A model generated the notes under the pieces. It ran no database searches. It saw nothing but the letters and a program-made list of their open reading frames with translations, and had not been told where the DNA came from. From Brachycybe producta (lineage: Eukaryota; Arthropoda; Diplopoda; Playtdesmida; Andrognathidae): 64,000 nt of DNA. A program made the position numbers and the translations under genes. The first letter of the stretch is position 1. Every line of letters starts with the position of its first letter. Shown here piece by piece: positions 1 to 64,000 of this stretch. The DNA is taken from the NCBI GenBank assembly GCA_036925085.1, contig JAUPFP010000010.1:1465278-1529277 (forward strand), given 5' to 3'.

Positions 1-163
1 TACTCTATTGAGCATGTCATCTCGTGGCTTGACGCGCACACTCATAGCCACTGCATGTGATGCAAAAAAAAAAAACGGTGGTGGAGGTGGTAGCTCTATG
101 GACAAGCACACCCCATGTGGCAACACAAACTGGCCCGTCTGAGGTATACATGTATATCACAGA

Positions 164-706
164 TGGTATCTCAAAAATGTATACACACTGTGCTTGTTAT
201 TAAATTAAAAATCAGTAAATTAAGAGTAAATGTTACAATACAGATTAGATATAACAGCATTGTATTATTTTATGTTGAAATGATGCATTATCTCAAGTTT
301 TCAAAATGTCCACCATTCTCATCAACGCATTGCTGACATTTGTAAGAAACTGATCTGCAAACATCAATTAACATATCTCTTTGTCATTTTGCGACGATTC
401 TCTTCGATTTCTGGCCACACTTGTATAAATGGGAAGTAATAAAACGAGAATTGTCGCACAATTGCAACAGATACGAGCGCACGTTAATTGATGTTTGCAA
501 TTCAGTTTCTTACCAATGTCAGCAATGCGAATGGAGGACATTTTCAATATTTGAGATAATGCAATTCATTTAAACATAAAACATGCAATGCTGTTATATT
601 AAATCTCGATTGTAACATTTACTCTTAATTATGAAATTAAATTTCAGAAAATAAAACATGGCAGTTATTAACAACCAAAAAGTGTATACCTTTTTTTCGG
701 ACACCC
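164..706. mobile_element. foldback element derived from a Tc1/mariner-like transposon
   Basis: Two arms, about 164-376 and 480-706, are inverted repeats of each other; the right end reads TCGGACACCC with GTATACC just inside. The left arm on the minus strand encodes the fragment CQQCVDENGGHFENLR and a stop, a C-terminus typical of Tc1/mariner-superfamily transposases. The right arm encodes a decayed copy. It is non-autonomous. The rest of 1-163 shows nothing recognisable. Confidence 0.6.
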
Positions 707-1765
707 TTTTAACATTTTATTTTGACAAAAAATATGCTGACACTCTTAATAAAGATAGAAATTGTATTAAGAGAAACATAACTCAACACTTTGTGATTTG
801 TTAAGTTTTTCTTTGAAATATTTAATTAGTTGGACGATTATGTGAGGTGTCGAGAGGCTTCAACAATATAATAATAAAAAAACGCAACCTGAAATTGGTT
901 GTCCAAGAAGAAAACGAAGGAAAAGGAAAGGAAAAAAACAAAACAAAAAAAAAACACAACGATAATCTTTTAAGCTGAAACTAACAAGACAGGCCTAAAA
1001 TTAAAGTGGGTTTATATAAGAAATGTAGACAATCTTGAGCCTTACGTGTACTCTAGAAAAGTATATAACTAATCCCTATGGTAGACAACAGAAGAGAAAA
1101 AAAAACCTACAAAAAACCTACCTCTATGTGCAAAGTGTTCACACAAAAAAAAATTGCTCTACTTTTGTTTTCAATTTATTACATTTGGTGAAAAATGGTT
1201 CGCATAAAAGTCAAGATTTCCTTCGCCAATGGACAAAACAACAAGATTGGATATTGAATATGGAATAAAATACTAGATATCGTTATTAATAGAGACCTAC
1301 ATAAAGCCCGTTGGCCTAAGTTGGCGATAATTGTAAGAAAAAAATCCGTAGTCTTTGTATCATGGGTCTGGCGGGCTTTATGGGTCTGGTGGGGCACGTG
1401 GACTCGGCTAACTATATAATATTTTGTAGACTGGACAGTACATCAATATTTCTTTTACAAAATGTAGGAATCTAAATTGTAAACTCCAAATCTAAATGGG
1501 ATAGATTGAGTGTAGGTCACCTGGACGATCTATATTTCACAACTGTAGGTCACTCGGTTACCTACACTTTAGAATTTTTTTATAACAGTCATAAGGTGGG
1601 GTTATGTTAAATTAAGCTTGTTGCGGGGGGCCTAGAGGAAATGCCCCCCCCCCAGAATGTAAAAAAGTGTAGGTCATTGAGTGACCCACAGTTGTTCTCC
1701 AAATGGTGACTTACATGAATAACTAGTCTGTCTCAAACTAAACCAAGCTAAACTTAACTTCAATT
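707..1765. other. no gene seen; AT-rich DNA with a small GTGTAGGTCAC repeat
   Basis: Poly-A tracts near 940-960 and three GTGTAGGTCA copies at about 1510-1680, one pair inverted (GTGTAGGT ... ACCTACAC), possibly a tiny MITE remnant. Confidence 0.4.
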
Positions 1766-2005
1766 AAGTGAAGACCGTTTAACACGAAAAATCGGATAAT
1801 ACGAAATATATTTTCGGTCCCGTTTCTCAGTATAAAGTTTTTCCATGGCATTTTAATTCGTTTAAGACGAAACGAATACCAAGACAATATCAGTTAGCAC
1901 AACGAATTATTTTGGTCTCAGAAATAAAAATCCACATAAAATTCTTTTTAACATGAAAAATAATTCGTAAAACAAATTCAATTTCGTGTTAATTGGGTTG
2001 TTTTT
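1766..2005. repeat. dispersed repeat with GTTTAACACGAAAA start
   Basis: GTTTAACACGAAAAATCGGATAATACGAAA recurs in related form at 18870-18915 and a degenerate inverse lies near 1985 (AATTTCGTGTTAAT). This gives a roughly 220-bp element with inverted ends. No coding capacity. Confidence 0.45.
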
Positions 2006-4648
<2,643 letters not shown>

Positions 4649-5566
4649 AGTATAGTAGGCCCTATAGTATGATATACAATAGTACCTAACATATTATGTT
4701 TGAGGCTAGATTACTCGAAACAGATTGTGTAAAAACAATTTAATTCCAAGCTGCAAAAAACGTAATAAAAATAAAATTCCATTTGCAGCTCGTATAACAT
4801 TTATGAGAGAAAGAGAAAACTAAAAAAAACCCGCCCTTAAAAAAATCACTAAATGACCTAGAAACACTTTCAAAAATAAAAAAGACCTTCTTCTTCTTCT
4901 TCATGTCAATACTGACAATTGTAAATTCAATTTATATAGTATATATCACATACAAACATGCACAGAAATAACACAAATACACATCAAGAAGAAAAACACA
5001 CACACACACACATTTCACATAGGAATATAGGGGCCAACAAAACAAAAGGTAATAATAAAAAAAGTATTTGTTGAATAGTTCTGCACAAAAAAAAATGAAA
5101 ACATTGAAAGTTCTGCACAAAAAATAAGTTTTTTGTGTTCAATTGTGGAGAGATTTATCAATGATTTTTAACAAAGAAGTGAGGAAGAAAAAGTATAGAA
5201 AAAAAAAGTGTGTGGACTATAAGACTTGGAAAGAACTTTTAAAGCACTTTCTCTGCACAACACAAATGTATTGTCATGGATCCTCCTCCTCCCCCTTATT
5301 GTATATATATATATATAGACCATTGAGAGGGCCAAAGAAATAACCATTATACATCACCATTGGTCTGTGTGTGTGTGTGTGTATATATATGGACCTAAAA
5401 TACAATTGGACATCGAAAACAGCGTTTTATGTCAATCTCTTACATGTACACAGACACATAGAGCTGAACTAGTTCTTAACACAAGTAAAAAAAAAGGAAA
5501 AAAAAGGAGAAATGTCAATGTAGAACGGCTAAACTAAGCGAGAACATTGTATTTTGTTATTTGTAA

Positions 5567-5728
<162 letters not shown>

Positions 5729-6398
5729 CTGAGAGTGAGATTTATATAGAGAGAAAGAGTGCAAGAGAGAGATAGAGATTTCTTGAGAAAAGATGAAGAA
5801 GAGAAAAAAGTCTCCAAAAAGAAGAAGAAGAAGAAGAAGAAGGAACAACAGAAGGAGATAGAGTAAAGAGAAAAGTGCACTTGGGGTCATACAAATCTAA
5901 TAGACATTTAATATAGTCCATCCTCAGCCGAGATACACATACTGTATAGATAGACAGAAAGAGAGAGATCTGCAATATGTGTGTGTTTGATGGAAAAGTA
6001 GAAAAAGACAGGGATGAAAAAAAAAACTTGTATTCTAAATCTTGTTTTTTTTTGTTGTTGTTAAAGGTTACATCAACGGTCACATTATAATTTTGTTTTT
6101 AGAAAGAAAAAAAATATCATGTTTGGATGAAATCTTCCATGAGAAAATTGAAATCTGTTTGTTGTTTGGGTAATATTTGGGTATATTTTTGGAAGAAGAT
6201 ACAAAAAATCTGAATGCATGTTTCTTCTTTACTTTGATAATAAAAGCACATTTTTTTCTTTCTAAAAAAGGCCAAGAGGTTAAAAGGTGTTCAACTTTAT
6301 CTTAGAAACTTCATTCGAAAACCTTTTTTTCTTTCAGTATGAAGTTTATTTCAGTTGAGTATCAGAGATTAAGTTAAAAAAAAGTTCTTGACTATTTT

Positions 6399-6614
6399 TA
6401 ACTTAATTAACAGTTGATTCTTCTAAATAGTCACTTTTAAGAATATTAAAACCCATCTCGTATTTAAAACAATTTATTCATTTTAGAATTATATTAAAGA
6501 ATATAAAATGAATAAATTGTTTTAAATACGAGATGGGTTTTAATATTCTTAAAAGTTTTTTTTTTAATTTTTTAAAAGTGACTATTTAGAAGAATCAACT
6601 ATGAATTAAGTTAA
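6399..6614. mobile_element. near-perfect foldback (hairpin) element
   Basis: The left arm from 6399 and right arm to 6614 pair across an 18-nt loop near 6487-6504. An inner stretch of about 53 bp (ACTTTTAAGAATATTAAAAC ... to the loop) is perfect. The right arm carries a ~22-bp T-rich insertion. It starts and ends with TTAACTTAATT / AATTAAGTTAA. Confidence 0.75.
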
Positions 6615-6644
6615 AACTAATATAAACTCAAGTAAGATATGATA

Positions 6645-7087
6645 AAGGGCCTTTTACACGGTCAGTTCTGTTCTCAGTTCAGTTTAATGTTCAGTCGAAC
6701 TGTCAGTTTTTCCAATGTGTAAAACGGAAAAGACGGATAGGATAACTGAAACGGAGATGCGAACTGATGGGATCGGTCGACCTATTTTGTTTCATTTCAG
6801 TTTTTAGAATNNNNNNNNNNNNNNNNNNNNNNNNNNNNNNNNNNNNNNNNNNNNNNNNNNNNNNNNNNNNNNNNNNNNNNNNNNNNNNNNNNNNNNNNNN
6901 NNNNNNNNNNAACGGAAAAGACGGATAGGATAACTGAAACGGAGATGCGAACTGATGGGATCGGTCGACCTATTTTGTTTCATTTCAGTTTTTAGAATTC
7001 CTACGTGTAAAAACACGTTAATCGAAGTTCACAAAAAGTGAAAATGAAACTGAACTGAGAACAGAGCTGACCGTTTAAAAGGCCCTT
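6645..7087. mobile_element. MITE with AAGGGCCTTTTA termini, split by the assembly gap
   Basis: Terminal inverted repeats AAGGGCCTTTTACACGGTCA and TGACCGTTTAAAAGGCCCTT enclose GTTCTCAGTTCAGTTT / AAACTGAACTGAGAAC. The 100-N gap and an 88-bp duplicate inflate it; true length is about 255 bp if the duplicate is artefactual. Confidence 0.7.
6811..6910. other. assembly gap, exactly 100 N
   Basis: The 88 bases before the gap (6723-6810) are repeated identically after it (6911-6998), so the contig ends overlap and no real sequence need be missing. Confidence 0.98.
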
Positions 7088-7224
7088 GAAAAATGAATTT
7101 GTTGAAATGGGATTCATTGTTTAAGTGAAAATTGAAGGCCCACCCCCACCCCCTTTTTTTTGCGGTTCTGAGAAAATTCAGAATCTTCTCTGGCCAAAAG
7201 GTTTTTTGTTTTTTTAAGGAGAAA

Positions 7225-7505
7225 ATTAAATAAAAACTCGAAGTGTTTTAAAAACTAGAATAATTGCTGATAATGCTAAAAGTATTTTCGTAATAATACC
7301 TTTAAAAATAAACTTTTTATGACAACTTGAAAAAGGCAAAAATAGTTTTTTTCATGAAATGTCATTCGAAAAAATCTCTAAACGGGTCATTTTCAAACTA
7401 GTCTACTACATGTATAAAATGCTTATTTTTAAGATATTACCATGACATTTTTTTAAAACATAATCCTCTACCATTCTAGTTTTTAAAATAATTTGAATTT
7501 TTTGC
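7225..7505. repeat. dispersed AT-rich repeat R1, copy 1
   Basis: Marked by TTAAAAACTAGAATAATTGC at one end, GTCATTTTCAAACTAG in the middle and CCATTCTAGTTTTTAAAATA at the other, so the two ends are inverted. Related copies lie at about 13905, 15120, 23960-24545, 50540, 60720 and 63850. No coding capacity. Confidence 0.6.
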
Positions 7506-7969
7506 GCCAAAAGTATCCCAAAAAACATCTTATGAAGCGCAGCATTAGACACTGCAATGGCGGCATGAGGGTACACCCAAAATTATCTATTCAACCACCT
7601 TAAGACACAAATTAGTGATATTATTCATTTTTTTTCATGATTATAACTTTCCAATTTGAAAAAGGGAAAAATAATTCTCGTGAAATGTTGATGCAAAAAA
7701 AAACCCTCTAAAACAGATTTTAAAACTAGTATAATGAAATGTTAATTTATAAAAAAAATCTTGATAATGAAAAAAAAAAACGTTTAGCATGATCTTCTAA
7801 TTTACAATCTTGAAAAAAAAGTTTTCGTGACGTTTATTTACACCAAAACAACTCTCCAGCCTAGTTAAGCCGTGCGCCAATAGTTCTACTTCTATTTTTA
7901 GCATGAAATTCTGCTACAAAGATCACATAAAGCTCTATTTTATACCTTTGTTGCTTTTTACAGCAATAA

Positions 7970-8353
7970 AGCCTCGGTTTCACGATACTTGCTGTCATGA
8001 AAGTAGCAACTATCGCGAGAACTATCATCGTGAAAACCACATGATAGTCACTATCGCACTATCTCGATCGACACTAGATAGTTGATAATACTGTCACGAT
8101 AGTAATAGTTGTTGTGTGACCGTTTGTAGGGAAATATCCACTTTGCAGGGAAACTCGGCTTCTGGAGGGAGAAAGGCAACACTGTTGTTGACTCAAACAT
8201 ATCTTTGAAGTAGACGTCACACTGTCATGACAGAACTATATCACGTTTACTTCAAGACATGGTTAGATAGTTGCTTATCGTGAGAGTGAACTATCGCAAC
8301 TTTCATGACAGCTACTCTCATGAAAAAACAATCGCCACCGTGAAAACGAGGCT
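7970..8353. mobile_element. MITE with AGCCTCG termini and TAA target duplication
   Basis: Ends AGCCTCGGTTTCACGAT and CACCGTGAAAACGAGGCT, flanked by TAA (7967-7969 and 8354-8356). A second copy is at 51506-51924 with TTA flanks. A 3-bp TWA duplication fits PIF/Harbinger transposition. The interior is full of ACTATCG and CGATAGT sub-repeats. Confidence 0.75.
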
Positions 8354-9553
8354 TAAAGGTCTAACATGATTGTGAAACCAATTTAAATTTGGGATGGATG
8401 GATGGATGTTAGAATGAATGGATTTCAAAACGTTCTGAGCGATCTAACATAGGAATGGGACCAGTTACGCTAAAATGTCATCACATCTAAAATCATTTTC
8501 ACATTCCAGCAACGCTACCTAATTAATTTCATAATTTTTAGCTTAATTGCAACTAATAAAAATAGATACAAAAAAAAAAACATCATTTTTATCCTTAAAT
8601 CTCTTAAAAGATGTTCTAAAGTTGTGTTACAATAGTATGGCATTATTCTTTTAGACATCTAAATAAAAATACATCGTCCTTTATGCATAAACTAGCACAT
8701 GCGCAAAACGACATTAACATTTTTAAATAGAAAATAATGATCAAAAGACAATGTGGCTGAGATTTATTTTAGAATCACGAAATAAACTACATGACGTTAT
8801 TAGTCACAAAAAAAAAAGAAGTATAAAGACCAATCCCAAATTGAATGCAAATAGAAAAGAGATGTTTTGAAATCATTCATTCATTCATTTGTCATCATCA
8901 TCCATAATAATAATAATAACCATTTTGTCTAATAATATACAGCTAGAGCTTTAATAATGAGCAATCAAATTGCAGTTGTTGCAATTAAAAAGAAAAACAC
9001 CAAATCTCACATGAACAACTTTCTTTTATTTTTGTTTTTGTCTGATGCCACCATTTAATCTCCATTTTATATAGAGATCCAATTGAATTTTATTTCGAAA
9101 CTCAAAAAGTACTACTAAATAAAAGATGAGTTTGATGATTAAAAACTTCAACTGTAAACTGAAAACAACTAAACATACTGTACCCCCACATTTAAAAAGC
9201 ACACACAGCTCTCTTTGTTTTTGCTTTTTGCGTTTCAAATTACAAAAGACTTACTTACAAACGACAATTAAAAAAAAAACTAAGATCTACGAGAGAATTA
9301 ATTAGATCAAATTAGATCATATACGAAAAGAAGGAGGCAAAGGATAGAAATTCAATCAAAATTCGGCTGAATGATCCCCCCCCCCCCCTCTTCTCCCTCT
9401 CAAACCCCTTTGTGATTGCTCCTGAATCACATCCGCATCAAAAATGGGTTTCAAAACATTCAATAAAGAAGAAAACTTCAAAGAATGATAATGATGATGA
9501 TGATGATGATGATGGAAATGAAAATACTAAATGAAAGAAAAGAGTCCTCTTAC
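8354..9553. other. no gene seen; putative intron downstream of the 48-nt exon
   Basis: AT-rich DNA with GGAT, TCAT and ATGATG simple repeats and a C-tract at 9376-9388. I found no further exon of the minus-strand gene here. Confidence 0.4.
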
Positions 9554-9601
9554 CATTTGATGAAAGCCATTGTTTCGCTTCAGTTGTAGTTGAAGCCACA
9601 C
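9554..9601 (-). CDS. candidate 48-nt internal exon of the same minus-strand gene
   Basis: On the minus strand a pyrimidine tract ending in TTTTTTTTAG precedes position 9601, and a GTAAGAG donor starts at 9553. The 48 nt enter with two bases that complete a phase-1 codon and leave with one base, so the exon is symmetrical (phase 1-1). It encodes 15 full codons reading VASTTTEAKQWLSSN; the last base, G, begins the next codon. Joined after the exon at 61250-61184 the frame stays open. The pattern EAxxWL-x3-G is loosely like the start of matrix-metalloproteinase propeptides, where WL-x3-GYLPP is common. That family guess is weak because the GYLPP part would lie in a further exon not found in positions 1-9553. 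Confidence 0.45.
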
Positions 9602-10039
9602 CTAAAAAAAAGATAAGAGAAAATACAAATTAGTAATTAGGATAAATGGCCCTATTCAAAAACATATAACAAAAAAGTTAATAGTAGGGCCTTAATTATC
9701 ATCATCATCATTATTATTATTATTATTATTATTATAGCTGATTTTGTAGGGGGAAAAAGCATTCAAATAATAATAGCTAAGTAAAAGCAGCTCTCCAACC
9801 TCAATGAAAGTTACAGAAAAACAAATAAACGGCTAAATTGATAAAAACAAAATTATGATAATCCATCCTAATCTTATGTTGAGCTCAATTGCCACTTATT
9901 TATTTTAGCAGCTCACTTAGTCTATAAAATAACTTGAATTTATGAAAGATAATCAGTTCTGTTGCCAAACATATGTTTTATCTATTACTGTATTTGTGGT
10001 AGTTGTTTTATTATTTTAAGTTATTATTATGGATCCAAA

Positions 10040-10229
10040 AAGAAAGAGAAAGGGAGAGAGAGATTGGAAGAGAGAAAGATTGTAAGAGAGAGAGACAGAG
10101 AGAGAGAAAGAGTGAAAGAGAAAGATTGGGAGAGAGAGAGAGAGACAGAGAGAGAGAGAAAGAGTGAAAGAGAAAGATTGGGAGAGAGAGAGAGAGACAG
10201 AGAGAGAAAAAGAGTGAAAGAGAAAGATT

Positions 10230-10265
<36 letters not shown>

Positions 10266-10425
10266 AAGAGTGAAAGAGAAAGATTGGGAGAGAGAGAGAG
10301 AGAGGAAGAAAGAATGGGAGAGAGAAACAGTGGAAGAGAAAGACAGAAAGGGGAGAGAGAGAAAGGGAGAGAGAAATAGCAAGGGGGAGAAAGACAGCGA
10401 GAGAGAGAGGGAAAAGGAGAAGTAA
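10040..10425. repeat. GA-rich minisatellite, about 52-bp unit
   Basis: GTGAAAGAGAAAGATTGGGA recurs at about 10111, 10163, 10213 and 10269 between GA runs. ORFs of R/E or S/L repeats on either strand are artefacts. Confidence 0.9.
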
Positions 10426-10735
10426 AGAGAGAGTTTAGTCAACGCAGTTTTAAGTGATGCTTTGAGTGATTGCCTACCCTAAAGGGGTGTGAATTTCTGT
10501 TCGAGTTTGTAACAAATTAAGGAACAGAGATAAAAAGGAGAAAACCTATTAGAAAAAGAGAAAATAGGCGTCAAAGAAAAAAAAAATATGTAGTTAGGTT
10601 AAGAAGAAGATATATGTTCGAAATCAGAATAGTGGTCATAAAGTAAATGGCTGGTAACAGGAAGAAAACATTTTTAATGCGACTATTGCACAAGATCCAG
10701 GCAGGCAGAACATAAGAGTGGCCTCAAGGCTTCTT

Positions 10736-10936
10736 CTTCTCTCTACGTCTCCCTTCTTCTTCTTCTTCTTCTTCTTCTTAAGATGAAAGAACAACATAAA
10801 ACAAGAAACGCCAAAATCACATTAAACGGATATGAAAAAGAGGAGAGAGAGAGAGAGAGAGAGGTAGAGAGAGAGAGAGAGAGAGAGAGAGGTAGAGAGA
10901 GAGAGAGAGAGAGAGGTAGAGAGAGAGAGAGAGATC
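10736..10936. repeat. (CTT)n followed by (GA)n microsatellites
   Basis: CTT units at 10748-10780 and GA with GGTA interruptions at 10840-10936. Confidence 0.95.
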
Positions 10937-11184
10937 GTGTTTCTTGGAAACACTTCATTTTTCATTTTACAGTGTGGACACTTACAAATGTACCGCCATC
11001 AAATTTTCAAAAAAGAAATTTTCTTTAGAAAAATACACCACAAGACTACAGAACTTTTTTTATTTCAGTCTGGCATCGCTGAAATATGTTCTATAACCCA
11101 ATTAAAACCCCTTTAGGCCCGAGAAAAACATACTAGGTGGCTTCCACAAGATTTAGTACAAGAAATGAGTGAAAATACTGCTTT

Positions 11185-11570
11185 AAGGGCGATCGCAGAT
11201 GACAGACAATCGGTAGCAGACAATGCCAGACAGTTGAGTCGGTCAGAATGACAGTACTGGTTCCTTACAGGGCGACGCACACAGCCAACTAATCTGTCAC
11301 CCGCGCTCGCCCTGAGGGTAAACGCAGACGGCAGACAGTCGGTGACAGACTAAATGAAAGTAAGGACAGTGCACACGACCGATAGTCTGTCAGACGTCTG
11401 AGAAAGTTGTGCTTGTGCATGGATGCCTGTCATCATGAGAGATCCCAGTGTTGATGAAACATTTTCAATGTAATTTTCTAAGTAAAAACTACAAACTGTC
11501 CGACTAATTAGTAGTTCTGGCTGAGTACAGGTTTCCCATCCCACTGCCGATAGGCCACTCACAATCGGAT
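11185..11570. repeat. repeat family with GGGCGA...GCAGACG and CAGACAGTCGGT motifs
   Basis: AGGGCGATCGCAGATGACAG, ACGCAGACGGCAGACAGTCG and related blocks recur within 400 bp. The interrupted element at 28024 belongs to the same family. It is probably two adjacent MITE copies. No gene. Confidence 0.45.
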
Positions 11571-12778
11571 CGGCGGGGAAAAACAGAACAGAAATTGCCC
11601 AATTACTTCTGAGACACTCTGTATTGACAATATGATCACCACTTGACAGCTAATTCAATTAGAAATTAAGGCACAGATTAGTTAAAGGTCACATTATGTG
11701 AGTCTCTGATAATCTTCAACTGAACCAGATGTTAGTTAATGGGATAATTAATAAGGACAAAGCTTTTAAAATGCAAATAATTCCGAAATGTGCAAATTGT
11801 TTTTAGAAATCGTGCGTTTTATTCAAATAGAAAATAAACCTAAAAAAATGCAAAAATACACAAGAAAATCTATCATTTTACACAAATAAAAATGTATATT
11901 ATACATTATAGCAAAATAATCAGAAGCAATAACAGAAAATACAAAATTAAAACTATTTCGTTTTGAGTGGTATATTCAAGTGAAATTGTACAAATTTATA
12001 AAGATTGAGCGCCACTTGCGCGTTTTATGCATTCTTATTTTGAATTAAACTGATTATTATTGCACATTTGGCACCTATATTTTATCATGTAGTGTAAGCC
12101 AAAAAAAAGGGTTGGAACCATGATTATGCGTTTTGTGCAATTTATGCAAACTTCTGGCCTTTAATAATTACACTTATTTTTTCATACAGAGATACAATTT
12201 TGTTGAAACTACTGTTTAATATACTAGAAAGTACGAATATAATGGATGTAGGAAGAATAATAAAGAATGAAAGAGCATACCCCTCCCACATCCAGTAAAC
12301 ACTGTAGCCTCCACCCAACTCAGTTACTATGAAATCAGGAAGATGAAAAACAGCGGGAAGTACACTGTACAAGGGTATCATTTTCAAAATATTCTTATGA
12401 AGCAAAAAAAAAAAAAAGAAACCAGGAAATGTGATGCTGATGATAAAAGTTACTTAAAAAAAGCCTTTGTGAACAAAAAAAAAAGCCTCAAGCAAACAAT
12501 AAATGTAATTGCAAAAAAAAAAAAAAAGAATTCCATCTAGAAAAGTATTTTAAAGCTGAATCAGCTCTTTTGAATTGGGTGTGGTCATTGTTTATTTTAC
12601 TGCTTATTTTCTTCCGCCTCTTCCTCCGCTTTTGCTTTTATTCAATTTGGCGCAAATTTAGTTAGCATCATCATGTCTTTTATTGCTCTGGTTATGTCGA
12701 TGTGTTGAATATGCTGAAATGTTAAACAACAGGTGACGTCATGAGGAAGGAAAACCATGCATTGTTGGAGTAGATTAA

Positions 12779-13420
12779 GAGCCTACAGTGAAAAAAAACT
12801 TACAAAAATCTTCGCATGTAGGCGCTTCTGTAGCTGTGACGTCAACATGTGGCAAAAAAATCAATTTTGATACTTTTGTCCGCCATTTTCTCTCTTATCG
12901 ATGGATAAAAGTGGGTATATTTTAATAACGACTCTTTTTTGGGTAAATATGCACTACTGAAAAAAGGAAGAGCAACTTTCGATCTACAATGGTGAGTAAT
13001 TTGAGTCGTATACAATTAGTGGTCAAATTTTAGGGTATCATGAAACTTATGGTTAGTGGGAAATTTAGATCCTATAAAATGTATAAACGGAGGAGCGTTT
13101 GTCGCCTATGGCATTTAACATAAGCTACAAAAATACGAGATTTTAAATTGCAATTAAAAATAGAAAAACTAATTATAAACTTGTACCAACGTATCACTAG
13201 ATGAGCAATATTGTTATGTACATATTGCAATTTGAATTTTGAAAATAACAATTTTCGTTGCAGAAAACAAAACGTTTGCCTCAACCATGTATTTTTAAAA
13301 TAGGAATTTCTCTTTCTCATTGGTTTCAATGGCTTAGCTGTGGGGCGCCACTAAACGGCGAAAAGTGGAACTATAATTATCATCTGCTAATATTCAAAAT
13401 GGCGTCACACATATAGGCTC
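12779..13420. mobile_element. non-autonomous element with TTAA target duplication, copy 1
   Basis: Ends GAGCCTACAG and TATAGGCTC (GAGCCTA/TAGGCTC inverted), flanked on both sides by TTAA (12775-12778, 13421-13424), as made by piggyBac-type transposases. Copy 2 at 26591 shares long stretches such as ATCTTCGCATGTAGGCGCTT. No transposase ORF. Confidence 0.7.
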
Positions 13421-13424
13421 TTAA

Positions 13425-13904
13425 CGGCAAAGCTATTCGAATTTCATTCATTCATGGGGCCATTTGATGACGACACTCATTTTCTTTAACGTTTGCAGCA
13501 TCGTAAAATCCAACGTATAACCAGATAATTATCAATGGCGTAGCTAGGTTTATGGCGCTCGGGAGCAAAAATCTTCAGTGTGCCCCCCCCCCCAATTTTT
13601 TTTTATTTAAAAATAGAAATTGGGTTAGAGATTAGAATTCAAAAATGAAACCAGCATCCTAGCACAGCCTTCTAAAGACTCAAAAGTTTTGAAGTGCGTT
13701 TTGGTTGCCTTTCTAATTAATACTCTCTTAACATTGCGCCCCCAAACCTCCTGTGGGCCCCCAGTTAAGCCCTTTGAGCATTATATAAAGACGGAAAAAA
13801 GCTCATTAATATTTTAAAGTTTCTGCAAATTTTTTTTAAAAATCCTGTCGAAATTCGATTATAAGAATCTCTTATTAAAGATGGTTTATGAACAGCTTAT
13901 TTTT
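13425..13904. other. no gene seen
   Basis: Includes a C-tract (13582-13592) and GCGCCC..GGGCCCCC remnants near 13550-13770 that look like an old repeat. Nothing else recognisable. Confidence 0.3.
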
Positions 13905-14175
13905 CAAACTGTCTTTCAGAAAAGCAAAATTAAGAAAAAACTAGAAAGTGTTTTTATAAACTAGAAAAGTAGCTTAATCACTTGAGGATGGTTTTCATGT
14001 TGGTATATCTTTCAAAATAAGACTTTTTATAGACAAAGATTAAAAAAATAACATATGTTTAAAGTTGGGTCATTTTCAAACTGAGATAAAAAGCTTATTT
14101 TAAAAGACATCAACATAAAAACATCATTAAATGATTGAGCTACCCTTCTAGTTTCTAGAACACATTCAAGTTTCT
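13905..14175. repeat. dispersed repeat R1, copy 2
   Basis: Contains AAACTAGAAAAGTAGCTTAATCACTTGAGG at one end and the inverted AATGATTGAGCTACCCTTCTAGTTTCTAG at the other, so R1 is a palindromic element. Confidence 0.6.
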
Positions 14176-14697
14176 CTTCATTTTGCACCTGAAAGACAGA
14201 ATATAATCAAGATTTCGAGAGGCTTTTTAACACTTTGAAAACCACCTTAAGGCCTCACAGATTTAGAAAAAAAAATCTTCCAAAGCCACGTGGTTAAATT
14301 ATTATCTAAACAAAAGTAAAAACGAACAAAAGCCGCCAGAGATTTCTATTTTAATGCTCTAAATAAATACGATTAAAGGATAGAGACAACAACAAAAAAG
14401 AAACCTCATTGCAAAAACCCCTTTTAAAAATTTCACACAAAAGAAATTCAAGATTGATGAAAGACAAATAAGTAATAAAAATATAATAAAAGGCAAACAC
14501 ACAGTCTAAAATGAGCCAATTTATTACGCTCGTATATGTTTTTCGTCTATGTAAATAAAACATTACACACTATGGAATGTTAATCTCACATTCTTGTGGT
14601 GGTTTTTCAAGGGAGGTTCTCTAATAAAAAGCGACCACATTTTATCAACGGTTTCTAGGAACCAATTCCTTGGTTCACATCATTATCGTTATCATTC

Positions 14698-14746
<49 letters not shown>

Positions 14747-14851
14747 TATCCTTTCAAAAAAAAAAAAAAGTATTTCCAAAAAGCCAATGCACAAATGATG
14801 CAAAAATATTTTTTGTTAAAACTTTATATGAACCAATCAGTTTCATGATCA

Positions 14852-14888
<37 letters not shown>
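14698..14888. repeat. (TCA)n and (CA)n microsatellites
   Basis: TCA at 14698-14746 and CA at 14852-14888, separated by A-rich DNA. The histidine-run ORF over the first is artefactual. Confidence 0.95.
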
Positions 14889-14893
<5 letters not shown>

Positions 14894-15119
14894 GACACGA
14901 ACGCACGCAAAAATGAAAAAACATGTTTGACACAAATTCCACTAAAAATCATTAATTAAGAGGTGGCTCAATAGATATTTAAATTTGGTTTTATTCAACC
15001 TCGAATGGCGAGGCCTGCGTGTCTATTATGTTCTATATAAGAGGTTCTCTTCTCTCCACTCGAGGGTTTGAGAAAATTTCTATTTTTTAAGCGGAACGTG
15101 TTTCAGGAGAAACATTACG

Positions 15120-15965
15120 AAAAGAAATTCAAAGTGCTTGAGAAACTAGAATAGTTGGCGATGATGCTGGTGATGATAAAAGTCTTTCCATGATTTATAT
15201 CTTTCAAAATAAACTTTCTATGACGGTTTGAAAAAGGCGAAAATAGTTTTCCATTAAAGAAACCATTCATTACCTCCAGAAATTTCTTTGTCAAAATATT
15301 GCCAAAAATTATTCAACGATTACCAAAACGATTTTTAAAATTTAAAATAAGTCATTAATATAATTAAAAAAAATTAAAAATCAGTTGACTTCAAGTAAAC
15401 AAACTTTATCAGATAGATGCACCACCAAACAACAGACATTCGCAACAAAACTCCCCAAAGTATACTATTGTAAAGTGTTGTCACCAGCTCACATTACTTT
15501 CATTTCAAAGTAATATTTATCTAACATTTGAATTATTCTTCATAGAAGGTTGTATTGAGTTGAATATGAATAGGGAATAAATATATTTCATTAAGGAATT
15601 CTGGAAATATGAGGTGACAACTTTTGCCACAAAAATGAGGAGGGGGAGATTTTTGGAAATTTAAAATAGCGTCGTTTGGTGACTCAGGAAAAGTCACTTC
15701 ATCTTTAAGTTTTTTTATGGTTTCATTGACTTATTTTAAAATTTAAAAATCGTCTTGACAGTCATTGGATAAGTCTTGACAATATTTTGAAAATATATTT
15801 CTGGAGGTATAATGGTCTCTTTAAATGTGAATGGAAACCACTCCCCCCAAAATGGGTCATTTTCAAACCGCTATAAGATGTTTATCTTTTAAGATATTAC
15901 CATGAAAAAAACTTTTAACATAATCTTCTACCATTCTAGTTTTGAAAACAATTTGAATTTTTTTA
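15120..15965. mobile_element. R1 copy interrupted by a second foldback element (R2)
   Basis: R1 sequence (AAACTAGAATAGTTGGCGAT ... GAAAATAGTTTTCCA) stops at about 15254 and resumes at 15824 (GGGTCATTTTCAAACCGC ... CCATTCTAGTTTTGAAAACA). Between them lies a 569-bp element with inverted ends AAAGAAACCATTCATTACCT and GGTATAATGGTCTCTTT. The order proves R2 inserted after R1. Confidence 0.6.
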
Positions 15966-16202
15966 TATAAATTTTTTTTTTCTAATAAATGCTCGCTTGA
16001 CGTTTCTGCAAAAACGTCTCTGTAGTGACGCCGTTCGAGAGTGACAAACGCAAAATTATATATATAATATCCCAGGTCTGTGTGTGTGTGTGTGTGGAGT
16101 AACAAAACCATTGAAGCACGTCGGAATTTATATAAATTTGAATAAATGAACAGTTTTTTTTTCTCAAGGTCAACTATATGTTGAACTCTTCCTTTTGAAA
16201 GT

Positions 16203-16465
16203 GTAGGAGGGGGGGGGGAGGGAGAGAGAGAAAAGTGAGGGGGTGAGAGGAAAAGGTTGGAAAGTGTAGAAGGGGAGAGAGAGAAAAGTGGGAGGGGTGA
16301 GGGGAAAAGGTTGGAAAGTGTAGAAGGGGAGAGAGAAAAGTGGGAGGGGGTGAGGGGAAAAGGTTAGAAAGTGTAGAAGGGGAAAGAGAGAGAAAAGTGG
16401 GAGGGGGTGAGGGGAAAAGGTTGGAAAGTGTAGATGGGGAGAGAGAGAGAAAAGTGGGAGGGGTG
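16203..16465. repeat. minisatellite, about 57-bp unit, 4-5 copies
   Basis: The unit contains GGGGAAAAGGTTGGAAAGTGTAGAAGGGGAGAGAGAGAAAAGTGGGA. Units vary in length by a few bases. Strand asymmetry is extreme (purine-rich). Confidence 0.9.
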
Positions 16466-16839
16466 ACTGAAAATTTTGCTCCCGTCATTTATGACGGGTT
16501 ACCCCACTAGTAAATATATATTCAGCCACCTTAAATGGTTAAAAAAAACCTTCACACACACACACACAAAACGAAACTAAAGCCGGACTATAAGAAGTGT
16601 TGTTTTTTTGCTTGTTTAATAGCTATTTCGCACTTGTGATATAGGTGGACCATATACTCTCAGTCATGTGCGTGCGTATTTAGTTAGTAGCCTATAAACG
16701 TCAAAACCGTTATTTTCGTGTACACGTTGTGCGTGTGTGTACACGAAAGCGTTAGGAAAACATAATTCTTTAAAAGAGCTGCTGAACAAACAGCTTAAAT
16801 CACGTGTAATTCAATCTGCATAGAACTTAAAAGAAGAGA

Positions 16840-16846
<7 letters not shown>

Positions 16847-16912
<66 letters not shown>
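16847..16912. repeat. (GA)n microsatellite
   Basis: Uninterrupted GA run. Confidence 0.97.
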
Positions 16913-16914
<2 letters not shown>

Positions 16915-17103
16915 TGGCAGTGAATTCCAGAGATAACAAAAACCAGCAAATCTCATTAACGTAATTACATCACTAATGTGCGTGTGGTAAGACACGATTA
17001 ATGATATTGCAAAACCCAAGTCCCTTTTTGCAATTCCACTCACTCCGCCATACAAAATAACAAACAACATCAACAACATTAACAAAAACACCTTCTTAAA
17101 CAT

Positions 17104-18860
17104 AACAAACTATTACTACGAAAGAAGAAGAAAAAAAGGGTTGAAATAGAAATGCACGATGGGAATGAATGAACCATTATAGTTTTCGTACTAAAAAGCG
17201 AGATTAAACTATCTTCAATTTTGCTAAATTAAAAAAAAAAAATAAGAAGCTATAAAGTGAAACACATCTTCTACACAACAACAAAAAAAGCTACCTCCAA
17301 TTCAAGTTTCTTGATTCAATGCTAACATAATTAGGACACTCCATTGTTAAGCTCACCAAAAGTGCAACCAAAACAACAACTTGATAATAAGTCTTACAAG
17401 TGTAACAAAACGAAGAAAAAGTCAGCAACTTTTGTCTTGTTGTTAGCAATTAAGAAATTGCAAACACATAGAAACACAATGAAGGGAACAAATGGATGGA
17501 GTTTTCGTATAAAAGCTCATTCATGTCTGATGGTCAGTCAGTCAGTCTTTAAAATCTCTTGGGTGTCAAATGAGAACCAACAAACATCTTATCAAATGTA
17601 TCCACCCCCCCCCCCCCCAAAAAAAAAACACACACAAAGTAAAGAAAAGGATGAGAGTGGAATGGAGAAATCAATACTACAATCTACTACGAAACTACAA
17701 TGAAAATAAAAAGAATTCTCACGATTTTGTTTTTGTCAACTCATTTGGTCACCAAGAAAATAAGCTAAAACCTATAGATCTTATATAGCTTAAAAAGTGG
17801 CTCATAAATTTAGAGATCTACAAACAGCCCATGAACCGGATTATCGATTAGGCTAAGTAGGCTGAAGCCTAGGGGCGCTGAGCTTTTAGGTGGGCCGTGC
17901 CAAAACGTTTGCAAATATTCAAATTATTGGCATCTTATCGCCAATTAGGTGAAATTGAGATCTAAGCACCAAAAAGCCTAAAGGGCCATTCTTGGCTAAA
18001 CCCGGCCCTGTTGTTCAAAATGGATAGATCTCGACTGGCAATTTAATGCAAAAACCTGAAGGGCCTCAAGGACCTGGGTTAGATTTATGGACCTAGTGCA
18101 CCTGGTGTGTGCATGGCGACTGCGCTGAAATCTGCATTTTTTATATATAAATGACGCCAATCATTTATTTAAAAAAAACCTTGCAGATTTCTAGTTCCTA
18201 TGCGCAACAATTGCCCGAAAATATGTCCAATAATTCTCCTCAACTACACTCAATTTAATATATTCTAATTAAAAAAAATACCAATAAGCTAAATTCCATG
18301 AGTTGCATTTCAAGCAACAAGCAAAGCATCTTTTGATGTAATAGGCCTACAAATGGCACCGATATCGACCCAGCATTTTATTACATTTAAAAGAGTGCAA
18401 AACAATAAGCGTTTTCATCATTAGAATTATTTTATGAAATTACCCCCCCTCAAATTACCACTCCCCTCAACCCAACCCCCAATCTCCATCCACCGTTCTC
18501 CCACCAGTCCAATTTGTCACATACAAGTTGTATCGTGATTTCAGGAAGTGAAGAAGGAGAAAAGTTCATTTGAAAACAATGCACGTGTTACATACACACA
18601 TGTAGTAAATACATGTATTGCACTCTTATGTATGGAACTCATTTCTATGGAGATGTAATATATTCTACGGCCTTGTAATATACTAAATATTATGAGAGTG
18701 AAACCATGTATAAAGTGAGAGAGAGAAGGTAACAGATGTTGTTCATAATGATACCCAACATACCCTCACAGCTTGTATTTTTTTATATATGCGTGTACAG
18801 GGTGTGGTTTTACATGTTTAAACTTTAAAAAGTCAAGTTAATTAGCGATTACATAATTAA
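17104..18860. other. no gene seen
   Basis: AT-rich DNA with a C-tract at 17605-17618 and a degraded repeat at about 17840-18010 (GGCTGAAGCCTAGGGGCGCTGAG). No exon-like segment was recognised. Confidence 0.4.
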
Positions 18861-18869
18861 AGAGAAAAT

Positions 18870-19065
<196 letters not shown>

Positions 19066-20382
19066 GTATGGAGTCTGGACCTTTTATCAACTGGCATAAT
19101 TTGTTTTGCGAACAAATTAAAAAAAAAAGGAAACTTGGCACTTACACCCTCTAAACAAGGTTCTAAAACAAAAACACTTGTTCAAGATTGCTTAAATAAT
19201 TCGGAGTTTTTCTAGTTTAAAACCCTGTTCTTACTCCTGATTCTTCAAATTCTTCAAGATAAGATTTTTTTTTACTCAAAATTAAGCTCATAAATTCTTC
19301 TCGATAGGTCCCATATATACACCCCCTCATTTTTGTTTCATTTGTGGCTCTCAAAAAAAAAAAGAAGAGCTAGTTAAAAGTTATGCAAAAATCTAGACTT
19401 TGATAGCACTCTGTATAAATCTCCTCAGCCTCTTTAGGTTTACGTTTCCCATTACTGAAAGTGATGGATATATAGTAGACTCATAATTAAATTGATTCCA
19501 TGTAGGCTACTCAATTTGCATATTCAACGGGGTGGAGAGTTGAGTAGTGAGTAGTTAGTGTGGCACGATTTATTTTTCCCCCCCCATTTTATCAAAGTGA
19601 TGATTCAGATTTACATCAACCAGAGAAGAAAAAAAAAGTTATAAACGACAAACTTTTTCTGGTGAAATTTTCGTTTCTTTCTAGGTTTCTCTCTTGAGTC
19701 AATATTTGTACGGCGCAAACGGAAATTTTTTTAATAATATATAGTTGTTTGTTGACCAGTACTATAATTCAATAAAAAACGCAACCAAACTCTTAACTTT
19801 GAGCCCCCCCCCCCCCATTTTATCCTACTATGTATTGCACTCAATGGATAAACATTTGTCCAAACTTAATAACACGTGACCAAAACCTAAAAAGTTCCAC
19901 ACTTGAGACTCATATCTTTGTGGAACACGGTACACATAGACACACCAACAATACAAAATAATTAGGAAAGACCCAACAAATTGTGATGATAAATCTGCAC
20001 TTAAGTGATGAGTGGATTCCCTACAACAACAAAAGGACGACAAACAACAAAACGAACGATAACAGAAGAGGAGAAAAAATGTTTACCACAAAAATGTTCC
20101 ATACTATTTATACATTATATGGCTACTACATACACACACATATATATATATATACGAACATAATGGGTTTCTCTAGGTTTAATAGCGTCCATCTTTCTTG
20201 GTTCATCTCTAGACCCATTTGCTCCAAATTGTCTCCAAATGTGTTCCTTCCATACACATATACAATAACATTGTGGTGCACTCATTCGTTGGCAACTGTG
20301 AGAAATGATAGCCGATTAGATGGGATTGCAACAAAGATAGTAGTCGTTTGGCCGTCATTCGTCATGATCAACCATAATATAG

Positions 20383-20418
<36 letters not shown>

Positions 20419-20640
20419 TACATATGTGTGTGGTAGAAAATAGTTTTCAGGCAATTGCAACAAGAATCGCTCACTTTTCTAGAAAGAAAAAAAATAGCTT
20501 TAGCTTTTGAGCACTGTGTTTTGAGTTAGAAGGGTTGACTCCAAACTTTAGATCCGTAAAACCCTGTAAATGCTAGCCTGGGGGTGCATAGACTTCTCAC
20601 CGTCCCTCCCACTGCCACGTTTGTGAAACTGTTTTGTAGG
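19066..20640. other. no gene seen; short TA runs
   Basis: C-tracts at 19580 and 19804-19816, TA/CA runs at 20130-20155 and 20387-20415. Nothing else supported. Confidence 0.4.
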
Positions 20641-21060
20641 CATGGAGGGATATCCCTCTGAGTATGGTCGCTTGGACCTAATTACACTGCGGTCGTGTAC
20701 ACAGATCCAAGCCTATAAAAGCAGCATGCTCCGTGATGTTCATCGTCCATTCGTATTTTTCAAAACTGCTCGTTCACGTAATCGTTCAAGTAACAATGGG
20801 CCCGTGGACACTTCAATTTTTAACGTAACAATTCATCTTTGGGATTTCTGTATTTCTTGTCAAGGATGAACAAACCGTATTCGTATGTAACTTCCAGATT
20901 GTTCGAAGAACCCATAGAAAAAAGGAGGAAAAGTACCCCGACGGACTGGACGGACGGCATCCTCTTCAGGGAATCCGTCGCCATCCATCTACTGTATGCT
21001 CTTTATCGTTCTTCGAATGGTAACCCATTCGATAAAGACAAAGAAATGAAAACCATTGAT
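20641..21060 (+). other. coding-like but unidentified stretch
   Basis: Two overlapping plus-strand reading frames (20642-20869 and 20839-21099) have unusually balanced amino-acid use and higher G+C than the surroundings. The second includes the segment DWTDGILFRESVAIHLLYAL. A TATAAAAG sequence lies inside at 20716. No family is recognised, and the second runs into a MITE-like repeat at 21070. Possibly a captured gene fragment or a decayed transposon ORF. Confidence 0.2.
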
Positions 21061-21069
21061 TTAAATGGA

Positions 21070-21180
21070 GGTGCGCACACTAGGCCAACTGCTCACTAAC
21101 ATTTAACTCAATGGTTCTCATCTTTATTTGTCAGATAGCTAGACAACTGAAAAGTTGATCGTGTGCGCCACGCATAAAAG
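21070..21180. repeat. GGTGCGCACAC repeat, copy 1, followed by a 19-bp tandem repeat
   Basis: Inverted ends GGTGCGCACAC / GTGTGCGCCAC and the internal TTAACTCAATGGTTCTC are shared with 51316-51503. Immediately after, GTTCAATGCAGCAAATCTA occurs about three times (21189-21245). Confidence 0.5.
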
Positions 21181-22439
21181 TTTCTCTAGTTCAATGCAGC
21201 AAATCTAGTTCAATGCAGCAAATCTAGTTCATGAGCAAATCTAGCTACAATGTCTGGAGAGCTAGTTTTTCTACTAAATATATATCCAAATATAAACTTT
21301 TGCCATTTTCAACACGGACAAAAATCAATTGTTTAAAAAAAAACTACATCCAAACAATTGGAAAGAATTTTTTTTATATATATCTAAAGTATAATGGTAA
21401 ACCATACAAAGGTGTTTACAAAGTAACTCTCAATTTGGTCATATGATCATATTTTCCATTGAAATCCTAAAGAAATGTCCTCGGAAATGTTTCCTGGAAG
21501 TTAACAATATCACTTGACATACATTTAAATGTCTCATGTGTAAACTGATTATTACTTTAGGAAACAAAGTATCATATTTTTGTAAACTCATTCCATAATA
21601 TGTTTTATTACCTATATATAAATACTGTATACTGTACATTTTATTTAAAATAAAGAAAACTACTCATGGCTCACTCTGTATTATACAAGTGCAATTTATA
21701 CTCTCTAGACAGACAATAACTGTCAACGTTTTTTTTTTGTTCTCCATCTAGCTAGCTAGCTGCTCTCATGCATGTTAGAAAAACTCGCATTATGGCAAAC
21801 AGTATCATTTATTGTTAGTTGTGCGCAACCCGATGTCCAAATACAGTATTTGAATAGATATTATGATGGACACTGTTGGTTCCATTCCAAAAACTTTTAT
21901 GTTTACCTTTTGACACAATATAAATTATCGCTCCCATATGACAACGAAATGAATGTCATCATCATTCCATAATTTAAACAAGAATAATTAATATATAGAC
22001 CACACATTACCACTATATAAAACCTGCTGACTCAAATGAATCTCTTGAAGGCCAGTATAAAATAAAGAGGGTCAAAGCATATAATAAAAAGCATTTTAAA
22101 TATGAGTTAATAGCAGTCAAGTATGCAACACGTATGTTGTGTTTATTAGTGGCAGTCAGTCAGCCCTATAGGAACAGAAAAACATATCTCTCTGTCTACC
22201 TGAAAAACACCAAAGTACGACTTGATAATCGAATAAACTTGTTTTGAACTTTTTTTAACATTAATCCAGGCGAAAACAAAAATGAATTTGAGAGCAATTT
22301 CAAACGTTTTCACAATCTGAAAAAAAAAAACACATTTGCTTTCTATTAAGAAGAAATTCGTTTAACTAATTCGTTCTGTTTCACTTCCTATTTCATTTCC
22401 CGGTTTCTAGCTGCAGTTCTACATATTCTTAAGAAGCTA

Positions 22440-22868
22440 ACAGCCTTTTCATACGAATTACTTTAGTGGTCAAGTTAGTCTGCAAGTCCTCGTGTGAAAA
22501 AACCCGAGCCCATACCATAGCAACAACACACTAACAGACCAACCACCTGTCGTTATTTTCGACTACATTAGTAGTTCGTGTCAAATAGGCTCTAATGGTC
22601 TTGGCAGACTAACCACTTTTTCGTGCTCAAGTACGAGTGCAAGATGTAGTCGGCATGTAGCTCATGTGCGAAGGTCCGACGTTTTTCCACAGCAATACAT
22701 TGCAACCGCAGTTTCCTTAAGGACGATTGTTTTCGGCTTTAGAAGTCGCTTGTATGCAAACGACCGGCGTCTTCCGCATGGCTATACATTGTCAACCACA
22801 GCCCAGCCACCTGCGAAAACATTTTGCAGTCGAATTCGACCACTTAAAAGTGGTCCGTGTGCCAAGGC
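22440..22868. mobile_element. composite of two MITE-like repeats with AGCCTWTT ends
   Basis: 22441-22592 has inverted ends AGCCTTTTCATACGAATTAC and GTAGTTCGTGTCAAATAGGCT. A second unit seems to end at 22868 with CGTGTGCCAAGGCT; CTAA follows both. The G+C is higher than the surroundings. Confidence 0.4.
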
Positions 22869-23959
22869 TCTAAAAAAATAGTCGCCCATCCACACATACA
22901 CACATGTGACAGAGACAACAGAAATCCTCCTAACATATCAATACCTGAGTCCCTACAATGCCATCACACGCCTGCAATCCCATCTCCTCTACCACCCCCT
23001 CCCCTCCCCCACACACAAACAAGTGGCTTAAAACAGGCTCAGAAATGAAAGAAGGCTAAGTAGAAAGAGGAGGAGGAGCTCTAACAATGCAAAAATATCA
23101 ACATTGTTGAAACTAATAAAAGAGCAATTCAAAAATAATCACAATTGCATAAGAAGAATATGGATATCCCACACGCAAATGAAATAGAACATAAAAAAAC
23201 ACAAGAATGCAAATGAATTTTTTTTGGTTCATTCACGAACACAAATCTAAAGCGAGAGAGAGAGAGAGAGGGGGGAAAGGCATTTGATGGAAAAAAGATT
23301 TTGTGTGTTTCAAACCCCACGACACAACTCGAATTCCATTCTTAATGACTACACACATAAAAGATCACCCTCCGCAAAAAACAAAAAAACAATGGATAGA
23401 ACTTATTATAATGGGGACTACACATATTAGAAATGTAACAGAAATACCATGCAAAAGTGTAATTATATGCTTGATCCAATACAAAGTGCTGTTGAAGCTC
23501 CCTCTCTCTCTCTCTCTCTCTTGTAAAATAAAAACATTGCACGCCCAATTTAAGGTACATCATATTGCAGCCTAGGACCACACTCTCTCTCCCACCTAAT
23601 ACAGAAGCACCCACTTTAGCCTCGATATTGTTTTAACATGCACAAATTGTACACGTGTAGTAGGTTTTCCAACAAAAATTTAATTTAAACCAAGGCAAAC
23701 AATAAAACACAATTTCATGCACGCTAATAAAGGTAGGGGTAAGGAAATGTGTTTGTGTGGGTGGGTGGTGATGATGATAATTTCTCACTCACCAAAATAA
23801 TCCTCCTCCTGTTCCTCCTCCTCATCATCATCCTACTACTCTTTCTACAGTATGTATTTTGTGTTTGTGTGCTATTCGTCAATTGTGCGTGAAGATGTTT
23901 TAAGAAGAGCTGATTTTCTAACTTTTGATTATTTTCTGCTTTTCAGAACAGTAACACTA

Positions 23960-24545
23960 AGGAGAAGCTGAAATTGTGTCAGAAACTAGAATGGGTAACT
24001 GAATCACTTAATAATATTTTCATGTTGATATTTTTTTAAAAACAAACTTTTTACGCCTGCTTAAAGTTAGGTAATTTTCAAATTTGAATGAAAAGTTCAT
24101 TTTAAAATATATCAACAAGAAAATATCCTTATTCCGTCTTTCAGGTACAAAATGAAGAGAAAATAGAATAATGAGAGATCAATAGGCGGTTTACACTTTA
24201 AAACCACCTTAAGGATATTTTCATGTTTGATATATTTTAAAATAAACTTTTCATTCAAATTTGAAAATTACCTAACTTTAAGCAGGCATAAAAAGTTTAT
24301 TTAATAAAATGGTTAATATGAAAATACAATTAAAGGATTCTCAGCTACCGTTCTAGTTTCTAACACACTTTCAATTTCACCTGGGAGCAACACGTTCTGA
24401 AAAAGTAGAAAATCAGTTTGAAAATCACATACGATAATGATTTGAAGAGTTAGAGATTATCACTTTTAATTTTTGTCTATAAAAAGTTTATTTTGAAAGA
24501 AATTAACACGAAAATATGCTTATGTGTGCTTTCTAGTTTCTAAAA
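23960..24545. repeat. cluster of dispersed repeat R1 in both orientations
   Basis: AGAAACTAGAATGGGTAACT at 23980, then inverted GCTACCGTTCTAGTTTCTAA near 24350 and GTGCTTTCTAGTTTCTAAAA near 24525. The intervening AAAGTTAGGTAATTTTCAAA recurs inverted as TTTGAAAATTACCTAACTTT. Confidence 0.6.
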
Positions 24546-25154
24546 TACTTTTAAGTTGCTCCTAAAAGACAAAATGTCCAGCATTCAAGAGACGTTTACA
24601 TCCAAAACCAGCTTTAAAAAAATTATCTTTAAATCTTATAACATGAATGATTTAAAGGTTCCAACATATTACACAAAAAAGATATTTTCTATAGATTATT
24701 TATTTTTATTTTTCAAAACCTGATTGAATAGAAATCGCTGATTCACAACTTTCTTCTTGAACAAAAAAAAAAAATTGCTAAGAGTTGCAGAATACAACGA
24801 GAAACTAATGATAGTGCTCAGAGTCTGCTGTAATTTTTTTTTTCAGAAAGGGCAAAAAACACACACAAGCTTAGAAGAAGAAGAAAAAAAATTACACCCC
24901 ATACTTAGACCGTTTAGAAGATGTTATTTTAATTGCACCTATAAAAAACGACAAAATGTCAGTCTTATTACATAGCCAGAGAGAGAAAAAAGAACGACAA
25001 GAAAAGACAACAACAAATCTCCAAACTATTTGGAGAAAGAAAGAAAGAGAGAGTGAGAGAGAGATGTTCTTAAGTAGGTACCCATATTGTAGTGGTCAAA
25101 GCCACTATAATAAATAGACTTGTTTTCTAAAGCTTCCATCATGTATATAAGATA

Positions 25155-25155
25155 T

Positions 25156-25218
<63 letters not shown>
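25155..25218. repeat. (CA)n(TA)n microsatellite
   Basis: CA run to about 25172, then TA run. Confidence 0.97.
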
Positions 25219-25219
<1 letters not shown>

Positions 25220-25639
25220 GAGGTTAGCCAAACTTTGTACACAATTCATGTCGTCCAAGAAACAAAAAAAAGCTAATCCTAATTAAGAGATTGTTCAAAG
25301 ACGTATTGAAGCAGACACAAGTCATATAATGAGAACCCTACACCAATACACACCCATACATCCATAGACTCAAGTCATCTGGAAAAGACTTGAACCACAA
25401 TCAAGAAAAAGAAGAAGAGAAATAGTAGAAATGAATAGAGTCTACTAAACAAATAAGTAGACACACACTGACCAACATAAGCACATTTTTAAATAATGGA
25501 ACGAATGTTGAAGTATTTGTGATGATGATTCACTCCTTAGCCCAATAGCCATAAACTGTATTTCAGTCTTGTCATTGTGAAAATATTGCTGCAGGACAAG
25601 ATAATAAAAGTACGGGGTCTAAAACCTTAAAACCCCTTT

Positions 25640-25645
<6 letters not shown>

Positions 25646-25687
<42 letters not shown>
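25646..25687. repeat. (TC)n microsatellite
   Basis: Uninterrupted TC run, followed by TACAG. Confidence 0.97.
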
Positions 25688-25689
<2 letters not shown>

Positions 25690-26586
25690 AGTATGATCCT
25701 ATTTAGGGATAAAAGTCATATATGGTATAGTGCCAAATGTTGTAGTTGGTTCCCTTTGCTAAAATGTTCTCAGAAAGTGCAACAAATAGAACCCCTGTTT
25801 AAGCTATATGCGGACCCAAGCGATACGTGACATGCCTCTTAGAATACAGCAGGTGTCTCTGACATTATACTGTATACACGTATATAGAAGAAACATGTAC
25901 ACTGCAGGCGACATATAATCTAAAATAACATTCATTTTTCATGGTAAATCCACGTTTCCAAATCCAATACGAATCTTATTACTCATTCAGTCTGCAGAGA
26001 GATGACCATCTCTCTTCTAGAGTTGGGTTCTTTTCTCACTTCTTCTGCCACACTTAGGGAATCTTTTTCTATATATATTATAAAGAAAAGAGAAGAAGTT
26101 TCATCAAAAATACCATCAAGAAATAAAATCACAATTTATTCTGTTAAAATTGTAGCTGTAAGTTACGGCAAAACAACATATACAAGTATAGAATTAGCAC
26201 ATTTCCACTTTTTCCGATGTGTTTCTGTGTGAGTTTCACATCGAAAAATTTCTCTATATATATTTTATTCTCTGTAAATTATAAACTTTTTAGGGCTCAA
26301 CGAATAGTATTTCTGCCGATATGATGATGAGATGTGATATAATGCCGAAACTTAATTTGTTTTTAAAAAAAAGAAGTATTTTAATAACTATAGTGCTGGG
26401 TTAGTAATAAAAAGCACTGCGAGAGTCATTTGCCTTACATCAGGCCCGGACTGGACTTGTATAATGTTACCGGGAAAAACTTGAGGGTGGCGCCTATACC
26501 CCTTGTGCCACTGCCATTGTATGCCTATTCTCGCAATATATGCATATTCATAATCATAAATATCACCAGACAGGCACATTATTGTA
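25688..26586. other. no gene seen
   Basis: Mostly plain AT-rich DNA. A CAGGCCCGGACTGG-containing stretch at 26440-26480 looks like an old dispersed repeat. Confidence 0.35.
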
Positions 26587-26590
26587 TTAA

Positions 26591-27205
26591 GAGCCTACAG
26601 TGGAAAAAAACAACTTACAAAAATCTTCGCATGTAGGCGCTTCTGTAGCTGTGACGTTAACTTTTGATTACATTTGATACATTTTTGTCCGACATCTTTT
26701 CTCTTATCGATGGATAGAAGTGGCTATATTTTAATAACGACTGTTTTTTTGATAAATATGCACTACTGAAAAAAGGAAGAGCAAGTTTTGATCTACAGTG
26801 GTAATTTGAGTCGTATAGTGGTCAAATTTTAGGGTATTATGACACTTATTGTTAGTGGGAAATTTAGATCCTTATGGCCTATGGGATTTAACATGAGCTA
26901 AAAAATATGAGATTTTAAAATGAAATTAAAAATAGAAAAACTAATTATAAATTTTTATCAACTTATCACTAGATGAGCAATATTGTTACGTACATATTGC
27001 AATTTGAATTTTGAAAATCACAATTTTTGTTGCAGAAAACAAAACATTTGCCTGAATCATGTATTTTTTAAAAAGGGAATTTCTCTTTTCTCATTTGCTT
27101 CAATGGCTTAGCTGTGGGGCGCCACTAAACGGGGAAAAGTGGAACTATAACTGTCATCTGCTAATATTCAAAATGGCGTCACACATAGGCGTCACACATG
27201 TAGAG
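26591..27205. mobile_element. TTAA-flanked element, copy 2, right end decayed
   Basis: Left end GAGCCTACAGTGG preceded by TTAA (26587-26590). The body matches 12779-13420 with small deletions, including CGGAGGAGCGTTTG-region loss near 26870. The right end is degraded to TGTAGAGTTA. Confidence 0.65.
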
Positions 27206-27554
27206 TTACGAATGAAGAAAAAAAGTTTAAACCAGGCATGTGCAACTTCATTAAGAGTGTCGGACGGATAGCAAACTTTAAATATCCTTGGGCCATACCG
27301 TATAATCAGCACCGCAGCGTGGGTATAAGGCGCCATTGTGCAAATTGTCATAATTGCGCCTTCAACAAGAAAAAAGGGGCTTCTGGTGTCAGTTGAGCGC
27401 TCGTGAAGTATTTTAGAGAGTGTGGGCCAGATAGCGAATTTTAAATATACTTTCAGGCCATACCATATGATGTTTATTGTAAGGAATATAATTTTTATAA
27501 GTTAAGCTTAAGACAGATCAGATAGAAAAATAATAAAAATCAAAAGTCATTTTA

Positions 27555-27618
27555 AGCAGATGGTCATGACCATCTGCTGAAAATAAACCAATCACAGTGC
27601 ACTGTGATTGGTTTATTT
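27555..27618. repeat. two adjacent perfect palindromes (24 and 38 bp)
   Basis: 27555-27578 reads AGCAGATGGTCA and its exact inverse. 27581-27618 reads AAATAAACCAATCACAGTG and its exact inverse. Both have no loop. Surrounding GGGCCATACC/GGCCAGAT motifs at 27240-27740 suggest they sit in a hAT-like non-autonomous element. Confidence 0.85.
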
Positions 27619-28023
27619 GTTCTATTGCTGGTATAGGGTAGGTTCTGGAAATATGCTTGCAGGCCAGATTCAGTGAAATGTAGAGAACGCCTCCTGAGCA
27701 TTGGAAAATCAGGGCGGGTCGGATGCGTCCCGCGGGCCATACATTTCAGATTTCTTTCAATCTTACTATTGATTTGAACACCTCAAAAATTCAAAAAAAT
27801 AGTAGGAAAATGCATACTTTAGAAATATGACAATTAAATGTTATATATTAATATTAAATTATTAACAAAATGCTTCAAAAATCATCTCCGAAAATTAGAG
27901 AAAGTAAAGTTTTTTTTGGTAAAAAAAATATTGACAATTCGAGCCTCGCATCTTGAGAGATGAGACTAGCATATGAATTATTAAAGTTGAAAAATTGTGC
28001 TTTTTTCAACCCAAACTACTTTT

Positions 28024-28170
28024 AGGGCGACTGCAGACGACAGATTATCGGTGACACAGGCAGTTCTGCCCAGCACTAACTGTTCGTTCGCCCCGCCCTT
28101 TTATGAGCGTCATCAATTTCAATCGGGTCGGTGGATGGTCCGTCTATTTAGTCGGGTGGACTCGGCCATG
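28024..28170. mobile_element. left part of a short repeat interrupted by the retroelement
   Basis: Begins AGGGCGACTGCAGACGACAG, which resembles 11188 onward (AGGGCGATCGCAGATGACAG). The remaining part is 47434-47444, ending GTTGCCCT, an imperfect inverse of the start. Without the insertion it would be about 158 bp. No target duplication is recognisable. Confidence 0.4.
28167..28170. repeat. target-site duplication CATG, left copy
   Basis: The four bases CATG directly precede the left LTR and recur directly after the right LTR. CATG is a palindrome. The duplication does not extend to five bases (CCATG versus CATGT). Confidence 0.85.
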
Positions 28171-30302
28171 TGTAAGTTTCCGTTTTCACGGCTATCACAG
28201 TGGTGTTCTGTGATTCCCCTTTCAGCCAAATAGTACCTATTGGGTTTAGGGTTCGACCCTCCCAGCCAATGAAGGCTTATGTAGGGAATGGGTTTTGTAG
28301 TTTATCAGTGAGTGGTAGTAATTTTTTAATTTTCTTGGACTGGGCCTAATAAAGATAACAAGAGTTGTTAACCTTACCTTAAATGGCTTCTTGTTGTCTT
28401 CGGAGAATTTTAGCTTCTTGAAAACACTTTCCTGGTCTCAGACTCAAAATCCAAATTTCATGAAAAACCAAACTCTTAGGTTTAATTCTCAAAACACTTC
28501 ACAAACTCAACTCAAAACAACTCTAAGTCCAAATGACTTCACAAACTCAATTCAAAATAATTCTAAGTCCAAATGACTTCACAAACTCAATTCAAAATAA
28601 TTCTAAGTCCAAATGACTTCACAAACTCAATTCAAAATAATTCTAAGTCTAAATGACTTCACAAACTCAATTCAAAATAATTCTAAGCCAAATGACTTCA
28701 CAAACTCAATTCAAAATAATTCTAAGTCCAATTCTTTAAATTTCTTCTAAGTCTCATCCTCTAAATTTCTTCTAAGGTCTTTCTTCTTTCTTTTTACTAA
28801 ATCTATAACATATGTCCTCTCTTCTAGAACTCCAATGTAGGACTCTCTCTAGAATACGATGTTCATCGCATCTTGTTTAGTCAGAAATGAATTTTAAGTA
28901 TTCTGATTGGTTAGAATTAATTTTCTAAAATTAAAATAACCAATCGGTCAACTGGCTTTTGATCTTCTTCTACGAACATCTGCCTAATATGCATCCGGTC
29001 GTAAAATTACAATTTGGATTTTTTATAAATTTTTTACGATCGTCGATACATACTGTTATTTCCACTAACCGTCATTTTCTATGAATTAGTATAGTTAACC
29101 TTTTAACTTTTCATCGAAAGTTTTAGTTTTCGGCAACTCATAACATTTCATTTGAATGACTAACATTCCCAATGTTCCTTTATTTGGTTTTCTAGGCCCT
29201 CCGAAATGTATTTCTATTTAAATACGATTTTGGCCCTTTTACCCCTACTCTGTTGAGAACCCTAACATCATACAACTCTTTCGCTACTTGTCGGTACCTC
29301 TTTTGGGTTATGTTTGACTTCACATATTGTTCCATTCATTTCATTATACTCATTCATAAGTTTCCTCTCTATAGTCTTCAATATACTCTATATATTATTA
29401 ACGGCCCTTTTCTTAATGTGTTGAGAACCTGTTATGTGCTTTACTTTTTCTTTTAAACTTTTTATTACTTTGCTGTTTTGCATATTGAAGAGAGTGTATG
29501 GTAAAAAGTATCTTGTTACACTTTTTCCATCCCTTCTTTCTTTTTATTTTTTTTCTATAATGACGTCATAATTATTTGTAAAACAGGTGGTCTTCTACCG
29601 TGTGAGTATGAAGTATAAACCATATGTTTTTCTTCTTTAAGTGTCACATTTAAACTTTTTCATTGTTCAACTTTACTTTTCTCTTATTTTACACTCCACT
29701 AGGTAATCAGATTATATCAGGTTAATTAACCACTTCATCTATCTATCTATTACACTTTATAGTATGTTTTCCACTCTTTTCATTCTTTAATTACATTTAA
29801 TTTTGTAAAAAAGTTTTTATTTAACATGGTACACTTATTTGGGCTCACCCTTCTAAAGTGTGTGTGGGTGGGTTTAGTCTTTCTATTTCCCCCCTCTCTT
29901 GTTTTCTTTAAAAACTTTTTATTACTTTTTACTTGTGTGGGTGGGTTTCTTTTTTGTTTCCCCCCTTTCTTTGACTTTCTTCTTGCTTCATCATTCTCTT
30001 ATGGGTGGGTGGGTTTCTTTTACTTTTTTCAGCCTCTCCCTTTTTTGCCTCTGTTTACTATGAGTGTGTGTGTGTGGGTGTGATTCATTCATACTTTATC
30101 CACCCCCTCTTTTACTACTACTTTCCCGCCATTTTTTATTTCCTCATTTTTTCTTCTCTTTTTTACTTCTCTTTCATTGTTTCTCTTTCTAGCTCCGCCT
30201 CTTTCTCTTTTTACTTTATTTTAATTTTCTCTTTTACTAATTTCTGCCCCTCTTTCAAATTATTGTTAGGTGTTGCTTTACTTATTTTTTCAACACCTAA
30301 CA
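28171..30302 (-). repeat. 3' LTR of the retroelement (2,132 bp)
   Basis: Same sequence as 45178-47429 apart from three fewer 40-bp units; the 120-bp length difference is exactly accounted for. Spot comparison along the length, including several long shared reading frames, showed no other difference. It should supply the polyadenylation signal. TTTATT on the plus strand at 29461-29466 gives AATAAA in the element sense, but which signal is used cannot be decided. Confidence 0.96.
28501..28729. repeat. 40-bp tandem array in the 3' LTR, six units
   Basis: Same unit as at 45508-45856. Variant bases (AGTCT, AGCC) appear in the same order as the first units of the longer array, so three units were gained in the 5' LTR or lost here. 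Confidence 0.95.
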
Positions 30303-30314
30303 TCCCTACCCCCT
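30303..30314 (-). promoter_or_regulatory. polypurine tract
   Basis: In element sense AGGGGGTAGGGA abuts the 3' LTR (next base T of TGT). This is the expected position and composition for the plus-strand DNA primer, which RNase H leaves uncut. Confidence 0.85.
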
Positions 30315-30565
30315 AAAATGTTACTTCTCTTTATCAATGTCAATACAAAATCCCTTTCAATCCCTTTAATTAACTTTATGTTTATTAAGTGTGTATAATC
30401 ATATCTTGTATGATTTCTAAGTCAGCTCAGATTTTCTTGCTATCATCTTTGTGATATTTTATGCAAGGGAATTTCTTCCGAATCAATTTTCATTGGATCA
30501 TTAAGACTTTACGTCTCACCAATATGATTCTGTCATCATTGCTGTTTTTTGTTTAGTATTCCTTT

Positions 30566-30769
30566 AGCCGACAGGATTATCTTCCATTATTTTGTCGACA
30601 GGATATACCCTTTTACATCATGTTTCCTATTTTCTCTTCACTTTACTTTTGCTTTGTCAACAGGATACTACTTCATTAGCCAACCGTTACATAGGTATTA
30701 GCATAATTTCTGCTTGGTTATATGGTCGACCGGATACACAGTCGATACAATTATATAGTCGACAGGATA
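30566..30769. repeat. five copies of GTCGACAGGATA-like motif, complementary to the primer site
   Basis: Plus-strand copies lie at 30567-30578 (GCCGACAGGATT), 30594-30605, 30656-30667 (GTCAACAGGATA), 30725-30736 (GTCGACCGGATA) and 30758-30769. In the RNA sense they read TATCCTGTCGAC and would pair with GTCGACAGGATT of the primer-binding site. The best copy gives 12 consecutive pairs (30757-30768). They look like fragments of the tRNA-Ser 3' end. Confidence 0.65.
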
Positions 30770-30883
30770 TCTCCAATAATATATAAGTAATATTAAAATA
30801 AGCCCTGTTTTTGTTAGATAATCAGGATACTACTAATATAATACTAGTTTATAAGCAACATCATTCTATGTTCTATATATAAA

Positions 30884-31135
30884 GTTCACATATTTTCTTG
30901 TTTCCTTCGACATCAATTTCATCTTTGTTTCTTTACTGTACCAATTCTATTTTCAAATTATTCTATGTTTTCCCTTCACTCTTCATTGGACATTAATCTC
31001 TTCATTTTTCTATTGTACCAATTCTATTTTCAAATTATTCTATGTTTTCTCTTCACTCTTCATTGGACATTAATCTCTTCATTTTTCTATTGTACCAATT
31101 CTATTTTCAAATTATTCTGTTTTCCCTTCACTCTT
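30884..31135. repeat. 77-bp tandem repeat in the 3' untranslated region, about three units
   Basis: Units start at 30961, 31038 and 31115 with TTCTATGTTTTCYCTTCACT, preceded by a divergent partial unit from about 30884. The first two full units are almost identical, so the array is recent. No coding or hairpin potential is seen. Confidence 0.85.
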
Positions 31136-31702
31136 CACTCTCAAAAATGTTACATCCTAACCATCAAATCTAACCTAATAACACCTTAAATTTCACATCT
31201 AAAAACACACTATTTCCATTAAGTCTCTACTCACAAATAAGTTCAGAAATTCAGTCTTTCGTGCCATCACACTTGGTCATCTTCATATCTTCGTGATGCC
31301 TTTAATCATATGGATTCCTGTGGTCTTCCACGCTGTCCATCTGCTGTCTTCTCTTAATTATTCTCAGAAGTCTTGAATTCTCTCTTCATTGATGTCTTGA
31401 TTCTTTTCATCTCTGATGTCTTGAATTTTTTCCTTCTTTCCAACCTTTATGATGTTTAGAAATCATCCATGTTCATCTTTTTGTGTGATGTCATGGGCTG
31501 ATCTTTTCTTTGATGTCTTTCTTTAAACTGTTTTAGAAGTCTTTTTTGGTACATTTTCACAGATTTTATCACCTGGTAAAATGTCACAACTTCTACAGTA
31601 TCGTTGTTGTAGATAATTCTTCTCGATGTATATTATAGATGCAATATTGAGAAAATAATTTTCTCCCTTTCACTGTTGTTTCATAGTGAAAGATGAGTAC
31701 AG

Positions 31703-34396
31703 TTATCTCATTCGCATCATGCTGAGCACACATGAAAACACAAAACATGATCCTAATATACTTAGTCCGATCATGAACGGAGCGTAGAACATAGATCCCA
31801 AGCTTCCCAAAAAGTTTGGAAAGATTGATGAGAACGTAAATTCGTCGCCTGGAGAATATCCTCCAACAGATGTAACACGAGCATCGAAAGTTCTTTGAAG
31901 ATTCAACTGTGGTTCTTCGAAGCATCCTTCAAATTTCTCGCACGACACTCCAACTCGCGATTGTAAACACACTTTATCGGAAATACATTTTTTACTAATC
32001 TGTATCTGTATATCATATATTTTGGCACTAGTAGTGAGAGTGAGAGCTCTGGTACTCATAGGTATGTCTTCAAAGGTAATTGTTACTGTTCCTGGAAAAC
32101 ATGTACTAATTGCTTCAATTTGCAATACTGCTAATATTGAACAAGAATAACACCCCTGATGAGCTACTATTCTTAATATACGGGGACACACTCGAACTGT
32201 ACTTAATATGACCTGATAGTTTTCTACTATTAAATGTACTACTGCTGGGCTAGATACAATTAAAGAAGATTTCAATCGGCCTTCTTTGTCAACAAACACT
32301 TTATGATTCGTTAATGCCATAGGTATTAGATTCCTTTTACTTTGTATCATTAATTCTAGATATGACTGTTGTTTCGTACAAGTCATTCGTGACTCAAAGA
32401 AACTACATTCTACCATTCTTTTATCAAATAAAAAATCCTTTGATATTGCTTCACCAGCTTGTACATCCCCAATTTGGCCTCTATAGGGTCTTGAGAATTC
32501 TGCAGCTGTATCTAAATAAGCTTCTGACCCATTCCCATGTTTGATTATCAAATGCTTGGAAATAATATCAGTTGCTTGATCAAAAACTCCAACTACTTCA
32601 ACATATATTTGATCGGGCACTTCTTTTGCCGACCGGATTGCATATTTTGTCTCAGTATCATTATTCTTAATAGTCAATATTATTTTAGGGTGACACTTCA
32701 TACTAGAAATTTTTCTTACTTCAAATACATTTTTATAATCAGGTTTCAAATACCATCGGAAATGATGACATGGTTGTCTACTGGCAATAAAACATGAAGT
32801 TCCAGAATCACCTGGAAAACAATCTGTTACTCCTGGCCAATCTAAAGCTTCTTTAGTTAACAATTCAAATTTGTAATCTGGGTGACAATGATCTCCCCAT
32901 CCACAATACTTATTTTGAGGACATGCAATCTGATTTAAAGTGAATAGCTCGGTTGGAAATGTATAGTATAATCTTTCCGTTCGCCATTCACAATTTACAC
33001 TTTCAAATCTTATTTCAACACTTGCAACATAGTTTTCTTGATGATCAGTTAGCCATAAACATGCAGTATACTCTAAATTGGTTAAAGTTACCTGTATTGA
33101 TGTGGCTAGGGAACATTCTTGTCCCTGATTCGTTTCTTGACATTCAGTAATTTGTGATTTTATCATTTTATGTTCTGTGCATTTCGCTTGTGCACTTGAA
33201 ACCAAACTTAATAAAAATCCTATCAAAATTATTATAGTAATGACTGTTGGACTCAGGATACTATTTCTTGATAAAGTACCTGTTTCCAAATCATCATACT
33301 TATCTTTAACCTTTTTGACTTTATTTTTTACGGATCGACCACTAGCGACACCAATAACCATAGATACCTTTAAACACTTTTTTCCCATACGATATATAAA
33401 CAATGAACACATAATAAACCAAGATAATAAATTCCATAATGATTTCAACACTGCTTTGATATATAAAACAACAATACTAGTCATTAACATCAATAATATG
33501 ATTATAGCATATGTTAGATATGTTGGCATACATTGAATATTATAGACAAACTCATAACATAAAACACATTTTAATCTGTGACATATATCTTTACCTTCAA
33601 TATGGAACTTTCCTTCCATCATATGACCTTCTGTGGAAATGAAGATGATATGAAGGGTACCAGATTCCATACCAAATTCAGGATTTATAATAACCTGTTT
33701 CTTTTTTCCCACATGTAAACTTCTTTCTACTCCGTCTTTTCTAATTATAACTGTGCCTTCTGCACTTACTGTTATGACGGGATCATTAAATTTGATGAAG
33801 TTTACCCCTTCCTCAATTTTGAACGTATCCATTCCCAATAAATTTCGCCCAATACGTTTTCTTTTCCTTCCATATTTTAACTCAGATGTGTTGAAGTAAC
33901 ATTCTCTATAAGATATTATTTCAAATCCTTCTGATTCAATACCCTTTTTGTTCACATGTATTAATCTTGTATTTGCTCGAACTATTTCGCAATGACATTC
34001 TGTCTTCTTACTTGCGCATTTTCTTGTGCTTTTGCAATATTGTTCTGTTCCTGAACAAGTATCATTTTTAGCACAACTACATGGCATTCCTCTATTTTGG
34101 CACTTATACATTTCACTGTTACCATTTGTTTCTTCTGTTTGCTTAACTTGAAATTCTACAGCTGATTCGCTTTTTCCCTCTTTACTTATTAATTTTGTAA
34201 CCCATTTAACCATACATTCTCTGCAACCATTTTGCGGGCACATTTTATCCGAATACGGTTCCGGACTGTTTATAACCGCTTCTTTGCAAACCTTTTCACC
34301 TTTCTTCCAATTACAAATTTCGATGTCGTAATATTCCTGTCCCGTGACTGCTATCGTCCACAACAGCAAAATTCCAATCATCTTATCGAACGCCAT
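31703..34396 (-). CDS. env: Envelope precursor, phlebovirus Gn-Gc-like
   Basis: 897 residues. An N-terminal signal peptide (about 1-19) leads to a cysteine-rich first ectodomain (about 20-290). This is followed by a membrane helix (about 292-314), a second hydrophobic stretch (320-336) and a basic cytoplasmic segment. A second hydrophobic segment (about 383-404) ends in AQA and would serve as internal signal for a second cysteine-rich ectodomain (about 405-868), with a final membrane helix near 870-892 and a very short tail. This Gn / internal signal / Gc layout, a tryptophan- and cysteine-rich region near 492-547 and a GCYSC motif near 748-752 recall phlebovirus glycoproteins, whose Gc is a class II fusion protein. 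Related env genes are known in Tas and Cer7-type elements. A basic RKRKR cluster is at 177-181. The ORF is unbroken. The family call is by eye. Confidence 0.85.
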   Translation of the reverse strand: MAFDKMIGILLLWTIAVTGQEYYDIEICNWKKGEKVCKEAVINSPEPYSDKMCPQNGCRECMVKWVTKLISKEGKSESAVEFQVKQTEETNGNSEMYKCQNRGMPCSCAKNDTCSGTEQYCKSTRKCASKKTECHCEIVRANTRLIHVNKKGIESEGFEIISYRECYFNTSELKYGRKRKRIGRNLLGMDTFKIEEGVNFIKFNDPVITVSAEGTVIIRKDGVERSLHVGKKKQVIINPEFGMESGTLHIIFISTEGHMMEGKFHIEGKDICHRLKCVLCYEFVYNIQCMPTYLTYAIIILLMLMTSIVVLYIKAVLKSLWNLLSWFIMCSLFIYRMGKKCLKVSMVIGVASGRSVKNKVKKVKDKYDDLETGTLSRNSILSPTVITIIILIGFLLSLVSSAQAKCTEHKMIKSQITECQETNQGQECSLATSIQVTLTNLEYTACLWLTDHQENYVASVEIRFESVNCEWRTERLYYTFPTELFTLNQIACPQNKYCGWGDHCHPDYKFELLTKEALDWPGVTDCFPGDSGTSCFIASRQPCHHFRWYLKPDYKNVFEVRKISSMKCHPKIILTIKNNDTETKYAIRSAKEVPDQIYVEVVGVFDQATDIISKHLIIKHGNGSEAYLDTAAEFSRPYRGQIGDVQAGEAISKDFLFDKRMVECSFFESRMTCTKQQSYLELMIQSKRNLIPMALTNHKVFVDKEGRLKSSLIVSSPAVVHLIVENYQVILSTVRVCPRILRIVAHQGCYSCSILAVLQIEAISTCFPGTVTITFEDIPMSTRALTLTTSAKIYDIQIQISKKCISDKVCLQSRVGVSCEKFEGCFEEPQLNLQRTFDARVTSVGGYSPGDEFTFSSIFPNFLGSLGSMFYAPFMIGLSILGSCFVFSCVLSMMRMR

Positions 34397-34409
34397 TTCT
34401 TCCTTTTAT

Positions 34410-34424
34410 CTGAAATAAACAAAC
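34410..34424 (-). promoter_or_regulatory. candidate splice acceptor for env mRNA
   Basis: Element-sense TTTGTTTATTTCAG ends at 34410, 13 nt before the env ATG. Env of retroviruses and errantiviruses is normally translated from a spliced RNA, and this site fits that role. The matching donor, probably in the leader or early ORF region, was not pinned down. Confidence 0.5.
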
Positions 34425-34834
34425 TTCTCATCTCCTAAAACCAAATCATTATACACTTATAACAAATAGTTAATCAATTTCCTCAACATCTTTAAACAAC
34501 AATTTCAAACTCTTTAAAACAAAATCTCAATTCCTACAAACAATATTTCAATTTCATTAATCTCTTCTTCCTATATTCATTAGTAGTGGGTCTCCTGCCC
34601 CCTAAGCTTCTACTATTTCTATTAAATTCTTCTTTAGCATAATCTGTCAATCTTTACTAGCCTTTGTTGCTTTACAACAATTATTTTCCTAGCTTAGATC
34701 TTTAATGAGAACTTCTTTGATTCAATTTTATTTCTATACTCTCTTTTCAAAATATACTTATTTTCTCAACACTTAGACCGTCTATTTTTTTATCATTACT
34801 GTTTCAATCATTCTTAATTTTCCTTTTCATAATT

Positions 34835-35045
34835 CCGGACAGTCCGTCGTCCAACATTAATGTTTTAATTATTCTTATTTTCTTTTACTTATTTCCGGAC
34901 AGTCCGTCGTCCAACACTAATGCTTTAAATTATTCTTATTTTCTTTTACTTATTTCCGGACAGTCCGTCGTCCAACACTAATGCTTTAATAATTCCTAAT
35001 TTTCTTCTTTCATTATTCCAGACAGTCCGTCGTCTAACATTAATG
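34835..35045. repeat. four 60-62-bp tandem repeats in the pol-env spacer
   Basis: Units start at 34835, 34895, 34956 and 35018. Each begins with the conserved CCGGACAGTCCGTCGTCCAAC (last unit CCAGACAG...) followed by an AT-rich tail. Inside the core, CGGAC-A-GTCCG is a perfect hairpin palindrome. The 887-nt spacer has no ORF, so the GC-rich core repeated in AT-rich DNA may be a protein- or RNA-binding site. Confidence 0.85.
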
Positions 35046-35283
35046 CTTTAATTATTCTTATTTCTCTGTCATCTTTTTATCTTCATTAATTCAATAAACT
35101 ATTCATTTTTACTCATTAGTCGTTAAATATGGATAAGCTAACTCAATGTCATGTTGTCTAACAATTCATTAACAATATCAATACTTTGTCCGCTAATCTA
35201 AACTCAAACATTTTTTCTCAATTACATCTATTATTTATCATAACTTTTTCATCATTTTCCTTTCAATGACTACCTTAACCGAA

Positions 35284-38200
35284 TTATTTCTTACTCATTC
35301 TTTCTATCACACTTACTAATTTAAACATCTTGTCTAACAATTGTCCTGCTACATTATCTTCTGGCTCTTCTTGACCAGTTTTTCTAGTATCTTCTTCAAC
35401 TATAGAATCCTGTTCACTCTGAATTTCTTCTTCTGATGCACTAATTTCTTGGGATTCCGAAATACTTGGAGGATGTCTATCTTCCTCTTGGGTATCCCTA
35501 GAATTTCCTTTATTCAATATCTCTTGCAACTTTTTACGTAACCTTGCTAAACTCAAATCTCCTTCATCTTCAGATTTGCCTGGTTCAACTCTAGGTGGAT
35601 CTGGTAGTCTAGGTAATACTTCTGTCCTAGGTGTAATTCTTCTTGTTCTTACTGGTAATGGCGTAGCAAACTGTATGGAACCTTTACTTCGTAAATTATA
35701 ACCACTAGTACTGGGTACGGCTTCTGTGTTCCGAATAATTCCCTTAGGTGTCTTAGTATTTACTGTAGGTACCTTTTCACAACAATAATCAATTTTATCT
35801 GCATTGTCTTCATCATCTTCATCTGAACTTGAATTACTCGATTCACTAGGCCTTTTGCCTTTTCTGCTTTGTTCTTTAGGTTCTTTCACCTTTTCTGTAC
35901 AGTCCTCAATCTTTTCCCATGGATTTTTTCCTTTTACTACTCTTAATCTCTCTTCATGAACTATGTGTACATCTTTGTGTCTATACATGTGCTTTATCTC
36001 AAAATTAACAGGTGACGTTTGTCTAATGACTCGATAAGGACCTTTGTTCAACTTCGCTAATTTTTTCGTTTTACCTTGTGCTACTTGTGGTACATTCAAA
36101 TATACTTTTTCACCTACTTGTATTCCTTTATTTTTTCTTTTCTTTCCTTGATATCTAACTTGATTTTCTGCTGATTTTTCTAAACTCTCTTTTGCTATAT
36201 CATGTATCTTCTGCATCCTATTTGCCACTACCTTTCCATAGTCTTCAGTGTTGTACACTGGCTGAGGTTCATCTCCTATTAAATCAAATGGTAAATTCAT
36301 ATCCTGTCCAAACAATAAAAAATAAGGTGTCTCCTTAGTGCTTGAATGCATCGCACTACGATATGCCATCAATACTAATGGAAGTTCCTCATCCCAATTT
36401 CTTTGTGAACTATCAACATAATGTGATAACATTGTTGTTAGTGTCCTGTTGAATCTCTCAACTAAACCATCTGTTTGCGGGTGATATGCTGACGTAAAAA
36501 TCTTTTTAATTCCGAATGTCTCACACAGACTTTTCATAAGTTCAGACATAAAGTTTGCACCTCTGTCTGTTATTAGAGTCTGGGGACTACCATACCGTGA
36601 AATAATTTCTCTTACTAACAAATTTGCAATGGTTTCAGCTTTCTGATCTGGAATAGCAAATGCTTCTGGGTATCTTGTTAGATAATCACAAATAACTACA
36701 ATGTATTTATTTCCATTCTGTGTAGTAGGTAAAGGACCTAGTATATCCATTCCAATTCTTTCAAATGGTTTGGATGGTGCTGGGAACTTACATAATGGAC
36801 TTTTCCCATGTGGAATCTTTTTCTGATTACACGATACACAAGCTTCACAATATTGTTTCACATCTTTCTTTAAAGTTTCCCAATAAAATCTGTCTGCAAC
36901 TTTGCTTGTTGTTTTTTCAATACCAAAATGACCTGCTGTAATATTATCATGACACATTTTCAACACATAATTTCTTTTACTCAAAGGGACTACAGTTCTT
37001 AATTTATTTTCGGATCTTTTTACTAACCAACCTTTTGTATTTAATTCTAAACCCAACTTATCAACTTTTTCTTTTACCTTTTTATCTACTGGACAACCAT
37101 ATAAACATTCCATGAAAGATTTCAATTCTTCGCAATTTTCTTGATCTTTAGCAACCTCATGTTCTTCCCAAGTTTCTTGTTCATTTAACACATTTAATTC
37201 TTTGCTTTCTACAGGATTTCGACTCAAAGCATCTGCATTAGTATTCTCTTTACCTTTTCTATATAAAACCTCAAAATCATATTGTTGTAACTGTAATGCC
37301 CATCTAGTTAACATAGCTTTATCTTTTTTCATAGTCATCAAGTATTTTAATGGTTGATGATCTGTGATAAGAGTAAACTTTCTTCCCATCAAGTAATATC
37401 GAAAATAATTTACACCATAAACACATGCTAATGCCTCTTTCCATGTCGTAGAATAATTTTGTTCTGATTTGGTGAGCTTCCTACTCGCATAAGATATTGG
37501 GTGTAATTGACCGTCAATCTTTTGTTCGAGGATTGCCCCGATTGCTTCATTACTTGCATCAGTAGTCAAATAAAATGGTCTTTCAAAATTTGGCATTATC
37601 AAAACTGGATATGTAATCAAACATCCTTTTAATTTCTGAAAAGATTCTTCACAGTCTTTTGTCCAAAGAAATGGAGTATCTTTACTTAACAACTTTGTTA
37701 ATGGACCTGCTAAACTTGCACAATTTAGAATAAATTTTCTATAAAAGTTTACTAATCCCACAAAACTTTGTATTTTCTTGACACTTGTTGGTCTCGGAAA
37801 ATTTTCTACTGCTTCTACTTTCTTTCCACCTGGTTGGAATTTCCCTTGTGTAAATGTATGTCCTAGATAGTTTATTTCCTTCTGTAGGAACAAACATTTT
37901 GTTGGTTTTGCTTTTAAGTTTGCATTTCTAAGTCGCTCAAACACTAAATTTAACCTTTCATAATGTTCCTCTATAGTTTTACTGTATACAATAATATCAT
38001 CCATGTAAACAAAACAAATTTTCCCTTTCAAATCACCTAATACATTATCCATAAGTCTCTGATATACACTTGGAGATGTTTTTAGTCCCATTGGACATCT
38101 GTTGAATTCATAGTGTCCAAAAGGTGTACTAAAACCTGTTTTTGCTTTATCTTCTTCTGTTATGGGAATCTGGTAAAAACCACTTGCCATGTCTAAAGTA

Positions 38201-39096
38201 GAAAAATAAACAGCTTCTCCTAATTGATTACTTACTCCCAAAAGCTCTGGTAATGGATATTTATCACTAACTACCTTTAAATTCAATGCTCGATAATCAA
38301 CAACTAATCTTTGACTCCCATCTGGTTTTCCTATAAGCATGCACGGTGCTGAGTAAGGACTTAACGATGGTCTAATTATTCCTGCATCTAATAACTCATC
38401 AATTTTCTCTTTCATAACTTCTTCTGATTTCTGTGGCAACTTGTATGGTCGTATAAAAACTGGAACTTGATCCACCATGTGGATTTCTTGTTCAACAACA
38501 GGTGTCGGTTTCAGTTCTTTAAGTGAACCTGCAAATATATCATCATTTTTCTCCAAAAATTTTCTTAATTGATTCTGATTCTCTGTCTCCGTTTTACTTA
38601 CTACTTCTAATATCCATTCTTTATCTCCCTTTTTCTGCAACATATTAATCATTTCATTTTTCTCTAAACTTCTTGTCTTAATTTTCATCCCATTATAACC
38701 AATTACATCAAGCAAGGGTTCATATGTTAATCCTAACTGCTTTATCACATCTATGCCGAAAATCATCTGATATTTCTTTGGCAAATCTTCTGCACTCACG
38801 TATAAAGGAACCTTTTCCACTTTCTCTGCTGTAATACGTACGGGTATTTCATATAATCCCTTTGTACGAAACGGTGTACCATTCGCTGTGGTAATTATAA
38901 CCTTAGCTTGATCAGTGATAGGCTTTATATCTCGTGATTTCCGTCCTTTTATCTTTTCAAATAAGGATTTGGAAATTATCGATATTCCTGCTCCTGTGTC
39001 ATATAGAATCTTTATCAGATTGGTTTTCGACTGAGCTAAAAAGATAGGACATGTTGTGTCATTCAGAATGTTTAATGTGACGCGGTTTTCATACAT
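35284..39096 (-). CDS. pol: Pol polyprotein: protease, reverse transcriptase, RNase H, integrase
   Basis: 1,270 residues from the first ATG; likely made as a Gag-Pol frameshift product, so the true N-terminus may be slightly longer. The aspartic protease DTGA is at 33-36. RT spans about 220-420, with LDMASGFYQI at 301-310 and YMDD at 364-367. RNase H has acidic residues D513, E554, D579 and D622. Integrase has an HHCC zinc site (H716, H723 region; C750, C753) and the catalytic triad D784, D844, E880 with the canonical 35-residue D-E spacing. A GPY/F module lies at about 1019-1034. No chromodomain is seen. About 210 acidic and serine-rich residues follow, a long tail for this family. All catalytic residues are intact, so activity is plausible. 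Confidence 0.97.
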   Translation of the reverse strand: MYENRVTLNILNDTTCPIFLAQSKTNLIKILYDTGAGISIISKSLFEKIKGRKSRDIKPITDQAKVIITTANGTPFRTKGLYEIPVRITAEKVEKVPLYVSAEDLPKKYQMIFGIDVIKQLGLTYEPLLDVIGYNGMKIKTRSLEKNEMINMLQKKGDKEWILEVVSKTETENQNQLRKFLEKNDDIFAGSLKELKPTPVVEQEIHMVDQVPVFIRPYKLPQKSEEVMKEKIDELLDAGIIRPSLSPYSAPCMLIGKPDGSQRLVVDYRALNLKVVSDKYPLPELLGVSNQLGEAVYFSTLDMASGFYQIPITEEDKAKTGFSTPFGHYEFNRCPMGLKTSPSVYQRLMDNVLGDLKGKICFVYMDDIIVYSKTIEEHYERLNLVFERLRNANLKAKPTKCLFLQKEINYLGHTFTQGKFQPGGKKVEAVENFPRPTSVKKIQSFVGLVNFYRKFILNCASLAGPLTKLLSKDTPFLWTKDCEESFQKLKGCLITYPVLIMPNFERPFYLTTDASNEAIGAILEQKIDGQLHPISYASRKLTKSEQNYSTTWKEALACVYGVNYFRYYLMGRKFTLITDHQPLKYLMTMKKDKAMLTRWALQLQQYDFEVLYRKGKENTNADALSRNPVESKELNVLNEQETWEEHEVAKDQENCEELKSFMECLYGCPVDKKVKEKVDKLGLELNTKGWLVKRSENKLRTVVPLSKRNYVLKMCHDNITAGHFGIEKTTSKVADRFYWETLKKDVKQYCEACVSCNQKKIPHGKSPLCKFPAPSKPFERIGMDILGPLPTTQNGNKYIVVICDYLTRYPEAFAIPDQKAETIANLLVREIISRYGSPQTLITDRGANFMSELMKSLCETFGIKKIFTSAYHPQTDGLVERFNRTLTTMLSHYVDSSQRNWDEELPLVLMAYRSAMHSSTKETPYFLLFGQDMNLPFDLIGDEPQPVYNTEDYGKVVANRMQKIHDIAKESLEKSAENQVRYQGKKRKNKGIQVGEKVYLNVPQVAQGKTKKLAKLNKGPYRVIRQTSPVNFEIKHMYRHKDVHIVHEERLRVVKGKNPWEKIEDCTEKVKEPKEQSRKGKRPSESSNSSSDEDDEDNADKIDYCCEKVPTVNTKTPKGIIRNTEAVPSTSGYNLRSKGSIQFATPLPVRTRRITPRTEVLPRLPDPPRVEPGKSEDEGDLSLARLRKKLQEILNKGNSRDTQEEDRHPPSISESQEISASEEEIQSEQDSIVEEDTRKTGQEEPEDNVAGQLLDKMFKLVSVIERMSKK

Positions 39097-39134
39097 TCTC
39101 CCCCATTGACGCGTTCTATTCTTTGAAGGAGTTT

Positions 39135-40346
39135 CTAGTTTTCCGTCCTACCATTTGCTTGATTTCTTCGAACCTGATTCCCTGGGTTCTGTCTTGCTCC
39201 TAATCTACAAACATTTGCAAAATGACCTTGCTTTCCACATTTAAAACATACTATGGGTTCACTTTGTCTTTGGACTTGTTTCATTCTACAATCCTTTGCA
39301 TAATGACCCATCTTCCCACAATTATAACATCCTTGGCCTCTCTGCCTTTCAATCTGCACATTTCTCTGTGTATTTCCAAAATTAGGAGCTCTACCATTAG
39401 GCTGAAAAGCTTGTGGCTGATTCCAATTTGGTTGTGGGTAACTCGGATTTCTCCATTGCTGTGGAATTGTTGGTTTTGACCAACACTCATTAGCATAATG
39501 TCCTCTCTTGTGACATCTGAAACATTCAACATTTCGTTTATCCATCCTTTGATTACTTCCTTCCTCTTTCTTGGCATTCTCTTGAGCCTTTATTTTTTCT
39601 TGAAACTTCTGGTCCAATACTGCAATGTCTTTTGTTCTCTGAGCATCCAATTGCTTTAATTTCTCTTCAAATTTCTTCAGCATCTCCTTTTCTTCAGTAA
39701 TCGTCTCTAGCACATTTATTCCATATTTCGCATGAACCAACTTCTCATTTTCTTCTTCCGCTAGAATGATTCTGATTGTTTCGTTCAAATCAGCAGGATT
39801 CCGTGAAAGTACAAATCTTTTTATTCTTGGATGCAATCCTTTGATGATTTGATTTTGTATCATTCCATCTCTGACTGCTATCTGGTCGGCACTGGGATTT
39901 TCCTCGGTGAAGGCTCTTCCTCTGGTCTTTACTCTGGAAATATACTCAATAGCGCTTTCCGTGTTGCTCTGTTTTTCTTCTAAAAACTTCTGCATTGATA
40001 CCAACTTAGGTTCGATTGGCTCGAATCTTTGTATCATCAATGCTTTTAACTCCTCAATTGAGTTTATCTGTCTAATGCTTGGATGATCTCTGAAAAATTC
40101 CGCAGCAGGACCTCTGCACTTGGATTTTATCAGAATGATCTGAAACTCTTCTGTCCATCTTGCTAAATTAGCTACACCTTCTATTTGCTCGAAAAACTCT
40201 TTGGCGGATGGTCCTTTCTCATCCCCAGAAAAATATGGAATTAACCCTGTGTGATGCATGTTAAGATTCGTATTTGCGTTACCTTCTGCACCACCATTGG
40301 AGTTACCGACTTCTCCATCATTGGAAGCCATTTTGTCTTCTTCCAT
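39135..40346 (-). CDS. gag: Gag polyprotein with three zinc knuckles
   Basis: 403 residues from the ATG at 40346. Residues about 35-200 have the helical capsid character of the Ty3/gypsy retrotransposon gag family (a W-x-E-F motif near 64 and an F-L-E-E-K segment near 121). A charged coiled-coil-like stretch follows (about 213-260). Three CCHC knuckles of form C-x2-C-x4-H-x4-C follow, at 275-288, 340-353 and 367-380, which bind genomic RNA during packaging. Three knuckles is more than the one or two usual in this group. A glutamine/proline/asparagine-rich linker separates the first knuckle from the others. The stop (39137-39135) lies in a short overlap with the pol frame. No stop or frameshift damage is seen. 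Confidence 0.95.
   Translation of the reverse strand: MEEDKMASNDGEVGNSNGGAEGNANTNLNMHHTGLIPYFSGDEKGPSAKEFFEQIEGVANLARWTEEFQIILIKSKCRGPAAEFFRDHPSIRQINSIEELKALMIQRFEPIEPKLVSMQKFLEEKQSNTESAIEYISRVKTRGRAFTEENPSADQIAVRDGMIQNQIIKGLHPRIKRFVLSRNPADLNETIRIILAEEENEKLVHAKYGINVLETITEEKEMLKKFEEKLKQLDAQRTKDIAVLDQKFQEKIKAQENAKKEEGSNQRMDKRNVECFRCHKRGHYANECWSKPTIPQQWRNPSYPQPNWNQPQAFQPNGRAPNFGNTQRNVQIERQRGQGCYNCGKMGHYAKDCRMKQVQRQSEPIVCFKCGKQGHFANVCRLGARQNPGNQVRRNQANGRTEN
39138..39144 (-). promoter_or_regulatory. candidate -1 frameshift site at the gag end
   Basis: The heptamer G-GAA-AAC lies directly before the gag TAG. The pol frame is -1 relative to gag and stays open upstream only to 39147, so the two overlap by about 13 nt and a shift must occur here. 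The A-site part fits the X-XXY-YYZ rule (AAAC), but the P-site part (GAA to GGA) is imperfect. Pol could instead start at the ATG at 39096. Confidence 0.4.
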
Positions 40347-40377
40347 CTAATTTCCAAACAACTTTTAATTTTAATCT

Positions 40378-40677
40378 TTAATCTTCCCCTTCTAAGTCTC
40401 TTTGTACGAAAAAATCTATTCTTTCCTGTGTTTTTGCGGGGTGACCTAAGCGGGACAAATACTCATTAAAATCTATCAATTCTCTAACTGCTTTTTCATA
40501 TGAACATGCAACTCTCCCAAATGCTATCTCTGGGTAATTTCTTTTATCAAAATGCCTATAATGTGTAACACACTTCCACCTATAATCTTGTCTATGATGG
40601 TGACACTGTGTTTTGAAACAATTTTTTAGTTCAGGACACCTATAAACCTTATCTTGATCACTAAAATTCTCGCTCAT
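40378..40677 (-). CDS. accessory ORF 10, single CPx4C...Cx2H protein, type a
   Basis: 99 residues. CPELKNC, 15 residues (rich in H and C), C-V-T-H-Y-R-H-F lies at about 14-42, followed by DKRNYPEIAFGR and a helical C-terminus. It is the paralogue of ORF 3. It is the last accessory ORF; its stop is 31 nt upstream of the gag ATG, so gag would be the eleventh cistron on an unspliced RNA. That makes splicing, reinitiation or internal entry necessary for gag expression. Confidence 0.8.
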   Translation of the reverse strand: MSENFSDQDKVYRCPELKNCFKTQCHHHRQDYRWKCVTHYRHFDKRNYPEIAFGRVACSYEKAVRELIDFNEYLSRLGHPAKTQERIDFFVQRDLEGED

Positions 40678-40710
40678 TATTCTAAATTATTTTCTGACAA
40701 TAAAACTTCT

Positions 40711-40947
40711 TTATCTAAATCGTTCAATATCTATTTCTGACTCTATGGAATATTCATCTAATTCATGCAATAATTCATTTAATGAGGTTAACAACTGTTT
40801 AACACGAAGCCAAAGTTCATATTCTTCTACTTGAAAAGCTCTATGATGTGTGAGACACACATAAATGTTCTCTATTTCTGTTAAATCAATAATATCACAA
40901 CTAAACCTTAAGGGACACCATGGTAATAATTCTAAATCAACACTCAT
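40711..40947 (-). CDS. accessory ORF 9, single CPx4C...Cx2H protein, type b
   Basis: 78 residues. LPWCPLRFSC, 13 residues, C-L-T-H-H-R-A-F is followed by EYELWLRVKQLLTSLNELL and an acidic tail. It is the closest match to ORF 7. It lies 42 nt after ORF 8 and 33 nt before ORF 10, so it is the middle of a c-b-a set that resembles the earlier b-a pair of ORFs 2 and 3. Confidence 0.82.
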   Translation of the reverse strand: MSVDLELLPWCPLRFSCDIIDLTEIENIYVCLTHHRAFQVEEYELWLRVKQLLTSLNELLHELDEYSIESEIDIERFR

Positions 40948-40989
40948 TTTATTAAGAATTCAAACAAACACGCTTTTTTCCTTTATTTT

Positions 40990-41349
40990 TTATACTCCCA
41001 AATGTTCATTAAATATCTTTTGATGAACTGCACATTGATACTGTTTAGGCCAAGTTTTTGGTGAAATTAAGACAAAAAAGCATTCGTCATGCAATGGACA
41101 ATGATTACCAATTCTATCTGTTAATAACTGAAGTTCTTCTAAGGGACTTTTACACTTAGTCTCAAAAATTACTCTGTTTACATTAGGATTTATACCACAC
41201 ATGTATAGATACTCAGGAAATGCAAAATTTACGTTGTGGACTTCGCATGTTACAAATTCTTGAAAATCTTCGTGTACTATACTACAACTTTTCCCAAAAG
41301 GACATCTATTGGCATCTCGTTCCCTTTTCCTTTGTATGCTTAAATCCAT
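40990..41349 (-). CDS. accessory ORF 8, two-motif CPx4C...Cx2H protein, type c
   Basis: 119 residues, the same length as ORF 6. A basic N-terminus (RKRERDANR) precedes CPFGKSC-x12-C-E-V-H (about 16-38). The second motif is CPLHDEC-x15-C-A-V-H (about 84-109), with F after both histidine segments. The basic start could act in nucleic-acid binding or nuclear import, but this is inference. All eight motif Cys/His ligands are kept despite strong divergence elsewhere, which argues for selection on the protein. Confidence 0.82.
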   Translation of the reverse strand: MDLSIQRKRERDANRCPFGKSCSIVHEDFQEFVTCEVHNVNFAFPEYLYMCGINPNVNRVIFETKCKSPLEELQLLTDRIGNHCPLHDECFFVLISPKTWPKQYQCAVHQKIFNEHLGV

Positions 41350-41408
41350 ACCCTTTAAATATCACTCATTAATAAACCATAATATTTTCTGTCTATAACT
41401 GGAATTCT

Positions 41409-41633
41409 TTATACACTTTCTTCTTCTTCTATTCTTATGAAAAAGCTATATATATCTTGCAATAGTTCACCTAGTGTTGTCAATAATGTTCTAACTTGAA
41501 GCCAATTTTCGTATTCTTCTATCTGAAAAATTCTTTGGTGTGTAAGGCAAGCATATGTGTTATCTATGTTTCTTCTATCAATTATTACACAATTAAGTCT
41601 TATAGGACACCATGGTAATACATTTAAGTCCAT
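41409..41633 (-). CDS. accessory ORF 7, single CPx4C...Cx2H protein, type b
   Basis: 74 residues. LPWCPIRLNC, 13 residues, C-L-T-H-Q-R-I-F is followed by EYENWLQVRTLLTTLGELL, nearly the same as ORF 9 and similar to ORF 2. The C-terminal half is a leucine-rich helix, perhaps for dimerisation, with an acidic end. Together with ORF 6 upstream it forms a c-b pair that is repeated as ORFs 8 and 9. Zinc binding and partner binding are inference. Confidence 0.82.
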   Translation of the reverse strand: MDLNVLPWCPIRLNCVIIDRRNIDNTYACLTHQRIFQIEEYENWLQVRTLLTTLGELLQDIYSFFIRIEEEESV

Positions 41634-41640
41634 ACCCCTT

Positions 41641-42000
41641 TTACATACGGATTACATTAAAAAGAGCATCAATTACGGTTCCGTGTATAATGCACTGGAA
41701 TTCCCTTGGAGCTTCGTTTTGTGTGATGGCTACAAAGGCACAATTCCTAGCATAAGGACACGATTCCCATCTACTTATAATTATTCTTCGAATGTCTTCC
41801 TCAGTGTCTTGATCAGTACAATCAACAACAGCTTGTATCGGGAAATAACCTTGATTAGCACACCTGTATACGTAATCTGCAGGTAAATACCAGAATTTAT
41901 GGGTGAGGCATTCAATCCGTCCTATAGATCGATGAAACTTAGTAATACAATCTGGTCCTATGGGGCACTGTAACCTATTCGTTTGATAATCCTCACTCAT
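41641..42000 (-). CDS. accessory ORF 6, two-motif CPx4C...Cx2H protein, type c
   Basis: 119 residues with two copies of the motif. The first is CPIGPDC-x12-C-L-T-H at about 12-34, the second CPYARNC-x15-C-I-I-H at about 81-106. The linker contains a short acidic stretch (DCTDQDTEED). It has exactly the same length and architecture as the ORF at 41349-40990. Two motifs about 70 residues apart suggest two small zinc-stabilised domains. Only seven nt separate it from ORF 7, too few for independent promoters, so it shares a transcript with its neighbours. Confidence 0.82.
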   Translation of the reverse strand: MSEDYQTNRLQCPIGPDCITKFHRSIGRIECLTHKFWYLPADYVYRCANQGYFPIQAVVDCTDQDTEEDIRRIIISRWESCPYARNCAFVAITQNEAPREFQCIIHGTVIDALFNVIRM

Positions 42001-42010
42001 ACTAAATATC

Positions 42011-42220
42011 TTAACTTTCTTTCTTTTCCTCTTCCTTTATTACCTTCAACTTCAAATTACTTGTCTCTTTAATTATAATTTTCTCTGGGATTTTTTCTGT
42101 CTGATACCAGGTATCATGTACAAAACACTTAACTCGACCACTTTCTCGAAAAAATCTTACAATGCAATAAGGACCTATTGGGCACTGTGGTATGTTCCTA
42201 CTAGTGTCTTCTAAGTTCAT
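42011..42220 (-). CDS. accessory ORF 5, truncated relative of the two-motif type
   Basis: 69 residues. The motif CPIGPYC, 12 residues, C-F-V-H-D-T-W-Y closely matches the first motif of ORF 6 (CPIGPDC ... C-L-T-H-K-F-W-Y), including the GR before the third cysteine. The second motif is absent, replaced by a lysine/glutamate-rich tail (about residues 45-69). It is therefore probably a shortened duplicate of ORF 6. It overlaps ORF 4 by 20 nt at its start and ends 10 nt before ORF 6. Confidence 0.75.
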   Translation of the reverse strand: MNLEDTSRNIPQCPIGPYCIVRFFRESGRVKCFVHDTWYQTEKIPEKIIIKETSNLKLKVIKEEEKKES

Positions 42221-42401
42221 GCTTTTTTACTGATAAAATTTCCAACTTATCTTTCAAGTCACGATTACTTTGAATGTATTCAGTTTGAAAATGATTAAGA
42301 TGACAAACACACTTCACCAAATTATCTCTTTTCTTTATAATAAAAACACAATTTAAACTAAATGGACAAGTTATACTTACTAAAGATTTTTTTCTACACA
42401 T
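42201..42401 (-). CDS. accessory ORF 4, short CPx4C...Cx2H protein
   Basis: 66 residues with a basic N-terminus. The motif CPFSLNC, 12 residues, C-V-C-H lies at about residues 12-34, followed by a charged helical tail rich in K, E and R. It overlaps the next ORF by 20 nt in another frame. It is the most divergent single-motif member, closest in spacing (x12) to ORF 5 and to the first motif of ORFs 6 and 8. Overlap with a well-conserved neighbour makes a real, compactly encoded gene likelier than chance. Confidence 0.7.
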   Translation of the reverse strand: MCRKKSLVSITCPFSLNCVFIIKKRDNLVKCVCHLNHFQTEYIQSNRDLKDKLEILSVKKHELRRH

Positions 42402-42416
42402 AATCTTTACTTCTTC

Positions 42417-42707
42417 TCAATTCCTGCTATTGAAAAAGTTTTTGATTTCAACCAGATTTGGATGTATGATAAATTGTCCAATATATTCACAAAATTCACT
42501 ATATTCTATACTTGCTTCTAAATTGTTTGATCCAGGTCTTCCTAGTGCAACAAATGGGTAATCTCTAATATCAAACAGGTAATTGTGGCTCATACACTTC
42601 CACATATATGAATTGTCTGAGAAATCTGGAGCTCTGAAACAAATATTACTATAAGGGCATACAAAATCATTGGTTGAGGATACCTCGTATTCATCCACAA
42701 AACTCAT
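42417..42707 (-). CDS. accessory ORF 3, single CPx4C...Cx2H protein, type a
   Basis: 96 residues. The motif CPYSNIC, 14 residues, C-M-S-H lies at about residues 17-41. It is followed by FDIRDYPFVALGRP and a helical C-terminus ending IKNFF. The ORF at 40677-40378 has the same plan (DKRNYPEIAFGR, then a helix ending RIDFF), so the two are duplicates. It starts inside the stop codon of the previous ORF and lies 15 nt before the next. Zinc binding is inferred from the conserved ligands; the function is unknown. Confidence 0.8.
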   Translation of the reverse strand: MSFVDEYEVSSTNDFVCPYSNICFRAPDFSDNSYMWKCMSHNYLFDIRDYPFVALGRPGSNNLEASIEYSEFCEYIGQFIIHPNLVEIKNFFNSRN

Positions 42708-42943
42708 ATTTCAAATCCTACAAAATCAGTGGAATATCCATCTAATATCTGCCATAAATCGTGGACGGAAACAATTAATTCTTTAGCATTCATCCAAATA
42801 TTATATTCGGCACCCTCAAATGTTCTCAAATGTGTAGTACATACAAAAATAACATCAATGTCACTCAAGTCAATGATATTACACTCTGGTCTTAATGGGC
42901 ACCAGGGTAATATGCAAATGTCCTGCAACATGCACTCATCCAT
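42704..42943 (-). CDS. accessory ORF 2, single CPx4C...Cx2H protein, type b
   Basis: 79 residues from the ATG at 42943; the frame opens slightly earlier but only with a TTG. It contains LPWCPLRPEC, 13 residues, then C-x2-H, followed by a leucine-rich helical tail (EYNIWMNAKELI). The four ligands are spaced like a zinc site, although the spacing C-x5-C-x13-C-x2-H is not a standard CCCH finger. It is clearly paralogous to the ORFs at 41633-41409 and 40947-40711, sharing LPWCP, IID, C-x-TH-x-R-x-F and EY-x2-W. Its TGA stop overlaps the next ATG as ATGA, a layout typical of stop-restart translation. Confidence 0.8.
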   Translation of the reverse strand: MDECMLQDICILPWCPLRPECNIIDLSDIDVIFVCTTHLRTFEGAEYNIWMNAKELIVSVHDLWQILDGYSTDFVGFEI

Positions 42944-42979
42944 AAACAAATTTTCTTAACCTTACATATATAATCACCT

Positions 42980-43399
42980 TTAAACGTGATATGGCAATCC
43001 GTCGTCTGCCAATCGTTCGTCCTGTGGCTCCGGTGGTTCTCTTTCCACGGGAGACGAAGGAGGTGCGATGAAACCAGCAAGATCCGATCTCACGTTAAAG
43101 ATTGGAGTTCCGTGAAGATAAAATTGTGCCACTCCACTCTCCAAAAAATGTACCGGACTTGGTATCGGACTTGGTATTGAACTCGGTGTTGGGCTCACCG
43201 GAGACGGCAAGCTAAATCGTACCGACTGGTAACCCGCCAACGGTCTTAGGTTAGCCAAGAGTAAGTGATACGCTAATTCCGCCTCGTCGATGAATCTTTC
43301 TCGTCGCTCTCGGTACTCTTCCTCCGTTATAATTCTAGGGGAAACTCTGCACACTGGCTTAAAATTGTTCAGTTTACGGTCTTCTGGTGCTTCGGCCAT
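42980..43399 (-). CDS. accessory ORF 1, proline/serine-rich 139-aa protein of unknown function
   Basis: The first ORF after the leader, 139 residues. It is the only accessory ORF without the C-P-x4-C / C-x2-H motif. The N-terminal half is charged and probably helical (residues about 25-50, rich in E and R). The middle is a low-complexity stretch of PSP and IPSP repeats (about 65-82), and the C-terminal third is acidic and proline-rich with PPSSP and PPEP. The DNA is clearly richer in G+C than the neighbouring ORFs, which suggests a separate origin, perhaps host capture. A splice acceptor lies three bases before the ATG; 36 nt separate it from the next ORF. No family is recognised. Confidence 0.75.
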   Translation of the reverse strand: MAEAPEDRKLNNFKPVCRVSPRIITEEEYRERRERFIDEAELAYHLLLANLRPLAGYQSVRFSLPSPVSPTPSSIPSPIPSPVHFLESGVAQFYLHGTPIFNVRSDLAGFIAPPSSPVEREPPEPQDERLADDGLPYHV

Positions 43400-43402
43400 A
43401 AC

Positions 43403-43416
43403 CTGGAAAAGAGCAT
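43403..43416 (-). promoter_or_regulatory. candidate splice acceptor before the first accessory ORF
   Basis: Element-sense TGCTCTTTTCCAG followed by G, with the ATG of the first accessory ORF three bases further on. This near-consensus acceptor would place that ATG as the first codon of a spliced mRNA. Confidence 0.45.
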
Positions 43417-43755
43417 TATTACGATTCTTTCATCCCCCCAAACACTCTAATAAGGCCCATTAATCGATTACCTAATTAATCAATTAATTACTTTATGCGC
43501 AATTATGTATGCAATTTTGTATGGGAGCGTGCGTATGTGTGTTGGGAGCAAATCTTAAAAACAAGTACAATACAAAAACAATTTGCAAAACAATTGAAAC
43601 AAAACAACTCAGGCAATATGACTTAATTTAATCATGCACTTAATAGGCCACTTAATATCTTTTAGGACCCCCAAAAATCTTGATCAAAATCAATAATAAT
43701 GTACTCAACATATCCACTCACAACAACAATATGGGTAAACCTAAGAATCTTCCAG

Positions 43756-43789
<34 letters not shown>

Positions 43790-45153
43790 CATTAAACCAT
43801 TAATTGACTTGCAAATTTCATTATCTTCTAACCCCAAAGTATTTTAACCATGATAAGATGAACACAAAGATAAATGAGGTCTCTAGCAGTAATATCTACC
43901 TCCTCCCAATCAAATCCTCTAAACCAGAACAAGTCAGTTAACTTTATGCAACAATACACTAACAATTTCCAGCTCATTTCTTTGTTCACCAGTAAGTATT
44001 TTTATTTAACCCCAGAATGCTTTAATTGCCCATAAAGCAATAAAGAAATAAGCAATCTCTTCGATTGCTATTTCTATGTTTGTCCAGTCCAATTCTTGTA
44101 CTAGACAAACCTCGACAATTTTGGTAAAAATGAAACAAAACAGTCTTAGATACATAAAATAAAAAGGTTTTAGTTGCAAACAATAATTCTCCTATAGTAA
44201 CCCAAAAAAATAATATTTTGCAGGGTTCTACAATTTTAATAAAGATTAAATACTAAACACAAAAATTCAAAACTCATTAAGATACAAATAATTTTCAAAA
44301 TTTTGAAAATAATCCCATTTAAGTTGTGAAAGATCTTCTAGTATCTTTTAGCCACAAATGTTATTTGATATAATTAATTCCAAAATAAGCAATCAGTTGA
44401 ATTCCTCAAATAACCCTAATTAATCCAAACCCAAAAATTTTTTAGTTTTTCTGAATTAGCCAATTCACACATTAACAAATAAGATATTCCACACTTAATG
44501 AAGCAAATCAATTAACTTTTCTCAAAATTCAATTAATTTTCTCATGTTAATCGCAATTCCAATTCACCCCTAAAAAATTACAATTAAAATTCATAAAATA
44601 TCTCAATCAGCTTTCTAAAAATCAATTCTCCCTAGAACATGCAAATTATTCTCAGTTTTACTTCATAAATTAATCCAACTCTGTCTATCACTCAATACTC
44701 ATTTCTTTAACCTCTTTGTTCATCAATTTTAAAACAAGGTAAGCATGCACAATTTATTCTGTAATCCAAAAAAAAATTTTTTCATGTATTCACTTTTTAG
44801 ATCCCAATCAACATAATCTAATAACTTCAATTAACTTTGACCATATAAGCTTCAAAACAACTCAATTGTCTCAACTGAACTTCTTTAAAATAACCCAACT
44901 GTTAACCAAAGCAACTAATGAATTATTTAAACACCAAACAAATAAAAAAAAAATCAATCCAACCCAATTGAACTTAAACTAATTTTATTTATCCAAATTT
45001 AGCCCAACCAAATAATAGGAAAAAGACAATACACTTCAATAAAATACACTCTAAAAATCAAATTGCCATCCCAAAACCCCAACTAATGTTCCAATTGCTT
45101 TGCCACAAAACTTTCTAATAAAACAATTCAACCACCCAACCGATTTTTTAACT
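43403..45153 (-). other. long non-coding leader between primer site and first accessory ORF
   Basis: About 1.75 kb of very AT-rich sequence with no plausible ORF and a run of 30 T at 43760-43789 (poly-A in the element sense). Packaging signals would be expected here. It may be removed from some mRNAs as an intron, because it ends in a good splice acceptor at 43403. No matching donor was identified with confidence. Confidence 0.7.
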
Positions 45154-45172
45154 AATCCTGTCGACTGCGCCA
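45154..45172 (-). promoter_or_regulatory. primer-binding site, tRNA-Ser type
   Basis: Five bases inside the 5' LTR, the element sense reads TGGCGCAGTCGACAGGATT. Its complement ends in CCA after a G discriminator base. It contains CGACTGC, which would pair with a GCAGTCG acceptor 5' strand, and an AATCC T-arm segment, as in tRNA-Ser. The Drosophila 17.6/297 group is known to use tRNA-Ser, so this supports errantivirus-like priming. The host tRNA itself is not in this window. Confidence 0.85.
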
Positions 45173-45507
45173 CTTTTTGTAAGTTTCCGTTTTCACGGCT
45201 ATCACAGTGGTGTTCTGTGATTCCCCTTTCAGCCAAATAGTACCTATTGGGTTTAGGGTTCGACCCTCCCAGCCAATGAAGGCTTATGTAGGGAATGGGT
45301 TTTGTAGTTTATCAGTGAGTGGTAGTAATTTTTTAATTTTCTTGGACTGGGCCTAATAAAGATAACAAGAGTTGTTAACCTTACCTTAAATGGCTTCTTG
45401 TTGTCTTCGGAGAATTTTAGCTTCTTGAAAACACTTTCCTGGTCTCAGACTCAAAATCCAAATTTCATGAAAAACCAAACTCTTAGGTTTAATTCTCAAA
45501 ACACTTC

Positions 45508-45856
45508 ACAAACTCAACTCAAAACAACTCTAAGTCCAAATGACTTCACAAACTCAATTCAAAATAATTCTAAGTCCAAATGACTTCACAAACTCAATTC
45601 AAAATAATTCTAAGTCCAAATGACTTCACAAACTCAATTCAAAATAATTCTAAGTCTAAATGACTTCACAAACTCAATTCAAAATAATTCTAAGCCAAAT
45701 GACTTCACAAACTCAATTCAAAATAATTCTAAGTCCAAATGACTTCACAAACTCAATTCAAAATAATTCTAAGTCTAAATGACTTCACAAACTCAATTCA
45801 AAATAATTCTAAGTCCAAATGACTTCACAAACTCAATTCAAAATAATTCTAAGTCC
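45508..45856. repeat. 40-bp tandem array in the 5' LTR, nine units
   Basis: The unit begins ACAAACTCAATTCAAAATAA and ends TCCAAATGACTTC. The first unit is divergent and the fifth is one base short. The 3' LTR has six units. Reverse transcription should make both LTRs equal, so the difference arose after or during insertion, by slippage or template switching. Confidence 0.95.
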
Positions 45857-46031
45857 AATTCTTTAAATTTCTTCTAAGTCTCATCCTCTAAATTTCTTCT
45901 AAGGTCTTTCTTCTTTCTTTTTACTAAATCTATAACATATGTCCTCTCTTCTAGAACTCCAATGTAGGACTCTCTCTAGAATACGATGTTCATCGCATCT
46001 TGTTTAGTCAGAAATGAATTTTAAGTATTCT

Positions 46032-46072
46032 GATTGGTTAGAATTAATTTTCTAAAATTAAAATAACCAATC
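46032..46072. promoter_or_regulatory. inverted pair of CCAAT boxes in the 5' LTR
   Basis: GATTGGTTA and TAACCAATC form 9-bp inverted arms around a 23-bp AT-rich spacer. The 3' LTR has the same at 28905-28945. NF-Y-type factors bind CCAAT in either orientation, so this may be a promoter element, or simply a small hairpin. Confidence 0.35.
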
Positions 46073-46687
46073 GGTCAACTGGCTTTTGATCTTCTTCTAC
46101 GAACATCTGCCTAATATGCATCCGGTCGTAAAATTACAATTTGGATTTTTTATAAATTTTTTACGATCGTCGATACATACTGTTATTTCCACTAACCGTC
46201 ATTTTCTATGAATTAGTATAGTTAACCTTTTAACTTTTCATCGAAAGTTTTAGTTTTCGGCAACTCATAACATTTCATTTGAATGACTAACATTCCCAAT
46301 GTTCCTTTATTTGGTTTTCTAGGCCCTCCGAAATGTATTTCTATTTAAATACGATTTTGGCCCTTTTACCCCTACTCTGTTGAGAACCCTAACATCATAC
46401 AACTCTTTCGCTACTTGTCGGTACCTCTTTTGGGTTATGTTTGACTTCACATATTGTTCCATTCATTTCATTATACTCATTCATAAGTTTCCTCTCTATA
46501 GTCTTCAATATACTCTATATATTATTAACGGCCCTTTTCTTAATGTGTTGAGAACCTGTTATGTGCTTTACTTTTTCTTTTAAACTTTTTATTACTTTGC
46601 TGTTTTGCATATTGAAGAGAGTGTATGGTAAAAAGTATCTTGTTACACTTTTTCCATCCCTTCTTTCTTTTTATTTTTTTTCTATAA

Positions 46688-46695
46688 TGACGTCA
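46688..46695. promoter_or_regulatory. CRE-like palindrome TGACGTCA in the 5' LTR
   Basis: A perfect CREB/ATF-type octamer about 735 bp from the U3 end; the 3' LTR has the same site at 29561-29568. Binding by bZIP factors is known for this octamer; its use here is inference. Confidence 0.4.
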
Positions 46696-47429
46696 TAATT
46701 ATTTGTAAAACAGGTGGTCTTCTACCGTGTGAGTATGAAGTATAAACCATATGTTTTTCTTCTTTAAGTGTCACATTTAAACTTTTTCATTGTTCAACTT
46801 TACTTTTCTCTTATTTTACACTCCACTAGGTAATCAGATTATATCAGGTTAATTAACCACTTCATCTATCTATCTATTACACTTTATAGTATGTTTTCCA
46901 CTCTTTTCATTCTTTAATTACATTTAATTTTGTAAAAAAGTTTTTATTTAACATGGTACACTTATTTGGGCTCACCCTTCTAAAGTGTGTGTGGGTGGGT
47001 TTAGTCTTTCTATTTCCCCCCTCTCTTGTTTTCTTTAAAAACTTTTTATTACTTTTTACTTGTGTGGGTGGGTTTCTTTTTTGTTTCCCCCCTTTCTTTG
47101 ACTTTCTTCTTGCTTCATCATTCTCTTATGGGTGGGTGGGTTTCTTTTACTTTTTTCAGCCTCTCCCTTTTTTGCCTCTGTTTACTATGAGTGTGTGTGT
47201 GTGGGTGTGATTCATTCATACTTTATCCACCCCCTCTTTTACTACTACTTTCCCGCCATTTTTTATTTCCTCATTTTTTCTTCTCTTTTTTACTTCTCTT
47301 TCATTGTTTCTCTTTCTAGCTCCGCCTCTTTCTCTTTTTACTTTATTTTAATTTTCTCTTTTACTAATTTCTGCCCCTCTTTCAAATTATTGTTAGGTGT
47401 TGCTTTACTTATTTTTTCAACACCTAACA

Positions 47430-47433
47430 CATG
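47430..47433. repeat. target-site duplication CATG, right copy
   Basis: Matches 28167-28170. A 4-bp duplication is what integrases of the errantivirus lineage usually make; many other Ty3/gypsy elements make 5 bp. Confidence 0.85.
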
Positions 47434-47444
47434 TACGTTGCCCT
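47434..47444. mobile_element. right stub of the interrupted short repeat
   Basis: TACGTTGCCCT follows the right CATG copy and forms the inverted terminus matching AGGGCGAC at 28024. Too short to be certain alone. Confidence 0.3.
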
Positions 47445-50400
47445 GTAAGAACCCATACTAAGTTCATTCTAATGGACTATGCTCACTTTACATTATAGGT
47501 TTCAAATTTTGGTTTTGTAACACTAATAAAAGTATCGGCTTAAAAAGGCGATGCCGATATATTAAAAACTATAACCATCACTGCCGATACAGTCGGTTTG
47601 CCGATGTATTTGGTCGACTCCAAAAAATTTTTTTAATATAATGTTTGTTCCAAGATAAAAACTGGACAAGATAGAATTCAAAAATAGCTAAGCATGATGC
47701 AGCAAACAATTCCATCATCCTGAAATATTTAAAGACAACGTCTAGTTTTGAAGAGAATAATTTACCAAAAAAAAAAAACATGCCCAAAATTACATTCCTT
47801 CCAAACCCGCCCTCCATTCCATACACAAACATTATACGAATAGAGATTCCTAACCTATTTTTCAGTTTAGGTTTTGGTCTCAAATTTGCTTCTAAACACA
47901 ACAACAATAGTAAAGCGGCGAACAATAGATTTTTCTCTATATTCCGAAAAAAAAAAGTGCATTTGTCGTATATTATACATGTATACATTATCGAATATAA
48001 TTGAAATACGGGTTTTTTTTGCATTCAGATTTTTCTTTTCAAATTCAAATCGCATTTGAGCTCCATTTACATGATCTTAAGATTATTTTCATTTCACTGT
48101 TCTTTTGCTTTCATGAAAAGAAAGGGAAAAAAAAGTCAGAAAATAGGCAAACAGGCAACAACGAATAACAAGCAAACAGCAATCAGGAGCCATTAGAATA
48201 CCAAAGGATTGCAATGATATTTTATTTAAGAAATTTGTCCTCTAAAAGCCAAAATCTTTGTTTCAATGCACGTATATATATACGTATATATATTATATAC
48301 CAATACTGAATTATTAAACACATTGACGTTGAGATAAAAAAAGACGGAATTGGATGAAAAGAAAGATAGAGAGAGAGAGAAACACAAGGCAAACACACAC
48401 GTAGAAACAAACACACCGACAATCACGATCAATTGAGTGAAAATGACAAAACCATGCAATACAATGTTTGTGTATAATGTATAAAAACTTGACTGGCATC
48501 AAACACACACACAGAGAAATGTATAAAAGTTGTAAAATGCACATAAAAACTGCAAGAAGAAATCAAATTTGTGATTTTTTGAAGCAACTTTGAAAAAAAA
48601 AAAAAGCTGCTCTAAGGTAAGTTAAATTATGGAATAAAATGAACACGAAAATATGAAACTTATCACAAACATAGAAGAGGTACTACTATTTTCCATTTGA
48701 TGCATTCATCATGATATCATTGAACATGTTTAAACTGTGTGTAGCCTATAGTTTATTTTATATTATATATATTTCATTCAACTAGGCCTATACACAAAAA
48801 GCCAAACGTTGTGCTCGAAAAATAACAAATTTCATTCAAAGGCTTAGAGAGATGGATCACACATGCTGAAAAAAAAACCACCAGAAAAATAGAAATTCAG
48901 AAATCCTTTGAACTCAAATGATATATGGCGCACCTGGCAAACGCCTTAAAAAGTGGGATTTTTTTCTCAGCTAGTGTGATCTTTCCCTAAAGATCACACA
49001 TACAGAAAAAAACCTCGACTGAAAAAAAAAAGAAATTTATCTAAATTGATTAATCTCATTTTATTTATTTGGCTGCAAAGTATGCACAAAAAAACAGTGA
49101 AATTGTTTCTTTTTTTTCCCCCACATGGAATTTACATCCTTCTGACACATCATTTTATGGCTCCTCCTATTCTTTCTCCTCTCTTCCATAAACTAAAAAT
49201 CTGCTGGAAGTGTTTTCTGATTTAATGTGAAAGAACCCCTTGACCACAATGAAAAGTAGAAATACAGTGAAACCTTATACTGTATTCTGATTTTTTTTAT
49301 TACTATTTCTATTTTCTGCTTGTTTTATGCATGTGTGATCCAGGGCTTACACAGTTTCCTGTAACCTACACAAGTAATTAACTCAACTGAGTTCCAATTT
49401 TAGCTAAAGTGTGCCAAAAAGAGCTTACACATATGATAGAAACTGGCTACTACCTACTGAGAAGAAAAAATTCATAATGTGTTAGTCAATGTGCCAACAA
49501 CAATGCCTTTTTTTACAGTACCTTCCACGGAAACAACAAAATTGGCACTTTTCTACAAAAAACAAAAACAAAAAACAAACAGATCGATTGGGGGGGGGGG
49601 GAGAAACAAGAGGAAGAAGAAATAAAACGCCTTATTTAGAATCCGAATGACCAGAGAAGGAGAAAGAAGAACTTATTTAAGCGCCATCAATTTCTAGGCT
49701 GACAAATTGCCTGAAATTGGTCACCATCAGCGTTTTTTACGATGAGACTCCTAACACACACGTACTTTTACTTTTATAACGAACAGAACGTGAAACACCA
49801 TAAAGAGATCTCCAAAGCAGCATTTAGACAAGATCTAACGACGTCGACAACATATTCTATAGTGCCCATAGGCTTATTAAGAGAAACAGTTCTGGTGTTT
49901 AAGAAGCTATAGAAGAATTTAAGAAAATAAAAAAGACTTTCTTCTACCATTTTTTTCGGAATGTGGTCGTCTTTCCGTTTTGCAATTCATAAATGTCTCT
50001 TTTATTAGGCAAAAGAAACCCAACACCACAAAAAGTTTCCTGTTTAGCAACCTAATTCAATGTTTGAAATAATAAAAATAAAGTTGTCTTACATAATATA
50101 TATATATATATATATATACATATAGCAAAACATTTGCATAAACATAAATATATAAGCAGTGTTTTACAAACACAACAGTTTAGAAAGAGAAAGAGAGAAC
50201 AATACGGAGCCACACATCAAGTAAATTACATTTCAGCGTAACATTATGCATTATTAAACCAGTATCTTATTTCAAAGTATATGCAATAACTAAACACGCA
50301 TTGGACACAGAGTCCCTCCCCCCCTCAAGCTATGGTAAAAATAGGGAGAAGAGGGGGGGGGGGGGGTAATCTTGGTTTTCTAACATTTTTTTTTTTAAAA

Positions 50401-50539
50401 TCTACTCAGTATTTTCATACAAATCTTCAAAAACAACGTTTCTTTACTAAATTCATTTGCAATTTCAGCATAGATATTTATTTTGTTTTCGTCCTCCCCC
50501 CCCCCCCCCGATGGCGCACCTGCGTGTCTATTATATTCT
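47445..50539. other. no gene seen
   Basis: AT-rich DNA with GCCGATA-type motifs at 47530-47610, small TA and CA runs, and C/G tracts at 49590-49600, 50352-50366 and 50498-50510. No exon-like segment was recognised. Confidence 0.4.
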
Positions 50540-50775
50540 ATAGGAAGAAATTCAAAGTGTTTTAGAAACTAGACTAGGTGGTGATAAATGCCTAAGATTT
50601 TTTCATCGTGATACCTTTAAAAATGCGAAAATAGTTTTTCACGTAATCTTTATGAAAACAGGTCCTTTTAAAACTAGAGCCTAAGTATGAAATGTTAATT
50701 TTTTAAGATATTGCCATAAAAAAAAAACTTTTAAAAAAATCTTTTACCATTCTAGTTATGAAAACATTTTGAATT
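50540..50775. repeat. dispersed repeat R1 copy
   Basis: GAAGAAATTCAAAGTGTTTTAGAAACTAGA at the left and CCATTCTAGTTATGAAAACA at the right. The preceding GGCGCACCTGCGTGTCTATTATATTC also precedes the copy at 15120. Confidence 0.6.
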
Positions 50776-51315
50776 TTTTCATAGTGTTGTTCCTAAAAAA
50801 ACCGTTCGCTTGACGTTATTTGGTTTCACATTTTACAAAAAACGTCTATGTGGAGCATAGCATTAGCCACTGCAGTGTCGCCGTCCGTGGAGATAAAACA
50901 TCATAAAAGCAAAGTAAATATCTAATCAGCCACGTTAAGATTAAACTGCATACTTGCTTTCTATGGCTTTAAAAGTTGTTGCTTTGATTTTGCTTTAAAA
51001 TCTAAACTAAGTCAATACTGCATATTTGCGTCAAAATTAAACCTGCTCAAAAGGTGGTATATGTAGCTGACACATAATAAACAGCCGACCAACCTATTCA
51101 CTTTTCTTGTGATCTAGTCTGATTTTTCACGCTATGATCGGCTTCAAATATCAAATCTAATGGAAGCTATAGAAAGCAAGCAGCAGCAGCAGTAGTAGTT
51201 TCCTTTTAAAAAAAGCATTAAAATTCAAACATGTAGTGTAGTAACTTGAAAAGCTACAAAAAGTAATTCAAAAGTTTTTGCTTTAAAGCGACAGAAAGAG
51301 AATATACAGTTTAGC

Positions 51316-51503
51316 CTTAGGCATTGCGCGCACACCGTCAACGTTTCAGTCGTCCAACTATCGGACAAATAAATGAGAACTGTTAAGTTCATTGGGGATG
51401 AAAAGTCGGTCTAGTGTGTGTGCACCTCCCTTTAACTCAATGGTTCTCCTTTTCTTTGTCCAATAATTGGACAGCGGAAAAGTCGATGGTGTGTGCCCTA
51501 CCT
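51316..51503. repeat. GCGCACAC repeat, copy 2
   Basis: Inverted ends near GCGCGCACACCGTCAAC and GTCGATGGTGTGTGCCC, and the internal TTTAACTCAATGGTTCTC shared with 21070-21180. It abuts the next MITE. Confidence 0.5.
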
Positions 51504-51505
51504 TA

Positions 51506-51924
51506 AGCCTCGTTTTCACGGCGATAGTTTTTTCATGAGAGTAGCTGTCATGAAAGTTGCGATAACTCACTCTCACGATAGCAACTGTCTAAATGTGTTG
51601 AAGTAACGTGATAGTTCTGTCATGACAAGTGTGACGTCTACTTCACAGATATCATAGAGTCAACAACAGTGTTGCCTCTCTCTCTCTCTCCCTCCAGAAG
51701 CCAAATTTCCCTACAAAGTAGATAATTTCCCTATAAGCGGTCACTCAACAACTATTACTATTGCGACAGTACTATCAACTATCTATTCAAACGAGATATA
51801 GTGTGATAGTGCTATCGCAACAGTGTGATAGTGACTATCATGCGGTCTACACGATGATAGTTCTCGCAATAGTTGCTCTCATAACAGCAACTATCGTAAC
51901 AAGTATCATCGTGAAAACGGGGCT
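51506..51924. mobile_element. MITE with AGCCTCG termini and TTA target duplication
   Basis: Ends AGCCTCGTTTTCACGGCGAT and CATCGTGAAAACGGGGCT, flanked by TTA (51503-51505, 51925-51927). Sister of 7970-8353; 35 bp longer, partly from a TC run near 51676. Confidence 0.75.
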
Positions 51925-51927
51925 TTA

Positions 51928-53590
51928 GGGTAATATATTCTCAATGATTTTAAAGTGGAAGGTAGTGCTAAACTCATCAACTTTTACATTAAACATGATA
52001 TCGAAAGTTAAAGACCAAACAACACTACTCTTAAGAACCTTCAAATTTGTTAACAAATATTAAACGTTGTTTTAGAATAACTATTGTATGTTACTGTATA
52101 CAACTGTGAGTGAATCTCATCCATTTTCAAAGAAAAAATGAATCTGGCAAATGTGATTCAATTGTAACATTAGTAGAACTGTATATTTCTGAAAACCATC
52201 TCACCTAATCACAGTTTCATCTATCAAACACTTCAACATCAGACGCACCACAAATGTTATACACACACACACACACACACACCTTTCTTCCCTCACACCA
52301 TCTCCAATCTCGTGACAGAAACAAAAGTAAAATTTTAATTTAATAAATGCCTACTTTTATTAAGTGAATAATAAACTTGAATATAACAGTTTAATTCATG
52401 TTTGCATCCAAATTGAACACAGTGAACATGAAAATGAAGACGACTGACTGAACATTATCTGTCTTACATAAAAATTGAGAGATTTCTAATATAAAGTTGT
52501 CAAATTCAACGTCACTTTTCTGTTGAATATAAAAAAGTAACAGCCAGAAGAAAAAAAAAAAAAGAAAAACGAAAATCGCTTCTATAATATAGCTTACAGC
52601 AGACTCATTCTTCTTTCTTCCTTTACCTTTATCTCAAGAATAAAATATATATCAAACTCCAGCTAAAAAAACACAGAAAACCAGAAAGAAAAATGACTTG
52701 TCACAATGTAGCAAAGCAAAAGAGAAAAAAGACAGACAGCTCTTCTACTATTTTGTGTCCTCATTTCTTCTATATATATATATTTTTCTCTCCATCTCTG
52801 CCATAGGCTGTGTGTGTCTGTCTGTCTCTCTCTCTCTATCTATCTGTGTATGCGTGTATATGCTAGTAATATGATATCTGTATATTACGGCCTATGAACG
52901 TATGACATGTGAATTTCATTCCAAATACTAGAAAGGGAAGTGGCATCAAAAGAGTGGAAAGAGAGATGGAGATGGAGCCCATTTCTGTCATGATGTCATG
53001 TCACATGTTGTGATGCTCTATCGCGCTCGCCAGATTCTATTCTTTCATCTCAAGTCCCTCCAACATGGTACGACAGATGCAAATGTTAAGGACCTCAACA
53101 CACATACACACAGCCACCCATACATTGTTGGCCTCTATAAATTTCGATCGATCAGTAATATTATAACAAATATACAGCCCACTAGAATATGAACCTCGTT
53201 TCCTTTACCTCCCAAACACCCCCTCCGGTATGCAATGAATACTTTTGTATAAGATATACTACTGTAGATATAGATATAAACTGCCCACTCTTTCGCTCTC
53301 TCTCTCTATTCCTTCCCAGAGGCATTCTGCACCAAAGGACAGCTTGGATGTCATAGGAAACCACTTAATTAATGTAATATACTTAACAGTTCAATTCAAG
53401 TGTATAATTTATGGGAGTGTATAGCTCAAATCTTTGCTTAATTAAAATCAACATCTTGAGCTAATGCGACCCGAGTCAAAATTTATTCAAAAATCTATTA
53501 CAAAACAAGTGCCAAGAATAAATTGTTATATAATGTAAACAGTAAATTACAATTTCAAAAACGCAACTACGTACTGTATTATAAAAACGT
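51928..53590. other. no gene seen
   Basis: CA run at 52261-52282 and TA/TC runs near 52770-52845. Plain AT-rich DNA otherwise. Confidence 0.4.
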
Positions 53591-53592
53591 TC

Positions 53593-53810
53593 CTTAAAGA
53601 GACCATATTACCTCCAGAATTTTTTTTTGTTAAAATACTGTCAAGACTTATCCAACGATTGCTAAAATGATTTTTAAACTTAAAAATAAGTCATTAATAC
53701 AGTATAATTTAAAAAAAAATTAATTGATTTGTTATAAATGAACTTTATTAGATAGATGCGCCACCAAACAACAGACATTGGCAATAAAAAACGCAAAAGT
53801 ATACATATCT
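53593..53810. mobile_element. partial copy of foldback element R2
   Basis: TTAAAGAGACCATATTACCT, AAAATAAGTCATTAATA and GATAGATGCGCCACCAAACAACAGACATT match 15255-15475. The inverted right half is missing. Confidence 0.55.
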
Positions 53811-54039
53811 ACCGAGACTATAAGCATGCCCGTCATAAAATATGGAGTTTGAAATAGAGGGAACCCTAAACGAATAGGGGATGTGGCCCGTCCTAATACG
53901 TTAACCTTTTAAATAAATACATGTTTAGTTATTATATAACAGCTAAGCTTAGCTCTGTTTGCTATGGGGCAAGCTGTGATTCAAGTTTAGGCCTTGTCAT
54001 TTAGCTTTTTTCATCAAAAAATATTTTTGTTGTCACTAA

Positions 54040-54175
54040 GTCACCTATAACTGCAAAATTGTAAAATAAGTCATAAGAAAATGGCTTACAACCTTTAAAA
54101 GTTAAAACTTTTAAAAGTTGTAAGAAGTTTTCTTATTACTTATATAACAATTTTGCAGTGTATGCAAGGATGTGG
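54040..54175. mobile_element. small imperfect foldback element
   Basis: ACTGCAAAATTGT ... ACAATTTTGCAGT enclose CTTACAAC-CTTTAAAAGTT / AACTTTTAAAAGTTGTAAG, about 125 bp in all. Confidence 0.55.
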
Positions 54176-55092
54176 AACACATTTGCCAGACATAAGCACA
54201 CACCCTGTATTTTTCATCCAACTCAAGCCAAGAATAAATAAAAATATGTAAAAAAAAAAAAAAATCGCAATAATATCTCATGTGTAATATTATTCAGCAC
54301 CACAACCGTTCCAGCTTTCAGTTTATTATGTACCATATGTTTTTCTTTAAGCACGTCACCATGAATAAAAACAATAGACCTAACTTTCTAAGTAATTATA
54401 TATTAAGACTAAAAAACATCTTTCCCATTCAAATAGACTTTTTATCTTTCTCCATACAAAAAAATGGATTTAGTATTCAACCTTAACATATACAATGAAT
54501 ATTGATTAATTATTAATATTATTTTTCTAAAACGTAGTTGTCATAGTTGCAATAGATTTTTCAGTCAAAAAAGACAAACTTTTGTGACTTTTTTTTTTTG
54601 CTGTCATGACGAATACAAATTGACTTTAACCACATAAAATATCTACACCACGTCACGCCTATAGGCTAGAAAACCTTACAAGATATAACTTATAACTTAG
54701 AAAGAAAGAAGAGAAGAAAAAAATGTTGACCTGCATAAAATGCTTATAAACACAAGTATATTTTCGAGTATTATACAGTATATATATATGTATAAAGGGA
54801 TCATGAAAAGGAATCAAGAAAAGAAAAACTTGTGTCAGAATAAAAGTGCAATTTAATCGATATTGGAAGCCAATTTTTAACCCACTTGAAACTTAAAAAA
54901 GAAAATTTCCTTTTATAACATCCATAGACGAGCTTTAAAATTGTCTTTCGTGTAGAACCCGAATAAGCTTACTCTCCCAAAAAAAACACACGAAATGTTT
55001 CCTAATGAGATCATTAGGACCCAACGGCTAGACAATTACTAAAACAAGTTTGTTTTTTTTGGTTTTCTTTTCAAACTTTTTTTTATTTCGTA

Positions 55093-55095
<3 letters not shown>

Positions 55096-55125
<30 letters not shown>
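55096..55125. repeat. (TC)n microsatellite
   Basis: Uninterrupted TC run. Confidence 0.95.
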
Positions 55126-55128
<3 letters not shown>

Positions 55129-55454
55129 ATGTTTTGTTGATCATTATTTAGTAATAACTAGTTTAATAATTAGGTCCATTTTAGTACTTTTTACTTTCAT
55201 GTGTATTTTTTTATTGGGAAAAGAGAATTTAGCGTTTGATACACGTTTTTTTGCTGATCTCAAAGTATTCTAGTCTATAATTTATTTTTAGGGTCCCGTT
55301 TCCACTTGACAAAAATTATTAAACTGTGTGAGAATTTCAACTGGGGAAATATATGAAAGTTCACTATAATGATGAAATTAGTTAATGCACGGGCGGTCAA
55401 CCCTGTCGCTAATCGCCGCCGCAAGTGTGGCGAATTCATTTTGCAATATATCAG

Positions 55455-55865
55455 ATCCAACAATAACCTTCAATGGGAATCACGAGCAAACTGTAGAGCT
55501 GAGCAAAGCCTTGCCCCCTTCTTGAAGGCTTGCTAGCTCCAAAAAACAGAGCATTGTTAGAAGCAATTCTTTCTAGAAATCCCCATATAAGTAGACATGG
55601 CCATCCAATGCTTATTAAAAAAATAAACGCTAGAACTGCTACATATTAGTGGTCCTTCTTTCCAAATGTAGTTAGACTACGGAATTCTCATCCAGCACAC
55701 AGTTCTGTTTTAGGACAAATTCAATTTGACGATGATTTGTCTAAATCTTGTCTAAATTACAATTACTTATGATTGGGAAATTATACCCTCGTCTCCCCTC
55801 CCTTTTGCCACAATTGCTCTTGAGCTCATTGCAGATGTACAAAGTTGAATTGAATTGAAATATAA
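55455..55865 (+). pseudogene. LINE 3' fragment (decayed RT C-terminus)
   Basis: The plus-strand reading holds, with stops, the segments LQWESR and WSFFPNVVRLRNSHP, which resemble the C-terminal ends of Jockey/CR1-type non-LTR RT ORFs (SFFPRT-x-R-x-WN). It closes with QIQFDDDLSK and a stop. The sequence then ends in TTGAATTGAATTGAAAT, a simple-repeat tail. It is 5'-truncated and inactive. Confidence 0.5.
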
Positions 55866-56498
55866 TTTGACCAATTTTTTTGTTCTTGTTTGTGTGACAT
55901 TTTCTGCCTGGCAGAAAATGTCATGGAAATTCGGGTAAAATTGCTGCAGCTTGTAGCATTAAATTTTCTAATTTTTTTTATTCAATTTAAACTAAACTTG
56001 TTTTATCCTTTGCTGTTGTGGCAGTTAGTTAGAACTGATAAGTCTAAAAAAGTAAGTATCGATTAAACCTCATCAAAGAGTCAATTTATTAGATTTTTCA
56101 AAAGGCGAATTTCACCTATCATTAACTAATGTACACCTGTGGATAAACTAAAAATAAGTTGACCATCTATCTCTGAGTTAATGTATTTCCATTAGTTGGA
56201 CAAGATAATGTCACTATTTTACCACGAGAGGAATTCGATTTAAGAGCACAAACGTGGCCCACCTATTCACTTTAATGGTTTGGTTTATTATGTTAGGCCA
56301 ATTTAAATGTGAGAAACCACCTATCACCCAACCACTTTAACAAAACCTTATATTCCTGTTTCTCACCCATATTTACATTGAAATATTATTTTGAAGTAAA
56401 AAAATATAGTTAAATATAACCTACATCTAATTAAAAGAAGCTAAAATAGAAATTTCTCCAAAAGCCAAGCTAAATGTAACAATGGCGACCATCTTCAG

Positions 56499-56837
56499 CA
56501 AGCATGTCAAACTCGCGGCCCACAACGAATATCTTTGTGGCCCAGCCTCTGCAAGATCCAGGATTACTGACATTCAACTTGAGTCAGTTTTGAAAGTAAT
56601 CACTGCGAACAAGATTTCCCCCGAAGTAAGAAAGATTGTAGCAGAGAAGAGATATGCCAAGTGTCAGGAAGAAAACATTAATTTTACTGTTGTCCTGGTT
56701 CTTTTTTGTTAGAAGTCTGTATTTTTCGAAATAAACCTACGATTCTATAAAAATTGAAGTTTTTGTTTTTGTGCGGCCCACATAAACTTAGACCTTGTTT
56801 ATTTGGCCCGTGTTAGCCTTTGAGTTTGACATGCTTG
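56499..56837 (+). mobile_element. non-autonomous hAT element with 8-bp duplication
   Basis: Inverted ends CAAGCATGTCAAACTC / GAGTTTGACATGCTTG are flanked by an exact 8-bp duplication, ATCTTCAG (56491-56498 and 56838-56845), diagnostic of hAT transposition. Inside, the plus-strand frame keeps a transposase C-terminal remnant (SRITDIQLESVLKVI ... EKRYAKCQ) of the kind found in domesticated ZBED-like genes. Confidence 0.8.
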
Positions 56838-57484
56838 ATCTTCAGACTTACAAGTTGAAAAGAAATTCAACTAGTTGAAAAAGTTGAAATTACTCAACTG
56901 TGAAGAAACTTTTTGAGGCAAATTATCTATGCTTTTTCCATTTAAAAACGCATTTTCAAACCATCATTTTAGCCAAGTAGAAACAGGGCCTAAAAAGTGC
57001 AGTAATTTTGTTTTTACCAACAATGCTGCACATGTTTTCAATTTTCTTTAGTTTTTCACTTTACTATTCATGTTATAATTAAAATTCCTCAAACACTTAT
57101 CAATTGTTTCGAATATATCTTGAACACAATGGAGAGAGAGAGAGAAAAAAAACTAGGCATAATGAACTTTGAATAAACTTGCATATGTAAATTAGTAGTA
57201 GATCTATACTTTTTGTCAAAGCAAAAAAAAAAAAAGAAGAAGAAGAAAAAAAGAGTTTTGCAAATCTACATGAACATGAGTAGGGCACAAATTGAAAGTC
57301 GCAACGGCATGCTAGAGTTTTAATTAGTTTTGAAACTAGAATCAAATTGGATTTTGGGTGGATTCAGACCAAGAGTTTCAATTATTTTTGTGTTTCACAA
57401 GGTGATGTTGTTGACATGGGAAGCGATAAATTTAAAATATTATTAATAACATACTAGCAGACAAAAACATATGACAATATGTTT

Positions 57485-57486
<2 letters not shown>

Positions 57487-57539
<53 letters not shown>
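57487..57539. repeat. (TC)n microsatellite
   Basis: Uninterrupted TC run. Confidence 0.97.
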
Positions 57540-57543
<4 letters not shown>

Positions 57544-59417
57544 CGACGAGAAGTAAAGTCGCAAACTTTAATTAAAAACCATACTTATTCATATGGAAAA
57601 CAAATTTCTTTAACTCCATATAATAATAATAATAATAATTTGGAAAACCTGTTTTCAACCATTTCCGTTTACTGTTTTAATTTTGGAACGACAATCAAAA
57701 TTATTTTTTTATAATATTGCAAAAGTGAATTTTTTTTAACAACAAATGAAGCAAATTTGAAATCATGCAAACAAAGTTGCAGGTTATCCAGAAATACAAT
57801 GGCTGATTTTGCTTACTATTCTGACCGCTTAAGCTGAAACTACATAAAGAAGATTTTGCTAAGGTGCTTGAGAGATTGCAAAGCAAAGCACCGATATTTA
57901 AAGCTTCAAGCTGGCTTATCATAACTACATGTTATATATACATAGGAATGTTACACACATTTACTCTTCAAGCTGTTACTTTATTGCCTAGTGGTCGTTA
58001 TAATCAGCTCTTGCCTTATCCTATAGTGCCGCGGCCACACTACATGTAAGTTTCTCATCTGGAGCGCCCACTGTTTAATAGAAGCCATTTTCACTACATG
58101 TATATCTTTCTTCTTGCTATGTGCTTTCTGATTGGTTCATGTTTGCCACGTGATGTATATCAATCAAGCGCAAAGCATCAATGATAACGCTTATCCCAAT
58201 CACTAGCTTTTTACAGCAAACAACACGCGCTCAAGCTTAGCTTGCAAAAGTGTCTTAGTTCCAGCTTTAGTGCTTTTCGAGAACTGACTAGAACCCCATT
58301 GTAGGCATTTCACAAAGTGGCCAAAAACGCGTTGATAAAAATTTTAAATGTTATTTTGGTCACATCAAATTTAACCGCAATATGAAACTATTTCCATTTT
58401 TCTTCTACAAGTCTTCCTCCCACCATATGTTTATTTATTTCTAATATAAAATATTGCTTCTTTAAAACCACAAAACAACCAACGACGTTTTGTGGTCAAA
58501 TTTTTGTCTACTTGGCGTTTTTTTCGGCAATTGGATCTGACAAGAACAGAACAAAAAGACAAACGCAGACAAAGACACAAACACATACATAGTATGGCAA
58601 TAAAATTCTAATTTATAACTTTGAAGAGAGTAGAAAATGTGTATAAGACACATTATGAGAGATGCGGCGGGGCTCATCATAAAATAGCAACCAACAGAGA
58701 GAAAGAAGAGAAAATTAAGGGTTAGAGGTTAGGGTTAGGTTATTCCGCCGACGAAAATTTCTAACAAACTAATAGGATTATTCATTCCGAAAAAGCCACA
58801 TCATCTTTTGTAAGAAAACCTCCCTTTTTCATATAGAAAATACTTATCAAACATCCTCCTCCTCCTCCTCCTCTTCCTAATAATTGCAAACAGTACATTC
58901 ATACTAATATATTCCAAACTTATACACTCTACCACATTTCACATATTTAGTCTATATATGTAGTCTAAAATGTATCAAGAGAGAAAAGAAGACGACGACG
59001 GTTTTGCAATAAAAATCCTCACATGGTAAAAGTATTCTAATATGTAATCCGCTTTAGAAACAACTTAAAAGAACCACCCCTCGAAAAAAATCATCTCCCT
59101 CCCCCTTCTCTCTACTTTTCAATATACAATATACAAAGTTTAGAAATTCTACACAGTGTTATGATAATGAAAAAGCTTGCCTGAAAAGGAGTGGCCAAAA
59201 TAACACAAAAGAGAAATTTAAGTTTAATTTCACTCTATTGTTTTCTGGACACCGTTGGACCAGAAATAATAAAATCTTAATCTCCTAATATGATGAATAC
59301 CGAGTAGTTTGTTTGACCAATAAAATACTCTTTAGAATCGTTACTAACTATAAAAATAAAATTACTTGGATTATTCCCTAGGTCTATATTTCACTCGTAA
59401 CTGGTCCTAAAGAGCAA
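57540..59417. other. no gene seen
   Basis: A (TCC)n run at 58853-58873 and a few TTAGGG-like units at 58718-58740. An ORF at 57864-58049 ends in a GTAAGT but is not convincing. Confidence 0.4.
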
Positions 59418-59551
59418 GTGTCAGCAGTGATTGCCGATTAACAGGGGCAAGAAAACAAAAATGATCAGTGCCAGCAGTGATTGCCGATTAACAGGGGAAA
59501 AAAAAGGCACAAAAAAAAATGAGTGCCAGCAGTGATTGCCGATTAACAGGG
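59418..59551. repeat. three spaced copies of a 29-bp core
   Basis: GTGYCAGCAGTGATTGCCGA plus TTAACAGGG begins at 59418, 59468 and 59523. The cores are identical but for one base; the 21- and 26-bp spacers are A-rich and unrelated in detail. Confidence 0.9.
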
Positions 59552-59589
59552 TGCAAGAAAACGACCATGAACTACAGTAATGGAAAACA

Positions 59590-59780
59590 AATTGTCAAAC
59601 TTCTTTAATTCATACAGAAATGATAACAGCTTGTTTTTAATGCGTTTTTGTGCCTATTTTTAAAATTGACATGGTTATTCGTTCATTTGAAAACATTTTT
59701 GATATTTCATATGTCAATTTAAAAAATAAACAAACACTTTAAAACAAGTTATCACTTCTATATGAATTAAAAGTGTCAAT
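59590..59780. mobile_element. foldback MITE, about 190 bp
   Basis: TTTAATTCATACAGAAATGATAACAGCTTGTTTT at the left pairs with AAAACAAGTTATCACTTCTATATGAATTAAA at the right; outer bases AATTGTCA/TGTCAATT extend it. Confidence 0.6.
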
Positions 59781-60719
59781 TTTTTCCGCCACTAATGAAC
59801 AGAGAATCAAAAGATATAGTCCCCCCCCCTATGCTTTTTCAGCTTAATGAAAAGGGACATTATTGTGCTTACCATATTTCAACTAGAATTGCCCACTTAA
59901 TGTTTTATTATTCTTCATTTGATTGTCATTAGTTATTCATGTTATTTTTATGATAACTTTGAAAAATAAATGCCGAAACACAACCTAACTATTACACAGT
60001 ATTACGAATGGAAAGCCAAAAGTTTGAAAGATGGCAATAAACACCCTATTTTTGTTTAAAAAAAGGTGAAATTCAGAGAAGAGACCTTCCTTTAACGTAA
60101 CGAGGCTAGGGTTAATCCTACTAAACTTAGAAGCCATAAAATAAACCACATATTAATATGGACCTATTAAAACAATGTTTTGGTCTTTTCAGATAAATTT
60201 TTTTTCTTTTATTCTGATCCTTGGTAGTAAGTCATTAATAATGAACGATAATAGTTATTAATTATATGATGAGATTCGTTGTTTCCTTTCAAAGAACACA
60301 AACTTTTAGTCTAAACTGACTTTGAAAGCAGCAGTAGCAGTAGCAGCAGCCAATAAACATTAACAACGTAGGTGGCTTACTGAGACCAAGAGAATATCTA
60401 CTTACTTATTAATGCCATTTTATATTATGAGCAAGAAAACACAATAGATGAAGATCTATGAACACATTTTGCTTAAAAATGCATATCGCCAATAGCAACT
60501 GCCAGAACAATAAGGTGTTTGTTGTTAGTTTGGTGTCCACCACAAACAAATGCAACTTTTAACAGCTTGTTGAGGTCCTTTGTGTGTTGCTTTTTCAGAG
60601 TATTTAAACGGAAAGTATGTTAATTCATGTTACTATCTATTATTTGTTACGAATTTATGAACAATTAAACTGGTTTTAAAGTGCAAAAGCTTCTGAAACT
60701 CTTGGTTTATTTCCTTTTT

Positions 60720-60980
60720 CAGGAAAAAAAATTAAATGAAATGTAAGCATTTTAGAAACTAAAAGGATAACTCAATCGCTTAAGGGTATTTAAAATGTTG
60801 ATAATTTTTAAAACGAACCTTTTTTTTTACGTGAGTTTGAAAATGAGCCAACTTTTAAGTAGACGGATATTTATTTTAATTTGCGTCTATTAATTAAAAG
60901 TTTCTTTTGAAAAATATCAACACGAAAACACCCTTAAGTGATTCAGCTAACGTTCTCGTTTCTAACAAACTTTCAATGTC
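60720..60980. repeat. dispersed repeat R1 copy
   Basis: TTAGAAACTAAAAGGATAAC at the left and GATTCAGCTAACGTTCTCGT at the right in inverse. Confidence 0.55.
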
Positions 60981-61183
60981 TCTTAATACCAAATAACCAG
61001 CGTTCTAAAATCAGCTGTTCATAAAACATTTTACGCATCTTTATAAATACTCATAAGCAAAATTGTTTTTTCCTATCAAAAAAAAAAAACAAAACATTTT
61101 AGTTAAAAAAAACCAACAAAATGACGAATCAAAATTTCAAACAAATTGTAATTAAATTTTGTAAACAAAAATCAATGACTTAC

Positions 61184-61250
61184 TTTCATGTTGACCAGAC
61201 AGAAAGCAAACAGCAACCAGAATAGAGTGAAAGTTGAGGTGTCTGACCAT
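61184..61250 (-). CDS. candidate first coding exon, signal-peptide start of a secreted protein
   Basis: Minus-strand ATG at 61250-61248 in a good context (A at -3, G at +4). It is followed by 22 codons and one extra base, then a GTAAGT donor at 61183-61178. The peptide has a short basic N-terminus (MVRHLNFH) and a hydrophobic core (SILVAVCFLSG), as in a eukaryotic signal peptide, so the product is probably secreted or membrane-targeted. The exon ends in phase 1 (single A), which the candidate exon at 9601-9554 can complete to a serine codon. The identity is unknown. The strong donor directly after a signal-peptide-like ORF is the main evidence; no transcript is available. A chance ORF next to a chance donor cannot be excluded. 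Confidence 0.5.
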
Positions 61251-62100
61251 TGTCCACTATAATCGACTTTCTTTAACCTTTTATTAGAATTTTCAAAAGT
61301 GAAGAAAAAGTTGCTTCTTTTCAATTCTTGTTCTCTTTTGTCGTCGTATAAAGATCAAAAACACAAAACCATCATCTAAACGCAGTTTAAAAAAAAAAAA
61401 CACCATTAGAGTCAGTCAATAAATTTGTGTTTTTTTTTTCTTTGCAAAGTTCAGACTTTACAGAAACCAAGTTAAAAAGTGATCACCCCAGCAAAAAAAC
61501 AAAACTAACTCACTTTAATGTCGATTAAAGAGATGTGATCCAACCCAACCAACCAACTACCACCACCACAATCACAAGTCCTTCCACTTTTTCAAACTAT
61601 CAAAACTGTCAAAAAGAAAAGTTTTTACAACTTAGTAAACGTTGGAGACATTCAGCAGCTGTTTGAAATCAGGACGACAGCAGAAAACTGAATGAATGAC
61701 GACGACTTTAAGACGAACTTACAAAAGAAGAACTTTGAAGGGAGAGGGAAAAAAAAACGATAACGATGATAAGTTACGTCTGGTTTGTTGCTCTTCTTGG
61801 ACGACGACGTTCGACGACGCATCTGTGGCAAAAAGAGAGAGAGAAAGAAAAACGATGGAATAATACTAATCGAAAGGGTTGTTTTGTTTGGTTCTGGTGG
61901 GTTTCTCTTCTCCTTCCTTCCTCCTTCTTCTTCTAAATGTGTTTCATTCAGTTCCACCAAAATATCTCTCTCTATTTCTGAGGGGGGGAGTAAATCAATA
62001 CGCATGTGCAATGGTGTTGTGTGTTCGTTGCACATGAGCATTAAAATACGTCTGCAAAAAAAAAACGACGAGTCCACTCGCAAAACCACAAAAATCTTAT
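61251..62100 (-). other. possible 5' UTR and promoter region of the minus-strand gene
   Basis: This lies directly upstream of the candidate start codon. Around 61670-61830 the sequence is richer in CG dinucleotides than anywhere nearby, with several GACGACG runs, in an otherwise CG-poor window. That is compatible with a 5' exon or promoter. No TATA box or transcription start can be fixed by eye. ORFs read from it are rich in K, R, E and F and look random. Confidence 0.2.
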
Positions 62101-62127
62101 CTCAAACTCACTCTCAAGTCTGTTAAT

Positions 62128-62276
62128 GTTACTCTCACACTCAAGTGTCAGCATTACTCTCACAAACTCAAGTGTCAGTATTACTCTCACAATCAAGTGT
62201 CAGTATTACTCTCACAATCAAGTGTCAGTATTACTCTCACAATCAAGTGTCAGTATTACTCTCACAATTAAGTCTC
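62128..62276. repeat. 25-bp minisatellite, about six units
   Basis: The unit is TACTCTCACAATCAAGTGTCAGTAT. Degenerate relatives (ACTCTCA, AAGTGT) continue to about 62800. Confidence 0.9.
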
Positions 62277-63849
62277 TTTCTCTCTTAACACGTTGAGTGC
62301 ACTCGCAGAACTGACTTAAAAAACTCTCAGTCATACTCTCAAAGTGAAGTGTACGTGTTGACTCTCACACTCCAAAGCGTCACTTTCGCTCAATCTCTTA
62401 AGAGGTCGAGTCCACTCAAACAACTACAAAGAAAACTCTCCTCTCAAACCACTTTCAAGTGTTATTTTCTTATTCAGTATCAGTGTTACTCTCACACTCG
62501 GAAGTGTCGTTTTATCTCCCTCTTCTAGGGCGTCGAGCTCAGTCGCAGAACCAAAGACATTCTCACCTGAAACCACTCTCAAGTGTGTTACTCTCACCTT
62601 GAATGTCAGTCAATCTCACACTCGAAAATGTGATTTTATCTTTTTTTTAAGATGACGCCGAGTCAACTCTCAGAACCAAAAACACACACTCATACATCAT
62701 CATCTCATACACTCTTCTCAAACCACTCTCAAGTGCTACTCATCACACAAGTAATTACTCTCACATTCTCAGTGTCAGTGTTATTACTCACAGCCATGTT
62801 GTTACTCACTTTTTTACATGGCTTTTTCCTTCCATGTCATTTAAATAAGAAATCTCATCTTTCTTTAAAAAGAACGACCTGTTCTGACGAGGATGACGAT
62901 GATGATGATGACGATGATGAGGATTTTCAAACTCGTCTCCTAAAACATAAATAAAAAATCAAATAAAGTTACAAACGGTGTCATTTCATTAACTCTAATT
63001 ACATTTGAATCATTTTGGTGAGCAAGAAAATTCCCTCAAGATTTGAAAACTTCATAAATAACAATAGAAATGAATGGAATAAGGAAACAAAAGAGAAGAA
63101 AGAAGAAACACAACAAGAAGAGGAGATTGGAAGGAGGAACCACCACCACCACCACCAACGACCACCACATTCTTAACCATCTTCTAAGAGTAGAGGGGGT
63201 GGGGGGCTCTCCCCCACCCACCTACTTTTCATCTAATCTTTTGAGTGTGTTAAACAATTGATGAACAGAATGAAAGAATAAAGTGGAATAAAAATGGAGA
63301 AAATAGGGGAAGGGGGTGAATAAAGGCCATACATGTAAAATGCCAAAAAGATATGAGGTTACATATATCCCATGTATCAAAAAATCCCAAAGAAGAAAAT
63401 CTATTTAAACCACTTTATCTCTTTTGTTAGAATAGAAGATGTGTGTGTGTGTGAAAGGGGAAAGACATTTAGTCAAGTCAAACAATGAATGTGTTTCACT
63501 TGAAATGGGAATCTCATTCATTTTTACAAGCTCCGTTACATCTCTCTGTCTCTCTCTCTCTCTCTAGCTATCTCTCTCTAGCTATCTCTCATTCTCTCTC
63601 TCTAGCTATCTCTCTTCAAAGGTCCCCTATAACTTTTACATTATTATTTCTTCTTTCACTTTCTCAAAGTCTATCATCACTTTGTGTATATAAATTTGTT
63701 TCAAGCTTTTTTCTTTCTCTTCTTCAAAAGAAAAGTGTCTACATTTGAAATTGTTAAAAGGACGAAAAACAAATTAAAGTTTACTAAACAGAATTAAGCT
63801 AACTTTAAATTGTAAACGAGCTCCCTCAAACTCTGCTTATTCCTTCTTA
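62277..63849. other. no gene seen; degenerate satellite-like and simple repeats
   Basis: ACTCTCA-rich DNA to about 62800, (GAT)n at 62890-62920, (ACC)n at 63138-63158, TC and AGCTATCTC repeats at 63540-63620. Confidence 0.45.
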
Positions 63850-64000
63850 CACCAGCAAAATTAATATAAAATCGAAAGTGTTTTTTAAAAAAAAACTAGA
63901 AAGGTAGTTCAATCGCTTAAAATATATTTCCATGTTGAAAATGTACCAACTTTAAGAAGACAATACTTTTGTCAATGTCTGTTTATAGAAAAATTGATTT
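63850..64000. repeat. dispersed repeat R1 copy, cut by the window edge
   Basis: AAAACTAGAAAGGTAGTTCAATCGCTTAAAATATATTTCCATG matches the R1 left end. Confidence 0.5.

Follow-up and report, generated by a model that had tools for sequence, protein, structure and literature searches.

Anatomy of the element

The window (the whole stretch of DNA that was analysed, 64 kb in length) holds a minus-strand Ty3/gypsy element of 19,259 bp, and inside it, upstream of gag as originally predicted, lies a block of nine ORFs carrying a zinc motif (Table 1). The element is bounded by the TSD CATG (28167-28170 and 47430-47433). Its LTRs had 0 mismatches over 2132 aligned bases, with 120 gap columns, which corresponds to three copies of a 40-bp tandem repeat; the element is young. 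We take its primer-binding site to be tRNA-Ser-like. The order protease, reverse transcriptase (RT), RNase H and integrase, the zinc knuckles of gag and the LTRs place the element in Ty3/gypsy (Metaviridae), with gag, pol and env as separate ORFs. The protease profiles of pol fell just under their cut-offs and the remaining pol domains lay above theirs. For env, no family besides Phlebovirus_G2/G1 was matched at E 0.01, and the baculovirus F type of Errantivirus was not found. TTAGG arrays were also observed and point to an arthropod host.

Table 1 Features of the element and of its zinc block, in window coordinates.
Feature	Position	Strand	Basis or remark
Whole Ty3/gypsy element	28171..47429	-	Two long direct repeats, TG...CA ends, TSD
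5' LTR, 2252 bp	45178..47429	-	Aligned to 3' LTR
Primer-binding site TGGCGCAGTCGACAGG	45157..45172	-	5 nt past LTR, read from sequence
Leader ORF A, 49 aa, hydrophobic	44006..44155	-	Resembles leader ORF B
Leader ORF B, 49 aa, hydrophobic	43828..43977	-	25 genomic places
3' splice-site-like sequence CTCTTTTCCAG/GTT	43400..43420	-	3 nt ahead of ORF10 ATG; rank 1 of 1116
ORF10, 139 aa, without zinc motif	42980..43399	-	ORF list
ORF9, W-type module protein, 79 aa from ATG	42704..42943	-	ORF list and alignment
ORF8, YP-type module protein, 96 aa	42417..42707	-	ORF list and alignment
ORF7, single-module basic protein, 66 aa	42201..42401	-	ORF list, motif scan, pI
ORF6, single-module protein, 69 aa	42011..42220	-	ORF list, motif scan
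ORF5, two-module protein, 119 aa	41641..42000	-	ORF list and alignment
ORF4, W-type module protein, 74 aa	41409..41633	-	ORF list and alignment
ORF3, two-module protein, 119 aa	40990..41349	-	ORF list and alignment
ORF2, W-type module protein, 78 aa	40711..40947	-	ORF list and alignment
ORF1, YP-type module protein, 99 aa	40378..40677	-	ORF list and alignment
gag, 403 aa; zf-CCHC (two stretches) and weak Retrotrans_gag	39135..40346	-	Profile match
pol, 1270 aa; protease, RT, RNase H, integrase	35284..39096	-	Profile match; protease below cut-off
3' splice-site-like sequence TTTGTTTATTTCAG	34409..34430	-	13 nt ahead of env ATG; rank 3 of 1116
env, 897 aa; Phlebovirus_G2 fusion glycoprotein (2e-29) and weak G1	31703..34396	-	Profile match
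Polypurine tract AGGGGGTAGGGA	30303..30314	-	Read from sequence
3' LTR, 2132 bp	28171..30302	-	Aligned to 5' LTR

The 1116 AG sites of the internal region were scored with our own weight matrix, from sequence alone, and the best 3' splice-site-like sequence was that ahead of ORF10. The corresponding site in L022 ranked 11 of 217, and in F4, another family carrying the block, no splice-like site was found just ahead of a first ATG. A spliced mRNA with its donor in the 5' LTR and its acceptor at 43402 may serve as a polycistronic message for ORF10 and the module ORFs, and overlapping stop and start codons, such as the 4 nt by which the stop of ORF9 overlaps the start of ORF8, could couple their translation.

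Hydropathy was computed for the two leader ORFs, which resemble each other (BLASTP E 4.7e-8, a single comparison with composition correction off). Leader ORF B (query 43828-43965) was found at 25 places in the genome and is free of stops in 23 of them. This persistence would suit small structural or membrane-active proteins that aid particle assembly or fusion, as would the FAST-like sORF2 of the Drosophila MDG1 group, a small ORF ahead of gag with one membrane span and a polybasic region (as described in the available extracts of PMC11952523). However, the element already encodes a phlebovirus-type fusion glycoprotein, and we consider such a role for the block very improbable.

The zinc modules

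The nine consecutive minus-strand ORFs span 40378-42949 and comprise 99, 78, 119, 74, 119, 69, 66, 96 and 81 residues, the last being the open length of ORF9. A six-frame scan of the whole 64-kb window with the strict motif CPx4C-x12..16-CxxH returned 11 modules, all of them in the block and on the minus strand, with middle spacings of 12-15. This confirms the nine ORFs of 66-119 residues and eleven copies of C-P-x4-C-x(12-15)-C-x2-H that had been predicted, although the end given for the block, 43399, overshoots because the tenth ORF, which reaches that position, is without the motif. An aromatic residue follows four positions past the His in 10 of the 11 modules, as had been noted for nearly all copies, and Ile takes its place in one. 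Chance or an AT-rich artefact was ruled out by shuffling, as the strict motif occurred in 0 of 300 dinucleotide-preserving shuffles of the block and 0 of 2000 residue shuffles of the ORFs.

Only C, P, C, C and H are invariant across the 11 modules. The putative metal ligands C, C, C and H were invariant in three module alignments, and in the fourth one row (a mid-ORF slice of L022) begins past the first Cys. The module types align with one another (hhalign E 8e-5, 5e-4 and 1e-4; probabilities 61, 31 and 56%), and on this alignment evidence the nine ORFs are one homologous module family.

We found no convincing match to the modules in Pfam, NCBIfam or PDB. Against Pfam-A no module ORF exceeded a curated cut-off, the best hits (E about 0.01-0.05) being scattered over families, and none of the seven window module ORFs compared with NCBIfam (ORFs 4 and 9 being left out) did so. 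The YP profile weakly matched the PBZ (APLF) zinc finger (E 0.14), but the ligand spacing of PBZ is CX5CX6HX5H and that of the modules CPx4C-x12-15-C-x2-H. Two predicted module structures were weak (pLDDT 62 and 64), and nothing matched either model well.

The module types differ in charge: each of the four families in which the block was found has basic S7-type proteins (pI 8.9-9.8), W-type proteins are acidic in 6 of 6 cases measured alone (pI 4.1-4.7) and YP-type proteins range from pI 4.3 to 7.0 (n = 5). Zinc modules are common in nuclear regulators, and proteins of this kind could activate the LTR or set the tissue of expression by binding DNA, chromatin or transcription factors. The MDG1 group offers a parallel, as sORF1 of 412, upstream of gag and about 110 aa long, is nuclear (available extracts of PMC11952523). 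We regard this explanation as improbable, since no module ORF significantly matched a DNA-binding family, the W-type proteins are acidic, and the Bcl-2-like and GTSF1-like genes of relatives, described below, point elsewhere.

Conservation of the block

Among 18 close copies, the window's own included, 11 modules were found in 11, 10 in five, 9 in one and 3 in one (the rearranged L018). Retention of the ligands in every copy, which had been claimed, thus holds for the 11 modules of the window, but some close genomic copies keep fewer. The close copies leave most of the block open; judged strictly by length, ORF7 is intact in 7 of 18 and ORF10 in 9 of 18. ORF10 had sd/nd of 30/10 and 37/14 (omega 0.09 and 0.08) against L017 and L018, each of which has one in-frame stop in it.

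The zinc block also lies ahead of gag in four diverged families of the host genome. Protein identity between families is 27-53% for the zinc ORFs and 57-67% for gag, and pS exceeded pN in all 46 cross-family zinc-ORF comparisons (which are non-independent). The selection on the proteins that had been proposed is borne out by this excess, and by this comparative evidence the block is real coding sequence. A single-copy oddity is ruled out by the 18 close copies and three further families. Since pS exceeds pN, four diverged families share the block and close copies keep most of its ORFs, the block as a whole shows none of the three outcomes which the original prediction had named as refuting it, namely dN/dS near 1, absence from related elements and stops in most copies.

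It should be noted that some close copies carry disrupted versions of several ORFs and that recent omega is high for ORF5 (0.62 and 0.94) and ORF4 (1.23, on six changes), values resting on few changes which might suggest passively duplicated sequence without function. This explanation is already contradicted, since families separated by a dS of at least 0.8 still share open frames and ligands and pS lay above pN in 46 of 46 comparisons, and we consider it extremely unlikely.

We also clustered selected matches, from which repeat matches of one locus had been dropped and in which 11 of 146 Bcl-2 matches were included. At least two gene types were held by 47 of the 59 clusters, which rules out a host gene family. 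The remaining 12 consisted of three Bcl-2-like matches of the 53-55% class, added for contrast, and nine lone W or YP matches.

Other genes of the pre-gag slot

In F4 a Bcl-2-like gene lies inside the zinc block. Its protein matched Pfam Bcl-2 at E 1.9e-5 (25.6 bits, under the curated cut-off of 31.4), the best 60 of its 92 PDB matches were all of the Bcl-2 family, and omega was 0.18-0.25 in the three comparable copies. The protein is a likely cell-death blocker. Among the relatives compared, the closest was the protein of L040 (52-54% identity), one of a set of Maverick/adintovirus-type elements (L040-L042 and L044). L042 passes the Pfam Bcl-2 cut-off (42.6) and L040 lies below it (21.3); two L041 copies had no Pfam Bcl-2 match. 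In L042 the Bcl-2 match has an A32-type ATPase and an rve integrase as neighbours, and L040 and L041 carry homologues of L042's neighbour genes. Both L042 and L044 have the rve integrase and A32-type packaging ATPase of Maverick/Polinton DNA elements, and some of their ORFs resemble PolB, hexon-type capsid and adenain protease in their motifs; these ORFs had no Pfam match and the PolB-like one no PDB match. Unlike the zinc-block families, L040-L042 and L044 are without the strict zinc motif in all six frames. Maverick-type DNA elements of the same genome may have formed the donor pool for the Bcl-2-like gene.

Other env-bearing relatives have, upstream of gag, a GTSF1-like gene without any zinc module. 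Its position was read at two loci and elsewhere placed by distance to env; in L048 it lies 33 nt ahead of gag. GTSF1 was the sole PDB match of these proteins (E 1.3e-5 and 2.3e-4), and no Pfam model matched them. They resemble GTSF1/Asterix in a CHHC finger and a PPxxEDWDKE-like tail, but have one finger where GTSF1 has two in tandem, of CHHC type in L046 and L053 and CCHC-like in L048, L050 and L051. The EDWDKE tail aligns to GTSF1 and is kept in 3 of 5 aligned proteins, and a second motif, [ST]E[ND]WE, is kept in all five. GTSF1 is a PIWI cofactor whose central tryptophans bind PIWI (available extracts of PMC9385479).

Of 83 env places, 32 had a zinc block upstream, 13 a GTSF1-like gene, none both and 38 neither; these are counts of places and not of elements, some of which were counted twice. 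No env match was found downstream at 29 of the 42 places of the GTSF1-like gene, or at 19 of 50 zinc loci (a selection with one place per locus); these figures, like the 38 env places with neither gene, weigh against a counter-defence slot. From their sequence neighbourhoods, the zinc block and the GTSF1-like gene appear to alternate in the pre-gag slot of relatives.

Alternatively, the targets of the modules could be the RNA and Gag of the element itself, with roles in nuclear export of unspliced RNA, packaging or translation control. A long leader with likely splicing, and gag behind ten ORFs, call for an export system, RNA binding by the basic S7-type proteins is possible, and a cysteine loop of the Cer1 accessory protein is needed to export genomic RNA (available extracts of PMC10309623). 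Against this, a single task would hardly call for nine ORFs of the same module family, the W-type proteins are acidic and the YP-type proteins acidic to neutral, and L045, an env-bearing relative with a similar gag start, has no zinc block ahead of gag. We therefore hold a replication cofactor to be rather unlikely, if the most serious of the alternatives.

Comparison with known systems

Plant Ogre/Tat elements also have an extra ORF upstream of gag, which is not known to be a tandem zinc-module family. They alone had been cited as a comparison, with no Ty3/gypsy element said to be known with such a block, but the MDG1 group (PMC11952523) and Burro (PMC6431247), going by the available extracts, are closer precedents. 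Members of the Drosophila MDG1 group (412, Mdg1 and Stalker) have two small, selected and translated ORFs upstream of gag; the same extracts describe no zinc modules, no env and no splicing (PMC11952523). The window element differs in its nine module ORFs, env gene and strong splice-like site, and instead of the MDG1-type pair has ten block ORFs and two leader ORFs ahead of gag. Burro elements of planarians are giant, Gypsy-like and show env homology. Their BCL2, BIR and TRAF-type domains, which have been suggested to interfere with the host, lie in one huge polyprotein, with env between gag and pol (extracts of PMC6431247). The window element has no giant ORF1: its small pre-gag ORFs are separate, gag, pol and env each occupy an ORF of their own, and its module family is unmatched. 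Cer1 of Caenorhabditis is likewise an LTR retrotransposon with an extra cysteine-finger protein, CERV, which is however one protein of 517 aa, made by splicing and with exons in common with gag, and not a tandem family (extracts of PMC10309623). Small ORFs ahead of gag and Bcl-2 genes both have precedents in Ty3/gypsy elements; in the open-access literature searched we did not find a tandem zinc-module block ahead of gag.

Discussion

We give an even chance to the block being an accessory cassette of an env-bearing Ty3/gypsy endogenous retrovirus, whose proteins jointly blunt host defence and whose slot is exchanged. The retroviral-style accessory factors of the original prediction fit a pre-gag block which recurs in four families under selection. 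Of the roles proposed for them, host defence is favoured over RNA export and transcription because one sister family has a Bcl-2-like gene within its block and other relatives have a GTSF1-like gene in the slot. The window element itself had neither a Bcl-2-like nor a GTSF1-like match, and its function is therefore argued from its neighbours.

Under the counter-defence explanation, the modules would have multiplied by tandem duplication, and each would fold into a small scaffold around a single zinc ion, with a variable surface directed at a host protein of its own. By sequestering host factors or diverting them, they may together blunt host responses that would otherwise halt the element, chiefly cell death and silencing by piRNAs; poxviruses use families of small paralogous proteins in this way. 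The slot would be swapped among a zinc block, a zinc block with Bcl-2, a GTSF1-like gene or nothing, and such exchange between kinds is expected of an arms race. From these gene arrangements the pre-gag slot looks like an exchangeable counter-defence cassette.

To our knowledge, few animal-retrotransposon proteins fight the piRNA pathway or cell death. The alternation ahead of gag within one genome makes the idea of retroelement counter-defence directly testable in insect cells: PIWI slicing could be assayed in the presence of the one-finger GTSF1 relative with its PIWI-binding-like tail, and host partners could be sought for the nine zinc proteins. The Bcl-2-like genes also suggest that genes pass between Maverick-type DNA elements and retroelements of one host. 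More tentatively, there may be an arthropod Ty3/gypsy clade with a swappable anti-defence slot, filled by a GTSF1 mimic disabling piRNA silencing, a Maverick-derived Bcl-2 or zinc modules; if so, an anti-piRNA arsenal would be encoded by the retroelement itself.

Structure of the element and its zinc-module block

The Ty3/gypsy element in the window is flanked by CATG at both ends, with a primer site, TGGCGCAGTCGACAGG, 5 nt past the 5′ LTR and a AGGGGGTAGGGA tract preceding the 3′ LTR. Frames are open for gag (with zinc knuckles), pol (protease-RT-RNase H-integrase) and env, which matched phlebovirus fusion glycoprotein G2 (2e−29) and, weakly, G1. Aligned over 2132 bases, the LTRs show 0 mismatches; they differ solely by 120 gap columns, the 5′ LTR being longer by three copies of a 40-bp tandem unit. 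Such identity between the LTRs, together with the open frames, points to a recent insertion. The gag start (40346) is preceded by a 1.8-kb leader and then ten ORFs; one of two similar ORFs in the leader (43828-43977) was found at 25 genomic places, and 23 of these contain no stop.

Features of the window element and related loci in the host genome
Feature	Location	Strand	Description
Ty3/gypsy element	28171-47429	minus	19,259 bp
5′ LTR			2252 bp
3′ LTR			2132 bp
40-bp tandem repeat	28496-28731; 45503-45858		in LTRs
77-bp tandem repeats	30922-31152		in long stretch downstream of env
61-bp tandem repeats	34794-35067		between pol and env; short GC-rich core
ORF10	42980-43399	minus	139 aa; no module
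Leader ORFs (two)	44006-44155; 43828-43977		49 aa; hydrophobic; end K[AI][FL]WG
Family F2	L021, L027
Family F3	L022-L026
Family F4	L028, L030, L031, L034, L036
Decayed or partial diverged loci (seven)	L029, L032, L033, L035, L037-L039
First ORF of F2-F4	L021:2665-3006; L022:1763-2449; upstream frame of L028 and L030		CHHC finger-like
Bcl-2-like gene (F4)	L030:2940-3413; also L028, L031, L034		157 aa; between single-module and W-type ORFs of the block
GTSF1-like ORF	L046:4635-5096		153 aa

The original prediction had placed a tandem block of small, putatively zinc-binding genes at 40378-43399. Nine motif-bearing ORFs were found as far as 42949, while the remainder of that stretch, ORF10, carries no module. 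As claimed, there are eleven copies of CPx4C-x(12-15)-C-x2-H, spread over the nine ORFs at 40378-42949, and a six-frame translation of the entire 64-kb window contained no others; the motif was absent from 300 sequence shuffles and 2000 residue shuffles. Also as claimed, nearly all (10/11) have an aromatic residue at +4 and the ligands are kept, C, P, C, C and H being the only invariant columns. The ORFs are W-type (ORFs 2, 4 and 9), YP-type (1 and 8), two-module (3 and 5) or single-module (6 and 7), and profile comparison links the types to one another (two-module vs W-type E 8e−5, YP vs W 5e−4, two-module vs YP 1e−4).

The profile searches and structure prediction proposed as a check did not identify the proteins: no Pfam or NCBIfam profile (the latter compared with seven of the nine) matched the module ORFs above cut-off, profile searches of the modules against PDB gave weak matches or none, and module models had no good structural match in PDB or a viral library. 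The AlphaFold models were weak (mean pLDDT 62 and 64), with short strands predicted round both ligand pairs and a helix afterwards in three of four modules. Given these weak models and poor matches, zinc binding by the modules is something we infer.

Copies, families and selection

The host genome comprises 295 Mb in 442 contigs (TTAGG arrays lie near the start of contig C1; four TTAGGG units had no match), and these repeats point to a probable arthropod. A search with ORF5 found 87 places, including 18 (the window's own among them) that align along all or almost all of the query at 87-100% identity without a stop. All 11 modules were present in 11 of these close copies, 10 in five, 9 in one and 3 in the rearranged L018. 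By a strict length test, ORF5 was intact in 18/18, ORFs 2, 3 and 6 in 17 each, ORF9 in 16, ORF1 in 14, ORF8 in 13, ORF4 in 12, ORF10 in 9 and ORF7 in 7.

Among 19 diverged loci we found three further families (F2, F3 and F4) with a block upstream of gag. The order of ORF types differs among families, and in F3 (L022) W-type and YP-type ORFs are joined in frame (200 aa). The first ORF of F2-F4 carries CPWx4C..HxxxC; in the one pair compared, it had no significant match to a GTSF1-like ORF (see below).

In cross-family codon comparisons of the zinc ORFs, pS exceeded pN in 46/46 pairs, which are not independent, with protein identity of 27-53% and pN of 0.27-0.50; gag, compared across the same six pairs of families, had 57-67% identity and pN of 0.20-0.29. 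By these measures the zinc ORFs are under constraint, yet less conserved than gag. W-type paralogues inside the window gave omega 0.49 (ORF2-ORF4) and 0.25 (ORF2-ORF9). However, recent changes in close copies were few and mixed, which counts against this picture: omega was 0.62 and 0.94 for ORF5 against L017 and L018, and 1.23, on six changes, for ORF4; for ORF10 it was 0.09 and 0.08 against the same two copies, both of which have a stop inside ORF10. The original prediction had proposed dN/dS across element copies as a check on its claim of selection; across families none of the outcomes it named as refuting was seen, with omega not near 1, the ORFs present in relatives and stops not found in most copies.

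Bcl-2-like and GTSF1-like genes

The F4 block also contains a gene whose protein matched Pfam Bcl-2 at 1.9e−5, below the curated cut-off; all 60 PDB matches listed (best 60 of 92) were Bcl-2 family (best 0.0023), and omega was 0.18-0.25 in three comparable copies. Such genes occur at 146 places, and the three other families inspected (L040-L042) have theirs in another type of carrier element. In L042 the protein matched Pfam Bcl-2 above cut-off, and the locus has an A32-type ATPase and, further along in L044, an rve integrase (one of five ORFs given matched); ORFs there resemble PolB, capsid and protease by eye only. L040 and L041 have homologues of genes adjoining the L042 Bcl-2 gene (BLASTP E 8e−24 to 1e−77), and all these carriers are probably Maverick/adintovirus-type DNA elements. 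The L040 protein matched Pfam Bcl-2 at 4.2e−4, and L041 has two diverged tandem copies, neither matching that profile any longer. The F4 proteins share 52-54% identity with the L040 protein, and L040 shares 31% with L042. The copies compared vary more among the DNA elements, which would make a Maverick-type DNA element the simpler choice of donor, with the retroelement as recipient.

The Pfam Phlebovirus_G2 profile found 83 env places, with the zinc block upstream of 32, a GTSF1-like ORF upstream of 13, both upstream of none and neither upstream of 38 (L045 being the only one of the 38 read upstream). Of the two further env-bearing loci read, L045 has a gag start without an ORF block ahead and L046 has the GTSF1-like ORF; the strict zinc motif was absent from six frames of both. 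The only PDB match of the L046 ORF was Gametocyte-specific factor 1 (6x46, E 1.3e−5), spanning the CHHC finger and tail PPxxEDWDKEI; a profile of five GTSF1-like proteins again matched this entry alone (2.3e−4), and there was no such match in Pfam. We found the ORF at 42 places (L046 and L048-L056 among these loci), ending 33 nt before the gag ATG in L048. Within 14 kb downstream, 13/42 have an env place in the same orientation (eleven at 6.5-7.2 kb) and 29 have none. The element proteins carry a single finger where GTSF1 has two, a form that might suit a competitor.

Predicted expression

Splice sites were predicted using weight matrices built for this analysis. The highest-scoring 3′ splice-site-like sequence (43402), out of 1116 AG sites within the element's internal region, is 3 nt upstream of the ORF10 ATG and the third-best (34409) is 13 nt upstream of the env ATG; the best donor-like site between the 5′ LTR and pol is 45384, within the 5′ LTR. 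Similar sequences lie 3 nt upstream of the first ORF in L021 (rank 3/304) and directly upstream of it in L022 (rank 11/217), and none was found just upstream of a first ATG in F4 (L030). The block and env may be expressed by splicing. ORF spacing in F1, the window element's family, is tight (gaps of 36, −4, 15, −20, 10, 7, 59, 42, 33 and 31 nt), and the 4-nt overlap at the W-to-YP junction also occurs in F4.

Known systems and possible function

Searches of an open-access library found no tandem zinc-module block upstream of gag, in line with the original statement that no such Ty3/gypsy block was known, although small pre-gag ORFs as such are not new: the MDG1 group has two translated ones per element (PMC11952523), against ten here. 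Burro elements, which are Gypsy-like, carry BCL2, BIR and TRAF-type domains within a polyprotein (PMC6431247), whereas the F4 Bcl-2-like gene is its own ORF, and Cer1 carries CERV (PMC10309623). Pre-gag small ORFs and Bcl-2-type domains in Gypsy-like elements are already known; the module family had no convincing match among the collections searched. The protein-collection search was uninformative on other animals, since gag itself yielded just one weak relative.

The zinc proteins could be RNA or Gag cofactors, which we rank second and think rather improbable, or nuclear regulators, third and more doubtful still. The acidity of W-type proteins (pI 4.1-4.7, six measured alone) speaks against nucleic-acid binding by that type, whereas S7 proteins are basic (pI 8.9-9.8, four families) and might bind nucleic acids. 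The pre-gag slot holds differing small proteins in differing env-bearing lineages of one genome; two kinds (Bcl-2-like and GTSF1-like) look like host proteins that act in cell death and in the silencing of transposons, and the window's kind is, by the comparisons made here, a tandemly repeated module family changing faster than gag. Taking these together, we judge antagonism of host defence the likeliest job of the zinc proteins, at about an even chance.
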